Both the position numbers and the translations under genes were made by a program. From Paramacrobiotus metropolitanus (taxonomy: Eukaryota > Tardigrada > Eutardigrada > Parachela > Macrobiotidae), in the NCBI RefSeq assembly GCF_019649055.1, contig NW_026570257.1, positions 1 to 64,000 on the forward strand: a DNA stretch of 64,000 bases. Direction: 5' to 3'. Shown piece by piece: positions 1 to 64,000 of the stretch (position 1 is its first letter; the number at the start of each line of letters is the position of its first letter). The notes beneath the pieces are model-generated. The model did no database searches, was not told where the DNA came from, and saw only the letters and a program-made list of their open reading frames with translations.

Positions 1-1390
1 GTAGAATACGCCATGAACGTTGGAAGGTGACCAAAAGCACCTGGAGTGGAAACCGAAAGCAAGTTGGTCAGAACAGGTGGAATCGATAAACAACTGTTCG
101 ATCAACATGCGGATAAGAAGACAGATTGAGTTAGCCATAGCAGGGATGCGCAGCCCCACTGGTTCAACCCGACACCGCATCACGCAGTACATCAACGGAT
201 TATGGCATGGCGGAAGTGGCAATTTTGCAGAACTTGAGGCGGGAAACGCTACGACGTTAACAAAGATGATTCAAGAAGGAAAAGTCATCACCACTAACGC
301 CCATATGGGATCTCCCAATTAGATACACCACGTTGGGATTAATACCGGTGGAAATTGAAAATCAAAACCATTACTCGGAAAGTGAAGATTCGACGCTGCT
401 GGATGTTAAAAAGCGAGATGACCCGAATACACCGATACTAAATATTCTCCATCAAAAGGGAGATCAGCTGAGAGCAGCGGAAGCGAAACTTGCAGCAGAT
501 AAGTCGAAAAGGAAGCCGTTGGAAGACAGAGGCATCATGGATGTCGATTCTGATACAGAAGATGACGAAGATGATGATGATTCAGCATCAACTCCCGCGA
601 AGCCGGTAGAGAAAACGACGAGCCGAACGAGGGATGAACGGAAGGTCGTTCTCCCTACCGACAAATTGGCACAACAAGCTGAGGCTGAACTGGCAGCCAG
701 CAGCCATGCGCGAAAGACGAAAGACGTCTGGACTTGCGCTACCTAAGACCAGTGGAGCTGGCAGTAGCAAGCCAAAAGATGACAAAGCGGACTCGGCACC
801 CTCCCAGAGCATCGAACCCAAATCGACAAAATCATCGTCAAGTTCGATGGCGAAACTCACAATCGATGAGAAAGGACCTCCGACGGACTCAACAGAAGGT
901 TCGGATACCGGAGCGAAATCAGAAGACCGAGAATATATGCTCGGAATACCGTTGGATAACGCCAACCAAATCTGGTGCGAACTTAAACGGTTCCTTGGAA
1001 ATCAACCGGACCAGACCATGGGTCACAGGGAGCTCAAATCGGCTATGTGCCAGAATAGAGCTCTGAAATTATCGAAGTAGCTTCGACCGGATGACTAAAC
1101 GAGCCTACAAAGAAGGGAAATTAGGCTTCAGTTATGCGGAAACGAATAAATGGGTATATTATCTACCACCTCCAACACACTCCTCGATTAAGATGGATCT
1201 GAAGTTTTGGAAGATTGCTATGACCGATGCGGCGATACCAAAACTTGGCGGAAATAACGGAGTGACATGGGATGACCTATCGAACTTCTTCGCCGCCAAC
1301 TACGAGTTAGGTGAATTCAGCGTTGAAAAGATCGAGAGTGGATTAGAAAGGCAGTTGAGAGCCTTGTCAATGAAAACATGCTGGAGATAA
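1..1390 (+). pseudogene. Decayed low-complexity ORF fragments, probably retroelement-derived
   Basis: Four open stretches (20-322, 333-746, 634-1080, 1091-1390) lie in different frames and follow one another like pieces of one broken coding region. The second and third pieces are Ser/Lys/Asp/Glu-rich with an acidic run around 540-580, and they overlap in different frames, suggesting a frameshift near 640-740. The last piece (99 residues) has a more ordinary globular composition. No catalytic motif is visible. The style resembles the disordered linkers of the giant gypsy element at the other end of the window, so I infer a remnant of a structural (gag-like or accessory) retroelement protein. 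The left end is cut by the window. A fast-evolving host gene with unseen introns cannot be excluded. Confidence 0.35.
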
Positions 1391-1978
1391 AGGATGACAG
1401 AATTCACTCTAAACCGGAAGATCTGTCAGATGATACACCACAAATCGGAAGCTGTTCAAGAAATAACTTCGGATAAAATCGGTTCTCTCCGCAGGAGCTG
1501 CCACAACTGAGACGAAAGCAGCTGAACCTGATCAAGCCAACGGTCTTAACGATTCGAAAACTGATGAAATGGAACGGAAGTCAACTGAGACTGTGTCAGC
1601 TGATCCAGCTGACACATCGCAAAAGAGTAGTGAATAAGAGATGTATGATATGCGGTTAGGAAGGTCCACCGTATATCACAGAAAACATCATCAGTTCAGA
1701 TTAAAGAAGGCGATAAAATGGGAATAGCAGCGTTATAATTGGAAAAACTTAGCGAAAGTGCTAAACAGATGTGAAATGAGATGCGGAAAGTCAGTCAGAT
1801 TAGGCGAATGAGCTTAAGACTTGGCAGGCATAAGAAGGGCGTTATGAGCTAGGAAGGTCTCAGCTCAGTACAGGAATAGCCTAAAATAGGCGTAAAATGA
1901 TAAGAAGGATTTCATGTAATATGGATGAGATGAGGTGATGTCAATTGAGATGTTCTGATTACAGATTAAAGTGGAAAA
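1391..1978. other. Non-coding stretch between ORF fragments
   Basis: No open frame of note. The sequence is purine-rich with many short stops and looks like decayed coding sequence (remains of Gln/Thr/Glu-rich codons around 1490-1640). I see no promoter, RNA gene or repeat here. Confidence 0.4.
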
Positions 1979-2392
1979 ATGGCTCAAAAAAGTCAAGCCA
2001 ACCCGAAAATCCAGATGACCAAGCAGATCCAAGGCAGGTCAGCTCAACCGGCACCCCTGGCCGTACGAAGTCAGGCAGCACCTTCGGCGAGACATCAGGC
2101 AGTACCGGCACCCTCAACGAGTCAGGTGACAACTGCGATGACACCAGCGCAACGTCTTATCGATTCGGAAATTGATCGGTTTACGGGCTTTAATCCTAAG
2201 TGTCCGGACTGTATCCGAAATAACAAGGCTGTCAATGGGAAATTTCCATGTTGGAACTGCTTAATGCTGCTACCACCAGCTGAACGAAGTCTTGTGGCAT
2301 ATACGGAAGCCGCAAGAGACAACAAAGACGTGTTTCGGAACGTCATCTATGCCGATAATTGGCAGCATGTCCCACCAAAGAGAAAATGTTAA
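1979..2392 (+). pseudogene. Zinc-ribbon-like ORF fragment of a decayed retroelement protein
   Basis: 137 codons. The N-terminal half is Gln/Pro/Ala/Ser-rich and disordered. The C-terminal half holds two CxxC pairs (CPDC near residue 75 and CWNC near residue 91, about 12 residues apart), a zinc-ribbon-like arrangement, followed by a short helical segment. It runs straight into the next, larger reading frame, which overlaps it in another frame (from 2359), so the two were probably one protein separated by a frameshift near 2370. The protein family is not recognised. It is placed with the retroelement because of its neighbours and composition. Confidence 0.35.
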
Positions 2393-4851
2393 TTGAAGAC
2401 CGTTACCGCCAAGCGATTCAGAAAAGCGAACTTGGATGGGACGCAACTTTGGAACCTCCTCAAGACGACACATGCGATGCCTATCGAAGAAAGTTTGATG
2501 CGGACATGGAAAAGATGATGCAAGACAAGCGGCGTCAAGAGTTGGAGGCTGAAGCGGTAGCCAGCCGTAAACGTGCAGAGGAGCAAGCGGCGCGCGAGCA
2601 TCGGGAGAAGTTGGCACAAAAAGGAAAGGCGCCAATAACCGTCTCCAAGTTAAATGAAGATGAGGCAAGCGCCAGAGTTCAATCATTACTGATACAAATT
2701 GACGCGCTGATAAAAAACCCTCTGGATATCCGCAAAGACTTATTCGAAGCCCTTCTGCGAGAGAAACTCAGGTTGGAACGAGGTGAAAAACCTAAACCGG
2801 AGACGCAGATGCTCATTGAAAAGATGACTGAGGAAGCTAGGAAATCCCGTCAACGTGAAGCGGAGGTGATGAAAGCATTCCAAAGCTTCAAACGAGATAA
2901 AGGAGGGTTTACACGACCTCGATCACCTGCCAGGCGACGTGAGAGATCACGTGAATATTCACGGGAAAGGAACTACGACTTCCGGAATGAGAGATCACGG
3001 GAATACTCTCGTGAACGAACCCGGGACTATCATAACGAACGAGATGATATATCCCGCGAACGATCTCGTGATCGAGATCATCGTGGCCCGAGAGGTTGGG
3101 AGCGCCACGGAGATGAAGTGGTTGAAGTTGGTGCTCGACGTAGACCAGCTCAGAATAACACTGAACGTCGATCAGAATCGCGACAACCGGAACCTGAAAA
3201 GGAACGTCGCCAGGAACCAGTGGGTTGTGCATTTGTGCATCAGAAAGTCAGAGGCCTTACACCAGAGCGACCTCGCGATCAGCGACGAGAGCGCCGAAAC
3301 AGAAGCCCAGACCCATATGATAAAAGATGGCAAGATGATGTGGCATTCTTCAACACATTTGAGTTGCCGACTAAGCGATCTTCCAGCGGGGAGAGGGAAG
3401 ACAGCCCACCAAAATATAATCGTGTGCAGTCCGAAGTTTACGTAGTGGATCCATTGATCGTGACGTTACCGAGAGATGAACCGATGGACACATCGATGCC
3501 ACAAGATAACGTTGTCCATAAAGACAGGTGGTTCTTGACAGCGATCTGCAGCCGTCGACATCGGCGAGTAAGGCACCGCCGCGACGTGAGCAGGACGTTC
3601 GTAATATTATTGAAGAACGACGTCAACAAGAAGAAAGACGTGAACCGGAACATCGACGAGAAGATGATCGTCGTGAAGTTCATAAACCGTCTCGGTTCAA
3701 TAACCAGCAAAGGCGTCCTCAGTTCATCCGAAAAACGTATAATATGGATGATCTTGAAGATCAGCGAGCTGAAATAGTCCGATATCTGGGACTTGACATT
3801 GAATCGGAACAGTCAGGAATCATCTTGACTCAGTTGCAGCCTGCGACAGTTCCTAATTGACTCACGATATGAGGAGGAAATCAGAGAGAGCAGACTTGGG
3901 CGACTGGAGATCACGACTGAAGAGGCGAATACGTACTACACACCGATCCGACAGTGTGGTCTGCCAAGTCTATTGGACCTGAATTTATTGGGAGTCCCGT
4001 TGGATACAGTTGATACCACAGGATGGACCCAGTTTGAATACCAAGAGATCAAAGAACGACGGGAATACGTGGCTCAATTCGTGTTACGACATGTTAACCC
4101 GGCATTTAAGATGCTGGCAGCGAGAGCAGCGATCGGCTTGGTAGTTGATCCTACCAGCCACGACGCAAGAACGTGGGGTCAGAAGATTTTGCTGCTCGAT
4201 TATCACATTACTCGTCGATCAGCCAATTGAGCTCGGACATGTTGAAGAATAAAGTCCCGCTTGTATTCCGTGATAAAGCTGCCAAAATGGGATCACCCGC
4301 GAAACATCAGGCAATAGCCAAGAAGGCGGATGACGACCTAAAGGATGTCACGAAAAGACTTGAATACGGCAATCTTCGGGCGATTTTTGAATCTAACTAC
4401 CAGGAGATGCTCGACCGAATCCGCGAGACGATGGACACCCAATATGTTGAACCGAAAGATCATGTCCATGCGTATATCAAAGAGCATCTACACGGACATA
4501 AACAACCGGCACCACCTCAAGTCCCTAACGCACCCGGGAGACGAGCTGCCAGGAATCAGCAGATCCGGGATCATTACGAGGATGTCCGACAACGATTGGC
4601 TGATGATCCTCGAAACCGGGACTTACAGCTGGAGGAAGATGATGCGACATCGGCTTGAGGCGATAAAACGAAGTCGCCAAGGAAAAGGACGCGGTCCACG
4701 TCATGTAGCTGTTCGAGTTGTTCAACTAGAACAAGCCGCAGAAGTTGCATCGACAGAACCTGTGGATCGAACTTCCGACCAAAATCAGCCGAAGTCGACG
4801 AAAAAACGTCAGCCGCGAGATGGTGACGAGGGAGATGAGATGATGGAATGA
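2359..4851 (+). pseudogene. Frameshifted Arg/Glu/Ser-rich coiled-coil protein, probable retroelement accessory protein
   Basis: The main open frame (2359-3777, 472 codons) has a charged helical N-terminal half, a coiled-coil-like segment around residues 110-185, and then an RS/RE-rich domain (about residues 185-330) built from repeats of the type SREYSRER. Coding character then moves to another frame (about 3528-3860), returns to the first frame near 3841-4230, moves again (4173-4658), and ends in the first frame (to 4851). At least four frame changes make it a pseudogene or the record of many indels. RS/RE repeats are typical of RNA-binding proteins, so an RNA-packaging role is possible, but this is inference. 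No protease, reverse transcriptase or integrase motif is seen. Confidence 0.4.
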
Positions 4852-5470
4852 TGATATGGTTAAAAGGGAGTTGCTACGGCTTAGAGTCGGCTCTCTCAGT
4901 CCATCAACTCAGCTCATCTTAGAAGTGTGAGAATCGACGGTAATTAGCCGGATCTCTAAACGGAGTTGCTACGGTATAACTTGCCGGCTCTCTGTAATAA
5001 GGATGAGATGTGCGACAGGTGAACTTTACTAGGGAGGCAAGCTGAAACGAGCTTGAAAGTCGAGCTTGAAACGACTACAGTTCCTTCATGCCATAAATGG
5101 AAGATGAATTATTACGATGTCGCACATCTGGATCATCTCAAAGATGATCTTACCAGGGAGGAAGCGAACTTCGCTTGTCTACATGACGTCCCTCCATGAC
5201 CAATACGGATCTCATCTGGCCGAAGTCGTACATTAGATACGCAATATTCCAAAGACGAAGCAGTATTCATAAGTCGTACGATGATACGCACATGATTCTC
5301 AAAGCGGATCTGACGTGATGAAAGTCGCATTGTGATGCGCAAGATGCTCAAGCGGAGCGAAGTTGCTCAATGGAGCGGAATTGGACCGAAAAAGTTCCTA
5401 ACGGTGGACAGGATACCTGTGACCCGATGAGTGGAGGATCCTAGTCTACGGATTTTGATTAATACTTCTG
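4852..5470. other. Non-coding 3' region of the decayed element
   Basis: No gene. The phrase GGAGTTGCTACGG recurs at about 4867 and 4970, each time followed by a related pyrimidine-rich stretch ending in GGCTCTC. Imperfect repeats containing TACCAGGGAGG/TACTAGGGAGG occur near 5028 and 5151. The layout suggests an untranslated 3' region of a retroelement. Confidence 0.3.
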
Positions 5471-5579
5471 TTGATCTGTTTTTACTGTTGATGTTATAGT
5501 ATTTTTATACAGATCTCTTTATTTTCACATCGTGTACTTGGAATAAAATTAGATGTGATAAAATGGACTAAAGAGATGA

Positions 5580-5925
5580 TGTTTTATTAGCATTTTTATG
5601 AGCACACACAGGCCGTCCGCCAAAACGATTGGATTCGACACGGAGATGGATGCAGCCTCGAACGGAGCTCGGCATCCCTCCCAGAGAGCATGTGAGCCAT
5701 GGCTGTACTCACGTCCACCCTCACGCCTGTGGCGTTAAGCGGATGACGTGTCAGTGTTGTGTCTCCTCTGATTGGTTGTATGTGCCTTGTGTGGGCGCGC
5801 CTATGTGCGCTGCGAAGAGCGTTGATTTAGCTCTTCGCTTGGCAGATTTGCCAGTGTTCAGTCAGTGTTGATGTGAGTTGATTTGCACACTCAATAAAGT
5901 GTACCTATGCTAGTGGATGCCGTGC
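5580..5925 (+). repeat. LTR-like 3' end with polyadenylation signal
   Basis: A GC-richer block after an AT-rich one, ending in a polyadenylation hexamer AATAAA at 5893-5898. Decayed LRR-gene sequence follows from about 6081. The arrangement (coding remains, non-coding stretch, GC-rich block with AATAAA, unrelated flank) is that of a 3' LTR. I cannot see its exact borders because no second copy is in the window. Confidence 0.3.
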
Positions 5926-6080
5926 GTTGGGCATTTATCCAGATTTCATAGCATATTACGCTACGCAGGATCCTGTCAGTGGGGATCTCTGTCTTGGACT
6001 CATTCTGAGTACCACGTTATACACGCAATAAATTTTGTAACGACCAATCGACCTTCGACTCGACTATTTATGCGTACAAA

Positions 6081-6180
6081 CTGCACTGTAACTGCTTGTT
6101 TCCCTGGTTGCGTATGTAATTTCTTCTGACTCTAGCGTTATTTGATAGAGAGAATTCAGGGTAAGTGTTCAGCATAGAAT
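6081..6180 (+). pseudogene. Relic fragment of the LRR-protein gene (third copy)
   Basis: About 100 bases align by eye to the 3' part of the LRR pseudogene at 8833-8930: the shared blocks begin TGCACTG, then ACTGCTTGTTT, CCTGGTT, and TTGATAGAG. The homologous segment encodes the C-terminal Cys-rich cap (CDC...W) of the LRR protein. Indels and stops show it is dead. Weaker similarity may extend on both sides. This makes at least three copies of the gene in the first 22 kb. Confidence 0.55.
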
Positions 6181-7690
6181 TTTACTGATAAACGGGACAG
6201 TACCTATGTTTTCTGTTTTGATTAATACAAAAATGTCAGCTCGGACAATAATTAGACTGGCAAAAGGGTTTCGTACAGTGCCTCGCACTGTAATGTGACC
6301 TGTTGATTTAAAGACGCACCGCACTCCCATCTGCTTAATTCAACCTCTTTGAAGAGCAAAAATTTTGCTTGTACTACTAAAGAATACCGTATTTGGCGAT
6401 GTAAATGTAATTGCTTGTAATTTCTCAGCTTTGCTATAAAACAGAGTACTAACCGAATCTACGTAAATACGCGAGTAAGAGAATAGAAACAGGAAAAGGT
6501 ATTACTACAGATGGCACAATTGTAAACAGCTGTGGAACCGGTAGTTACACTGCTCGCGATCGTTAATAGCTAGGAAAAATGCACGTTGGCGTGCATTTGG
6601 CATACCGGAGAATAGCATCTTTTCACTCGTGCGGGTGATAACTAATTTTGAACGACCTACCAGAAGCGCTCTTAACAGTTATAATTAACAGAATTATTAA
6701 TAATTTAAATTTAGCAACAATACCAACCAGCAGCAGTTTCGTAACGACCTTTCGTAACGACCTTCCTAACGGACAGAAATCATCGAAAGCATCAGCCTTG
6801 AATATAGAAGACCTTTGCTAAGTTCCGGTGACCGGTCGATGAATCCTGAAATGCAGCTTCGGACAAAACGGTTGACTCGACACAGCTGTGATTGATTCAA
6901 ACAGGACTATTAACAGAAAACGTTGACGATTTCTTGCTGACAAAATTCAGCATAACGGCACACCGGAAACGTATTGCCTGGTAATCGGCAATTAACTAAT
7001 ACCGCATCACCCATTTTCCGGAACTGACAATGAGAGTATCTACAAAGAAGCAGTAATGCTTATTGTCGCTTCCGGGTGAAATATTGCTGAATCGGCAAAT
7101 TTGAGGCGATGACCGACGGATCCAACTTTTGTACCGACGGATCCACGCATGCAGCTTTTATCAGCGTACAGCGATGCTACGTGGTACCGTATTGCTGCCG
7201 CTTGAACAGGGAAGCTTTAAGCAGTTTACAACAAGAAAACTAATTTAATCTGAAACAACATGAAAGTAATTTAGGACTTATTTTTAGGTACTGAAGAGAC
7301 GAGCTGCTTATTTAGTTGTCCATATAAAGCAAGGATAATGCAAGCTTCTGCAGGCAAAAGTGATTCGGCACAGTTGCGGTTCTGACTGATAGAATAGAAC
7401 ACAAACTGTCAGAAACGGATACTTAAATTTTTCTTCCACGTCCAGTGTCAATTGATTTAAATTTCGATGCGTCGCGAAACAGCATGCGGCCAATCTGATT
7501 CAAAAGGTTGGCAACACAGAACTGAAATTACTCTATAGATGAAACAAAAAACCACTGGCAGCGTCAGTATACGTATATTACTTGTTTTTATACACGTGCT
7601 GTTTAAACCCAGTTCTTGTTTTTTTTTCCCCGTAAATATGTTTGTGATGCATCCTGCGCACACGTACAGAGATGGTTCAACTGACCCATT
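6181..7690. other. Intergenic sequence, no gene seen
   Basis: About 1.5 kb without a convincing coding frame. Short open stretches on either strand (for example 7308-7493 and 7457-7663, minus) lack splice context or family resemblance. Traces of the LRR-gene 3' flank may persist near 6260-6300 (shared AATGTGAC). Confidence 0.4.
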
Positions 7691-7699
7691 GCACTGCAG

Positions 7700-7707
7700 T
7701 ATAAATA
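7700..7707 (+). promoter_or_regulatory. TATA box upstream of LRR pseudogene
   Basis: TATAAATA, 169 bp before the ATG at 7876. The region between this site and the start codon is clearly related to the sequence upstream of the intact minus-strand LRR gene, so the duplication carried the 5' flank with it. Confidence 0.35.
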
Positions 7708-7875
7708 TGGAAACCCATCAATCAGTTTTGAAAACTGCAGCTCTAGGGCAAAGCAATCAGCAAGCGTCAACGTTTTTACTCGCTTTCAGCCATTCAATGC
7801 GGATACCATTGTTTCTGATATAACTGATACTGCATGAAGACACATTGCATTGCTGAATCGAATTAAAACTCCAAA

Positions 7876-9073
7876 ATGAAAGACTTGAGATACGAGTATA
7901 TCGTGTTTTGGTCTATTGTCAGCTTCGACGGTAAGTCATGCAACGACGGGATTTTTAAAAGTTTCATAATACCGTACAAGACGTTCGTTCTGGAGACCTT
8001 CAGTAAAATCTGAGAAATCCTTTTCAGTAAAAATCAATTCCTTTCCCGAATCGAGTACTCTTGTACAATTATTTGATTTTATGAAAATTTTGGTAGGCAG
8101 GCTGACTGACGCGGAGACGGACTGCAGCTTTAAGGGTTCGACAGTACTGAACAATGTAATTTCTCCAGCCGCAGCATATCCTTTTCGAACAGACTTAATT
8201 ACCTTTGAAGAATGCAGTCGGTATTTGAAATATGAACTGGAGAATTCGATATGTATGATGAATTTTAATTATGATCGGTGCAACTTAAAGGCTAAGACTC
8301 TTCGTGAAGATAAACTGATGCTCAGAACGTACTTGGAAGTATCCTGTATATACCGGCCGCATGCGCTGGTAGCTAATACCACCAACCTTGTGCGGCAAAT
8401 CAGTCCGCAGCGCGCCATCCTGTTGAATCTGTTTGAGTGGGAGGCATAGCAGGATCCGGTTACCATTGATATAGTGGAACCCATTCGTAATCAAACCGTG
8501 CATCTCGCTGTTCACAACTGCCGATCACCGAATACGACAGCTAAAGTGCACGCACTGGGTGTGCTGCCCAATCTGTACAGTTTCGCGCTTGGATATTGTC
8601 CCAACATGACGATCCAGAAGAAGCATTTCGGCAGAATGCCGCAACTACGGATGCTCGCTTTATATGAATGCACAATCAGCACGCTGGAGCCGGGCAGTTT
8701 CACGGATTTAATTCATTTCCGTAGTCTGACAATGGAGAGAAATATTATCAGGACGTTGCTGAATCTATACATTCCTGAACCAGCTTACCGTAGATTTACA
8801 ACCGACGATTACCTCCACTATGTGTAGAATGTGCACTGCGACTGCTTGTTTTCCTGGTTTCGCAGTTTCCTGAAGCAGAAACCGTACTTGATAGAGGGAA
8901 AGGATTTGGGTGAGGTGTTCATAGTCGGAAACTATTTATCACCCGCTGTTACAAGAAATGGAAATAAGACGGATGTCTTCAGCGTAGACTGCTCCAGAAA
9001 CGTGACCTTGGAAAATCTTTGGACGGGCAATGAGTTTTCGTATAATGTCAGATTGTCAGTTGTTTTAATGTGA
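7876..9073 (+). pseudogene. LRR secreted-protein pseudogene (duplicate of the minus-strand gene at 21-22 kb)
   Basis: Exon 1 (7876-7930) encodes a hydrophobic signal-peptide-like start and ends at a GTAAGT donor in phase 1. Exon 2 begins at 8097 after an AG acceptor and matches the intact paralogue at 21143-22315 almost residue for residue: N-terminal Cys-containing cap, LRR-like blocks such as FTDLIHFRSLTME, and a CDC-type C-terminal cap. Two in-frame stops break it, TAG at 8447-8449 (paralogue has Glu) and TAG at 8825-8827 (paralogue has Tyr). The end also diverges after the FSYN codons, where a paralogue-like terminus is lost. The promoter region and intron are conserved, so it arose by DNA duplication and not by retroposition. 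Confidence 0.75.
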
Positions 9074-9695
9074 CATGCTGAACTGTGTACTTACCTGAGT
9101 TATCTAGTATATTTGCATTTGTCTACTTTCAAGCGTTGTTTAGGAGGTAAAAATACTGGCATATGTATATCACGCAACCGTGTCAAGGTTATGCACCCCG
9201 TTAAAGGAAGACGGAAGTACAGCTTACAATTAGGACGAAATGGTCGCATACCCAACATCTCCACATTCAGTACGTATGCAGCGCAGTGCACTGTACGACT
9301 GAGGTCAAAATATCCGTTTCGTACAAGTGCACGGCACCGCTTGCGTACAGAATGCTGGGTATGGGGCTATGCGACCATTTAGTCCTACATTGTAAACTTG
9401 TTCAGTATAACAAAATCAACGCGATAGTTGCAGCTTCATTGTCAGGCAGAACGACTGAATCTAATCACAGGTTATGGTTATGGTTCTGATCGCAGTAAGT
9501 ACTATAAACTAAAAACGAAGTAAATACAAAGTAAGTACTCGTATTCGATTTCAGATGTTATGTAGATACTAACAGAAGCATACCGTAGTATCTTTTTGTT
9601 TTCCGGAAATATAGCTTAAACCTGGTGCCTCAAACTCAACATTCATGTTAGGCCGGTTAGGAGTTGAATAAATGCTTGCCTGCGATTAATCAATA
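9074..9695. other. Intergenic sequence before the YR retrotransposon
   Basis: Open stretches at 9113-9382 and 9286-9489 have no family resemblance, signal sequence or splice context, and I do not call them genes. The right part is AT-rich. Confidence 0.4.
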
Positions 9696-9731
9696 AATCA
9701 TTCATTAGTGTGTTCCTGCGAAATGCATAGT
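9696..9731 (+). repeat. 36-bp direct repeat flanking the YR retrotransposon, left copy
   Basis: A 36-base sequence starting AATCATTCATTAGTG is identical to 14268-14303, immediately right of the element. The left copy is separated from the element edge by 19 bp (9732-9750), and its continuation resembles the sequence after the right copy only weakly. See findings. Confidence 0.7.
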
Positions 9732-9750
9732 AGTTAAGGGTATAAAATAT

Positions 9751-9910
9751 ATGTCATTTAATGCTGAAAGCATTAAATGTCGTTAACGCAGAGCTCTCGT
9801 AATGCTTGGCAACAGTGATATTTGTTAAGGTCACAAGCAGAGCGAGTATTAATACGTCGTATGAAGTACAGCAATATTATAATTTTAAGATCTTTAACCA
9901 TTTTGCGCAA
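9751..9910 (+). repeat. A1 terminal direct repeat of YR retrotransposon
   Basis: 160 bp, matched by A2 at 13863-14023 with one inserted base (GGCAACAGTG versus GGCAACCAGTG). It begins ATGTCATTTAATGC with a 10-bp palindromic arm and ends TTTTGCGCAA, seven bases before the gag start codon. Confidence 0.9.
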
Positions 9911-9916
9911 TAAAAA

Positions 9917-11011
9917 ATGGGTCCTACAACGCGTTCTTCAACCAAACCTAAAAAGAAACGTGTTGGGGTGACAAAAAAGAAGCCATCCGAAGAAGTCAAC
10001 CGAACCTCTCCCGATTCTCTCCATCTTGCTGCTATGGAGCAAACGATTTCCCAGTTGCAAAGTCAACTGGCTGCCTTAACAGTGCCCATGGCTTCGCCCA
10101 CAGCAGGGACGAGTGTCGCTGATCTTCCTCGCCGGTCAATTCAACCCCCTTTCATTGACCTATCCCAGCCATCAGGTGGGTCACAGCGTCCTCCGTCATA
10201 TATGGGCTTGCCCGCACTGGATCCGACTCTATCCAAGCAGCTGGCTGATCGTCTCTCGTTTATCCAGTTGCATAAACTGCAGCCTATGCATCGTGGTATC
10301 GATACATCATCGGAACCCAGCACTTATATTGCTGATTCGGAGGGCAAGCTTATTCCTGCAGCTTCAACCACCAGCCGCAGAAAAATCGACAGCTTCAATT
10401 CCTGGCTGGAGGCATTTTTAATTTTCATCCGTTATCGCATCTTCCATCATCCAGACTTGGCCCCGGGTTTTCTGGCTTACATTGATATCATTAGAGGTTT
10501 AGCATTAACACGACCTTTATTGATTTGGTTAGATTACGACCGCCGGTTTCGTGAAAGGATGACCTTCCCTGATGTGAATGAAACAGCTTGGTTTTCGGAA
10601 GATTCGTCCATCATGGCGGATGTGTTGCGTTCCATCCCTACCTTTCCCGCGGTTTACCAGCCACCTCCGCAGAACTTAAGTTTTACCTCATCACTTCAAT
10701 TGCCGCCGCATCCCAATGCCGCTTTTAATCCATCTGCAAAGCCGCCTTACGGATGCTTCGTCTGCCGCGATCCGAATCATTACGCGACCTTTTGTCCTCA
10801 ACGTGCAAAGCCTGTTATGTCAAACGCTCCATCTCAGCCATCCGCCTCTCGTTTAACGCAGCCCTTTCGCGGGCCCCGCGTTGCCGTATGCAGGGACTAC
10901 AACGCGGGAAAGTGCCAGTCCCCATGCCCCCATCGAAGAATACATGTGTGCGACCAGTGCTTCGAAACCAGTCACACTCGCGAGCACCATACCGGTCCCA
11001 GTAGCAGCTAA
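9917..11011 (+). CDS. gag: YR retrotransposon ORF1, Gag-like protein
   Basis: 364 codons, starting at the ATG just after A1. The N-terminus is basic (KPKKKRVGVTKKK, nuclear-localisation-like), followed by a Gln-rich helix, a disordered Pro/Ser region and a globular middle. A canonical CCHC zinc knuckle (C-x2-C-x4-H-x4-C) occurs at about residues 280-293, followed by a second Cys/His-rich cluster near the C-terminus (pattern CxxC...H...H) like those found in DIRS-group Gag proteins. Its role is to bind and package the element RNA. The last 130 bases overlap the reverse transcriptase frame. Confidence 0.85.
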   Translation: MGPTTRSSTKPKKKRVGVTKKKPSEEVNRTSPDSLHLAAMEQTISQLQSQLAALTVPMASPTAGTSVADLPRRSIQPPFIDLSQPSGGSQRPPSYMGLPALDPTLSKQLADRLSFIQLHKLQPMHRGIDTSSEPSTYIADSEGKLIPAASTTSRRKIDSFNSWLEAFLIFIRYRIFHHPDLAPGFLAYIDIIRGLALTRPLLIWLDYDRRFRERMTFPDVNETAWFSEDSSIMADVLRSIPTFPAVYQPPPQNLSFTSSLQLPPHPNAAFNPSAKPPYGCFVCRDPNHYATFCPQRAKPVMSNAPSQPSASRLTQPFRGPRVAVCRDYNAGKCQSPCPHRRIHVCDQCFETSHTREHHTGPSSS

Positions 11012-12623
11012 CCCATTTACGCCACTCCGCCCTTTTAAGTTCCTGGGTTATTTGCGTAAGTATCCTAATCGGGCAGCAGTAAACAGTTTCATTGCAGGAT
11101 TGTTGTACGGTTTCGTCATCGGGTTTACCGGTTCTCAGCACTCGCGTTACACTCCCAATGCCCTGACAGCTCGCAACCATCCTGAGATTGTACGAAAGTA
11201 CCTTGCCAAAGAAATCAGTCTGCGTCATACGCTAGGACCTTTCGATTACATTCCGCTGCCACATTTCGTCATTTCTTCTCTCGGTGTCCGACCTAAAAAG
11301 ACCGGCGGAGCGAGACTAATCATGGATCTGTCTCGTCCTTTCGGCGACTCTGTGAACGATTCGATTTGTCAAAAAACCTATTCAATGAAATTCTGTTCTG
11401 TAGACGACGCTGTGAGAATCGTTACGCGGCTCGGCAAAGGCGCGTTAATGGCAAAGATGGACCTCAAGCACGCCTTCCGTTTAATCCCGGTACACCCGGA
11501 TGATTGGCATCTCCTGGGGTATTCTTTCGACAATAAGTACTACTTTGATGTTGTTTTGCCTTTTGGCTGCCGTTCGTCTCCGGCGATATTCGATCGCATG
11601 GCTTCGTTTGTGCACTGGATTATCGTTCACGTGGGAAAGTTTGCAGATGTTTTACACTACATGGACGATTTCTTCTTTGCTGGTGTTTCTAACTCTCCGA
11701 TGTGTAGACTCGCCACGGAACTGATGGCCATCCTGTGTCAGGATCTCGGTGTTCCTTTAGCCCCGGAAAAGACGGAAGGTCCGTCTGCCCAGTTGACCTT
11801 TCTGGGCATTTGCATTGACTCCGAATCTCAAACGCTCTCGATTCCTGCATCAAAAGTCCAAGAGCTCCAAAACGAGTTCGTAGTTTTCTCGGCCAAAACA
11901 TCCTGCTGCAAGCGTGACCTTTTGAGTCTGATCGGAAAACTCAGTTTTGCAACAAAATGTATACCTGCCGGGAGAATTTTTCTACGTCGAATGATCGACA
12001 CTTCGCTGTCCGTTAAAGATCTGCGTCAACATGTAACTCTTTCCCGTGAATTCCACGCAGACCTTCAGTGGTGGATTCGGTTTTTACCTCTGTGGAATGG
12101 TACAACTTCTTTTATCGAACCAAACTGGACTGACTGTGCTTCTCTGCAGATATTCACCGATGCATGTGGCTCTGGCTGTGGTGCAATTTTCGGTTGCCGG
12201 TGGTTTTATATCTCTTGGCCGGACAGCATCTTATGCGTCCAGCCGCATATAACCTGGTTGGAAATGGCGCCGATATTCTTTGCTTGTTCTAACTGGGGAT
12301 CGCAGTGGCATGGCAAGCGGTTGACCTTTTTCACCGACAACCAGGCAGTGTCTCAAGTCTGGGCAAAGTTTTCTTGTAAGCATTCGGGGGTGATGGATCT
12401 CGTTCGTGCGATTCATTTTGAAGCTGCGCGCCATAATTTCCACATACGAATTAAATACCTTCCTGGGTGCGAGAATTTAGCGGCCGATGCATTATCCCGG
12501 CATGAGATGGTCAAGTTTTTTGAAGCACATAAGACAGCTTTTGCAGAACCGGACATGTTTACGCCTGATTTCCCAGCCTTTCTTCCTACCTTGATCGGTT
12601 CTCAACGTTCACGCCGAAAGTAG
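10881..12623 (+). CDS. pol: YR retrotransposon reverse transcriptase-RNase H
   Basis: Open for 580 codons. The first codon here is TTG, so translation probably starts internally or by frameshift from ORF1, which it overlaps. The RT domain contains the MDLKHAF block and the YMDD catalytic box at about residues 260-263, followed by LTFLGI. An RNase H domain of the DIRS/Ngaro kind follows, with DACGSGCG, a conserved Glu in the ITWLE block, FTDNQA, and ADALSRH near the end. It copies the element RNA into DNA. Nothing is visibly disabled. Confidence 0.9.
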   Translation: MPYAGTTTRESASPHAPIEEYMCATSASKPVTLASTIPVPVAANPFTPLRPFKFLGYLRKYPNRAAVNSFIAGLLYGFVIGFTGSQHSRYTPNALTARNHPEIVRKYLAKEISLRHTLGPFDYIPLPHFVISSLGVRPKKTGGARLIMDLSRPFGDSVNDSICQKTYSMKFCSVDDAVRIVTRLGKGALMAKMDLKHAFRLIPVHPDDWHLLGYSFDNKYYFDVVLPFGCRSSPAIFDRMASFVHWIIVHVGKFADVLHYMDDFFFAGVSNSPMCRLATELMAILCQDLGVPLAPEKTEGPSAQLTFLGICIDSESQTLSIPASKVQELQNEFVVFSAKTSCCKRDLLSLIGKLSFATKCIPAGRIFLRRMIDTSLSVKDLRQHVTLSREFHADLQWWIRFLPLWNGTTSFIEPNWTDCASLQIFTDACGSGCGAIFGCRWFYISWPDSILCVQPHITWLEMAPIFFACSNWGSQWHGKRLTFFTDNQAVSQVWAKFSCKHSGVMDLVRAIHFEAARHNFHIRIKYLPGCENLAADALSRHEMVKFFEAHKTAFAEPDMFTPDFPAFLPTLIGSQRSRRK

Positions 12624-12642
12624 TATTCAGAGCGCATAACCA

Positions 12643-13644
12643 TTGGTTAGGTTCACAACTAGTAATCAATATTATGTTGCAGGATGCCCGTTGATGAATC
12701 AAGCGCAGTTTAACTGCACTATTACTTCGCTACTGCACGCTCATTTAGCCCCCTCAAGCCGTCAGGCATACGGATCTGCACTACGTTGCTTCAACAGCTT
12801 TTGTTCTACTTTCAAGTACATACAGATGCCCACGGATTCTCATGTCCTTCAGAATTTTGTGGCATTCTTGTACCAGAAAGGTCTTTCGTGTGCAACTGCA
12901 CGGGTATACCTTTCTGCCGTTATCACTCATCATCTTTTAAACGGCCATCGCGATCCCTTGCCGGATAAGCGGTTTGTGGCATTCATGTTTTCTGGATGGA
13001 CGAGAATCCGTGGGCAATCTGTCCGCAAACGCGATGGAATTACTTTGGACAAACTAGTCTTTCTCCTTCGTTTTATTTCTTCTCTCCCCATTCCTTCTTA
13101 CACTATCGCAATGCTTCGGGCTGCCGTTACTGTATCTTTCTATGGTTTTCTTCGTGTTTCCGAGTTCTGTGCTCCCAAACAGACAGCCATTTCCCTGTCA
13201 ACTCTTCTCAGATCTGATGTGGCTATTTCAGCGCATGGTCTTCTTCTGACTCTAAAAATTTCGAAGTCTTCTCAGTTTGCTCCTGTAACAGTTCTGCTTC
13301 CTCCTCTGCGTAGTGAAACTTGTCCAGTTCTTAACTTTCGTAATTACTTAATTTTCCGAGATCGATTTCATACTTCTGTGTCTCCTTTGTTTATGTTTCA
13401 TGATGGAGTTTTCCTAACGCGTCAGTATCTGACTACATTATTCAAGAGATGCCTCGGTCCTGCATACTCATGCCATTCCATTCGAATTGGCGCTGCAACT
13501 ACAGCTGCCATCGCCGGAATCCCAGCGGATCAGATTCGAATGCTTGGCCGTTGGTCAAGCGATGCAGTTAATCGTTACATTCAGTCTGACACTCTCCTTA
13601 TTTCAAAATTGCTTACTAATATGTCATCTGTACTGGCGGTTTAG
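12643..13644 (+). CDS. YR retrotransposon tyrosine recombinase
   Basis: Open for 333 codons. The first ATG in frame is at 12694. The catalytic set of the phage-integrase-like tyrosine recombinases can be seen: Arg in the FYGFLRVSE box (about residue 171), HSIR (H278, R281), Trp in GRWSS, and the Tyr nucleophile in NRYIQ (about residue 312). The N-terminal part looks like a SAM-like core-binding domain. It joins the circular DNA to a target site. A YR with this RT-RNase H order is typical of Ngaro-like elements. Base composition and codon use match the two preceding ORFs. Confidence 0.9.
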   Translation: MVRFTTSNQYYVAGCPLMNQAQFNCTITSLLHAHLAPSSRQAYGSALRCFNSFCSTFKYIQMPTDSHVLQNFVAFLYQKGLSCATARVYLSAVITHHLLNGHRDPLPDKRFVAFMFSGWTRIRGQSVRKRDGITLDKLVFLLRFISSLPIPSYTIAMLRAAVTVSFYGFLRVSEFCAPKQTAISLSTLLRSDVAISAHGLLLTLKISKSSQFAPVTVLLPPLRSETCPVLNFRNYLIFRDRFHTSVSPLFMFHDGVFLTRQYLTTLFKRCLGPAYSCHSIRIGAATTAAIAGIPADQIRMLGRWSSDAVNRYIQSDTLLISKLLTNMSSVLAV

Positions 13645-13708
13645 TTTTTCAGTAAAATTGCCGTTTGTGTTTGGTTCCGCTCCGGGTTGGGGGTTGCGTT
13701 CCGCTTTG

Positions 13709-13864
13709 GGGGTGTCCGGCGCGGTTTGTGTTTATTTGCCAAGCGACCAGCGGTTGCCTTCCGTCGTCAGTGCACCGCACGGACATCGTGCGGCATAGAC
13801 TACAAGCCCCGGCATCCTTTAAGCGGCAAAAGATGTCACTTCCGAGAGCTCGATAAGCGTTAAT
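13709..13864 (+). repeat. B1 repeat of YR retrotransposon
   Basis: 156 bp starting GGGGTGTCCGGCGCGG and ending GCGTTAAT. Its end overlaps the start of A2 by about two bases (the circle-junction layout). It matches B2 at 14115-14270 with one substitution (GACCAGCGG versus GACCTGCGG). Confidence 0.9.
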
Positions 13865-14023
13865 GTCATTTAATGCTGAAAGCATTAAATGTCGTTAACG
13901 CAGAGCTCTCGTAATGCTTGGCAACCAGTGATATTTGTTAAGGTCACAAGCAGAGCGAGTATTAATACGTCGTATGAAGTACAGCAATATTATAATTTTA
14001 AGATCTTTAACCATTTTGCGCAA
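13863..14023 (+). repeat. A2 repeat of YR retrotransposon
   Basis: 161-bp second copy of A1, placed directly after B1. In this class the B1-A2 unit serves as template to rebuild both ends during replication. Confidence 0.9.
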
Positions 14024-14114
14024 CCCTCCCACCCGGCCCTTGGTGATCTAGTTATTAATAACATGTTGCTTTGCGTTCATTCGTGTGTATCATGTGATTT
14101 ATGGTGATTAAAAT

Positions 14115-14270
14115 GGGGTGTCCGGCGCGGTTTGTGTTTATTTGCCAAGCGACCTGCGGTTGCCTTCCGTCGTCAGTGCACCGCACGGACATCGTGCGGC
14201 ATAGACTACAAGCCCCGGCATCCTTTAAGCGGCAAAAGATGTCACTTCCGAGAGCTCGATAAGCGTTAAT
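14115..14270 (+). repeat. B2 terminal repeat of YR retrotransposon
   Basis: Second copy of B1. It marks the right end of the element (…GCGTTAAT), after which the 36-bp flanking repeat begins. Confidence 0.9.
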
Positions 14271-14303
14271 CATTCATTAGTGTGTTCCTGCGAAATGCAT
14301 AGT
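14268..14303 (+). repeat. 36-bp direct repeat flanking the YR retrotransposon, right copy
   Basis: Identical to 9696-9731. It starts with AAT, shared with the last bases of B2. Confidence 0.7.
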
Positions 14304-14558
14304 TGTATAAGAACTTTAAGCATAGATTATACGGTAGCTCTAAAAACAACTCAAACTACAGGAATGGTTGCCCAGGAATGGTTGACTACGAATGGTTACA
14401 GGAATGGTTGTTGGAATTCTTACAGTTGTATTAAAAATGATAGTTCGATACGTACAATACTTGCACAACAAATGGGGCCAACGCAAGGCGTGCGAGAATG
14501 GGTGCATTGATAGTCTGTGCAATATACTCGTACTCGTAATACTATACAATAATAATTA

Positions 14559-14812
14559 GGCGCCATCCATAAATTACGTCACGCAAAAAATTGGACATTT
14601 TGATACCCCCCTCCCCCTGTGTCACCAATGCTAACAAACTGAGATCCCTCCCCTGAGCGTTACGTAACAAAATGAGAACCCTCCATCGATATAGCATGTT
14701 GACGTCATCATCGTAACAAATTTTTAAAGCCCCCTCCCCTCGTAACAAACAGTAACGCTTTCAGGACCTCCCCCCTCCCCCTACTTGCGTGACGTAATTT
14801 ATGGATGGCGCC
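14559..14812. mobile_element. MITE with 28-bp perfect terminal inverted repeats and TTA target duplication
   Basis: 254-bp element. The left end begins GGCGCCATCCATAAATTACG and the right end is its exact reverse complement over 28 bases. It is flanked by TTA on both sides (14556-14558 and 14813-14815). The interior is C-rich (CCCCCTCCCC runs) and holds several TTACGTAAC or GTAACAAA-like boxes. There is no coding capacity, so it would be moved by a transposase encoded elsewhere. I do not assign a superfamily. The 3-bp TTA duplication is the main clue. Confidence 0.85.
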
Positions 14813-15041
14813 TTATCCGTAACGTAGTTTTGGAATCGTGCGCTCTTTATTGATCTGGCTAGTGGCTGGTATGATGGCATCGCAGCAGAAGGCAACTGAA
14901 TAGAAAGGAAGGAATCGCAGCTACAGAAACAAGATAGAAACAGCAGGAGTTGCTAAGAAAAACAAGCAAAAGAGAAGCAGAAAGTACAGAATACAGAATC
15001 TCGTGAATACACCACAGTCTGATACTAATAATTATTGTGAT

Positions 15042-15230
15042 ATGTCCGTTTCTTTTGCATACATGCTGTGTATATTGTTTATTATACAATCTTCTTTTGC
15101 AAATTATTCCGGATTGCGGCAGATGCTCAACAACATTTTGAACGTACTGATTTTCCAAGAGGCCGGTCCGCAACATCTACGCTGTAACAGTGATAAAAAA
15201 CGTGGTCTTAGCTGGTCTTGTGAGAAATAA
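15042..15230 (+). CDS. Possible small secreted peptide
   Basis: 62 residues. The first 20 form a good signal peptide (hydrophobic core YMLCILFIIQ, small residues SSFA before the likely cleavage site). The mature part is short, with two cysteines near its end. No family is recognised and no promoter is obvious. It lies alone between the MITE and the inverted repeats before the first deacetylase-like gene. It could be a chance frame or a first exon. Confidence 0.3.
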   Translation: MSVSFAYMLCILFIIQSSFANYSGLRQMLNNILNVLIFQEAGPQHLRCNSDKKRGLSWSCEK

Positions 15231-15420
15231 TAGAAACTACAGAAAAAGCATTTAAAAGACAAAACTGACAACAGAAATTTACAAAACTCTTACCGGTACC
15301 TGTTCGGTTTTTCGAAACCGCGCATTTCATCTGTACTCAGTTTTGATTTGAGTATAATTTTTTCTTCTTATTGCAGATTCTTAGGTTCAAAAATTCTGTC
15401 ACACTTAAAATTTTTTATAC

Positions 15421-15531
15421 AAACGTCCAGCCGTCCCGCCCATCGAGACGAGGAAGTTCTAGCAACCCACCCTGGGAAACCCTCAACATTCTGCTGACAC
15501 TAGGACTTTCCGAGTCTACCACGAAGCTGTG
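15421..15531 (+). repeat. Dispersed inverted-repeat family, copy a
   Basis: About 110 bp or more beginning AAACGTCCAGCCGTCC and ending near CACGAAGCTG. Copies b (16630, opposite orientation), c (23347, same orientation) and d (24509, opposite) share the core CTCAACATTCTGCTGACAC or its close variants. Homology to copy c continues downstream past 15640 (TGACTTGATGGAGAGCG versus TGACTTGATAGAGAGCG). Confidence 0.7.
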
Positions 15532-15639
15532 CATTCAGAAGCTGATAATAACACTCCATAAACTGGTGACAAACATTCACTGTACTCGTGGCCGTAGTAT
15601 TGTATATCAGAAAAACCACTTCAAACTGGTGACTTGATG

Positions 15640-16629
15640 GAGAGCGTGGACTTTTTAGTAACATTTCCGTTCGTAAAGTTATCGCGGCAGAAAACAGTCA
15701 AAATACTACCGTTGCTAGACGTGTCAGAGCCGGTAATTTTTCGGTACACTTAATGCCCAACCGTTTTCACATACCAGATTGAGAGCTGGTATATTGAAAT
15801 TGAGATTATGTGCCGGCTGTGCACAGATTGCATATACGCTTTCCTATTTTCTTCTTCCGGCTTAGCAGTTTGAGTTTGCAGCTTACAATTAGCACAACGT
15901 CCCTACGGCATTGCAGGCACTGCATTGCGAACATCGCTGAGCTCGCACAACGGCTTTGCATAGCGGGGTAACAATCTTTGAGAAATATGCAGGATGGACT
16001 TTAATAATTAATTAAAATTAATTAAGCGTCGCCAATTCGCCGGTAAGCTTTCCGTTCATCAAAATTGAAGAAAAACTTGAATGTGAACAAAAATTTGAAC
16101 AAAAGGTAATTCGGCTACTTTTTTTTGTTAAGAAGAACCACCTATCTTGACCAGGAATAAAGCGGAACTGCTACACTTTGTGTACGAGTCTGTATACGGT
16201 CTGTCTTGGCCAATATGAGTCGCCAGTTTATTTGTGTTGAGTTGTAGTGGCTTTAGTAGGAAATTCATTAGCATTTAGCAGTATCAGTAGTCTCGTGCAG
16301 TCTTGCACCACTATTTCTCAGTCAAGCAAATGCACAGCAAATATTATTTCAAGAATCACCACTGGTACTGTACAGAGGATAGCGAATATTCTTGCGCTGA
16401 ATCTGTTTACTGCAACTGCCACAGGCCACAGGTTACTCATACAGTTTTATTTTTTGATCTCTATTTCAGCAAAGAATTTAGATGAATTTTTATTTGGGTT
16501 TTTACACACAAAACTAATGCGCTTTCAGGAAGTCCGAAGTTTGAACCCGGCTTTCTCATATACCACGGCGCCGATAAGGAGATACTCTGTCACCAGTTTA
16601 CGGTGCTATTATCATGATTCCGAAAATAC
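15640..16629. other. Loop region between inverted repeats a and b
   Basis: About 1 kb, AT-rich with alternating ATTAATTAAAATTAATTAAG near 16005. The open stretch at 16247-16675 runs into repeat b and has no recognisable domain, so I do not call it a gene. Confidence 0.4.
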
Positions 16630-16810
16630 AGCTTCGTGGCAGACTCGGAAAGCCCCAGTGTCAGCGGAATGTTAAGAGCTCCCAGGGTGGACTGCTAGAA
16701 CTTTCTCGCCTCAAGGGGAGAACGGCTCGATGTTTGCAAAAAAAATGCCAGCTCTCACAGAAATGTGAGAACTTCATCAAATCGGGGAATCACTTAAAAC
16801 GAAAAACAAA
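16630..16810 (-). repeat. Dispersed inverted-repeat family, copy b
   Basis: Reverse-complement relative of copy a (AGCTTCGTGGCAGACTCGGA on the plus strand), extended on the right by sequence shared with copy d. It lies about 130 bp upstream of the first deacetylase-like gene. Confidence 0.7.
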
Positions 16811-16845
16811 ACCCTAGAATCGACAATGCCGTAATACTGAGTACA

Positions 16846-16851
16846 TATAAA
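16846..16851 (+). promoter_or_regulatory. TATA box of first deacetylase-like gene
   Basis: TATAAA followed by GG, 93 bp before the ATG at 16939, a normal distance for a short 5' UTR. Confidence 0.5.
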
Positions 16852-16938
16852 GGACCATGATTTTCAAAAATCAAGCAGGTACCTGCAATGCAAGGCTTCT
16901 TTGATTTAGGTTGCCGTTTAAGCCTTTTAACTGCCAGA

Positions 16939-19889
16939 ATGTCAGTTAAAATGCCGTCTGCGGCCGTTGTCATAGCTGTGATGTTGCAGATCGGTTTTCA
17001 CCAGTGCAGTGAGTTCTGATTATGGTTTTACATCAGCTGTAGGCTGTAGCGACGTACACGTGTGCTGTTCGAAAAAATCTTTCGGTCAACTTGTATTTGT
17101 TTACAGGCGCACAGTTATCATCGGGTGCAACATTCAAATGCCAATCCAAATTTGGCTACTTTGTCGACCCAGCAGACTGTGGGAAATATTACATCTGTAG
17201 TTTCGGAAATGGCGTGCAGCAAACATGCCCCGATGGATTACAGTTTTCCTTGCGATTACGAAATTGTGATTGGACGCGAAATGTGAAATGCATTCAGCAT
17301 AATGGTGAGTGCGGCTGCCTGTGCTGCTTGTACACTGACTGTCTTTAGAAGATTATCAAAAGGATGTTCGATATGCGTTTAGCTTTTGCTTGGGTAAATC
17401 AGGAACATTGTTTTTTTCGTGAATGGCAGCTATCAAATTTTCATAACTATGCGAAAGATAATAATCAACCATGCGTCAATGCGAGTTACACTTACGTTCC
17501 ACAGTTACTGTAGTTATATTTCTGACATCTTTGTGAATTTACTAATTAAAGAACCTTTAATAAGTATCATGGTACGAGTACAAACTATGCACTCGTACAA
17601 ACTATGAATTTACTAAGTACAAATGCGCTGAACCCGTTAACAGCTACTCGTAGAAATTAACGATCATGAGGCTACCATTAATGTGCGCCTCTTTTCAGGT
17701 TATACGTATCGCGAAGGTGAAGGTTATCTAACACCTGGTACAACAACCGATGTTTCCACGACACTGGACATCAACCTCTTTCCTTTAAGCAGCACATGTA
17801 CGTTTCCTCAGTCTTTGCTCAAACTCGATACTACAATATAAACACTCAACGTATTCGATCATTACATGCACTAAAGATTGTCCGCTTATCAGAATTGTTT
17901 TTTTGCTCGTCGACGTAGCCCAGCTCAAAGGTAATACAGAAGAGCCAAAACTGGAGATAAGCCCGGCAGAACCGTGTACCAAGTCCACCTGCCAACCCCC
18001 CAGTTGCCGGTGCGGTAGCACCGATACTCCCAACGCCATGGATCCCGATGACATTCCGCAGATGATCCTATTGACCTTCGAAGGTGCCGTGACTGACTCG
18101 GCAATGAACGTGTATAAGAATACGCTCACGAGAAAAAATCCCAACAACTGTCCCATCCGAGCGACGTTTTTCGTATCCCATGAATGGACGGACTACTCCC
18201 ATGTCCAAAATCTGGCGAATCAAGGAAACGAAATCGCAGTGCTAGGAGTATCGTAAGTGTGAAATTTGTCCAATTACACGCAAGGCGTTCGATGAACCAT
18301 CGTATTCGTCCATCCTTGAACGGGACTAATGATGGCACATGGAACAACCTACGCATAATTGCAGTTGTACGATATACCGTACTTATAAAAGTTTTTTAAT
18401 AAAAGTTTAACTTATAAAATAACTAGTATAACTTATAAAAGTTTTAATTGTATAAAAGTTTTTTAAATACTTACTTCAGTTACTTTTATTAAGAGTGTTA
18501 CTCGTACCTTATTACAGCTGTTGGGATTTTGTGGCTATAAATAACTGCGCTTGCTCATTAAAATTATTTTTTTTCAAATGTACCAAAATAACTTTATGCA
18601 CATTAATTTTCCGCTAATAATAGAAAATTGAAACATATTTTTCATTTAATGTATGCAGTGAGTGGTGCTTGCTGTTGTGCATCTTGTGAATAAAGAATTT
18701 TTACCGTAGTAAGAAAAGGTTAAAAGAAAATACTTGCTCTGGTCTCGTTTTTTATAAGTTGACGTTTATTGCAATGCATCCTCTGCATTGCATCCGAAAA
18801 GGTTATGGATTGCATGCACTGACGTGGTTAACTACCGCGCAGGTAGTCGTGGTCATTTTATGTCAGAACCAAAAAAAAAAAACAGGCAAAATAAAATTAG
18901 TCACGTGCAAAGCAATTTAACGCTAAGAACGCTAAGAAGTAAGAACTGCTTTCTCTGCCACCTTAACTTATGTACGGATATGCACATATTCCTCTGTATC
19001 TCTTCTCGAATAAGCTGCTGATGTAAAATACCTTGTTAATAGAACATCTACCGTACGTTGTACAACGTTTAAAACGCACTATCATCTGTACCTGTTTAGG
19101 ATGAAGTATAGTGGCAATCGGTCAATGAATTCCTGGGAAGACGAAGTCCAAGGTCAGCGCAGGATCCTAAGCAAATTTGCCAACATACCTGAGAGGGAAA
19201 TCAGAGGCATGCGTGCTCCTTATCTGTCCATCGGCGGCGACAATCAGTTCCAGATGTTGAGCAATAACGAATTCGTCTATGACTCATCGATGCCGGTCTT
19301 TGAAAACGAACCACCTTTTTTTCCATTCACGCTGGACTATCGCATTAACAACGTCTGCATGGTGGATCCATGCCCTAGTGGCTCTTTCCAGGGCATCTGG
19401 GAGATGCCCATCGTGATGTGGAATGATCGGTCAGGAGACCGATGCAATACGGTGGATACATGCACTGATCCAAAGAATCAACAAGAAGTATACGAACTCT
19501 TGATATCCAACTTCGAGCGACACTACACCAACAACCGCGCGCCGTTTAATATTTTCACTAGCGAGGCTTGGCTCTCTAAAGAAATAAATCAGCGAGCGTT
19601 CCGCGAGTTCCTGGATACTGTGTTGGATCAGACGGACCAGGCGCAATATCGTAATGTTTACTTCGTCACCATGAGCCAAGCGATACAGTGGATGAAGACA
19701 CCCACTGATTACGGTGATATCAAAACCTTTAAGCCCTGGCAGTGCACCGACACACCCAAAACCCAGCCCTGTAGGAAGCCCAACCCCTGCACTCCCTGGT
19801 TCGAGAAGAACAAAGAGATCCGTCCCATGAAAACATGCCAGAAATGCCCCAAAAACTATCCATGGGTTGGTAATGCATACGGTCATTAA
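16939..19889 (+). CDS. Chitin-binding, chitin-deacetylase-like secreted protein, copy 1 (catalytic residues lost)
   Basis: Five exons: 16939-17008 (signal peptide), 17107-17304 (chitin-binding CBM14/peritrophin domain with six spaced Cys), 17699-17797 (linker), 17919-18252, 19100-19889 (polysaccharide deacetylase, NodB-like domain). About 496 residues. The fold is that of arthropod chitin deacetylases: PDDIPQMILLTF, HEWTDY, RGMRAPYLSIGG, DSSMPV, FTLDYRI and HYTNNRAPF are in order. The usual TFDD metal/base motif reads TFEG (about residues 175-178), the HSxxH metal motif after NEIA is absent, and the catalytic His of motif 5 is replaced (FNIFTSEAW). It probably binds chitin without deacetylating it. 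The exon 3 donor used by copy 2 is GA here, so I chose GTACGT at 17798. That junction is the least certain. AATAAA lies at 20186-20191. Confidence 0.8.
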
Positions 19890-21142
19890 GACGTTGTGTC
19901 AGGCATTCTGATCAATTAACACGTCATATATAACTGTGCTACCTCATGTGATGGCATGCATGTTTTACGTCGCTCATGATATCGTCCCGTTTATTTAACT
20001 TTCGTGCTATACCTTTATAGCTCTGATGTCGTCGTCGAATACTTGTTAACTTTACCTTGTACAGACTGTACAGCTGATCATGACTGAGAGCGGTATTCCA
20101 TCTGCACTTACATTTCTGAAAAGCAGAATCGTTTTGTTTAGTTTTCGTTTTTACGTTTTGAACCAGTACTAGTAAGACAGAAGGAAATAAAACTATTTTT
20201 TCTCAATGACATAATTTCATAATTGGCTTCCAAAAATTATAATACGCGTAGCCAAAAAAGTATTAAGCATCTATATTATGTACAAACTTTTGCGCATGTC
20301 TACGTACTATACATATCTGTACGTACTCGTACTTATTGTTACGTATGTTTATCCAGTGCCGCTCTACTGTAGTGCAGTGTACTGGCGTAGCTTTATAAGC
20401 CTGCTACTGACCGTAAAACCCTGAAGGGCGGAGCCTAGCTGCTCCGAAAAACAGGATAGACGTCTACGAAAAAATTTGGTCGAAGCCGAAACTTTTGGTC
20501 GTAACTTGATCGTTTGAACATTTGGTGGTTCTAGCAGAAAGAAAAAGTCTGAGCGGTCAGAACCATATGGGTTTGGTTTGGTAAATTTGACCTGTAGCTG
20601 AAAATAACAGGTATCAAGCAAGACCACCGGAAACGGGCGTCAGACGTGGGCAACCAGATAATTTAGCGCCAAGAATGCAGTGATGCACACAACGAAGCCA
20701 GTCGTATGGCATGAGATAAGCGCAACAGCTGGGATTGTCGATATGGAGTATGACAGTTTATTAACAGTTTATACGTTACCATCTGGGAAGGTGTCTTGAT
20801 GTAATGGACTATTGGCGGAAAATTCGGAAAATCCGTTATGTCTTCCATCGATCAGAATCATAGCAGAGTAAAATCAGCCGTTTACCGGAAGTTGTATTTA
20901 TCTATTACTAAATAAGTTCACGTCAGGTTTAGGATTTGTGTCAAATCTGCACTGCTTAATCGTTTTTTTAATTGTTTTCCTTTATATGCAGATTTAAGCA
21001 TGTTTTACTGAAACTCATTACTTTTACTGAGCGGTTTGATATGAAGCTGCGTTGTAAACCATCGCTAATAAGCGCCCGTCATCCAGCGCGTATACGTATC
21101 TCAAAAACTGAAATCAAGGAAATGCAAAATTAAAATAATAAA
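19890..21142. other. Intergenic: 3' flank of copy 1 and 3' flank of LRR gene
   Basis: Contains the 3' UTR of copy 1 with AATAAA at 20186, sequence homologous to the 3' flank of copy 2 (CGCGTAGCCAAAAAA near 20248 and 28000), and TACTCGTA at 20324. No gene is seen. The minus-strand frames at 20364-20848 lack supporting features. Confidence 0.4.
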
Positions 21143-22315
21143 TCAGCAGTTCTCATTAGAGCATGCGGCTTTGTAGGAAAATTCACTGCCTGTCCAAATA
21201 TTGTCCAAGGTCACGTTCTTGGAACAATCTATGCTGAAGACATCTGTCTTATTTCCACTTCTTTCAACAGCTGGTGATAAATAGTTTCCGATTATGAACA
21301 CTTCACCTAGATTCTTTTTCTCTATCAAGTACGGTCTCTGCTTCAGAAAGCTGCGCAACCAGGCATACGAGCAGTCGCAGTGTACATCGTACAAATAATG
21401 GAGGTAGTCGTCGGTTGTAAATCTACGGTAAGCTGGTTCGGGAATATATTGATTCAATAACGTCCTGATGATATAGCTCTCCAGTGTCAGACTGCGCAAA
21501 TGAATCAAATCGGTAAAGGTTCCCGGCTCCAGCGCGCTGATTGTGCTTTCATAGAACGCGATCATCCGTAGTTGGGGCATTCCGCCGAAATGTTTCTTCT
21601 GGATCGTCACGTTAGGACAATATCCGAGAGCGAAACTGTATACATTCGGTAAAAGACCAAGTGCGTGCACTTTGGCGGTCGCATTCGGCGCCCGACAATT
21701 GTTCACGGCAAGGTGTATGGTTTGATTACGAATGGGTTCCACTATATCAATGGTAACCGGATCCTGCTCTGCCTCCCACTCAAACAAATGCAACAGGACG
21801 GCGCGCTGCGGACTGATTTTCCGCACATGCTTGGTGGTATTAGCTACCAGAGCGTGCGACCGGTAAAAGCAAGTCACCTCCCAGTACGTGTGCAGCATGC
21901 CAGCCTTGCGGGGATTTTCAGCATTTACGTTACACCAATTACTGAAATCCATCACATCTGTACATATCGATCTCTGCAGTAAATATTTCAAATACAGACT
22001 GCATTCTTCAACGGTAAGTAAGTCTGTCCGAAAAGGATATTCTGCGGCTGGAGAAACTGCATCGTGTATTACCGTTGAATTTTTAAGGCTGCAATCTCCG
22101 TCAGCCAGCCCACCTAGGAAAATTTCCATATAATTAAATGGATAGTTATGCATAATTTCTGGAGGGTGATAGTTTTTACTCGTACTAAAACGAATTTCTC
22201 TTAAGTTATGCTATAATAGGGAACGTCTCACATATTATAAAATAAAAATTCTGCCGTTGCATGTCTTACCGTCCATGTTGGAGATGAACCAAAACATTAT
22301 AAACCAGCGTCTCAT
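21143..22315 (-). CDS. Secreted leucine-rich-repeat protein
   Basis: Two exons on the minus strand: 22315-22270 (short hydrophobic signal-peptide exon) and 22113-21143, with GTAAG donor and CTAG acceptor. About 338 residues. The N-terminal region has Cys residues and several Asn glycosylation sites. The middle has LRR blocks (ALGLLPNVYSFALG, GMPQLRMIAFYESTISALEPGTFTDLIHLRSLTL). The C-terminal cap has the VHCDCSYAWLRSFL pattern typical of LRR-CT domains. No transmembrane segment follows, so it is likely secreted. The function is unknown; extracellular ligand or matrix binding is inference. It lies between the two deacetylase-like copies, in opposite orientation. The pseudogene at 7.9-9.1 kb is its duplicate. 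Confidence 0.8.
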
Positions 22316-23030
22316 TTTCGATAGTGTACAGTACCGCATCGCAATATCATCAGTAATGCATGAATACCGGAGGTATCTGCATTGAATGCGAAGAAAACGT
22401 TGGTGCTTGCTGAATCATTGATCGTGATATGGCTTTGTCGATTTGCCCTTGGGCTGCAATTTGGGAAACTGGTTAATGGGTTTTCACCAAGCGAAACGAA
22501 CCCACATTTCTAATCGAGCGAAGCGATCCCAGATTTGAAGCAGTTCGAGGGTTCTTTGTATATTAAAATTGCAACGGTAAGGACTCATGATTTTTGGCCA
22601 TCGATTGGCTTTTAAGCTACCAGCGATTTTCTTCGGGATTCTTACAACACTGACAGGCGGATTGTGAGTCGCTGAAGGTTTATTTCACAGTTATTTCTTA
22701 AACTAAAGAATTTACTTTCTAGAAAGTGAAAATATGGTTGCCCATACCATTTAATTTTTTTATTTTCACATATACCGATATACTCGTACGTAGCAGTTAC
22801 TAAAACATACAAAACCGCTCTCTGTATTTTCTATTTTTGCTTATCAGTAGTCAGTGCACGGAGCACTGGGTGCACTGACCACTGGAATACTCTTCTGTTG
22901 AAGTCTTTTTACGTACTTACGACAACACTACACGGAGCACGTTTTTGTTTTAGTTGGTTGCTGTTTACCTATTAGGTATATAAAACAGAAATTACTGATT
23001 TAACCGTTGTTAATTTAGGACAGTCGACTG
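22316..23030. other. 5' flank of the LRR gene, no further gene
   Basis: Read on the minus strand, the sequence just upstream of the LRR start (about 22320-22490) aligns to the region upstream of the pseudogene at 7700-7875, marking the extent of the duplicated unit. The remainder to 23030 is AT-rich and featureless except TACTCGTA at 22177 and 22782. Confidence 0.5.
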
Positions 23031-23048
23031 CCAATGGCGGTGTCAAAT

Positions 23049-23095
23049 ACACCGGTCACCGCCGGCGACCGGTGTATTTGGCACCGGCTTTGTTT
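23049..23095. repeat. Hairpin with 19-bp arms
   Basis: Arms GTGTCAAATACACCGGTC and GACCGGTGTATTTGGCAC pair with one mismatch around a 9-base GC-rich loop. No target duplication is visible. It may be a tiny fold-back element or part of a gene-flanking regulatory element. Confidence 0.5.
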
Positions 23096-23284
23096 GTCGG
23101 GCATGCTAAGAGCCGTCCCACAAATACATTGTATTATAGCAAACCAGAGACTTAACAGACGTAACTGGAATAAAAGTTTAATAATAAACTTTGCTAGTAC
23201 TCGTAGTACCTCTTAAAAATTTCGAAACCGTAGCATTTGATATGCATCACTACTGCTGTTTCATCGACTTTAAAGTTTTCGTCG

Positions 23285-23640
23285 TTTCAGTGATCCGAGA
23301 TTCGGTGAAATTAGGAAATTCCGCGAGGGTCGACATTTTTCGCTGCAAACGTCCAGCCGTCCTACCCGCTGAGACGAGATAGTTCCGGTAATTCACCCTG
23401 GGACACCCTTAACATTCTGCTGACACTCCGTCGCATTTCATAGTCTGCCACGAGTGTTTTCAAAACATGATAACAGGACTGCGTAAACTGATGACAAGCA
23501 ATCTTATTATGCGCGCCGTGGTATACTCGGTACGAGAAATCCACTCAAACCATGTCACATGGTTTGAGTGACTTACATGTGACTTGATAGAGAGCGCATG
23601 AGCCAGCTGTGGACAGATTGCACGTACGTTTTCCTGTTGC
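23285..23640 (+). repeat. Dispersed inverted-repeat family, copy c
   Basis: The same orientation as copy a, longer on both sides. The left side (GATCCGAGATTCGG...) is the reverse complement of the right part of copy d. The right side is shared with copy a as far as the phrase CAGATTGCACGTACG. It contains a 14-bp perfect hairpin with a one-base loop at 23542-23570. Confidence 0.7.
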
Positions 23641-23828
23641 AAATTCGACATCTCCCTGTTACTTTGTGACTACTGTACTATAATAGTACTGCATTATCGG
23701 CAATGTTATCGGAAAGATAGTCAGATTACTTTTTGTTCGAGGTCTTTTTTGCACTCAAGATTCACTCCAATTTAGATAAACCGAAAGCAGACCGACAAAC
23801 TCGTGTTGCTAAATTGAAGCATTATATT

Positions 23829-23853
23829 ACATATATATATATATATACACATA
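23829..23853. repeat. TA-type microsatellite
   Basis: Short run of alternating TA repeats in an intergenic stretch (TACATATATATATATATA...). Confidence 0.8.
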
Positions 23854-24508
23854 TTTCCAATATGTATATTACATGTTTAGCCAATGAGAAAAGAAAAATA
23901 AACGAAGATTATTACGTATTTAGCACAAAAACGCATGACTAGTGTGGGACCGGCTATTAAGGATGTCCTTTCCGGCATGAGTGAGCGGGAGTCCCAAGCT
24001 ACCGTGGTCTTCCCTGTTTTGACGATGCTTGCGCTTCGGCAAAAGTGTGGTTCGTTTCGAAAGTTGTACAATTTGGACGACTGCTGATCTTATTTGGTAT
24101 CGGGTTGAGTTGTACAGTAACGGCTTTAATTGGGATTGAACAGGCTTTTGCAGTAACAAACGTAATAATGTACTTTGATTTTGACTCCTGTAAAGGTGAA
24201 AAACTAAAACTGTAGAGTAGTGTGTGGCAACTGTAGCATTTTACGCAAGAAGTTCGTTATATTTTGTATCCGTTATAGCTCGAAATGACTTTTGCGCATA
24301 GGTGTATAGGGAATCACTGGAGCAAGCCTAGACAAGATTTGTCGACTGCTTAAGTTATCACAACCCAATCCAATATTAATTGGGAGAGACAGACCGTAAG
24401 TACAGTGGATCACACAAACGCAAATGTATTAGTACACAATGCAAGCACATGCGCATTATTACACTGCTTCTAAAATCACATTGGAAGGAAAAATGGGCTT
24501 TTGGAGAT

Positions 24509-24710
24509 ACTTCGTGGCAGACTCGGAAAGGCCCCAGTGTCAGCAGAATGTTAAGGGTTTCCCAGGGTGTATTACTTGAATTTTCTCGTCTCAACGGGTA
24601 GGGCGGCTCGATGTTCGCATCGAAAAATGTCGACCCTCGCGGAATTCCCTCTCAGAATTCTGAACCTCGCCGAAACTGGGATCACTAAAACGAAGAAAAT
24701 TTGAAATCGA
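24509..24710 (-). repeat. Dispersed inverted-repeat family, copy d
   Basis: Opposite orientation to copy c. On the plus strand it reads ACTTCGTGGCAGACTCGGAA and continues through GGCTCGATGTTCGC to the phrase GGGATCACT. It ends about 20 bp before the TATA box of the second deacetylase-like gene, mirroring copy b. Confidence 0.7.
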
Positions 24711-24729
24711 TGAAACAGCAGTAATGAGC

Positions 24730-24738
24730 ATATATATA
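24730..24738 (+). promoter_or_regulatory. TATA box of second deacetylase-like gene
   Basis: TATATATAG, 127 bp before the ATG at 24857. It sits in the position equivalent to the TATA box of copy 1 relative to inverted repeats d and b. Confidence 0.45.
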
Positions 24739-24856
24739 GCGTGTGTTACGGTATTGAAAATCGATCAAGTGTCGGTAAGGTGTTTTCTAAACTTCTGTTG
24801 CCGTTTACGACTTTCAAATGTTTCCGTTGTTCTAAATTTCTGTCTCGGCTCTTACA

Positions 24857-27626
24857 ATGCTAGCCAAAATCAATCTTTTACTTATTTCTATACCTTTGAT
24901 GTCGCTAATCGGTCTTGGACAAATTAGTGCTTTCGATTGCCCATCGCGATTTGGCTACTTTCCCGACAAAGTGGAGTGTACGAAATACTATATCTGTAAT
25001 TTTGGAATTGCTTCTCCACAAGATTGTCCCGACGGATTACAGTTTTCCACTCGGTTAGGAAATTGCGACTGGAAGGATAACGTTAAATGCGCCAAGTATA
25101 ACGGTGAGCGCGCCTACCCAGGCTTACACTCTTCTTCGTTAAGTCAATTATAAAAAAATTAGCTATAATTTCCATGAATTTTTGTATGCACTTGCAGTCA
25201 TTTAACAGATCCCAATTAAGCGACAGTTACACATATCGAGACCCTTTAAATCGGCGAGATTAAAACGATGATGACCCTACCCTGTTGCAATTGTTGTCCT
25301 GCTCTACGAGTAGTATGTATATGTATTACTCGTATGTTTTTGTAATCGCTCTTTACAAACAGAATGCGCTAAACCGCCTAACAGCTACAAATTAACCATT
25401 ATGCAGCTACCATTAACCGTTCTCTTCTATCCAGGTTATGCGTACCGTGATGGTGAAGATCATCCGCCGCCGGGTACACCCGAGGTTCCCACGACACCGG
25501 GCATGCTCCTGTATCCCTTGGACGACCCACGAATAACTGAAATATTTGCTCAAACTCGTTAGTATGATTAAAGCACTCTTAATTTAATCGACTATTATAT
25601 GCAGTTAAGGCTTACTGAACATTTTTTTCTTTTTTGTCGATTTAACCCAACTGCACTACAGAAAAGCCTAAACTGGAAGTAAGCCCGGCACAACCGTGTA
25701 TCCCGTCAAGTTGCCAATTACCCAATTGCCGGTGTGGTTCCGCCGATCCTCCCAACGTCATGGATCCCGATGACATTCCTCAGATGATCCTGCTTACCTT
25801 CGAAGGTGCCGTCACTGATGCGGCAATGAATATATATGAGAACACGTTTAAGGACACAAGGAAAAATCCAAATAACTGTCCCATCCGAGCGACATACTTC
25901 GTGTCCCACGAGTGGACGGATTACTCCCATGTCCAGAATCTGGCGAATCAAGGTCACGAGATCGCAGTCTCCGGAATATCGTAAGTGAAATCAAGAACTC
26001 TAGATGGGTTCTTGGTGAGATTTGTCCAATTACAGGCAAGGCGTTCGATGTACCATCATCCATCCTTAAACGGGATTGATGATGGCACGGACATCGAATC
26101 TCTTGCGCATAACTGCAGTTGTCCGACATACCGTACATAGAACTTTTGCACGATAAAAGTTTTGTATCTACGATCTACGTATATACATAATGAATTTTAT
26201 AACACTATTATAAAAATTTTTCTGAATAATTACGCTTAATACAATTTTAATAAAATCAAGATTTCAACTTCCAGTTTTGTGAATTCAGTGGCAATGATTA
26301 ATTTCCGTTTTGTTGTGTTTTGTTGTTACACACCCGAGTAGTCCCTTTACTCTGGATTCACGTGCTTGCTTCACGTGATTAAAATTAACTTTCACTAAAT
26401 GTACAAAACTAACTTTATGTACCTTCACTGTCCGCTTATAAGAATAAAGATGAAATTACAAGGTTTTAGCTGTTCGCGCTTTTTGTCAGCTAACGTTTGT
26501 TATAATGCCTAATTAACTCTGCATTCTCTCTAGAAACGTTGTGGAGTGGATGTTTTAGAGTAGTTGACTACCGCGCAGTTATATTCGTGGTTATTTTATG
26601 TGAACTAAAAAAGTTTTATGTGAACCAAATAAAATTAACCACGTGAATAGCAACTTAAAGAACACAGAGACACGCTTCTTCTGTTACTTTAACGTATGTA
26701 CGGATAGGCATCTGTCCTCTATCAAAATTATCTGCTGCTATAAAATAATTACTAGTAGAATAGATGTATATAATATTATAGCGTCTATTATGCACTACCA
26801 TATGACAGCATCTGTACATAATCGTGATCTGTTTAGATTGCAGTTCAACCGCAATCGGTCAATAAACTCTTGGGAAGACGAAGTCCTAAGTCAGCGCAAG
26901 GTACTAAACGAATTTGCCAAAATTCCTGTGACGGAGATTGTGGGCATGCGCGCTCCGTACCTGTCCATCGGTGGCGACAATCAGTTCCAGATGCTGAGCA
27001 ATAACGGATTCCTCTATGACTCCTCTATGCCGGTTTCTGAAAACGAACCACCATTTTTCTCCTTTACACTGGACTATCGCATCAACAATGACTGTATGAT
27101 CGATACATGCCCTAATGGCTCTTTTCCCGGCATCTGGGAGATGCCCCTCGTGATGTGGAATGATCGGTCGGGAGACCGATGCAATATGGTGGACCAGTGC
27201 ACTGATCCGGAGAATCAACAAGAAGTGTACGAACTCCTGATATCTAACTTTGAGCGACACTACACCACCAATCGCGCGCCCTTCAACATTTTCACCAGTG
27301 CAGCCTGGTTTGCTAAAGAAATGAATCAGCGAGCGTTTTACGATTTTCTGGATACAGTCTTAGATAAGACAGACCAGGCGAAGTATCGTAATGTTTATTT
27401 CGTCACAATGAGCCAAGCGATACAATGGATGAAAAAACCGACTACTTACCGCGATATCAAAACCTTCAAACCGTGGCAGTGTACCGACACACCAAAAGTC
27501 CAGCCTTGTACGAAGCCTAACACGTGCACGCCCTGGTTCGAAAAAAACAAAGAGATCCGTCCCTTTAAAACATGTCGGGAATGTCCGAAAAATTATCCGT
27601 GGATTGGTAATGCATACGGTCTTTGA
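24857..27626 (+). CDS. Chitin-binding, chitin-deacetylase-like secreted protein, copy 2 (catalytic residues lost)
   Basis: Four exons: 24857-25103 (signal peptide plus CBM14 domain in one exon), 25435-25557, 25662-25980, 26837-27626. About 492 residues. It is strongly similar to copy 1 throughout. The first intron of copy 1, between signal peptide and chitin-binding domain, is absent here. Deacetylase motif 1 is TFEG (about residues 169-172) instead of TFDD. HEIA is followed by VSGIS with no HSxxH. The motif 5 His is replaced (FNIFTSAAW). The RGMRAPYL-like motif 3 is kept as VGMRAPYL. A small exon hidden in the 856-bp last intron could in principle supply the missing His motif, but none is visible. 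AATAAA lies at 27940-27945. The likely role is non-catalytic cuticle or chitin binding. Confidence 0.8.
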
Positions 27627-27629
27627 GAC

Positions 27630-28806
27630 CGTGTGCCCGGCATTCGGGTCAATCAAGACGATTGGGGTTCACAACTGTACTACCTGACGCGATGGAATGT
27701 TTTACTCTGCTTATGATTATCGTCCCATTAAATTCACTTTCATGTTATTTCTTTTACCTGAGCGGGTGTTATCGTCGGATAACGGTAACTTTACCTGTAC
27801 CTAGTGAGGCTGATTTTGACTTAGTCAGATTAACTGTCGATTCTGTCTGTACCGGTACATATGTTTAAATTTACATTCGGAAAAGCAGCATCGTATCGTA
27901 CTTTCATTTTTTAGGTTTTGTACCGGTTTGATAGAAGAAAATAAACTACTTTTCGAAGGCATAATTTTTGTTCACTGGCATTCAACAGTTAATATGTACG
28001 CGTAGCCAAAAAAAAAATAAGCTTTACTTACTGTTTATTATTACATGTGTTTACACGTACATACCTCTACATTCTTGATGTGTATTACACGAGTACAGTA
28101 CTTGTATCTTATTTTTCCTCAAAGCCGCCATTTTTTTCTGTAGATGGCATAATCACTGCTACGAATACTTTTTTAAGAACATCTGTGTAATGCGCTTACT
28201 ATAATCTGTTCGTACTGCTGCTTTGAAGAATTATCAACTTTAACTGTGGTTAATTTAGCTAGCGTAATTTGTTATGACTGGAACTTAGAGAATAATCGTA
28301 GGACTTCTATAAAAAAATTGCAAAGTTTAAGAAACGCAGTTTCTACAGAGTGCAGGGATGACATGCTCGTAGTGGATTTAAAGTAGCGGTTGACCGGAAA
28401 TCAATCGCACACACAACGAAAGTAGACACCATTGTCACGATAACTGCGGTTGCCGGTGTTTTCTTTTACAAGGGATTGGGGTTCACATTAGCTACAGGCT
28501 ATAGCGCTGCTAGTTAGTGCTTTTCGAGTGCATTGCAAACATTTAATTGTTCTGTCTACGCCAAACATCGCCGACTGAACAGCGCGGATTTATCTTAAAC
28601 ATGAGATTGATCACAGAGAGGGCGATTAAACTAGCTCCAGCATCCGACAGCTTTATCGTTAACATGCCGCAGTTTCATGAAGCACTTACTGATTCACAAA
28701 TCATTACCTCATCTGCATTTTGATCTTTTATGTTACTCCTGTTTTTGACAAAACGATAAGCGTGGAATTCATTAATAAAAGTTTGTGCAAATAAACTGAA
28801 AAAGTC
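27630..28806. other. Intergenic between copy 2 and the glycosyltransferase cluster
   Basis: The first 400 bp are the 3' UTR and flank of copy 2, homologous to the copy 1 flank. From about 28140 the sequence is unique and AT-rich. No gene is seen. Confidence 0.4.
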
Positions 28807-30228
28807 ATGCTTCATCGCGGCTTGATTTTAAAGCTGTGCATTTTGGGTGCGGCGTTAACAGTACTGTATGCAGTGGTTTCACGATCCTTGAAATCGGAAG
28901 CCGGAAAATTGGCCGAATTGTGGAGCGCTCCCATTTTTAACGGCAAAGCAGAATTTATTGTACCTGAAGATGGTCCTTTATTTCCTGTGCATATTGTGCG
29001 GTTCTACAAGGAACCGCCCACCGCTACATCGCAAGGTTTCTGCTGGACGGAATGTATGAGTCTTCTCTCAGTTATGCTCTACGTCCAGCCAAGTAAAATT
29101 TATATCCATACCAACTACCCTGATTTCTGGCCGTTACGTTCCTGTTACATGATCGTTAACTTTACATCCATACAAATTGTCGGCATCCGCCAACGCTTTA
29201 CGCTTAACGGAAAACGAATTGATGCACTTCATCACGAAGCCGATTTGAATAAGTATAGCGCAGTATACAAGTATGGAGGAATCTCAACCGATACGGACAT
29301 TTTTTACCTTCCAAGTATTCGACGTAAGTTTTAAGTAGGAAGTTAAGAGACACTTGTAAGGTTTTCACTTGTACTTTCCTCATTATAACAATAACAATTA
29401 ACCGATAATTAATCCAACAGAATATGCAACCATTAATACTTTTCTAGTCTTCTTTTTTTCTCGTGTTTGTCTGCTATCTGTATCTTAATCCACAAGACAT
29501 ATTCAGTCATGCAAAAACACAAAAAAAACAAATATTTATTTAAAAAATATCATGAAAAACATACATAAAACTATTTAAGGATTTATCAAATATATTTATC
29601 GCTTATAATATTACATGCCTAAATTAAATTTGCATCAATAATGGTGAGTTCTTCCCTTCTTTCTTTTTTAAAACATTTATAAGCTAAACTAAAAATGAAT
29701 AAATGACAAAAGCGCTGCCACGTTTCTGCAGCCCTCATTAAAGACTGGCGAGAAGGGAAATACGGATGCCTTTTAGCCGAAGAAAACAAGTTCATGAACA
29801 GTGGATTCATTGCTTGCCGGAAAGGTCACCCTTATATCCGCGATATCCTAATGCACTACGAATACGACTATAAGCCGGACTGGTTGTATAACAGCGGCCA
29901 CACTCCCTGGGCGATTTATTCAAACAGCTCGGAATATCAGAAAGACATCTATGTGGACAACACGATGGCCAACCATACATTCCAGTATAACGGTCCAATC
30001 CGATACAAAGAAATCCCGGCATGGCATTCGTACTATCACAAGTGCAATGATACATACGCTAACACCTTCTCAAGGGCGGTTAATTCCACGTTCTGGGAGA
30101 TGCTACACTTCATTCATCAAGAAGGCTGGAAAGTATACCGGTTTCCGACAACACCGGCGACGGTCATAAAAGATCAGCTGTTGGAGCTCCGTGTGCTGAA
30201 GATACTCGATAAATATTTTAAAGGCTGA
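28807..30228 (+). CDS. DXD glycosyltransferase, type II membrane protein, copy A
   Basis: Two exons, 28807-29323 and 29732-30228 (phase 1 junction, GTAAGT donor, TGCAG acceptor), 337 residues. It has a short cytoplasmic tail, a membrane anchor at about residues 8-25 (LKLCILGAALTVLYAVV), then a luminal catalytic domain. Family signs are PSKIYIHTNYPDFWP, HEADLNKYSAVYKYGG and the DXD nucleotide-sugar/Mn-binding motif D162-T-D164, as in Gly_transf_sug/alpha-1,4-glycosyltransferase-like enzymes. The C-terminal half keeps NSGFIACRKGHPYI and the FWEMLHFIHQEGW block. It is predicted to add a sugar to glycolipid or glycoprotein in the Golgi. Donor and acceptor cannot be told. A paralogue with the same intron lies at 39.8-41.2 kb. 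AATAAA at 30525. Confidence 0.85.
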
Positions 30229-30738
30229 ATTAAATTCCGGTCGTTTGTGAAATGCAATCGGTTGTACCTAATATTATTTATAAGCATAAATTTAGCGTAT
30301 CCGGTCAATCTCAATTTCTGGGGCTAGTTGACCTTTTTTGTCAGTTGAGTTTTAGTGTCCATTCTTGTCAATGGTGTGATGCAGTAAATTGTGAAATGGG
30401 AAACTTCCAAAACTTTGCTTGTCTGTCCGCGTGCTCGTAAGTTGTAACTGTTAAAAAACATGTACAATAACATGTACAATACGTAGAAACCATGGAGACC
30501 GTACCCGTAAAATTATGCGTCACCAATAAATTGTAACATTATTTTATTCTTTTTTGTTCGTATGTAGCAACCTGATATACTGTGCAGAGCGACAGTTTAA
30601 TAAAACTTAGACATAAACATTAAATAAATAGGTTAAACGTATCCTTTATAATTTGGTTACTATACAGAATGCGAATTCCATAAACAGGTTAAATAAACAG
30701 ATTTGTTCGAAGTTCTGTTGGGGGATATCAGGAAAACG
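30229..30738. other. Convergent 3' flanks
   Basis: 3' region of glycosyltransferase A (AATAAA at 30525-30530) and, on the other strand, of the first winged-helix-like gene (TTTATT at 30543-30548, i.e. AATAAA on minus). No gene is seen. Confidence 0.45.
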
Positions 30739-31405
30739 CTAATACGTGTTCTTGCGGACAACATTGTACACTTTCTTGCCGCGGACGCGGGACGTTGCGA
30801 CAAGACCATTCCGTTCCAAGCAGTCCAGCGATTTGCGGAGTTGATGTTCGGAGCCGGTTTTTCGGAGGACTTTATGCAGTTGGGCCAGTGTCTGTTCGGT
30901 GCGTTTCAGCAGTTCCGTTACGGCTTGAGCTGCCATATCTCCCTGAAAGCATTTGTAAGGACACTGTAACCTGGGTGTCGAAAGTACTGAAATAAACTGT
31001 TTGCGTAATACTAACCCGTTTATATAATACTTTGTAAACAGGCTACGATTTCGATTTTTTTTCTCTGTCAGTAGCCGTTAATTGTATAAAGCGGAAGATA
31101 AACGAATACCTTTTAGTTTTCACTGTGCCTTGCAGTAAATATTACCTTGCAGTCACGTTTGGCCTTCTCGATTAACTGGGTATCGGCCGGGTTACCGGTG
31201 GTTCTAGCCGTGGTCCTTGCGGTGGTTCTAGGTGTGATTTGGCCAGCAACAAGTCCATTATGTATCAACTGCAGCAATAATAATTCAAAATTTATCTTGT
31301 TAAGTGCAATATCTCGAGACAAACTCGATGATAATAATTATTGATGATAATTACCACGCCAATCACAACGACCAGGAAAAAGAGTGAGAAATGTAAGGAG
31401 GCCAT
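30739..31405 (-). CDS. Small secreted winged-helix-like protein, member 1
   Basis: Three exons on the minus strand, all in phase 0: 31405-31355 (17-codon signal-peptide exon, core LFFLVVVIG), 31268-31146 (41-codon Thr/Arg-rich linker with RTTA repeats ending in EKAKRDCK) and 30942-30739 (68 codons with stop). 125 residues. The last exon reads as a winged-helix domain: helix TELLKR, helix AQLHKVL, recognition-type helix HQLRKSLDCLERNGLV, then a wing with two short strands (RGKKVYNVV). A signal peptide on such a fold is unusual. Exon lengths and phases, the CK/DC cysteines and TATA spacing are shared with members 2 and 3. I do not recognise a named family. Confidence 0.7.
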
Positions 31406-31524
31406 GGTAAAGACTGTATGACTGCGTTTCCTTTAAGAAAAGTTGTAATTATAGAGAAAATTAAAAGTTTTATCCAGAGCCAAGATTGATAAATGGTGTG
31501 TGTATCGTGCACCGAGATGCCGGT

Positions 31525-31532
31525 TATTTATA
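31525..31532 (-). promoter_or_regulatory. TATA box of winged-helix-like member 1
   Basis: TATAAATA on the minus strand, 120 bp upstream of the ATG at 31405. Members 2 and 3 have TATA boxes at almost the same distance. Confidence 0.5.
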
Positions 31533-31539
31533 CATGGAA

Positions 31540-32640
31540 CGCAATTTGTTGTATGTCCTCAGGCAGCATAGTGGTCGTGTGTATTTTGTCATTGTATTAC
31601 TTGGAACTTCCGTTCTCTTGGTTTATCTTAACCACCTGGGCGGGTGTTTAGTGTTCGCGTATACTCATTCATAAAATAATGATTCCCACGATAATATTAT
31701 TCGCACAGAAAAAACAATTGCGAGAGACTTACGCGTAGACAAAAAAAACATGGCAGACGAACGCTTGTACGTCGTATTATTTTGATAAAACCACAAAACA
31801 GCAACAAAACAGTGAGTCATAATTAAAGGTGAAATATACAAGCTGCAATACATCAATACAACAACAGCCGCGCAGGTCAATATTAATGTAATCATGATTA
31901 ATTTTATGTGAAAAAACAGGATGTTTTTATTGTGAAAAAACCATTCGGAAAATAATGCACCGAACCTGCTTAGGTTATTAGAAAGAACCACGAAATTATT
32001 GCTTGTCGGATAGAACTGCTTGGAAAACAGCTGAGTCGTGCGTCAGTATTCATAAATGCTTTTCTTCGAAATTTAAACCGGCTTTGATGCAAAACAATGA
32101 CTGACGCCCTTCGAATTTATGTTTACTATTTTATGAATAAACTTGATTAATTGATAAAAAACGCTTGAATAGTTCACGCACTATCGGGTTTGGGCAGATT
32201 TTGGATCCGGATTACAGTGCCACGATGCGTACACCACCAGCCTTGTACAAGTGCGAATGCATTCGTCTTGGTCAAACATTTATAAACACAGAAAATTTAT
32301 TATATTCTGCAAATCAGCGAATGTATTACAGATGTAATTTGCTAATAAAATCACACTTTTTGTACAGATAGGGGTCGATTTTATGTATTTTCAGAATTGA
32401 ATTTTTTCTTTTGGATTATTTTTTTTCCAGCCAAATTGGTGATGCTACAACAGTATCCATTGTTTTCAACGCTTTTCTCTATCGCAGAAGAACTGTCGTA
32501 CCGACAGTTTTTAATTATTACATCTTATACTTGTACATCATTATCTTCGTTGTACGCAGTAATCCACATAATATTATTTTCCTGTACGAAATGCATTGTA
32601 CTGTGTGACGAAAAGCCACACGTTTTTACATACATGTATG
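31540..32640. other. Intergenic, no confident gene
   Basis: AT-rich. A minus-strand frame at 31665-31991 has a hydrophobic stretch (MITLILTCAAVVVL) resembling the signal exon of the winged-helix-like family but is not followed by recognisable further exons. Plus-strand frames at 32165-32678 have no family resemblance. Confidence 0.35.
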
Positions 32641-32647
32641 TCATGTA

Positions 32648-32736
32648 CAGTGGACTTCATAAATGTGGTTACACATAGCCACCCGTATGCATAGCGCTAT
32701 CGGCTTTAAGTGTAACCACATTTATGAAGTCCACTG
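32648..32736. mobile_element. Tc1/mariner-type mini-MITE, 89 bp
   Basis: Perfect 27-bp terminal inverted repeats starting CAGTGGACTTCATAAATG, flanked by TA on both sides (32646-32647 and 32737-32738). The CAGTG start and TA target are characteristic of the Tc1/mariner superfamily. The interior is only about 35 bp and non-coding. It would fold into a near-complete hairpin. Confidence 0.85.
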
Positions 32737-33384
32737 TAGGTTGTACATGTACTTTTCCCGAATGACTGTGAAGTTTTGATGTACCTATTTCACCGCAAGC
32801 ACTTACGTAAAACCGACCGCTACAACTAGGTTATCCAATAATTCATTGCAAGATTGAACCACAGTTTAAACATCATACACCCATACAGTACCATAATAAG
32901 AGTGATTATGAGACGCTCATCCTGCATACAGTTCCAAGGAAGAGGTCGAAATGAACGCTGTGATAGCTGTTGTGGTCGCAAATTTAGCGGTAACACCGAT
33001 ATTTACTGTTATTCACTACGTACGTAATGATTTTTTCGTTAATTTACGATGACAGACAGATACTCTGAGTCTCTGACTCATCTCAAAGTCCCGCAGTTAC
33101 TACATTAAAAGAGTGTTGGCAGTTTGTTACCGAAAACATGTTGACCGGTTGCTTAGCGGGTACACAACCTGTTCATCGAAGGCAGATTTACTACGACGCG
33201 GTTTGTTTTGAATGACACGACTTTTTTAAACGAAATGTTGCAACTGCTTTGAGTAACATGTTTGTTTTTTAGCATCGCTGTAGCGTGCACCGGTGCATCA
33301 TTCAGAACGAGCCAGTCAATGAAGCTTCCGCTAATAAGACGACAACACAGCCTGCAGCAATTAATGTCACCCGATGCTTAGATG

Positions 33385-33391
33385 TATATAA
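33385..33391 (+). promoter_or_regulatory. TATA box of winged-helix-like member 2
   Basis: TATATAA, about 110 bp before the ATG at 33500. Confidence 0.5.
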
Positions 33392-33499
33392 ACTTGCCCA
33401 ATCTAACATAATTATTATCACAATTCGAATCACTTTTCTTCAGCGCTTACTTTTGAGCTTCTCTAATCTAAAAAGGTCACAAATTCTTTGCACTAAATC

Positions 33500-34096
33500 A
33501 TGTCTTTCTTGCGCCCAACTCTGATGCTTTTGGCTGTCGCGGCTGTTTTGGTGAGTGTATTACTGTGTATACAAGCATAATGCTGAAATGAATGCTATTC
33601 CATACCGATTACCCTTAACGTCCACATAACGGCATAGCGGTGTTAAGATTAACCCACTGATTTTATTAACGTTTTAGGTCATACAAAGCGGATCGACTGC
33701 CGGAAGAACCACTACGAAACGCCCGAATTCCAAAGGCAAGGAGACATTCGCGCAGCTGCTGGAAAAAGCCAAGCACGACTGCAAGGTAAGCTTCTCTCAT
33801 CTTCATCGCGGATGACACGTTAGCCCAATAACCAGTACCTGCAGTGACGCATTTTATTGTTTTAGGGTGAGGTCGCCGAGAAATCGCTGGATGAACTACT
33901 CCGACACGCTAAGCAGTCATTCAACGCTAAAGAACTGGCGAAAAAGGTCAGACATTCCGATAGAGCCGTCACAACTGCGTTGGAATGCCTGGTCAAAGAC
34001 GGTCTTGCCAAGGAGAAGCATGAGTACGGACGGGATGTCGCATTCCAAGCAGCCAACGACAATGTGCAAGTCCCTCGTAACGCGCATGCGGCATAA
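33500..34096 (+). CDS. Small secreted winged-helix-like protein, member 2
   Basis: Three phase-0 exons: 33500-33550 (17-codon signal peptide, core TLMLLAVAAVL, GTGAGT donor), 33678-33785 (36-codon basic linker with GRTTTKRP, ending LLEKAKHDCK) and 33866-34096 (77 codons with stop). 129 residues. The last exon has the clearest winged-helix pattern: LDELLRHAK, KELAKKV, HSDRAVTTALECLVKDGLA, then a wing with DVAFQA. Two cysteines, one at the end of exon 2 and one in the putative recognition helix, are present in all three members and could form a disulfide after secretion. AATAAA at 34228-34233. Neighbours are member 1 on one side and the collar-domain gene on the other. Confidence 0.75.
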
Positions 34097-34233
34097 ACGT
34101 CCAATGCTAACAATGTCCAATTTTCTGAATGACAGTTTTTTTTCTGTTTATGCTAATAGACTGTACAGAATAGATAACTTATGAATGTGCATAATTCTTT
34201 TATCCACTTCCAAACTCGTAAAACGCTAATAAA

Positions 34234-34830
34234 ACGGCTAGCATCGTGCAGATGTCTCGAAATGAAATGAAGTCGCTTTAAATACAGTATATGAAAGTTT
34301 CTATCACAACTCACGTTTTATTGCGTTTAAGCGTATAACGTAGGATGTTGTTACGAACAGAATTGTTTTACCTGTTTAAAACTGTGACAACGAATGGAAC
34401 TTTCAGTAGTCACTATGTAATACATTAAACGAGCCAAAATAATTTTCTATTCAGTTAAAATTAATTACTCATTGTGTACTCGTACAATCGGGTTTGACGC
34501 CGCGGAAAAGTGCTATGTCAGCTTTTTTTTAGATATGACCAAACTTCGCTTCCCTTGTTCTCGGTGCACTGATATCACACAAGGCAATCACTTTAACATG
34601 GCCAATACTAGATCATCTAAATGCTGGTGACGACATTTCCGTTTTCTAGCATAGATTCATTTAGAGATAATAATGTTGATCGAGTACATAACAAACGTAG
34701 TCGGCTACTTTCTTCTGTGGGCGAGCGAACATATGGTTTGTGCAGTTCACTTTATTTGTGAATTGTGGCTAACTGCGCATGCTGATTATTCAGTAGTAGA
34801 TATTTTCAACTGTGAACGACAATGACTAAA
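34234..34830. other. Intergenic, no gene seen
   Basis: AT-rich sequence between member 2 and the collar-domain gene, with TACTCGTA at 34477. No coding frame of note. Confidence 0.4.
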
Positions 34831-34834
34831 TGAT

Positions 34835-34840
34835 TATAAA
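34835..34840 (+). promoter_or_regulatory. TATA box of collar-domain gene
   Basis: TATAAA 98 bp before the ATG at 34933. Confidence 0.45.
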
Positions 34841-34932
34841 TTCCAATTCCCACTTGGAGGATTTAGGAAGACTGCCTATGTACCGTAACCCGGAAGCTTG
34901 CACTGACATAAGTAATTCGTTTTAGGAACAAC

Positions 34933-37394
34933 ATGCAGTCCAAGTGGACAGTAGTACTGCAACAGTTGATTGCAGTGTTTCTCGTCAACGTTCATGGTAA
35001 GTCTTCAAGAATGCTGAAGGGATAAAGTTAGGAAGGTAATTGGTATAGTTCAGTGGGCATTAAAATGTAGTAGTGAACCCGGTCATCGCTGTCTTTCATG
35101 TAAACTAAAAACTGACCTGCTGTGTATGTCGGTAATGGGTATTTAATTGTGTTCCTGTTAAACCAAACCGCGCAAACAAACTAAAATACCAGTTTCCTAA
35201 CAGAGAAGGTTTTACAGTTTTGTTCAGTAACGTAATGCTGCGAATGTGCGTCGGAACGATTGTCGTTCATTTTGTCGGAAAACTTTAAGACTGAAAAGGA
35301 ATGTACTGTACATATAGATGGGTTTCATGCTGACATGTTACACAGGTCGACTGAACATGTCCTCGCAGCCTTTCTATACGCTTCCATATCAAGGCATTCG
35401 AATTGCAATCTACAGAGAGGTTAGCGCTGCACGACACAGTCCACTACTACGCTCCAGTTTGTACCCTGCTGCCCACCTCGACAACGGTTCACCTGGACAG
35501 TAATTCATCGCCGTATTCAGTTATCTTCAAGGTAAAGCTCTGGGACACTGATGTGGAAAGCCACGTACGAGATTTTGTGTTGCGAAAAACCGGCAACATG
35601 TCCGTGGAGGTTCTTCCTGTCCCATTCGGCTACGTCCGTTTCCAGTTATTGGGTCATCATAAATTCCGTTTAGCAGAGCAGTGGATACCGCTAAGCACAC
35701 ATCCAGCAATTGCATCCGGCAGAATTCGTTGCACATCGGAGAAGCAGTGCACTCGCATTGCTCGGCAAATTAAACACGACGAACATTTTGCTTCCGATCT
35801 GATGATGCATTTTTCAACACGCAACAGCATTTCTTACCGCAAAACAGTAGTAGACGTCACATTTAACCATATCTTGCTTACCCCTACCTTCACAACTATC
35901 GAATCTCGTGACGGAAATCGTAATTCTGTCTGCATGAAATTTGAGGATTTTACCGATCTGGGTTATGACTTAATGGATGTTGTTTTTGAGAGCGAATTAA
36001 ATGCCGACGAATTCCTGGAAGAGGATCAGGTGCAGAAAGGTCATGCCCGCATTTCCGGATTATTACGGCCCAAAGTCACTTCAACCGCGCATTTAGCTGA
36101 TGGTTGGAACGAGGTCTTCTGGCGTGTGGAAAATGAGCGACCGGATCGCAAGGCGGCTACTTTTACCGAATTATTTTCCAACAACCGGAAATGGTTGCAG
36201 CTGCTGATGAGCGGCAGTCTGACGGATGGCAACAGCAGCTTCACTTTTCCTACTTCCTATGAAACACAAGCTTTCATCGCTGTGATGAAAGACATCCGCG
36301 AATCAGAAGATGTTATTAAGTGGAATGGAGAAGCCTTCATTGTTAAACCGATGGCTGTGCACTGCATAAATATAACCGCTTTGCGTAGCAGGGAGGCCAT
36401 CGGAAAGGTCACGGTGCGAATTAGCAACAGCCATGCTGACTACAGTGCTTTAACGAATTTGAACGCCGCCTCTGCAGAAGCCCCTCGTGTACAGGTAACC
36501 AGCAGCGAAAGTGCGGAAGATCTGGCTGCTGCCAATTTTACCGTGCTGCAACAACAAATGGAAAGTTTAGCAATGGATGCGCACAGAAATTGGAGCTCAG
36601 TTGTGCAGAAGTTCAACGCTCTGAGTACGACGTGTAGCGGCATTGTTAACATCAGCGTATTCAATACCGTGACCAGTCGGTTCCTGTCGGATTTCAATAC
36701 TCTTGCGGAAAAAGTGTCGGTTTTAAAAAATAATGTAACCGAACAAGTTCACAATCTGTTACGGAGAGATACTGAGTTGGAATTAAAAATTACTACAGCC
36801 CTAGGTGCGGATTCGACAGTTGCCGAAACAACTAACAAGATCAGCATGCTGCGCAGTGACCTGCAGGTCGTCAAAGAAGATCTGGTGAGCTTGAAAGCAA
36901 ACGATGCGACTTTGGCACTGCAAATTCAACAGCTCAACATCCTTCCGATTGGGACGATTGTCGCATTTCCAACTGGCCACGTTTTACCATCGTGTTGGTT
37001 AAAGTGCGACGGACAGTATTTCAGTTCTCTTTCGTATCCGCAGCTGGCTCGGATATTCTCTGATCAGCGACTTCCAAACCTTGCAGGAAAATTCCTTCTG
37101 GGTCCTGATACATCGGAATATCCACTCGGCAGTACGGGCGGGGAAAAACAGCATTCACTGACACAAGCGGAGATGCCAAAGCATATCCATGGAGTTGAAT
37201 GTGATGGTTTCTTTCTCACGTTCAATAAAAAACACCCAAAAATATATTACGATATTAATAATGCAGACTGGGAATCAACCAACCAAACCGGAAACTATAT
37301 TGGATGGAGCCATACGACGGCTGCCGGAGGCAGCCAGCCTCACAATAATATGCCGCCATATTATTCCGTTCTATACTACATCCGTGCATGCTGA
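34933..37394 (+). CDS. Secreted coiled-coil protein with C-terminal phage tail-collar domain
   Basis: Two exons: 34933-34996 (signal peptide, core LIAVFLVNV, GTAAGT donor, phase 1) and 35416-37394, about 680 residues. The second acceptor was chosen because it joins exon 1 in frame to the long open frame. Another AG at 35345 leads to an early stop. The N-terminal 350 residues form a globular region I do not recognise. Residues about 380-525 are helical, coiled-coil-like with heptad spacing. Residues about 530-680 match the phage tail-collar domain: LPIGTIVAFP, WLKCDGQ, LPNLAGKFLLG, MPKHIHG, and GGSQPHNNMPPYYSVLYYI at the end. The layout resembles a phage tail fibre fused to an animal secretion signal. 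The collar domain is probably of phage or bacterial origin (inference). It is likely a trimeric extracellular binding protein. Confidence 0.8.
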
Positions 37395-37810
37395 ACATAC
37401 CTCATTCAGTACTCCGCGAAAAATTGTGCACTGTTGCAAAACAGTGTCCTGTCCCCAACCAATTTTTTTTAGTTTTTATTCGAACGAATTTTTAATTCCT
37501 TATTCTAATAAGTTTTTAATTCATCCTTTCGCATTGTTGGAAATTCTTCTTCTGTGGTCTTCCTAGATTATACAATGGCAGTAATACTCAACAAATACAA
37601 GCGTCCAAAGTAGTTGACTCACGCAATGCCCAAAAACCGCTCATAATAATTATGTTCTATGTCTGCTGCTCTGTATATTAATTTGAAACAACCCGAAAAC
37701 TGAAGCAGCGTTTTAAAGTTTTATAAGGTGTTTCAACTTGAAGTCCAGCCAAATCTTTCATTTTCCGTTTTCCGACTTCTCTTGACGTATAATTACCACT
37801 GTTCACAATA

Positions 37811-38026
37811 ATGTCCATTCTCATTCTTCTCATAACGTTCACCTCAGGCACTCATGACCCAGCTTCTGTGGACAAAAAAACTTCTTGTCCAGGTCTCCAG
37901 ATTCCGGATTTCATGTCATTTGAACGATTGGTTCAAAAAGATCCACGAAATGTGCGTAACGCATTAATTTTATCGTATGGCAAAAGGCGGAAACTGAGTC
38001 GGACATTTTTAATCATTCCTATTTGA
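37811..38026 (+). CDS. Doubtful short secreted peptide frame
   Basis: 71 codons beginning with a short hydrophobic stretch (MSILILLITFTSG), then a polar region with one Cys and a basic end. It lies just upstream of winged-helix-like member 3. It does not show the family cysteine spacing or helix pattern. It may be a chance frame or the degraded first exon of another small secreted protein. Confidence 0.2.
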   Translation: MSILILLITFTSGTHDPASVDKKTSCPGLQIPDFMSFERLVQKDPRNVRNALILSYGKRRKLSRTFLIIPI

Positions 38027-38248
38027 ACAATTTTTTGCAAAACTGAACTTGAATGCAGTAAAACGTCGTTGCATAACACAAAACTTTCTATTGTTACTAT
38101 TACTGCGTAGTATCTGTGCAGCTTGCTTTACAGTTACCTGGGTGCTGACAACAAAACGGACTAAAGGATGCACAGCTGCTTGCGCTATCTTCCATCCGGT
38201 CAACTTCGCCATAATACCGGATACGATGTCTTGCACGGAAAAGTCAAA

Positions 38249-38256
38249 CTATAAAA
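38249..38256 (+). promoter_or_regulatory. TATA box of winged-helix-like member 3
   Basis: TATAAAAG 131 bp before the ATG at 38380. With members 1 and 2 this gives TATA-to-ATG distances of about 110-131 bp in all three genes. Confidence 0.5.
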
Positions 38257-38379
38257 GCTTACTGCACTTAGCACTTACTTCACGCAGTTCACTAACGCCT
38301 GACATTATTGCACGTCAAAATCTTTTGCGAGAAAATATTACTTTTTTCGACACGAAAAGGTCATCCGTTTTTAGTAATC

Positions 38380-39045
38380 ATGGTGTCTGTGTGCGCTTCC
38401 CTTCTGCTGTTAATCGTGGTGATCGGCGTGGTAAGTACATAGTTTTAACATTTTTTATTGTCACAGTACTTAATTATTCATAAAGATGTTATAATGCTTG
38501 AGAAAACAGTTATTTATCAACGACACTTTGCAGATTCTGCCTACTATATCAGCACAGCCTGGCCATCATCATAGCCCAGTCGAAAAAGCCAAGTTTCGAT
38601 GCAAGGTGAGAAGTTTAAAATTGCAAAGGCAAATATTTATTAGTTATTATGTATGATGACACTTGTTGGATTTCTAGTAAATTTGGATTTCTAGTAACGT
38701 TGGATTTCTAGTAAATTTGGATTTCTAGTAACGTTGGATTTCTAGTAAATTTTGAGATGCGGTACCGGTTCTTTAGTTTTTAGCGGACTCAGTATAACTG
38801 ATTTTTGATGGATTTTCTTGCAACTTTTAGGTCATTTTTTATCAATATTAATTATGGATTTTATGCTGCAGGGAAAGGTGGCTGGTGATTTAATGGGCGA
38901 GTTGCTGCGTACCCGTACGCTGTTTGTTGGACCACGCGAATTAGCCGCCAAGGTCCGTGCCCCGGAACACCAGGTCCGGGAGGCGTTGGAGTGCATGAAG
39001 CAGAACGGTCTGGTAACGGATTCCAAAGTCTACAAGGCCGTCTAA
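38380..39045 (+). CDS. Small secreted winged-helix-like protein, member 3
   Basis: Three phase-0 exons: 38380-38430 (17-codon signal peptide, core SLLLLIVVIG, GTAAGT donor), 38534-38605 (24-codon linker with HHH, ending VEKAKFRCK) and 38872-39045 (58 codons with stop). 98 residues, the shortest member. The last exon has MGELLRTR, RELAAKVRA, EHQVREALECMKQNGLV and a truncated wing (SKVYKAV). The signal-exon length of 17 codons, phase-0 introns and conserved Cys pair are identical in members 1 and 2. AATAAA at 39191-39196. It lies 5' of glycosyltransferase B. The second intron contains a 17-bp tandem repeat. Confidence 0.75.
38666..38752 (+). repeat. Minisatellite of 17-bp units in intron 2 of member 3
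   Basis: Five tandem copies of TTGGATTTCTAGTAAAT/TTGGATTTCTAGTAACG, alternating in their last bases, so the higher-order unit is 34 bp. Confidence 0.9.
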
Positions 39046-39818
39046 TTGTTGACCTTTCGTTACGACATGCTGCTGTCTGTTAGAATACCGAAGAGTTGGT
39101 GTTTTTTGAATTTCGTGGCACGGTGTTCGTGCATAATATCGAGCGGTGTGCAAAATGCGATTGCCTGAATGATTTTGAGCATTGTTATTAAATAAATTTC
39201 CAAACAAACTGGATATATGAATATGTCGAGCATTTTGTGGGAAGAAACAAAGAAACAACACATTAACTTTATTACGAGGAACTGCTCTGGGTAACAACCA
39301 CGGGAAAATTTACCAAAATTGTTTAGATTCTGCGCTGGATTCGAGTCATTAATAATAATCAAATGAAACGATTAACAGAGAACAAAACGCTGCTACATGT
39401 TATGGATCGTTAGTTTGTAAAATTTTCATATCAGTAGCCGAGACCGCAAGTCAAGTGGAACCGTGTGCAACAATGAAATGCCTGGTGCAGAGCGCACTCG
39501 ATTGGTTTCCCGCATACTTCACTGCTGATTGTGTTAAGACAACGTTTGTTTCAAGTACGCTCTTCCTGCGCTCTCTAAGAGTATTTGCAAGGTAAACCAC
39601 AGCAACCGCCATCTTTGTTTCCACTTCAGATAACTATATCGAATCGTAGTTGTATTTGTCAAGAAATGAATGTCTTGCCAAGATATCCAAAATAAGTATT
39701 CATTCTTTTCAAAATTATTGGCATTTTTGGACAAAAAAAAATTGATTACCTTGAGTTTGTTAGCCAGAATTGGAAAACAGGAAGAACGCGGCTCTTTCCG
39801 AAGGCATATAATCAACAA

Positions 39819-41228
39819 ATGAAATATCGGGATGCCATTCAAAAACGCCACATCTCGTCACACCATGCCGCAATCTGGAGGACCACTGTTTGGGGCGTTG
39901 CCATAACCGCAATCTACACCGTGCTATTTTTATTTTACGGATTTCACTCCCACCAGTTCTATGATGATGATTCCCATAATTCGTTGCACATCTCTGGTGT
40001 AGTCCACGGATTTCCGGTGCACCTTGTGCGGTTTTATAAGACTTCGCCCGGTGATCTCGATGTCTTTTGCTGGACGGAATGTCTCAGCATTGCCTCGATT
40101 ATTTTGTATGCCCAGCCCAGTAAAATCTACATCCATACCAACTACCCGGACTTTTGGCCGTTTACTCCGTGTTATATGATAGCCAACTATTCCCTATTTG
40201 AATTTGTTAGCGTGCACCAGCGGTTTACGTTTCGTGGCAAGCGCATTGATAATCTGAATCACGAGGCAGATTTTATCAAGTATGATGCGGTGTGGAAATA
40301 CGGCGGCATGTCGACGGATACGGATGTATTCTGTCTTCCCTATATGAAGCGTGAGATAATTCCTGATTTTATTTCTATAATCTTGTTATTATTTTCTATA
40401 ATAATTATAATAATCTTCTTAAACTCTTCGAGTTATTAACACCATACAATACAATCAAATACTTCGACAAATATTTACCATTAGTGTTACTAATAGTATT
40501 TACAGAGAAATTAATTTTAATAGGACCTGTTTTACTGTTTCCGGTTACTCCTTAACACAAAAAATTCTAAAAAAGGCAGAACATTAAGCAAATAAATAAA
40601 ATTTTCTTTTTGCTTTCTTATGCGAGAAAACTTACAATTCGAAATTTTTTTGGCAGGATTAATTAAACAGTGGCAAAAGGGAAATTACGAATGCCTACTC
40701 TCACAAGAAGGAAACGTAACCAACAGTGGATTCATTGCGTGCCACAAAGGTCACCATTATATCCGCGCCGTGCTGGATCGTTACGAAACGGATTACCAAA
40801 CAGAGTGGACATACAACAGCGGTACCGTACCGTGGCAAATCTACGTTAGTAACGCTTCTTACCGGAAGGATATCTACATGGATACCGTAATGTCCAACCA
40901 TGCCATCAACTACAGTGGTCCGATTCCGTACAAGAAAATCCCGGCATGGCATTCTTACTATCACGGTTGCAGCGACACATACGCTAACACATTTGTCCGA
41001 GCGGGTAACTCATCGTTTTGGGAGATGCTGCATTTCATCCATCATCAAGCCTGGAAACGGTTCCGGTTTTCTACGATATCTCCGAATATTATCCAGAAAC
41101 AGATTAAGGACGAGCGGTTAGAGCTGAAACTGTTGTCGCTACTGGATGAACGCATCGGATTGAATGGGATCAATAGCAAGAAAGCACTTGATCCTTTTCG
41201 TCCCACCGTTAACCAGCAAATATTGTAA
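39819..41228 (+). CDS. DXD glycosyltransferase, type II membrane protein, copy B
   Basis: Two exons, 39819-40350 and 40657-41228 (phase 1, GTGAGA donor, GGCAG acceptor), 367 residues. The N-terminal tail is basic, then a membrane anchor (about residues 22-42, TTVWGVAITAIYTVLFLFY). The luminal domain is closely similar to copy A: HLVRFYKT, CWTECLS, PSKIYIHTNYPDFWP, HEADFIKYDAVWKYGG, and DXD at D167-T-D169. The intron lies at the same codon position a few residues after the DXD motif. The C-terminal region keeps NSGFIACHKGHHYI and FWEMLHFIHHQAW and has a 30-residue extension not present in copy A. Golgi glycosyltransferase; donor and acceptor unknown. Confidence 0.85.
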
Positions 41229-41733
41229 AGATAAACACCAAGAGAATTTCTGTAAGAGATACTGTTTGTTTCTTTACGAGGTAGTGTTTATATGCTGTTT
41301 GCGAAATTGGCAAATAGGCTTGCTGAGAACCTGTTCCAATTGAAGAATGCACTGCTGTGCACTTTTTGAGCCTTTTATGCAGTTAACTTACTGGGGTTTT
41401 TTTAAACATCCGACTCGAAATTTTCGCTGACTAATCCTACGTCCGTTATTTTGCATTCGGCATTCTGGGTGAATCCGCTAATCGTCAAGTTGTCCGGCAT
41501 ACACCAAAACAGCAAGTCATGGTATGCATTACGTCGTAGCGGAATGACTGGGCAAAAAATTACGATAGTATGTACTGTAAATAAATTAAACTGGTGTTGG
41601 TGTTTTACTCGTAAATTAAATCGGTATTGTTTACCGGTACAGAAATAATTGTTCAATTTCTTCCTAATAAAATTTTAATTTTATGGATCAGAAGATACTG
41701 TCTAATTGCCCACGATCCAGCCGAACTCATAGG
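41229..41733. other. Intergenic, no gene seen
   Basis: 3' flank of glycosyltransferase B. Short frames on both strands (41402-41656) are not supported by anything else. TACTCGTA at 41606. Confidence 0.4.
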
Positions 41734-41921
41734 TACCGTAATTATCGAATTTGTGGCTCTGGGGTACAAATAGTTCGAATGCTATGGCGGAGGGGGGCTT
41801 ATTTCGGGGAGGGGGCGCAATTTCGGGGGGTGGTCTTATTTTTCAAACAGGGTCGGGGGAGGGGGGCTTATTACAGGGGGGCTCTTATTGCGGGGGAGCC
41901 ACAAATTCGATAATTACGGTA
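41734..41921. mobile_element. G-rich MITE with 26-bp perfect terminal inverted repeats
   Basis: 188 bp. The left end TACCGTAATTATCGAATTTG is the exact reverse complement of the right end over 26 bases. The interior is strikingly G-rich on the plus strand (GGAGGGGG and GGGGGG runs around TTATT boxes). TA lies at both outer ends and may be the target duplication. There is no coding capacity. The apparent short frames across it are artefacts of the G runs. Confidence 0.8.
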
Positions 41922-42926
41922 GTCGTTTTGCAAACAGTAGCCTTTCTCGTAGTGCACATTAACACGCATCATACCGTGTTTGAATTATATTTTATTGCAC
42001 TTGAGCATCTTATTTCCTCTTAAGATAGAACTTTGTACAGCAAGACAGCTGCCAAGGTAGTAAAACCTTTCGAAAAGCAAAAGTAATTGTGCGGTATTTA
42101 AAGTGCATGCAGCCGCATTACACAGATTAAAATTTGAGTGCGTACTCAAAAGCTAAAGTGAAAAAAACGGTCCGGCGTAGTATACGTTCTACCACAGTGC
42201 ATGTGAAGGAGATACGCCTCTCTTTTATAATGCATTACGGTTCTAAAACACATAAATTTTCTGAAAAAGCACAGGCAACTAATAACGAGTAGCAATCATG
42301 TTTTATTATAATATAATTTGTTTTATTAGATCACACAGCGCTGCACCGGCGAGCGTTGACGTTGCCACTGAAAGCTTTGCTTTTTTGTTATTTAACGTAT
42401 GACATAATTATAACATATCGAAGTACCAGTCGGACTTGCTAATCAAAATGTTTTTAGATATCGCAATATTGTATGCAGTAACTAAGTATACAAGTACAAT
42501 ACTTTTAAACTTTGAAGACGAGATCATGCGCCTTCGTACAGATACAGCAACTCAGTGTGGCTCGTACCTTAGTAACCATTGCATTATACCAAACTCAAAT
42601 GCTTCGGCTGATTTATGTTTATCTATGTATTTAATTACTTAAGTAAGTACTTACGTTACATAGCACTTAACGTCCACCGTAATACTTATGCGTTCCCAGG
42701 GTACTGAAGTTTTACTTTTATTTTCAGTGAATGTAAACTGTGTCTGGAAAGCATTATACGTGGAAATTCAAGAGTACTTAACCCAGTCTTACTGGATTGT
42801 CAGTGCAGAATGCGGAGTAGGTTTTAGATTTTTGCACAGCTCGACGTATTATGCACGTACCTCAAGCACTAAGCAGTGACCTTTAAGACGTTTTGTATAG
42901 TCTTGCTCAATATTACATAATACTTT
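41922..42926. other. Intergenic, no gene seen
   Basis: AT-rich, about 1 kb. The frames at 42436-42642 and 42688-42879 have no family resemblance or splice logic. The CAG at 42929-42931 (TTTGTGCAG) could be an acceptor for the following gene. Confidence 0.4.
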
Positions 42927-42974
42927 GTGCAGCTGGCTCGCGGTATTAAATTCTGGGGAGCATGTTCCGGAATA

Positions 42975-44177
42975 ATGATAAAGTTATCTAATCTCTCTTG
43001 CTTAGTATTCTTTATAACTAATTTTGTACTGTACCCAGTTTTGCTCCTTTCTGCCCACAACATTCACCAGATGTCCCAGCCGAAGTACTTCCTCAGCGCT
43101 TGCGCCATGATCAAGAACGAGATGATCGTCGTTTTAGAATGGATCGAATTCCACCGTATCCAGGGCGTTGATCACTTTATTTTCTTCGATGACGAGAGCA
43201 CGGACGATATTTATCTCCTTCCCCGTTTCTATGCCTCAGTAGGTATCCCCGATCTTGTCGAAATCATTCCGCAAAATTTCCGAAGGCGTCACCCTCCCAG
43301 CAAGCATTCCTACCGCGAGTACGACCAAGGCCAGACGCAGGCGTTAAACCACTGTAACAGCCGTTTAGCCGGCGTCAGTCAGTGGATGATAGTCTGCGAT
43401 GTGGACGAGTTCTACTTCTCGCCAAAGCATTACACCATCGCCAACTTCCTGCGGAATTACAAGGATAAGGAAGTCACTCAGTTCCGAGCCCATGCTATTC
43501 GTTTCGGGTCCAGTGGCATCCAAAGGGAGAACCCAGTCCATTTGTTGCTGGATCCGTATAACGATACTTTGTACGTTAAAGCGGATCTGCTAAATGGGCA
43601 AATGTTGCTCACAGTACGCAACAACAGACGCGCCCCTTTTCGAGACCTGGACAAAGACTACGATGCGCGCTATAAAGAAATTTGCGTAGCGTCAGGAAAT
43701 CCCATCGATTGTCAGCACGCTATTGGGAAGACGATTTGGCGACCGGATAAGTGCGCATTGGCCGGCGTACATTGGTGCGAGAAAGGTCTAGTTGGCAAAA
43801 GCATAGTTGCCCAGCTGGATGACCTTCGTATCAATCACTACGCATTCCGCTCGCAAGAGCACATGGATAATTAACCGTGGAACCAAATGGGAACCATAAA
43901 ACGCAGGGTGTTCAAAGCCTTCAACTTCATTTGGTTTTCCCTTGTAAGCGATAATTCGACGGAATCATATCGCAAAGAGTTGGTGGAGAGACTCAGTGCA
44001 TTCCCTACCGTCATGACCATTCATCCAAAAGTGATTAATTCCGAGTGGAATGCCTCGTATGCTTTCATTAGTCGTTATAATACTGCTTTTACATATATTC
44101 CTTCACAAATAACCTACATCACCATAAACTGCATTACGATATTTTTCAGATTATACGTATCAGCTTGTTCAGTTTAG
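42975..44177 (+). pseudogene. GT92-like glycosyltransferase with in-frame stop
   Basis: It starts at the ATG at 42975 with a membrane anchor (LVFFITNFVLYPVLLLS). The catalytic region follows: YFLSACAMIKNEMIVVLEWIEFH, GVDHFIFFDDEST, the DVDEF metal-binding motif at about residue 142, and a conserved C-terminal RINHYAFRSQEHM. This order is that of GT92 (former DUF23) beta-galactosyltransferase-like enzymes of invertebrates. TAA at 43872-43874 interrupts the frame, yet the same frame stays open for another 100 codons to 44177 with coding-like composition (WNQM..., ELVERLSAFP), as expected from a nonsense mutation of a once longer gene. A sequencing error, a short unrecognised intron or genuine termination at 43874 are alternatives. 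An upstream exon is possible because of the CAG at 42929. Confidence 0.65.
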
Positions 44178-44477
44178 TTTTCCGCGTCTTACCGGTATTT
44201 CCAGTTATCGCGGGAAGCGCCTGGGAATTTTTTTTATTGTTTTTGATATTTTGACGGTGAGAACATTGCATTTTTACAGTGGACGCTGCAGACAGTAGAG
44301 CACACAAAATTGTAATGAACTTTATTTCACATTATACCGTATAGGTAAATAAGGTAATATATGAGCTTCTCTCATTAAAAACAACCATCAAATCAAAGAA
44401 TCATCCCAGTTAGCATGAGATGGGACCATGGGACTGCACACGATACACTCTCTGCATTACAACAAATTTTTTCCAGG
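44178..44477. other. Intergenic
   Basis: 300 bp without coding signs, between the GT92-like gene and the Cys-rich exon. Confidence 0.4.
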
Positions 44478-44749
44478 CTAACGAGTTGAAACAGAATAAA
44501 ACAGGCAAAAAGACATTCGCTTGTTCTCATGCAGTGTTGTGGTATACAGTTTCTTACCCCTCTGGAATCACACCAAATGCCGAATGTTTCGCACGCAATA
44601 GGAAAAAAGAACGAAATTGCTATCAAGTATCAACTAATCGATGTGTCCACGTGGGTGTGCAACATGGCCGACAATACAGCTGCGGCATTCCGCAAGCGCC
44701 ATGTTGGGTAGTGTTGAATCAAAAAATCACGTGTAAAGAAATAAGTTAA
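44478..44749 (+). CDS. Orphan exon for a cysteine-rich extracellular domain
   Basis: It begins after a good acceptor (ATTTTTTCCAG) and stays open for 90 codons to TAA at 44747-44749. Seven cysteines are spread evenly (FACSH, AECFA, RNCYQ, NRCVH, YSCGI, APCWV, ITCKE), as in small disulfide-stabilised secreted domains. No known family is recognised, and I could not place an upstream signal-peptide exon with confidence. It may be the last exon of a short gene or a pseudogene. A second overlapping frame is open as well but lacks the Cys pattern. Confidence 0.35.
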
Positions 44750-45341
44750 AGAAGAAAAAGTGAACAGAGCCCAATAGACACTAATAACTTAGCAGCAAAT
44801 GTCATTATCGCATATTTAAAACCGTAAACTTACTGATTGACTAAGACATTTCAAATTGCCCAAATGGCAGTTCCTTGTTTGCGGCAAGCAAATGCATGAG
44901 AAATTTGCTGAGCCATAAAGCATCAAAATTGCGTAAATCCGCGGTATCCCAGTATTTATCACGTAAGCTGGATTTGTCGAACGCATGCCTGCAACAAGAC
45001 AAAAAATCCTGCGTTAATAGTAAAAAAATCGACGAAGGTTCACTGTACATTGTGCAACACTACATATAGCCAAGCTGCGATCGATCAAACACCCCATCAC
45101 ACAGCCTTCCGTTTCGAAAAAAGCCGGTGGTGCTTGCTGATATTGCACCAATCGATAATGACACAGGCGGACATTTGAGCGGTTGTTAATAGTGCATTCC
45201 ACAATTGACAGGCACTGTAAAAAAGCAAGTTTTGTACCCGCTCGATGCGTGCGAGGAGCTGGTCACTTGCGTCGATACATATTACATAGTCTCTGTTACA
45301 AGTCTCTGTTACTTTGTCGTATTCGTAAATCTCTGCTCCTG

Positions 45342-45698
45342 ATGTACAAGATGGTGTTCCGTCTTGTACCTTATGGAGAGAAATTTTTCAAGCTACGTGA
45401 AAAACTTGGTGCTGCTGCTGTTTGTATTGCAGGTAGAACACGTCAAATAACGTCCCTTGATGAACATCCCTACGCAGTAGAACCCGTGGACACGTGCACT
45501 CCGGACGGACGGAAGTTCATCAGCGAGCGGAGCTTTGCTTATCTGATGGCGCACTTGATGAATGAAATCAGCCTGCCCCAGGAATCATACAACCGCATTA
45601 ACAGTTTTGACTCTTGCCTGGATACGGTTGAATGGGCTGATTTAAAGTGGACTAAGCGTTTCCTTCAACTTCATGTTGATCATTACTGTTTACTGTAA
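45342..45698 (+). CDS. Uncharacterised exon or short gene
   Basis: Open from at least 45183. The first plausible ATG is 45342. The convincing coding part follows a possible acceptor at 45431-45432 (TGTATTGCAG) and contains RTRQITSLDEHPY, PVDTCTPDG, SFAYLMAHLMNEI and a C-terminal CLDTVEWADLKW segment. It has a balanced amino-acid composition with three Cys in the terminal part. No family is recognised. It could be the terminal exon of a gene whose 5' exons include the Cys-rich exon at 44.5 kb, but phases cannot be verified by eye. Confidence 0.3.
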   Translation: MYKMVFRLVPYGEKFFKLREKLGAAAVCIAGRTRQITSLDEHPYAVEPVDTCTPDGRKFISERSFAYLMAHLMNEISLPQESYNRINSFDSCLDTVEWADLKWTKRFLQLHVDHYCLL

Positions 45699-45732
45699 AA
45701 CTGTTGTTTAAGTTTGCGATGTTTTATATGTA

Positions 45733-45754
45733 AGGCTATCACTGATGTGATAGC
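45733..45754. repeat. Short perfect hairpin
   Basis: GGCTATCAC-TGAT-GTGATAGCC, 9-bp stem and 4-base loop, 35 bp after the stop codon at 45698. The function is unknown. It is not a histone-type stem-loop. Confidence 0.5.
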
Positions 45755-45823
45755 CTTTTCTCCCATGTTAGTCTATAACCTCGTGCAGGACATCCCTGAT
45801 TTTTGTAGACATTAAGCTCATTA

Positions 45824-45842
45824 AACAAACAAACAAACAAAC
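45824..45842 (+). repeat. CAAA microsatellite at the left edge of the giant element
   Basis: Short AAAC-type run directly before the presumed LTR start, so the element probably inserted into or next to it. A target duplication cannot be checked because the right end is outside the window. Confidence 0.6.
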
Positions 45843-46282
45843 TGTCAGAGGCCCACGACTGCGCCTGGTGCGTACTGCCCACACTGGACGTACTTGCACT
45901 CATGCTTGCCGTTATCGCCTCTCTCGCTGTACGTACGTGTGCTGCTGCACTGCACTCACATCCGCTGAAGCGGATATACGCGGCGCACACACTGAGCATA
46001 CTTGCTCTCTCGTTCCTCTCTCGCAGTATGACTCAGCGTTCATACGCTCGCGTTGGATTGAGTCCAGTCTGCGCATCATCACACAGCTGATGGCTCACAG
46101 CACGTGCTTGCCGCCAGTTGCTTCTTTCACGCGATCAGACGCTCAAGAACCCACTTGGCAATCACTAGCCATTAGCCATCAGTGCTTGGTTCTTGCTTTT
46201 CCCCTGCTATCACGCAGTACTTGTTCCCCCTTTATTTGTACAATAAAGATCACTCGTTATCTCCTCGTGCTTGTCTGTTACA
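45843..46282 (+). repeat. 5' LTR of giant gypsy element (left edge provisional)
   Basis: It starts TGTCAGAGG and ends TGTTACA directly before the primer-binding site, giving TG...CA borders. AATAAA at 46242-46247 would mark the R/U5 polyadenylation signal, leaving about 40 bp to the LTR end. The left border is chosen from the TGT start after the CAAA run. TGTAAGG at 45729 is a less likely alternative. Only the right LTR would settle it. Confidence 0.6.
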
Positions 46283-46310
46283 TGGTAGCAGATTCATAAG
46301 GTTTTCGATC
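46283..46310 (+). promoter_or_regulatory. Primer-binding site, initiator-tRNA-Met-like, bipartite
   Basis: TGGTAGCAGA (46283-46292) is complementary to the 3' end of metazoan initiator methionine tRNA (…TCTGCTACCA). After a 9-10-base spacer, TTTTCGATC (46302-46310) matches the next complementary segment of the same tRNA (T-arm, GATCGAAA). It lies immediately after the LTR end, as required for minus-strand priming. Confidence 0.7.
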
Positions 46311-47583
46311 TGACGGATCCTTTGAGGAGACGGTGAAGGCTTCATTTTCGGAGAACTCGTCAGGAACCTACACGTCACTGTCAGATTGATTACTGAAGTA
46401 ATCTCTGCTCTGACTTTGATCGGACTGATCTTGCCGTCTTACAGCTGCGGAAAAACGAGGATCACTGAAGTGATTCTCCCCACAGCTGGTGAGCACAGTT
46501 TTCTTGGTCTCTTCCACATTGAAGAGCATCCCAACAGCACGGACATTTTCCTCCCAACTGACGGATCAGACTCGAACGAGAGTCTGCAGCGCGAACGGAT
46601 TACTCCTATAATACGGGGACCTTCGGTTTGAACACCGACCCGCAACTTTACTCGCGGATTTCTTCACGGAAACGACGGATTTCCGACCTCGGACGGAGGA
46701 AATCCAGCGGAACCGACACCGACACCGACACCGGTAAAGTAACGGTTCTAGGTCGATTTTAGCCGCAACTAGGTCGGCTTTTCATTTTCTAGCGGTAGAA
46801 AACGATTTCTAGCCGTAAATCTTAAATTTCTAACGGTTAAAAGGTAATTTCTGACGGAGAAACCGACTCGGAATTTTGCTTTTGGTCGAGAACCGATCTG
46901 CTAGGTCAACGAACCTGTCTAGACAGTTAGACAAAGGCTAACCGGCAACAGGTCGGAAACTCTTTCTTTTGATTTCTAACGGTGTTTCGACCACCAAGAA
47001 ATTTTCTTAATTAATAAAAATAATTTCTCACGGTTAAAAACTTAAAAATCCGAGCTAGATAGACTTTCTAGCCGAGCGAAAATAATTTGTTATTCTAACA
47101 GAAAATAGCGCTAAAATTCTTGAATTTCCTTGTGACATCATAACGACCGATTATCAGTACTTAAGGAGCAGCCAATCAGAGTGCAGGGGAAAGTTCCCAT
47201 AGCTTAACATAGGCGTGATTCATCGTTTTTTTTTAAATTTTGCACGCGGCTCGCATTCCGTGACGTAAGCAGAAGTGCAAGACCACTTAACCTGTTACGT
47301 CACACTGGTCAGCACAGTAACATAGGACGTACTACACCGTACTACTATTACGTACTGTACTGTACCATTGTACTGTATATTAACACCCTGTGTACTGAGT
47401 CACCAACAGACACATCAACAACAACAACAACATTTCACCGGACGTTCCTGACCCTCGGAAGTTCCTGAACAAAAAGACGTTCCTGATTTCACCGAACATC
47501 TTCACACAGAAGATTGTTCGACTTTCTCTTTCTTACTGATAAAAGTTTTAAGGCTCCACCAGAGCCGACCTGACTCGACAACG
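46311..47583 (+). other. Untranslated leader of the giant element
   Basis: About 1.27 kb with no long frame. It has about six degenerate copies of TTTCTAACGGTTAAAA between 46780 and 47040, a short ACCGAC triplet run near 46711-46735, and a GTACTGTAC-rich stretch near 47320-47390. It could hold packaging or internal promoter signals (inference). Confidence 0.5.
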
Positions 47584-48495
47584 ATGTCGAATCCCCGAGA
47601 GAACGAACACGCGAGAAAGTTCAACACGGACTATTCTCGGCGTGCGAATACGACCGGCAAGTACTCACTCCGGTACGCCGACCAGGACAACAGCCAGCCG
47701 TCCTCAACCGACTCGACTAAGTCGGCTGAAGCAAAGGAGAGGCGCAATGAACGAATTCTCCTTGCCGACTCGAATCCAACCTCGGATGACAGTTTCGAGG
47801 ACGTCAGGGATAAAACATTCCTGGATACCCAAGCTGACGTAGCAGCCCCGTCCCACCCGACAGGGGGGGATGTGGAACAGCTGCAGGTAGAGACCACATT
47901 GTCTCATGCCGACCAAGAGTCGAGCTCACACAGAGCTCAAGACTCGGTACCGGCCACTAGAGCCAACGAGCTCGGACGGCAACCACCCAACAGGACAGAC
48001 GGAGTGCCGAAGCCGACCTCGCCCAACACGGACGCACCGACTAACCAAGTCGGAAGGCAATCGCCGACCACACAGGCCGAGCGAAAATCACCAACCAGGC
48101 AAGTCGGGGAACAACAACCGACTAGCCAGGCCGACCAAAAGAAGGTCGACCTACCATCAGCCCCAGAGGTCAAACAATCGACCTCGACTGGAATGGAAAA
48201 GCTGGCAACAGATGCCAGCAAAGCCCAACCGACCACACAGATCGGAAGGATTTCACCGACTTCGAAGGACGGTCAACAGATACCGACCTCAGAGGTCGGA
48301 GAAAGGAAGTCGGCAACAAGCAACCGACTTCTCTGGAACGGCAACCAACCGACACAAAGTCGGATGCGACCGTCCAGCCGATTAAAACACCGACAGGAAC
48401 GGAAGATTCCGAGGTACCGCCACGAAGCGGCCCTCACCCAGCCGGATCGCCGACTAGCATACCGGCACCCAACGAACGGGCTATTTCACCGTTGA
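47584..48495 (+). CDS. gag: Giant element ORF, N-terminal Gag region (frame-broken at its end)
   Basis: 303 codons from ATG at 47584. It is disordered and rich in Thr, Pro, Gln and Ser, with repeating phrases such as PTTQ, SPT, QVGRQ and PTSQ that read like a degenerate tandem repeat of 10-12 residues. From about 48315 coding character moves to another frame, and a tandem 8-base duplication (GTTGAGCC twice, 48491-48506) sits just before the start of the next large frame. It therefore looks like the front of the same Gag protein, detached by two indels. No enzymatic motif. Confidence 0.6.
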   Translation: MSNPRENEHARKFNTDYSRRANTTGKYSLRYADQDNSQPSSTDSTKSAEAKERRNERILLADSNPTSDDSFEDVRDKTFLDTQADVAAPSHPTGGDVEQLQVETTLSHADQESSSHRAQDSVPATRANELGRQPPNRTDGVPKPTSPNTDAPTNQVGRQSPTTQAERKSPTRQVGEQQPTSQADQKKVDLPSAPEVKQSTSTGMEKLATDASKAQPTTQIGRISPTSKDGQQIPTSEVGERKSATSNRLLWNGNQPTQSRMRPSSRLKHRQERKIPRYRHEAALTQPDRRLAYRHPTNGLFHR

Positions 48496-48499
48496 GCCG

Positions 48500-51400
48500 T
48501 TGAGCCGACCTTCGCCAACCGGAAGCGAGTCGACTCGAGCAACTGAAGCTCAACAAACGGTGAAGTCGACTAAGGCGACACAAAGTCGACCTGTCGACCT
48601 GAAGACCAAACCGTCACCACCAATGTTCGAAACTAGCGAACTCGGTAGCACTCCGACACCGACAGATGACGTCTTTGGCACAACAGATATGTCGAGACCG
48701 AGCAGTGCGGACGGATTCTTCACAACACCACCGAAGTCCAACAAGGACAGCCTCGGCTATCAAGCCAGTGCGCTCGAATACACGGCCAAGAAGTGGACTG
48801 CGGCAACACCGCCCGAAAAGATCAATGATCTCGACCTACTCCGAGCGAGATGCCACAAACTGATCACACAGATCGTTTTGGCAGACCGAATTGTCGACTC
48901 GGCTGAAGGGTCGCTCCGAAACTCGGAAGATACCCATAAACTCGAACGAAGGAGATGGGAACGCGACATGGCGGATGCCAACAAAGGCATCGCTCTCCAA
49001 CAACGGGAGATCGATCGGCTTAACGCCATACTGAAGCGAGCCGACCTACCGTGTCGATACGAAGACGACCAAATCGCCATGCTTAACGGTAAGCTGGACC
49101 GATCAACAGCAGCAGTCTTCGAAATCAAACATGAACTCGACGAGGCGTACAAAGCCCTCGAAGAGGCAAAGAAAGAACTGGCCGATGTACAAACAGCATT
49201 GGTCGAGTCGGAAATGGCAGCAGGAGCGTTCCACCAGCAACTCAACCAGGCCAACGAAGAGGCCGAGGTCTATCGAAACGAAGTCGATAGATACGCAGCC
49301 GAACTCAAAAAGGCCGATAACGAGATCTACCGACTGACACAACGAACTGATGAACTTGAGTCGGAGATGGAACTCCTCTTCACCAGAATGGGACGACGGT
49401 TCATCGACGCGAACGCTCGGGACATGGGCTTTCCTAACCAAAGGACAGCCGACGTCGACCTGGTGGAAGCAAATGCCCAGCTAGCCGACCAGGTCCATGG
49501 ACTGAACCAAGTCCTTAAGGAGGAACAGAAACTCAGAACTCAGCTGGAGTACAGCTTGTCCGAAGCCCAGAAAGTCAACGAGGCGCAACACAATCGCATC
49601 GCTTACCTGGAGGCCCGTGAAGTCGAGCTGTACGAGTTCGGCGAACAAGCCGCTCGCAATCTCACTGAGATGATGCGACAAATGGACGAAATGGACACGG
49701 AAACACGGTGTCTAAGGGAGGAGAAAAAACACCTGGAACAAAGCCAGGCCGACCCCCCCTCATATCGAACGTCCATGGCACAGGATCAACAGCCGTCGCG
49801 AACAATAAGCGACATCCTGTGGGGAATCGATCCGGCTCAGGAAGCAGCGAAGAAGGAGAACAACACCTCCTACTTCGTCGGAGTTCTAACAACCGACCCG
49901 AGTGTGGGAACAATCCCACAACCACCAACCGTACCAAGTGCTCCGGAACCGGAACACAACACGTCGACCGCGGCACCACGGGTACCGACGTCGAATGCGG
50001 CGACAACGACGTCTGCCGGTGCATACACCAGCACCTCGTACGCGACGCGAACAACAATGTACGCGCCGGCACCTAATGGGAACGGAGATCGGATACAAAA
50101 CGTCGAACGTCCCCCGATCCCACTGCTGAGGCCTAGCATGGAGGCATATCGCGCACCAAGGACGAACTCCAATCCGAATTTTCTCCGCCAGAATCTGCAG
50201 TTCGACTTTGAACGCGGACGAGCTCGGTCATTCAACATGGACGACCAGCAGCAAGGCGGACGGAACGAGGAAAGCTCCGACCAACAAGGCCGGAGGCCCC
50301 CAAACCGACCTGTACAAGGTCGGATGCCGGATCTAGGAACACAGCCCGGCCGGTACGGGAGAGTCTACGACCAACCAAGTGGATTCTACCCGCAGGCGCC
50401 GAGACAAAATCGAGCGCCCCCTCCACAACAGCATGGAGGACAACAACAACAGCCTCGTTACGACGACCAGGCTCAAGCGCCGCATCCGCAACAGGACGGA
50501 TACGACGACCAGTACGAACCGGCTCATCATCAGCAGGTATATGGGGACCAACAAGCTCACATGCCATATGCCAACCTGCCAACCGCCCCGGCCGCACAAC
50601 AAGCCGAGCTGTTGGCACAACTGATTCCTCCGGCACAAGACCCGAAACACGTCGCCATAGTACGTGCCATCGCCCATGGACGTCGGCAACCTATTCCGTC
50701 GTTCGACGGCGACCACACTAAACTACAGGGGTGGCTTAAACAAATCCGAAGCCTGCATCGTCAAGCCCAACAATGGTACGAGGACGATCAGACTTTCATG
50801 GCCGACTTGGTGGCCCAACTAGATGGCCAGGCGGAACATTGGCATACCCTCGAAGCCGCCGGAGAACCACTCGGCGGATGGCCAGTCAACGTATGGCTGA
50901 CCAAATTCGAGCAGCGATTCGCCGATAAAAACAAGGAAGTGAACATGATATCCCGAATTAATAAACGGATATTCCGTTTCGGCGAAGAAACGCCGGAACA
51001 GTATTACGACGCGATGATGTTCATGAAGTCCCAAGTCCCGACAATGACCGACCAGAGGATACTATATCATCTTAAGGAGAACATCCATGAACCCAAACTA
51101 CGGGAAGCCCTGGTAATAAAGATGCCGGCGACGCCAATCGAACTCCGCGACTACTTACGGAGCTTCGTCAACGGCAAAGAGATGTACGAGGTGCGCAAAC
51201 AACGCGATGGCGACTATGCCAGAGTTCGGGCAGTAACACCCACACCTGCCCCGGCTCCACCTCCGGCGATACCGCAACAGACCGGATATCAGCCACATAT
51301 GATGCCAGGATATCAAACTCCGACGGCACAATACGGACAACTGAGTCCGGCGCCGACGCCACCGGTGCAACAAGCACCAGTCCAGCAACAGACTTGGGCA

Positions 51401-52084
51401 GGCGCGGCAGCGGCGAATCTGAATCCCCGAGCACCTGGACTTGGAGCCCCCGTTAACAACTACGGAGGCCCAGGTTATAGCTCGGGCGGTAACCAAAACA
51501 ACACAGGTTTTGGTTACGGACAGAACTTTAACCAGGGATACTCCGCCTACGGACAGTATCCTCCACAAGGATACGGCGGCGGAGGCTATGGTCGCGGAAA
51601 AGGACGCGGTGGCGGGAATCGCGGCCGTGGAAACTTCCCTAACCGCGGCGGAGGCGGCGGCCCACAAGGCAACCGACCTCCCCAAGCACAACAAAGTGCT
51701 CGGCAAGGGACAACTTATGTCGACAAGATGGAGGCAGCCTTCTTCCAGTGGACGAAGGACAAGACCTTCAGATGCAGGCACTGCATGTTTAACAACCATC
51801 ACGAGTCGCGCTGCATCTATGGGTCGGATAACAATCCGAACCTTCGGTGGTACGACGATTGGTACCGCCGATACTCGACGAATGGCCCGGTTGGCTCGGC
51901 TAATCCCTTCTGGAAGGATATCGTGCCACCGCCGCGTCAACGCCAACAGGCAGGCGGCTCGGGTAGCCCCGGTAACGGAAACGGTCACCCGGCCAGGGGA
52001 GTGGTGGAAACCGCAACAACAGCGGTGGGAACCAACAGGGTTCCCCGGTATACAGAGAACCGTTGCCGCCCCGCCAGTCATTGA
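48500..52084 (+). CDS. gag: Giant element Gag: coiled coil, capsid domain, RGG box, CCHC knuckle
   Basis: 1194 codons, open from a TTG. The first in-frame ATG lies further downstream. Order: Thr/Ser/Pro-rich region; long coiled coil at about residues 120-430; Gln/Pro/Asn-rich linker (450-720); capsid-like retrotransposon Gag domain at about 725-895 (SFDGDH, LQGWLKQI, FEQRFADKN, PEQYYDAMM); Pro/Gln-rich stretch; Gly/Arg-rich RGG-type box (about 1025-1065); and a canonical CCHC knuckle C-x2-C-x4-H-x4-C at about 1092-1105. It packages the element RNA. The 300-residue coiled coil is unusual for gypsy Gag proteins, which are normally 300-500 residues in total. Confidence 0.85.
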   Translation: MSRPSPTGSESTRATEAQQTVKSTKATQSRPVDLKTKPSPPMFETSELGSTPTPTDDVFGTTDMSRPSSADGFFTTPPKSNKDSLGYQASALEYTAKKWTAATPPEKINDLDLLRARCHKLITQIVLADRIVDSAEGSLRNSEDTHKLERRRWERDMADANKGIALQQREIDRLNAILKRADLPCRYEDDQIAMLNGKLDRSTAAVFEIKHELDEAYKALEEAKKELADVQTALVESEMAAGAFHQQLNQANEEAEVYRNEVDRYAAELKKADNEIYRLTQRTDELESEMELLFTRMGRRFIDANARDMGFPNQRTADVDLVEANAQLADQVHGLNQVLKEEQKLRTQLEYSLSEAQKVNEAQHNRIAYLEAREVELYEFGEQAARNLTEMMRQMDEMDTETRCLREEKKHLEQSQADPPSYRTSMAQDQQPSRTISDILWGIDPAQEAAKKENNTSYFVGVLTTDPSVGTIPQPPTVPSAPEPEHNTSTAAPRVPTSNAATTTSAGAYTSTSYATRTTMYAPAPNGNGDRIQNVERPPIPLLRPSMEAYRAPRTNSNPNFLRQNLQFDFERGRARSFNMDDQQQGGRNEESSDQQGRRPPNRPVQGRMPDLGTQPGRYGRVYDQPSGFYPQAPRQNRAPPPQQHGGQQQQPRYDDQAQAPHPQQDGYDDQYEPAHHQQVYGDQQAHMPYANLPTAPAAQQAELLAQLIPPAQDPKHVAIVRAIAHGRRQPIPSFDGDHTKLQGWLKQIRSLHRQAQQWYEDDQTFMADLVAQLDGQAEHWHTLEAAGEPLGGWPVNVWLTKFEQRFADKNKEVNMISRINKRIFRFGEETPEQYYDAMMFMKSQVPTMTDQRILYHLKENIHEPKLREALVIKMPATPIELRDYLRSFVNGKEMYEVRKQRDGDYARVRAVTPTPAPAPPPAIPQQTGYQPHMMPGYQTPTAQYGQLSPAPTPPVQQAPVQQQTWAGAAAANLNPRAPGLGAPVNNYGGPGYSSGGNQNNTGFGYGQNFNQGYSAYGQYPPQGYGGGGYGRGKGRGGGNRGRGNFPNRGGGGGPQGNRPPQAQQSARQGTTYVDKMEAAFFQWTKDKTFRCRHCMFNNHHESRCIYGSDNNPNLRWYDDWYRRYSTNGPVGSANPFWKDIVPPPRQRQQAGGSGSPGNGNGHPARGVVETATTAVGTNRVPRYTENRCRPASH

Positions 52085-52145
52085 ACTCGACGCCACCCAA
52101 CAATGGGCCGGCTCGGAGTAACTCCCCGGGAAACGTCCAAGGTCG

Positions 52146-53816
52146 ATGAGCTCCGGTGACTCATTCGACCTCCAACATCCGACTGAACCACCGGACAAGG
52201 ATAACCCCATTAACCAGCCGACTAACTCCCGGAACGAACCGAACTTTACTCCGTTACAACAACGGATAGCAACAGTCTTAGACACACTAGGACTGGACTG
52301 GATAAACTGCACGGAGGAAGAACTCCTCACGGCACTGTCTGCCCCCACAAAGGAGGCGACGGCCGCCCGAAAGAGGGCAGCCGAACTCGGAATCTTCATC
52401 AGCAACGGTGAAATCGAGATCCGGGCCGGAACACAAGAAATACCCGGTCAAAGTGACCCAGCGCACCGACAAGACGCTGGAACAACAAAGGCCAAGGAAG
52501 GCCAGCAACAGATAGACACTATACTTCAGCTACTCGGACTGAACGAAAACAGCTCCGAGGAGGACTTCGCAAAAGCGATGTCGACCTCCACAAAGGAGGT
52601 AGAGACGGCTCGGAAGTTAGCCGCTCAGCTCGGCGTGTACGTCAACAATGGCACCGTCGAAGCTTGGCCCGGGATGCAACAAGCACTCGAGGCAACCGAC
52701 GCAGCGCCTCGACCTGGCACTGGAAAGTCGGAGGTCGGAACGCGAGAAATGCCCGACCTAAGCAGCGCAAACAATGCGACTGCGCCGTCCGTCACACAAA
52801 GTGACGTAGCACGGCCCGGCCATGGAAGTTGGACCGGATTGCCGGTGAGAATAAACTCAACCGAGCAGCCCAGACGAGGCCCAAGACGTGGAGGACCGGG
52901 ACGCCGATCCACGCACCGGGGCAACAGAAACTTCCCCAATGTATCATCCGGACGCGCAACGGATAGATACGCTGCGACAATGGCAGCCATCGACCTCACC
53001 GAAGAATCGGAAGGAGAAGTCGAAGAATGGGAAACAGTCCCATTGGAAGCACAGGTACCCGTTTACTCTCGGCCGGGAGAAGCGGACCTCTTCCAGCCAA
53101 AAGAACAAACAGCCAGAACAATAACTGGCTCACGGACGTTCCAGAACATCCAATATGCGTTCTCAACATTGAGACCGACGAACGTCTCTACGGAGGAACG
53201 GATACTGGAACAAGCACGACGGCTCATAACCGCCAGCGCGCCGAAGGACGGAGTAGCTAACCGACCTGAGGCACAGGAAGTGGTTGAAGTCGGAGCTGAA
53301 CTTACACATGGTTCAACTCAGCAGTCAGTCGACAACGGACCGGTGTCGTTAATCCCCATCAAACCAACGGTGCGGGAAGTGACCTTTGAAAAAGGCACGC
53401 ACAAGAAACCAAAGACAGTTCGAGCTTGGACAGACGAAATTCAAGTCGGATCCACGCCCACACTGGCGATGCCGGATACCGGAGCGGAGACTTCGCTCAT
53501 CGAACAGCGGTTTTGCGAGAGGAACGGTTTAATGATGCAACCTCTCGGACACTACACCAAAATACTCGGTGTAGGCGGACAAGTCGCCTTCATAGTGTCT
53601 CATTGCTGTACGGCGCCTGTAACAATGCAGGGCTTTACCAGCCACCACACATTTCATGTCCAGCCGACCGAAGCGGACATCCCAGTGCTACTCGGATGCG
53701 ACTATCTGCATTCGAAGTTCACCTTCATTCTGACGCCGATTCCTACCGCGGAACAACCAGGAGGAACGACGGTGGTGCAGTCTATCCCGATACCAGAGGC
53801 ATCGGACACGGTATGA
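52146..53816 (+). CDS. Giant element protease ORF with duplicated helical domain
   Basis: 556 codons in a different frame from Gag, 61 bases after its stop. Two related segments of about 60 residues (roughly 38-96 and 117-176) share helix-helix-strand phrases (LDTLGLDWINCTEEELLTAL and ILQLLGLNENSSEEDFAKAM; AAELGIF and AAQLGVY), an internal tandem duplication. A basic Arg/Gly stretch follows. The C-terminal retropepsin domain has the active-site DTGA (D444) and the IPVLLGCDYL flap-side motif near residue 520. It cleaves element polyproteins. The role of the duplicated domain is unknown; its helix pattern is faintly winged-helix-like, which may be coincidence. Confidence 0.8.
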   Translation: MSSGDSFDLQHPTEPPDKDNPINQPTNSRNEPNFTPLQQRIATVLDTLGLDWINCTEEELLTALSAPTKEATAARKRAAELGIFISNGEIEIRAGTQEIPGQSDPAHRQDAGTTKAKEGQQQIDTILQLLGLNENSSEEDFAKAMSTSTKEVETARKLAAQLGVYVNNGTVEAWPGMQQALEATDAAPRPGTGKSEVGTREMPDLSSANNATAPSVTQSDVARPGHGSWTGLPVRINSTEQPRRGPRRGGPGRRSTHRGNRNFPNVSSGRATDRYAATMAAIDLTEESEGEVEEWETVPLEAQVPVYSRPGEADLFQPKEQTARTITGSRTFQNIQYAFSTLRPTNVSTEERILEQARRLITASAPKDGVANRPEAQEVVEVGAELTHGSTQQSVDNGPVSLIPIKPTVREVTFEKGTHKKPKTVRAWTDEIQVGSTPTLAMPDTGAETSLIEQRFCERNGLMMQPLGHYTKILGVGGQVAFIVSHCCTAPVTMQGFTSHHTFHVQPTEADIPVLLGCDYLHSKFTFILTPIPTAEQPGGTTVVQSIPIPEASDTV

Positions 53817-54108
53817 AACGAAGTTCGGATTAGTCGGCTTGATCACCCGGCGAACTCCACACGTAACATCTGCCGCGATTGCCGGGATACGAACCGCACT
53901 CTGCTGGAGGAACTAGCACTCCATAACGTGATAGAGCACTATCAGAAACGGATACGCGACGGTACACTACGACTGGCTAGGACTGTACTGAAGTCTATCC
54001 CGATACCAGAGGCATCCGCCGGATGCCCAGAACCGAGAGGAGGTACGACAGAAGTACCGAACCTGGTTCTCGGGAGTTCGACACTTTCTCGACCAAAGGA
54101 CGTCGGAA
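53817..54108 (+). other. Short gap with a 24-bp direct repeat
   Basis: Contains a second copy of a 24-base sequence (core TCTATCCCGATACCAGAGGC) found at the end of the protease ORF (about 53779) and again at about 53993. Both copies encode or would encode SIPIPEAS, suggesting a local duplication. No other gene. Confidence 0.5.
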
Positions 54109-56085
54109 ATGGCGATCACTCTGCAACAAAACGGAGCGATAACCCCTGACCAGATACTGGAAGCACAACAAAAGTGCGAACCAGTAATCGCCCTCATAAA
54201 CGACACAGAGGACGAAGCATGGGAATGGGAAGAGGAGCGAATTCCGATCCATCGACAGTACATGGAATACGGACTCTTCATACCACCCCCCTTGGAAATG
54301 CCGTGCCAGGAACTAGGCTCCCAACTATTCGCCTACATGCAGCGAGTACGATTGCACGGAGAATCGTCGACGACTGCATTTTGGCAACGGTACGGCGAGG
54401 ACACCGCCATAACGCGACAAATCCCCAGACCGTTACCACCACTTATGCCGCACACTCCAACCAACGTGACGTTCGTGAGTAGCCCGGCGAAACCCCAGGA
54501 AGATGTAACCCTGGAAGAAACCGATAAACCTTATCGGTGTGCTATCTGTCAAGACAATATTGACGAGGTAGTACGAGCAATAAAGGCTCACCACGACCTA
54601 ACTTGGTCGGACGACAGACCGTCGTCACCGTCGCCTCCGCAACAGGAACGGAAGGTGGATCGTTTTCGGAAGCCCCAACAGTCGAGCATCCGATGGCTGA
54701 GCAACATAAGCCCCCAGCCAACCGACCTCGAGAATCAGGACGGAGCAAGTCGACCTACCCAACCGACGGATATGGCCGACCAAGCTGAACCGACCACACA
54801 GGTCGAAGTCGGCAACATGCCCGAAGTCGAACCCGAAAACGGATCGGAAATCGAATTCGAAGATTACCAGTCGGACGACTCGGACATACAAAGCACGAGT
54901 GATTCGGCGGACACAGACTCCGATAACCGACCCTCGGAAGAATCCGAGGAGGACGACGACGAAGAATTCGATCTGTCAGTCCGACACTGTAATACAGATA
55001 AACCGAGCATAAACGACTCGGATGATTCATCATCGGAGGACGAACAACCGACCTACGATGTCCGGCTAACTACAGCATTGCGGTCTATAGTTCACACAGA
55101 ACTTATAGACGAGCAACCGGAACAAACCGAACAAGAGAAGCCGGCCGACTCCGAACAACAGGAGGAACTCGACCAACTTAAGGCTTTACGGGAATTTGGA
55201 GGAGGTAAACCGGAAGATGACGACTTCCGACCTCCAACCATAGTCGTCCAGCAGTTGTCAACCGAACAACCGACCTTGGCTAACCTGACCGACCAACAGA
55301 AGTCGGAGCATTTCAACACATGGAAGGCACGAGTCGCCAAAGTCATGACGATCGAAGAGCTGAACCTGGACAACAAATGCCCAGAAGTTCACCACTTAAA
55401 GCTGGACCCTTACGTAGAGATGAAAGCGTTAGACCGACAAGTCGTCTTTAACAGCGAGCGAGTCTCACTCCCACCATGGTCAACATGTTCGATCAAGGTA
55501 CGGACGGCCAAACCAATGGATCCGAGGAGAAGAATCTACTTCTCTACCCTACAACGGGTAGTCCGACCTATTCGGCCAATTGAAGCTAAGATCGACATCC
55601 GACCGACAAACGACACGGCCTGGATAAATATCCAGAATACGACCCACCAAACGAAGGTGCTAAAGAAGGGCGTACGACTTGGCCATATGCAATATGCTGA
55701 TGTCTACGAACCAGAAATCAACAATGAATTCGTCGAATGGGAACTCCCACACAAAGTGGCGAAGACATGGCCCCCGACTCGGGAAGCGAAGCCAAAACCC
55801 CAATTCAAAGTTTTCGAGGCAACAGGAGTTCGAGCCCAACGGAAGGTCAAACTCATTCCTCGAGCCGTAACCATGGTAGAAGTCGTCCTGGACGTACCGG
55901 TATCCACGGACCAGAAACTCATGTACCTAGGCGAATCCGACCCCAAACGAGACGGAGTCGAATTCATGGACGGCGTAACCAAGCATGACGGGAAACGATT
56001 CACTGTCATGGTGGCAAACCACACCCACCGGAAGTCACCTTACGCAAAGGTGCACCGATGGGTCGAGCCGAAGCATTTACGATGA
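54109..56085 (+). CDS. Giant element linker ORF between protease and RT
   Basis: 658 codons. A CxxC...HH zinc-binding-like element (CAICQ...AHH, about residues 144-160) lies after a globular start. A strongly acidic, Ser/Asp/Glu-rich stretch occupies about 230-340. The last 220 residues hold two related beta-rich modules (LPPWSTCSIKVRTA..., and PRAVTMVEVVLDVPV...), typical of the region between protease and RT in gypsy Pol. It ends overlapping the RT frame by 28 bases in another frame, so Pol is probably made by frameshifting or reinitiation. No catalytic residues. Confidence 0.7.
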   Translation: MAITLQQNGAITPDQILEAQQKCEPVIALINDTEDEAWEWEEERIPIHRQYMEYGLFIPPPLEMPCQELGSQLFAYMQRVRLHGESSTTAFWQRYGEDTAITRQIPRPLPPLMPHTPTNVTFVSSPAKPQEDVTLEETDKPYRCAICQDNIDEVVRAIKAHHDLTWSDDRPSSPSPPQQERKVDRFRKPQQSSIRWLSNISPQPTDLENQDGASRPTQPTDMADQAEPTTQVEVGNMPEVEPENGSEIEFEDYQSDDSDIQSTSDSADTDSDNRPSEESEEDDDEEFDLSVRHCNTDKPSINDSDDSSSEDEQPTYDVRLTTALRSIVHTELIDEQPEQTEQEKPADSEQQEELDQLKALREFGGGKPEDDDFRPPTIVVQQLSTEQPTLANLTDQQKSEHFNTWKARVAKVMTIEELNLDNKCPEVHHLKLDPYVEMKALDRQVVFNSERVSLPPWSTCSIKVRTAKPMDPRRRIYFSTLQRVVRPIRPIEAKIDIRPTNDTAWINIQNTTHQTKVLKKGVRLGHMQYADVYEPEINNEFVEWELPHKVAKTWPPTREAKPKPQFKVFEATGVRAQRKVKLIPRAVTMVEVVLDVPVSTDQKLMYLGESDPKRDGVEFMDGVTKHDGKRFTVMVANHTHRKSPYAKVHRWVEPKHLR

Positions 56086-59000
56086 TGACGGACGACCAGA
56101 AGGTCGAAGAAGCACGAGTCAACACGGCTGAAGTTGAGCAGGAAGACGCGGAATCCCAGGAGGAGCGACGAAGAATCATCGACTCCATGAACTTTGGAAA
56201 AAACTTGACCGACGAGCAGCTAGCCAAACTGAAGGCAGTTGCATGGGATTACCGGACCGTATTTCCGACCTCGAAGAAACCCTATGGAGACGTCAAAGGG
56301 GTAACACATACCATTGACGTCCAGGGTGCACAGCCGATCAAGATGAACCCCACCAGGACAAGCTGGAAGGGACGGGAATTCATCCAGAAACACGTGCAGG
56401 AGATGCTCGACCAAGGAGTCGTCGAACCGTCATCGGCTGCATGGAGCTTCCCCGTCGTCTTAGCCGCAAAACGAAACGGAGACGGCACGGTAGGAACACG
56501 CTTCTGCATCAACTATATAAAGTTGAATGCCGTCACAAAGAAAAACAACTACCCATTACCGAACCCGGACGAGCTACTGGACCGATGCGCCGGAATGGAA
56601 TATTACGGCAAGGTAGACTGTCAGTCCGGCTTTTGGCAAATTCCAATGGATGAACAATCCAAGGACTACACGACCTTCGTAACACCCGAAGGAATGTGGA
56701 GATTTAACCGTATGCCGTTTGGAGTCTGTAACGGACCAGCAACTTTCCAAATGCATATGGACAAGATTAGAGCATCAGCTCGGAAGAAGGGTGTGTTCGC
56801 CTACATTGACGACATCATCTTCTTCGGCAAAACGTTTGAAGACTTCCTTGAGGCTTTCCGAGCGACTCTCGAATGCCTCCGCGATGCTGGATTTACGGTT
56901 AAACCCTCCAAATGCGAGGTCGGAACGGACAGATTGCTGTTCCTCGGACACGTTCTTAGCAAGGACGGAGTCCAGACCGATGATGAGAAAGTGGCCTGTA
57001 TCGCAGAACAAAGCTGCCCGAGAACTGAACGACAACTTAGGTCGTTCCTCGGACTGGCCAACTATTACCGTAAGTTCATCCGAGGATACGCTCAGAAGAC
57101 ATCAAAAATGTACGAGCTCCTCCGGAAGGATAAAAATATCAAACTCGATTGGACGGAAGCCCACACGGCTGAGTTCAACGACATCAAGAAGGCGCTAACA
57201 GAAGCACCCGTACTGGCGAAGTTCGATCCGACTAAAAAGACCGTCATCGAATGTGACGCAAGCGGAGCCGGACTAGGCGCGGTGATCTCACAAGACGATC
57301 ACCCAATCGCCTACGCCAGCCGAGTCCTACGCGGACCGGAACTCAACTATGGAGTTACCGAATGGGAATGTTTGGCGGTGGTATGGGCCGTGCAGAAATT
57401 TAAGCACTTCATCGACCACGGACCATTTACCGTAAGGACGGATCATCGAGCACTGCAGAATTTGCTCCGATGCGAGTCGAACCGACCTGGCATCAACCCT
57501 CGACTAACGAGATGGGCACTGGCTTTACAAGGACGGGACATAACCATCGAGTATAAGCCAGGTGTTTTCTGCGACAATGCGGACGCCTTGTCGAGATGGC
57601 CACTCGAACGTAGTGACTTCAAGGACGAAATCAAGGTCTGTACAATACGGACTCTTAGACGTCTGAAGGCAAACGCCTCGAAGAAACGGAAGAAGGAAAA
57701 GGAAAACCCACCGGAAATCCCCCTTCCACCGGTTCTCCCCGGATGCAACGTCATAACCGACTGGGATGATTTGAGTACCACAGAGGTCCGAGTCATTAAT
57801 ATCTCAGCACCGGAGACACCGGAACCGACTATCCGGACCGTCAATACGACGGAGGATGACGAGTTGGAAGTCGAAAAGACACTCCCACCTCCACCCGAAC
57901 CGAACATGGAACTTCGGAAAGCGCAGCTGCGAGACCCGCAGCTACGCAAAATCATTGACGAGCTGGAGAATCCAGAGAAACTCGACCACAAGTCGAAACA
58001 TCTGGAACACTACCAGATGGCGCAAGGAGTACTGTACAGACTGAAGACTATCAACACAAAGTTGGAACGTTGCTTCGTTGTACCACTCTTTATGCGTAAC
58101 CAGATTATTCGATCGCTCCACGACGGAAAAACCGGAAACCACTTCGGTAGGGAAAAAACGATCGAGGCATTGAAGTTGCGCTATTTCTGGACAAGAATGA
58201 ATACCGACGCCATTGCCTACATCGAAAAATGCCGACAGTGCATCATGGCGAATAAACAACGATGTCCACCACCGGGTAAACTCCAAAAGACGGAAGTCGG
58301 TGAAGCCTGGTATCGCATCTATGCGGACTTCAAAGGTCCTCTTCCTCGGACGGAGACGAAGGGATACCAGTACATCGCAGTGGTAACCGACCAGCTGACG
58401 AAATTCACCGTAGCCCGGGCAACAAAGACGAACACCGCGAGGGAATTCGAACGGTTCTTCGTCAAAGACGTCCTACTGAAGTACGGAATGCCGACCTTCA
58501 TCCACTCGGACAGAGGGACACACTTCACAGCGAAGACGTTCGCTAAGGTCGCACGGATCTTCGGCATCCAACACACACTTGGAACTGCCCACCACCCGGA
58601 AGGACAAGGACAAGTCGAACGGCAAATGCAAACGATTTGGGACGGAATAAGGAAGTTCTGCGATGTGAAAGACGGACACCGATGGCACAGAGCCTTGGAT
58701 TATGTCGTCTGCGGAATGAACCGAGCCGTCCATGCCGCGACTAAGTTCTCACCGTTCTACATGTTGTATGGTCGAGAAATGACCATGCCACAGGACGTGG
58801 TGGCCGGAACGAACACACCGGAAACCTTCACGGATAAGGAACACTACATCCGACGGATCAAAGAACGACTTCAACGCTCGCACGAGATTGCCCGCATCAT
58901 TATTGATGAGGCATTCGAACGGAATGCCGAGCACTACAACAAGAAGAAGTCAAGTCCGACCTTCAAACCGAGGGATAAGGTAACGGTGGAATTTCCGACC

Positions 59001-59108
59001 AAGGATCCAACTCGTAAGGAACGCTACGATGGAGTTTGGACGGTCTCAACTATGTTGGCCCAAACAACTTACTCCTCCGATGCGAAGACGGACGTGAAGA
59101 TACGGTAG
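56058..59108 (+). CDS. pol: Giant element Pol: reverse transcriptase, RNase H, integrase
   Basis: 1016 codons. RT: SFPVVLAAKRNG, FCINYIKLN, GVCNGPATFQ, and the catalytic box YIDD at residues 249-252. RNase H: catalytic Asp at about residue 400 (VIECDASGAG), then the Glu in TEWECLAV, RTDHRAL and DNADALSRWP. Integrase: HHCC zinc module (His about 688 and 695, CRQC about 720-723) and the D,D(35)E triad at D757, D818 and E854. These are classical Ty3/gypsy blocks with no lost catalytic residue. The frame ends 10-20 codons into a GPY/F-like module whose continuation lies in the next frame (from about 59045), so the C-terminus is separated by a frame change. Confidence 0.95.
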   Translation: MGRAEAFTMMTDDQKVEEARVNTAEVEQEDAESQEERRRIIDSMNFGKNLTDEQLAKLKAVAWDYRTVFPTSKKPYGDVKGVTHTIDVQGAQPIKMNPTRTSWKGREFIQKHVQEMLDQGVVEPSSAAWSFPVVLAAKRNGDGTVGTRFCINYIKLNAVTKKNNYPLPNPDELLDRCAGMEYYGKVDCQSGFWQIPMDEQSKDYTTFVTPEGMWRFNRMPFGVCNGPATFQMHMDKIRASARKKGVFAYIDDIIFFGKTFEDFLEAFRATLECLRDAGFTVKPSKCEVGTDRLLFLGHVLSKDGVQTDDEKVACIAEQSCPRTERQLRSFLGLANYYRKFIRGYAQKTSKMYELLRKDKNIKLDWTEAHTAEFNDIKKALTEAPVLAKFDPTKKTVIECDASGAGLGAVISQDDHPIAYASRVLRGPELNYGVTEWECLAVVWAVQKFKHFIDHGPFTVRTDHRALQNLLRCESNRPGINPRLTRWALALQGRDITIEYKPGVFCDNADALSRWPLERSDFKDEIKVCTIRTLRRLKANASKKRKKEKENPPEIPLPPVLPGCNVITDWDDLSTTEVRVINISAPETPEPTIRTVNTTEDDELEVEKTLPPPPEPNMELRKAQLRDPQLRKIIDELENPEKLDHKSKHLEHYQMAQGVLYRLKTINTKLERCFVVPLFMRNQIIRSLHDGKTGNHFGREKTIEALKLRYFWTRMNTDAIAYIEKCRQCIMANKQRCPPPGKLQKTEVGEAWYRIYADFKGPLPRTETKGYQYIAVVTDQLTKFTVARATKTNTAREFERFFVKDVLLKYGMPTFIHSDRGTHFTAKTFAKVARIFGIQHTLGTAHHPEGQGQVERQMQTIWDGIRKFCDVKDGHRWHRALDYVVCGMNRAVHAATKFSPFYMLYGREMTMPQDVVAGTNTPETFTDKEHYIRRIKERLQRSHEIARIIIDEAFERNAEHYNKKKSSPTFKPRDKVTVEFPTKDPTRKERYDGVWTVSTMLAQTTYSSDAKTDVKIR

Positions 59109-59911
59109 CCGTCGACCGAGTTAAACATTGCCGAGTCGAGACAAGTCGACCAGCAACTCGGTCAACAGGCCCAGCAGCTGACCCGACAGGAGGGAAAGCC
59201 ACTTGGAAGCCGAAGAAGAAACCAGAACAAACCGTCGAGAAACCTTCGGATCCGACTAACGACAAAACCGAACCGACGGCGAAGAAGAAACGAGGTCGAC
59301 CTCGGAAGAAACCTCCGACCGACTTCGAGACACCGGCACTGAAGGAACTTCAGAAGCAAGATGTGATAGCCGCTGAACCAGCACCGACCTCGGAGGAAGT
59401 CGTTGACGATAAAGTTCAACCGACCACCGAGCAACCAAAGAAGTTGGAAGACAAGTCGGAAACGCCGGCCCACCCAACCAACCAACTAGTAGAAGAACCG
59501 AAGTCGGCGACAAAACCAGCTCGGAAAAAGAGGACGGTTAAGAAAACCGACTCGTCGGCACCGACCACAAAGGCCGTTGTAGCCGACTCGGCAGTCCAAC
59601 CGACTAAGCCCAAACGGAAGTATACAAAGCGGAAGGTCGACTTACCCAACACGTCGGCGCCGACCACGGAAGTCGTAGCAGCCGAGCAGGCAGTCGAACC
59701 GACCAAGCCGAAACGGAAGTATGGGACAGCTAAGAAACCGAAGCTGACAGCTCAACAGATGCTGGAGGAAACGGAAGTTGCTGAAGATGAAGCCCATAAG
59801 GAAATCCTTGAACGGATTACCGAGGGACGGGCGGACTCGGAGAAACCAGTCAAAACAGCAAAACCCAAGACACCCAAAACAGCAGTCACAACAGAACAGA
59901 CTCAGTCATAG
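59036..59911 (+). CDS. Giant element post-integrase basic tail with AT-hook
   Basis: 291 codons. The first 30 look like the end of the integrase GPY/F module (YVGPNNLLLRC). The rest is Lys/Pro/Thr-rich, with an AT-hook-like KKKRGRPRKKP near residues 82-92 and an internal duplication of about 40 residues built around PTKPKRKYTK/PTKPKRKYGT with SAPTTKAV/SAPTTEVV. AT-hooks bind the minor groove of AT-rich DNA, so a chromatin-tethering role for the integrase is plausible (inference). It could also be translated as a separate protein. Confidence 0.7.
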   Translation: MDGLNYVGPNNLLLRCEDGREDTVAVDRVKHCRVETSRPATRSTGPAADPTGGKATWKPKKKPEQTVEKPSDPTNDKTEPTAKKKRGRPRKKPPTDFETPALKELQKQDVIAAEPAPTSEEVVDDKVQPTTEQPKKLEDKSETPAHPTNQLVEEPKSATKPARKKRTVKKTDSSAPTTKAVVADSAVQPTKPKRKYTKRKVDLPNTSAPTTEVVAAEQAVEPTKPKRKYGTAKKPKLTAQQMLEETEVAEDEAHKEILERITEGRADSEKPVKTAKPKTPKTAVTTEQTQS

Positions 59912-60087
59912 GGCCATAGGTGTAAAACTTAGAATAAGTTTTAGGTAGCTTAACAGTAGCTAGGTATAGATGGACCTTTGGTGTCGAAATGGAATCTCTT
60001 CAGTTGACCGGAACATCTTCAGTTGAATGTACGGGAGTTGGTAGAATTCTAACGCGCCGTATTTCCTTTCCTTGACAGCAAGCAACA
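59912..60087 (+). other. Spacer between integrase tail and downstream ORF
   Basis: 176 bases without a frame. A stop-dense AT-richer stretch, which may hold a subgenomic promoter or splice acceptor (TTTCCTTTCCTTGACAG near 60062-60078 is a good acceptor-like sequence right before the next ATG). Confidence 0.4.
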
Positions 60088-62685
60088 ATGTCAGGTCGTC
60101 ACCGACACGACCCACCTTCCAGCGGATCTAACAGCGGACGTAGCGGCAGCGGATCGAACCGATCTCAGCCCTACCCGACTCATCGCTCGACATCGCGATC
60201 GGATAATTCGCGTTCGGCCACGCAGACGCCTTTACCGCAGGTAGATAACCCTAGTGCTAACTTAACAGCTAATGTGTTAGCAGGTCTTACGGTCGGGCCC
60301 CAACGTGGAGCGATACCGCCACAGATTTTGCCGCCGAACACAGCAGTCGATAACACAGGCTGCTTGTGGAATCTCGGCACTGGAACAAGTCAAACGACTC
60401 CGGTAACGGCAGCAGACCCACATGGTCAAATGCCACCGTATCAGTGGTCGGTACCGACAACAATAGTCGGGCCAACCAGTTCGGCATCAACAATGATGAC
60501 CGGCGCAGCTCACTCGTCACCAACAATGGTGCCAGGGATGGCGAACACACCTGCAACGATCTATATGGTGCCCACAATGGCGCCAGGAATGGCTAACACG
60601 GCTGGTCCGATCTACACGACGCCCACATTGGCGCCGAGTAGTTTCCCATATGGCCCACCGGCGATGCGATTCGCATCAATTCCGCCAATGTCAGGAATGC
60701 CACCCCCACAAATTGCAACGATCAGTATGGTCAATCCGGATGGCACAATTTCGCCACCAAGGCCGATATTGCTCACGCCACCGACTTCGCCGACTCATCT
60801 CAGACCACCCGGACAACAGAACTCCTGGATGGATCCGAATGCGACGGCCCAATTACTGAACCGATTAAACCAGCATAGAAGTCAGGTCGGAGGACAGAGC
60901 CAACAAGTGCCTGTCTCGACGACGACCACACAGGTCGTAACGTCGATGCCTCCACCCTATGTGGTCGTTCTGCAGATTAACACCAATGGTAGAACCGAAC
61001 CTGAGCTGCGCCAACAAATACAACTGGCCCGTGCTCACATAGACACGATCAGCCAAGCACTGGCGCAGACATCACAAATGGATCCAAGCCACACTCCGTA
61101 CAGAACGAAGTTGTTGGCTGAACTTGCGTATTATGAGAACCGTTTCAATGAAGCTAACAAAATGCTTCACGTTAAAGAGCAAAACACCCTACGGATCTGC
61201 CAACAAGCAGTGGCTCGACATGTGGCGCAGAGATTGGGAGACCCGGACCCTGGTCCCCCAAGTCTGGTCGACGAACCGACCCCCCAGGCGACTCAGCCAA
61301 TTCCGTCGACCTCGACAGGCCAACAAGCGCCTGGCCGACCACCTTCACTGGAGATCGGAAAACTCCGTGTCAGAAAGGAGGAGGCCATGAAGGAGGCAGT
61401 CAAACTCAGAATGAGTTACTCCAAGGTCCCAAACACAGCGGAAAACTATACCGCCGAGATGGGACGGATAGACCGAGAAGAAACCCGATGGACCGATACG
61501 GCTGCCGACATGGAAAGGAAAATACGAGCTCAAGAACAAAGCTTGCGCTCGTCCGGAATTTCAGCACCGACCACACAGGCGGTGATTGACGAAGAAATTC
61601 GATTAGCACGGTTGGATATCTTGGGGCAGAAACGTAACGAATACCTCCGCGAGATAAACCAGGTGAAGGAACGACTGCCCACACTCAATCCGACTGACGG
61701 ATATCATCAGCGAACCGTCAAAGGCAACCTCGACCTGATGGACCATTGGACGAAGAAGCTGATGGAAAAGGAGGACGAAATCCGAGCACTCCAGCCGACG
61801 ACAACCCGACCAGCGGTTGTCCCGACGAGCCAACCCCAACCGATGATAACGGTCAACGTAGGCCAAGGGTTGCTACCACTTCAAATTCCGGTCTTCCAAG
61901 CGAACCCGACACAGCAGGTCCAACAAGGACCACCTGTACTGCCGCTCCCAACATTGCAGGAGGTACGGAACTTCTTACCGACGGCTGGCATAGTCGTGGA
62001 GCGGATGGGCGCAGTCCTCGAAGACACGCCAAGAACCGAGGAGTCGATGAATATCGATAACGACAGCAGAGCCATCACCGACTATATGGCCAAACTCCAG
62101 TCATACCTGACTACAGGAATGCCGGCAAACATACAGCAACTGGACGCGATCCGAACAAGGATGCGGAATGCCCAAAACCGAATGAATCGGTACCCCCAGC
62201 TTCTTCAGAATTTGGAAGCAGCCGAACGCCGGTCATCAGCCGTACCGATGCCCACATTGGCAGATGTACGGTCCGCCATCCAGACAGGAGACCGAATCCT
62301 CGACGGATTAAGGATGACACAAGGCGGGGATATAGTGGCTATTACAAACAGAGCTCGGATGGTGAACGACCTGCATCGGAGCCTAAGAGTCGCCCGCCAA
62401 CTGGCAGAACAACACGGCGGCATAACCACAGACGATCAGGCCATCCGACTAGATATGCATTACCGAAGGATTCAACAGATAATCCAGAGCTACACAGGTG
62501 GAGCCGAACAACAGGTCCCCCAGCTCAGGTACCATGCTATGGCACTGCAGATAGGACAGGATGACCAGACGACAGAAGTCTGGAGAACTATCCTCGATGG
62601 CAAACAAGCCCTCCAAGGAATCTACGGACGCATAGCTGACGGAATCCGAGACCCCCCCCGACTTAGATCCAGTTCGGAAAATTAA
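60088..62685 (+). CDS. Giant element downstream structural ORF, part 1
   Basis: 865 codons, starting 10 bases after a polypyrimidine-CAG sequence that looks like a 3' splice site, as would suit a spliced env-position mRNA. The N-terminus is Ser/Gly/Arg-rich. A Pro/Thr/Met-rich repeat region follows (about 140-200, units like TMVPGMANTPATIY / TMAPGMANTAGPIY). From residue 290 there are repeated helical segments of about 60-70 residues separated by Pro/Thr linkers with PTTQ. There is no signal peptide or transmembrane segment, so it is not an envelope protein in the usual sense. The frame is lost at an 8-C run (62652-62659), after which coding continues in another frame. Confidence 0.7.
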   Translation: MSGRHRHDPPSSGSNSGRSGSGSNRSQPYPTHRSTSRSDNSRSATQTPLPQVDNPSANLTANVLAGLTVGPQRGAIPPQILPPNTAVDNTGCLWNLGTGTSQTTPVTAADPHGQMPPYQWSVPTTIVGPTSSASTMMTGAAHSSPTMVPGMANTPATIYMVPTMAPGMANTAGPIYTTPTLAPSSFPYGPPAMRFASIPPMSGMPPPQIATISMVNPDGTISPPRPILLTPPTSPTHLRPPGQQNSWMDPNATAQLLNRLNQHRSQVGGQSQQVPVSTTTTQVVTSMPPPYVVVLQINTNGRTEPELRQQIQLARAHIDTISQALAQTSQMDPSHTPYRTKLLAELAYYENRFNEANKMLHVKEQNTLRICQQAVARHVAQRLGDPDPGPPSLVDEPTPQATQPIPSTSTGQQAPGRPPSLEIGKLRVRKEEAMKEAVKLRMSYSKVPNTAENYTAEMGRIDREETRWTDTAADMERKIRAQEQSLRSSGISAPTTQAVIDEEIRLARLDILGQKRNEYLREINQVKERLPTLNPTDGYHQRTVKGNLDLMDHWTKKLMEKEDEIRALQPTTTRPAVVPTSQPQPMITVNVGQGLLPLQIPVFQANPTQQVQQGPPVLPLPTLQEVRNFLPTAGIVVERMGAVLEDTPRTEESMNIDNDSRAITDYMAKLQSYLTTGMPANIQQLDAIRTRMRNAQNRMNRYPQLLQNLEAAERRSSAVPMPTLADVRSAIQTGDRILDGLRMTQGGDIVAITNRARMVNDLHRSLRVARQLAEQHGGITTDDQAIRLDMHYRRIQQIIQSYTGGAEQQVPQLRYHAMALQIGQDDQTTEVWRTILDGKQALQGIYGRIADGIRDPPRLRSSSEN

Positions 62686-64000
62686 CGATCTCATAGCCCA
62701 CATAGGGCTAACTGAAGATCTTACTCGGTACGGTTTACCCACCACAGAGGTGGACAAACACCGACTCCGAACAGCCATGGATCAGGTGAAGACGGCCATT
62801 GTGGCGGAGAAACTTCCGATCCAACAGACGGATAACGCCCAACCGTCGACGTTACCACTTGGAGCCGTCGTGACCTCACCGATATCGTCACCTCCGCCAC
62901 CGACCACACGGGTCGACAACGGAGCACAACCGTCGAATTCCCAAGTATTCGACCCGGCACGACTCCGGACGCTCGAAAGCTTGAAACGGAGGCGGGATGA
63001 CGCAATCAATCAGTCCAATGCCATGAAGGAACGGATGCAGAACCTCCCAACAAGCGGAGCCGACCATCCCCAGCAGTTCCAAGTCTTGCTGGACCAGTAT
63101 AAAGAGGCGTCTAATCGCCATATGGAACTCGACAAACTGATTCAAGTCGAGCAACAGATGATTCAGTTAACGGCGACACCACGGTCGCCGAGGACCACAC
63201 AGGCCCTAGCGACACCAGCCGTGGACGGGGAGAAAACATTCGCCGACGCGAAAGCCGCCCTACAAGAGGCGAAGAAAATTTTAGAGAAGATACGCGAACG
63301 GTCGCGACAAGGCCTTGAACGGTTAGCCCTCCAGAAGATAAACGATTTCACAACTCACATAGAGTTAGTAGAAACCTTAGTCCAATCGGGACTGCCACAG
63401 ACGGAGGCACACCAACGGCTAGTACAGCCAGGAGTTGAGTTACTGACGAGGCTCAACGAAGAGCATCGTGAGATCTTAACTTTACCGCCGACGACGACCA
63501 CACAGGCCGCAACGTCGAAACCCCCATCACCCGACAGGACAATTCTTTACGCCGAAAGCGCTATAAAAGAGGCAGAGAGCACCCTAAGGAGGATTCAACA
63601 ACGCGCCGAGAAAGGGCTCGAGTCGAACGTCCAGGGGATCGTCTCTGAGTTCAACACTCACATACAACTTGTGAGGAACCTGATACAATCAGGCAAAGTC
63701 GAGGCGGGAATACAGTTTCGACTCGTAATGAACAGTATAAGCCAGCTGCAGGAATATGAACGAAACCAACGCCGGCCAGCGTCACGGAGTCAACAACGAC
63801 CAGAGGATTCTGATGCGGAAGCTTTGGATGCACTACCGTCGACCTCATCGGCGGCGGAGATGCACTCGGCGATGCGGAAAAGCCGCAGAGAAAAGATGTC
63901 CTCCATAATCAGTGATGGATGGGACCTACTGGAAGACCTCCAGCGAACCTTCGTGCAGAACACACCAACTGATGCGGAAACTTTAAGAGTGGCACGGCAG
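62660..64000 (+). CDS. Giant element downstream structural ORF, part 2 (open to window end)
   Basis: About 446 codons without a stop in the frame beginning after the C run, continuing out of the window. Composition and style equal part 1: helical, charged segments (SLKRRRDDAINQS, FADAKAALQEAKKILEKI, YAESAIKEAESTLRRI) alternate with Pro/Thr linkers. Two of the helical modules (about 63240-63400 and 63550-63720) are recognisably duplicated: each has an AK/AES-A...EA helix, a QQ/RQ-GLE joint, then a DFTTHIELVETLVQSG / EFNTHIQLVRNLIQSG block. The function is unknown. It resembles a repetitive coiled-coil scaffold. Confidence 0.65.

What the first reader, a model, noticed from the sequence alone, without database searches (positions are those of the whole stretch)
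30739..39045. A family of tiny secreted winged-helix-like proteins, three members in 8.7 kb
Seen: three genes with the same three-exon plan (17-codon signal-peptide exon, variable linker exon ending in EKAKxxCK, final exon with a winged-helix pattern), all introns in phase 0, and a TATA box about 110-131 bp before each ATG. Known: winged-helix domains are normally intracellular DNA- or protein-binding modules. Inference: this is a secreted use of the fold, perhaps in disulfide-stabilised form (one Cys at the end of exon 2, one in the recognition-type helix, both kept in all members). Linkers diverge strongly while the domain and signal exon length are fixed, as in fast-evolving effector, defence or dsDNA/ice/chaperone-type proteins. 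I know of no named family with this plan.
Basis: partly seen in the sequence, partly recalled or inferred. Interest (0 to 1): 0.88.

Follow-up and report, generated by a model that had tools for sequence, protein, structure and literature searches.

The report
Secreted winged-helix protein family, tardigrade
A water bear carries a small family of genes for tiny proteins that appear to be exported from the cell although they are built like the DNA-gripping part of gene regulators; the fold is predicted with fair confidence, the function is untested.

Summary
The window is from the tardigrade Paramacrobiotus metropolitanus. Genes A, B and C have the stated three-exon plan: 17-codon signal-type exon, second exon ending EKAKxxCK, winged-helix last exon, phase-0 GT-AG introns, TATA box 115-130 bp before the ATG. 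NCBI's proteins for A and B equal the spliced reading letter for letter; none of the proteins found corresponds to C. A fourth gene, D, lies on another contig with the same plan. The EKAKxxCK-plus-donor motif has four exact matches in the assembly, these four genes. Each mature protein has two cysteines, 42 residues apart. C and D are under purifying selection (dN/dS about 0.17). An AlphaFold2 model of D is a winged helix plus an extra N-terminal helix; top solved matches are TFE-alpha, Z-alpha domains and RPC62. No relative outside the species was found, though coverage of other tardigrades could not be shown. Best reading: a lineage-restricted, secreted, cationic winged-helix family that probably binds polyanions outside the cell. 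Secretion rests on sequence alone; disulfide and ligand are inferred. Old fold, unusual place.

The parts
31527..31532 (-). TATA box of gene A, -127 from ATG
31355..31405 (-). gene A exon 1, 17 codons, signal-type
   Evidence: spliced protein equals NCBI LOC129589905
31146..31268 (-). gene A exon 2, Thr/Arg-rich linker ending EKAKRDCK
30739..30942 (-). gene A exon 3, winged-helix domain with stop
   Evidence: fold by homology to D
33385..33390 (+). TATA box of gene B, -115 from ATG
33471..33479 (+). AAAAGGTCA leader motif of gene B, starts 29 bp before ATG (also in C and D)
33500..33550 (+). gene B exon 1, 17 codons, signal-type
   Evidence: spliced protein equals NCBI LOC129589740
33678..33785 (+). 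gene B exon 2, linker ending EKAKHDCK
33866..34096 (+). gene B exon 3, winged-helix domain with stop
38250..38255 (+). TATA box of gene C, -130 from ATG
38355..38363 (+). AAAAGGTCA leader motif of gene C, starts 25 bp before ATG
38380..38430 (+). gene C exon 1, 17 codons, signal-type
   Evidence: none of the proteins found corresponds to C
38534..38605 (+). gene C exon 2, His-rich linker ending EKAKFRCK
38872..39045 (+). gene C exon 3, winged-helix domain with stop
   Evidence: 75% identical to the modelled D

Best explanation
Four paralogous genes of Paramacrobiotus metropolitanus encode small secreted cationic proteins. A hydrophobic signal sequence (exon 1 plus a few residues of exon 2) is removed in the secretory pathway. 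What is left is a short, quickly changing linker, a conserved EKAKxxCK helix and a compact winged-helix domain, probably locked by one disulfide between the cysteine before helix 1 and the cysteine near the end of helix 3. The basic protein then most likely works outside the cell by binding a polyanion: extracellular nucleic acid or an anionic microbial or matrix surface. Shown: gene plan, family, conservation, purifying selection on the C/D pair. Predicted: fold (on D), secretion. Inferred: disulfide, polyanion binding, defence- or protection-type role.
Confidence: 0.45

Rival explanations
1. Secreted winged helix used purely as a protein-protein scaffold: a ligand, inhibitor or matrix part, with nucleic-acid binding lost.
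For: Helix 3 is not uniformly basic and charge differs widely between members; the invariant positions of the four-way domain alignment (G1 A4 E10 L11 L12 L39 C41 G46 L47 V57) read to me as core and Cys positions rather than a conserved contact surface. Winged helices often serve as protein-binding modules (recalled).
Against: The four mature proteins are all basic, which suits polyanion binding; no partner is known.
Confidence: 0.33
2. The hydrophobic first exon is not a working signal peptide for the main product; the proteins (or an alternative isoform) act inside the cell as small DNA- or RNA-binding winged helices.
For: NCBI isoform X2 of D starts at exon 2 without the signal exon; an ATG at a splice donor upstream of the TATA box, C61:588903, could supply its first codon (two other such ATGs in the stretch). 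The fold is normally intracellular (recalled).
Against: Exon 1 is 17 codons and strongly hydrophobic in 4 of 4 genes, and between C and D it shows dN 0.15 against dS 0.74, on 17 codons only; NCBI's A and B include it; two constantly spaced cysteines suit an oxidising space.
Confidence: 0.15
3. Gene C, or the whole set, is a prediction artefact or decayed copies.
For: None of the proteins found corresponds to C; no RNA evidence was seen here.
Against: Open frames, canonical splice sites, shared TATA and leader motif and strong excess of synonymous change between C and D.
Confidence: 0.04

Closest known systems
TFE-alpha / TFIIE-alpha and RPC62 (POLR3C) N-terminal extended winged helix
   Different: Those are transcription proteins of nucleus or archaea without a signal sequence (recalled); identity in the structural alignments is 18-21%.
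Z-alpha domains (ADAR1, ZBP1, PKZ)
   Different: The Asn and Tyr of helix 3 that read Z-DNA (recalled signature) are Arg/Thr and Glu/Asp in 4 of 4 members (by-eye register); intracellular (recalled).
ArsR/SmtB and MarR bacterial regulators
   Same: Top PDB profile hits by sequence: AdcR and HlyU, E about 0.01; NCBIfam HTH_metalloreg 3 of 4 members, best 5.6e-4.
   Different: All scores shown are far below curated cut-offs; the proteins end soon after the wing; intron-bearing animal genes with a signal-type exon.
Oomycete RXLR effector PhRXLR-C07 of Plasmopara halstedii
   Same: A secreted protein listed with a winged-helix annotation (IPR011991), PMC6849628, one table passage seen.
   Different: Unrelated organism, listed at 325 aa and localised to nucleus/cytoplasm and nucleolus of the plant cell in that table; no sequence comparison was made.
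Small cationic secreted defence peptides of animals
   Same: Short, basic, Cys-bearing, signal-type exon, clustered paralogues.
   Different: Winged-helix fold and one Cys pair only; no antimicrobial activity tested.

Membership tests
winged-helix domain superfamily | helix 1, helix 2, helix 3 then two-stranded wing | tested here: met
secreted proteins | cleavable N-terminal signal peptide | tested here: inconclusive
   Hydrophobic 17-codon first exon in 4 of 4, plausible cleavage sites by eye; no predictor run; the NCBI protein seen for D lacks it
disulfide-stabilised domain | two conserved cysteines within bonding distance | tested here: inconclusive
   Two Cys at fixed spacing 42 in 4 of 4; model coordinates not available, so distance not measured
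Z-alpha (Z-DNA/Z-RNA binding) | Asn and Tyr at the reading positions of helix 3 (recalled from ADAR1) | tested here: not met
   By-eye register anchored on the Gly after helix 3: Asn position is R, R, T, R and Tyr position is E, E, E, D in C, D, B, A (sequences); no Z-alpha model among Pfam hits listed at E up to 1
RPC62/RPC82 | passes the Pfam HTH_9 cut-off (23.4 bits) | tested here: not met
   13.6 (C), 13.5 (B), 13.2 (A) bits; 18.0 (D)
TFE/TFIIE-alpha | passes a family sequence model | tested here: inconclusive
   Best structural match but no such model among the Pfam hits
ArsR/SmtB or MarR regulators | passes the family model cut-off | tested here: not met
   HTH_metalloreg 14.1 (C), 17.4 (D) and 19.7 (B) bits against 55, A not hit; MarR 13.2 against 24.6 for B
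cationic antimicrobial peptides | kills or binds microbes | not testable with these tools
   Only charge and size were computed

The most novel reading that the evidence does not exclude
A tardigrade lineage has exported the nucleic-acid-gripping winged helix: a disulfide-stapled, secreted version that captures or shields extracellular DNA or RNA (for defence, or for protection during drying), with at least one gene (D) able to switch between a secreted and an intracellular form by choice of first exon.
Probability: 0.2. Interest if true: 0.8.

Novelty: new variant of a known kind. Interest (0 to 1): 0.5.

Why it matters
Winged helices are among the commonest intracellular domains (recalled); a small gene family that seems built to send one out of an animal cell is unusual. 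In the held library, exact phrases for a secreted or extracellular winged helix gave no paper, and broader listings (one search listed 20 of 47) gave one precedent that I opened: an oomycete effector with a winged-helix annotation. The family gives four compact, easily made proteins with clear predictions (one disulfide, polyanion binding) in an animal group studied for its stress proteins.

Tried and rejected
Pattern with fixed codons found nothing: too strict. A frame error in my first protein alignment was corrected. Looking for more members: three single-exon searches, a full-length search, a hand-made consensus (only extra hit E 2.2 with two stops, dropped) and the motif search (four one-mismatch places, not followed because the reversed control gave three). 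Divergent members can have been missed: B's exon 3 did not find A. Homologues outside the species: 3 of 3 hits were P. metropolitanus among 105 candidates and the same 3 of 3 among 4162. As a check that other tardigrades are in that database I searched a neighbouring deacetylase exon: 62 hits, none named as a tardigrade in the listing, several of the best unnamed, so absence in other tardigrades is NOT established. Papers: the three LOC names occur in no held paper; four exact phrases for secreted, extracellular or effector winged helix, none; 'tardigrade, secreted, winged helix' 2 papers, listing only; two broader listings, 20 of 47 and 15 of 15, read as titles and abstract starts; three papers from these opened at the passage with 'winged helix': PMC6849628 (an effector so annotated), PMC12750041 (a bacterial regulator), PMC8914235 (a count of transcription factors). 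PMC11191345: passages only; its main text gives a 170 Mbp genome and holds none of the three names. A shared promoter-plus-leader pattern was to be counted genome-wide, but the machine did not complete. AAAAGGTCA itself occurs six times in the window on both strands, of which two are the leaders of B and C, so the motif alone proves little. Whether D's NCBI isoform X1 is the secreted form is not known: only the cluster representative was seen. Foldseek rows were not obtained.

The second held; the first did not, and interest was lowered from 0.55 to 0.5 for it.

Full report
Where it is. Three database proteins hit by the family profile are all named as Paramacrobiotus metropolitanus, and two of them equal the spliced reading of genes A and B letter for letter, on a contig of the same length as the window's (1,234,264 bases). 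The assembly has 169.8 Mb in 533 contigs, which agrees with the 170 Mbp genome given in PMC11191345 (passage). The taxonomy file places the species in Tardigrada, Macrobiotidae.

The observation. Lengths are 125, 129 and 98 aa. Genes A and B are LOC129589905 and LOC129589740 in NCBI; none of the proteins found corresponds to C.

A fourth gene. The exon-3 search of the whole assembly finds D at C61:588038-588208, minus, 75% identical to C in the domain. Reading upstream gives exon 2 (588626-588546) and a 51-nt exon 1 (588776-588726), total 101 aa, TATA at -106. NCBI has it as LOC129593406; the representative seen, isoform X2 (85 aa), starts with M directly before exon 2 and lacks the signal exon. 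An ATG followed by a splice donor at C61:588903 could supply that M (one of three such places; inference).

More than chance. The degenerate motif for EKAKxxCK followed by a splice donor has four zero-mismatch matches in the assembly, one in each gene; with one mismatch allowed there are four more, against three matches of the reversed control pattern. C and D differ at 27 of 57.2 synonymous and 19 of 164.8 non-synonymous sites in exons 1 and 3 (dN/dS 0.168; Fisher p 6.7e-8 on counts cut to whole numbers), while their introns and flanks give no alignment longer than 17 bases. So they are constrained coding genes.

Promoter and leader. Besides the TATA box, B, C and D share AAAAGGTCA, which starts 25-29 bp before the ATG; A keeps only GTCA in the aligned place. 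Whether this is a regulatory site or common descent is open; the planned genome-wide count did not complete.

Secretion and disulfide. Exon 1 is hydrophobic in 4 of 4 (best 12-residue Kyte-Doolittle mean 3.3-3.7) and the mature parts hold exactly two cysteines, 42 residues apart in 4 of 4. In the model one lies in the break before helix 1 and one in helix 3. No coordinates were available, so the distance was not measured. Mature pI is 9.1-10.4 (cleavage sites by eye).

How it probably works. I take it as a secreted, cationic, probably disulfide-locked winged helix that binds a polyanion outside the cell. The fold and secretion are predictions; the ligand is inference from charge and fold. The main rival is a winged helix kept as a mere protein-binding scaffold. 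A nuclear or cytosolic role is less likely, but isoform X2 keeps it alive.

What is new. No relative outside this species came up, though I could not show that other tardigrades are well covered. No held paper names these genes or the exact phrases searched. One oomycete effector is listed with a winged-helix annotation (PMC6849628, one passage), so a secreted winged helix is not unheard of. The fold is old; the place, the size and the lineage-restricted animal family are the news. Hence 'new variant of a known kind', interest 0.5.

Noticed in passing
window 34933-37394, +: Between B and C lies a gene with a hydrophobic first exon (ATG at 34933; joining to the next exon not verified) and a long frame ending in a phage tail collar domain (PF07484 E 1.3e-7, above cut-off); the last 164 aa are 34% identical over 95% to a Microbacterium phage minor tail protein, and 305 phage records match. 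Looks like a phage tail domain taken into an animal protein.
   Followed up: partly
C61:588903 to 588626 (outside the window): NCBI isoform X2 of gene D lacks the signal exon; an upstream ATG at a splice donor may be its start.
   Followed up: partly
window 32646-32738: Inverted repeat with 32-nt arms, 97% complementary, TA at both ends, CAGTGG...CCACTG: looks like a small Tc1/mariner-type element (label recalled).
   Followed up: partly
window 28795-30228 and 39696-41228: Two related glycosyltransferase genes (Gly_transf_sug, one at and one above cut-off) flank the cluster; a GT92 gene follows at 42921-43874.
   Followed up: no
window 17785-19889 and 25646-27626: Two copies of a NodB/chitin-deacetylase-like gene (no Pfam hit for the exon scanned, named relatives), and two similar leucine-rich-repeat frames at about 8.0-8.8 kb and 21.1-22.2 kb (only the second scanned).
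   Followed up: no
window 9914-13644 and 47452-62685: Long frames that look like retroelements: one with reverse transcriptase and a recombinase-like frame (DIRS-like), one Gypsy-like gag-pol (labels from reading only).
   Followed up: no
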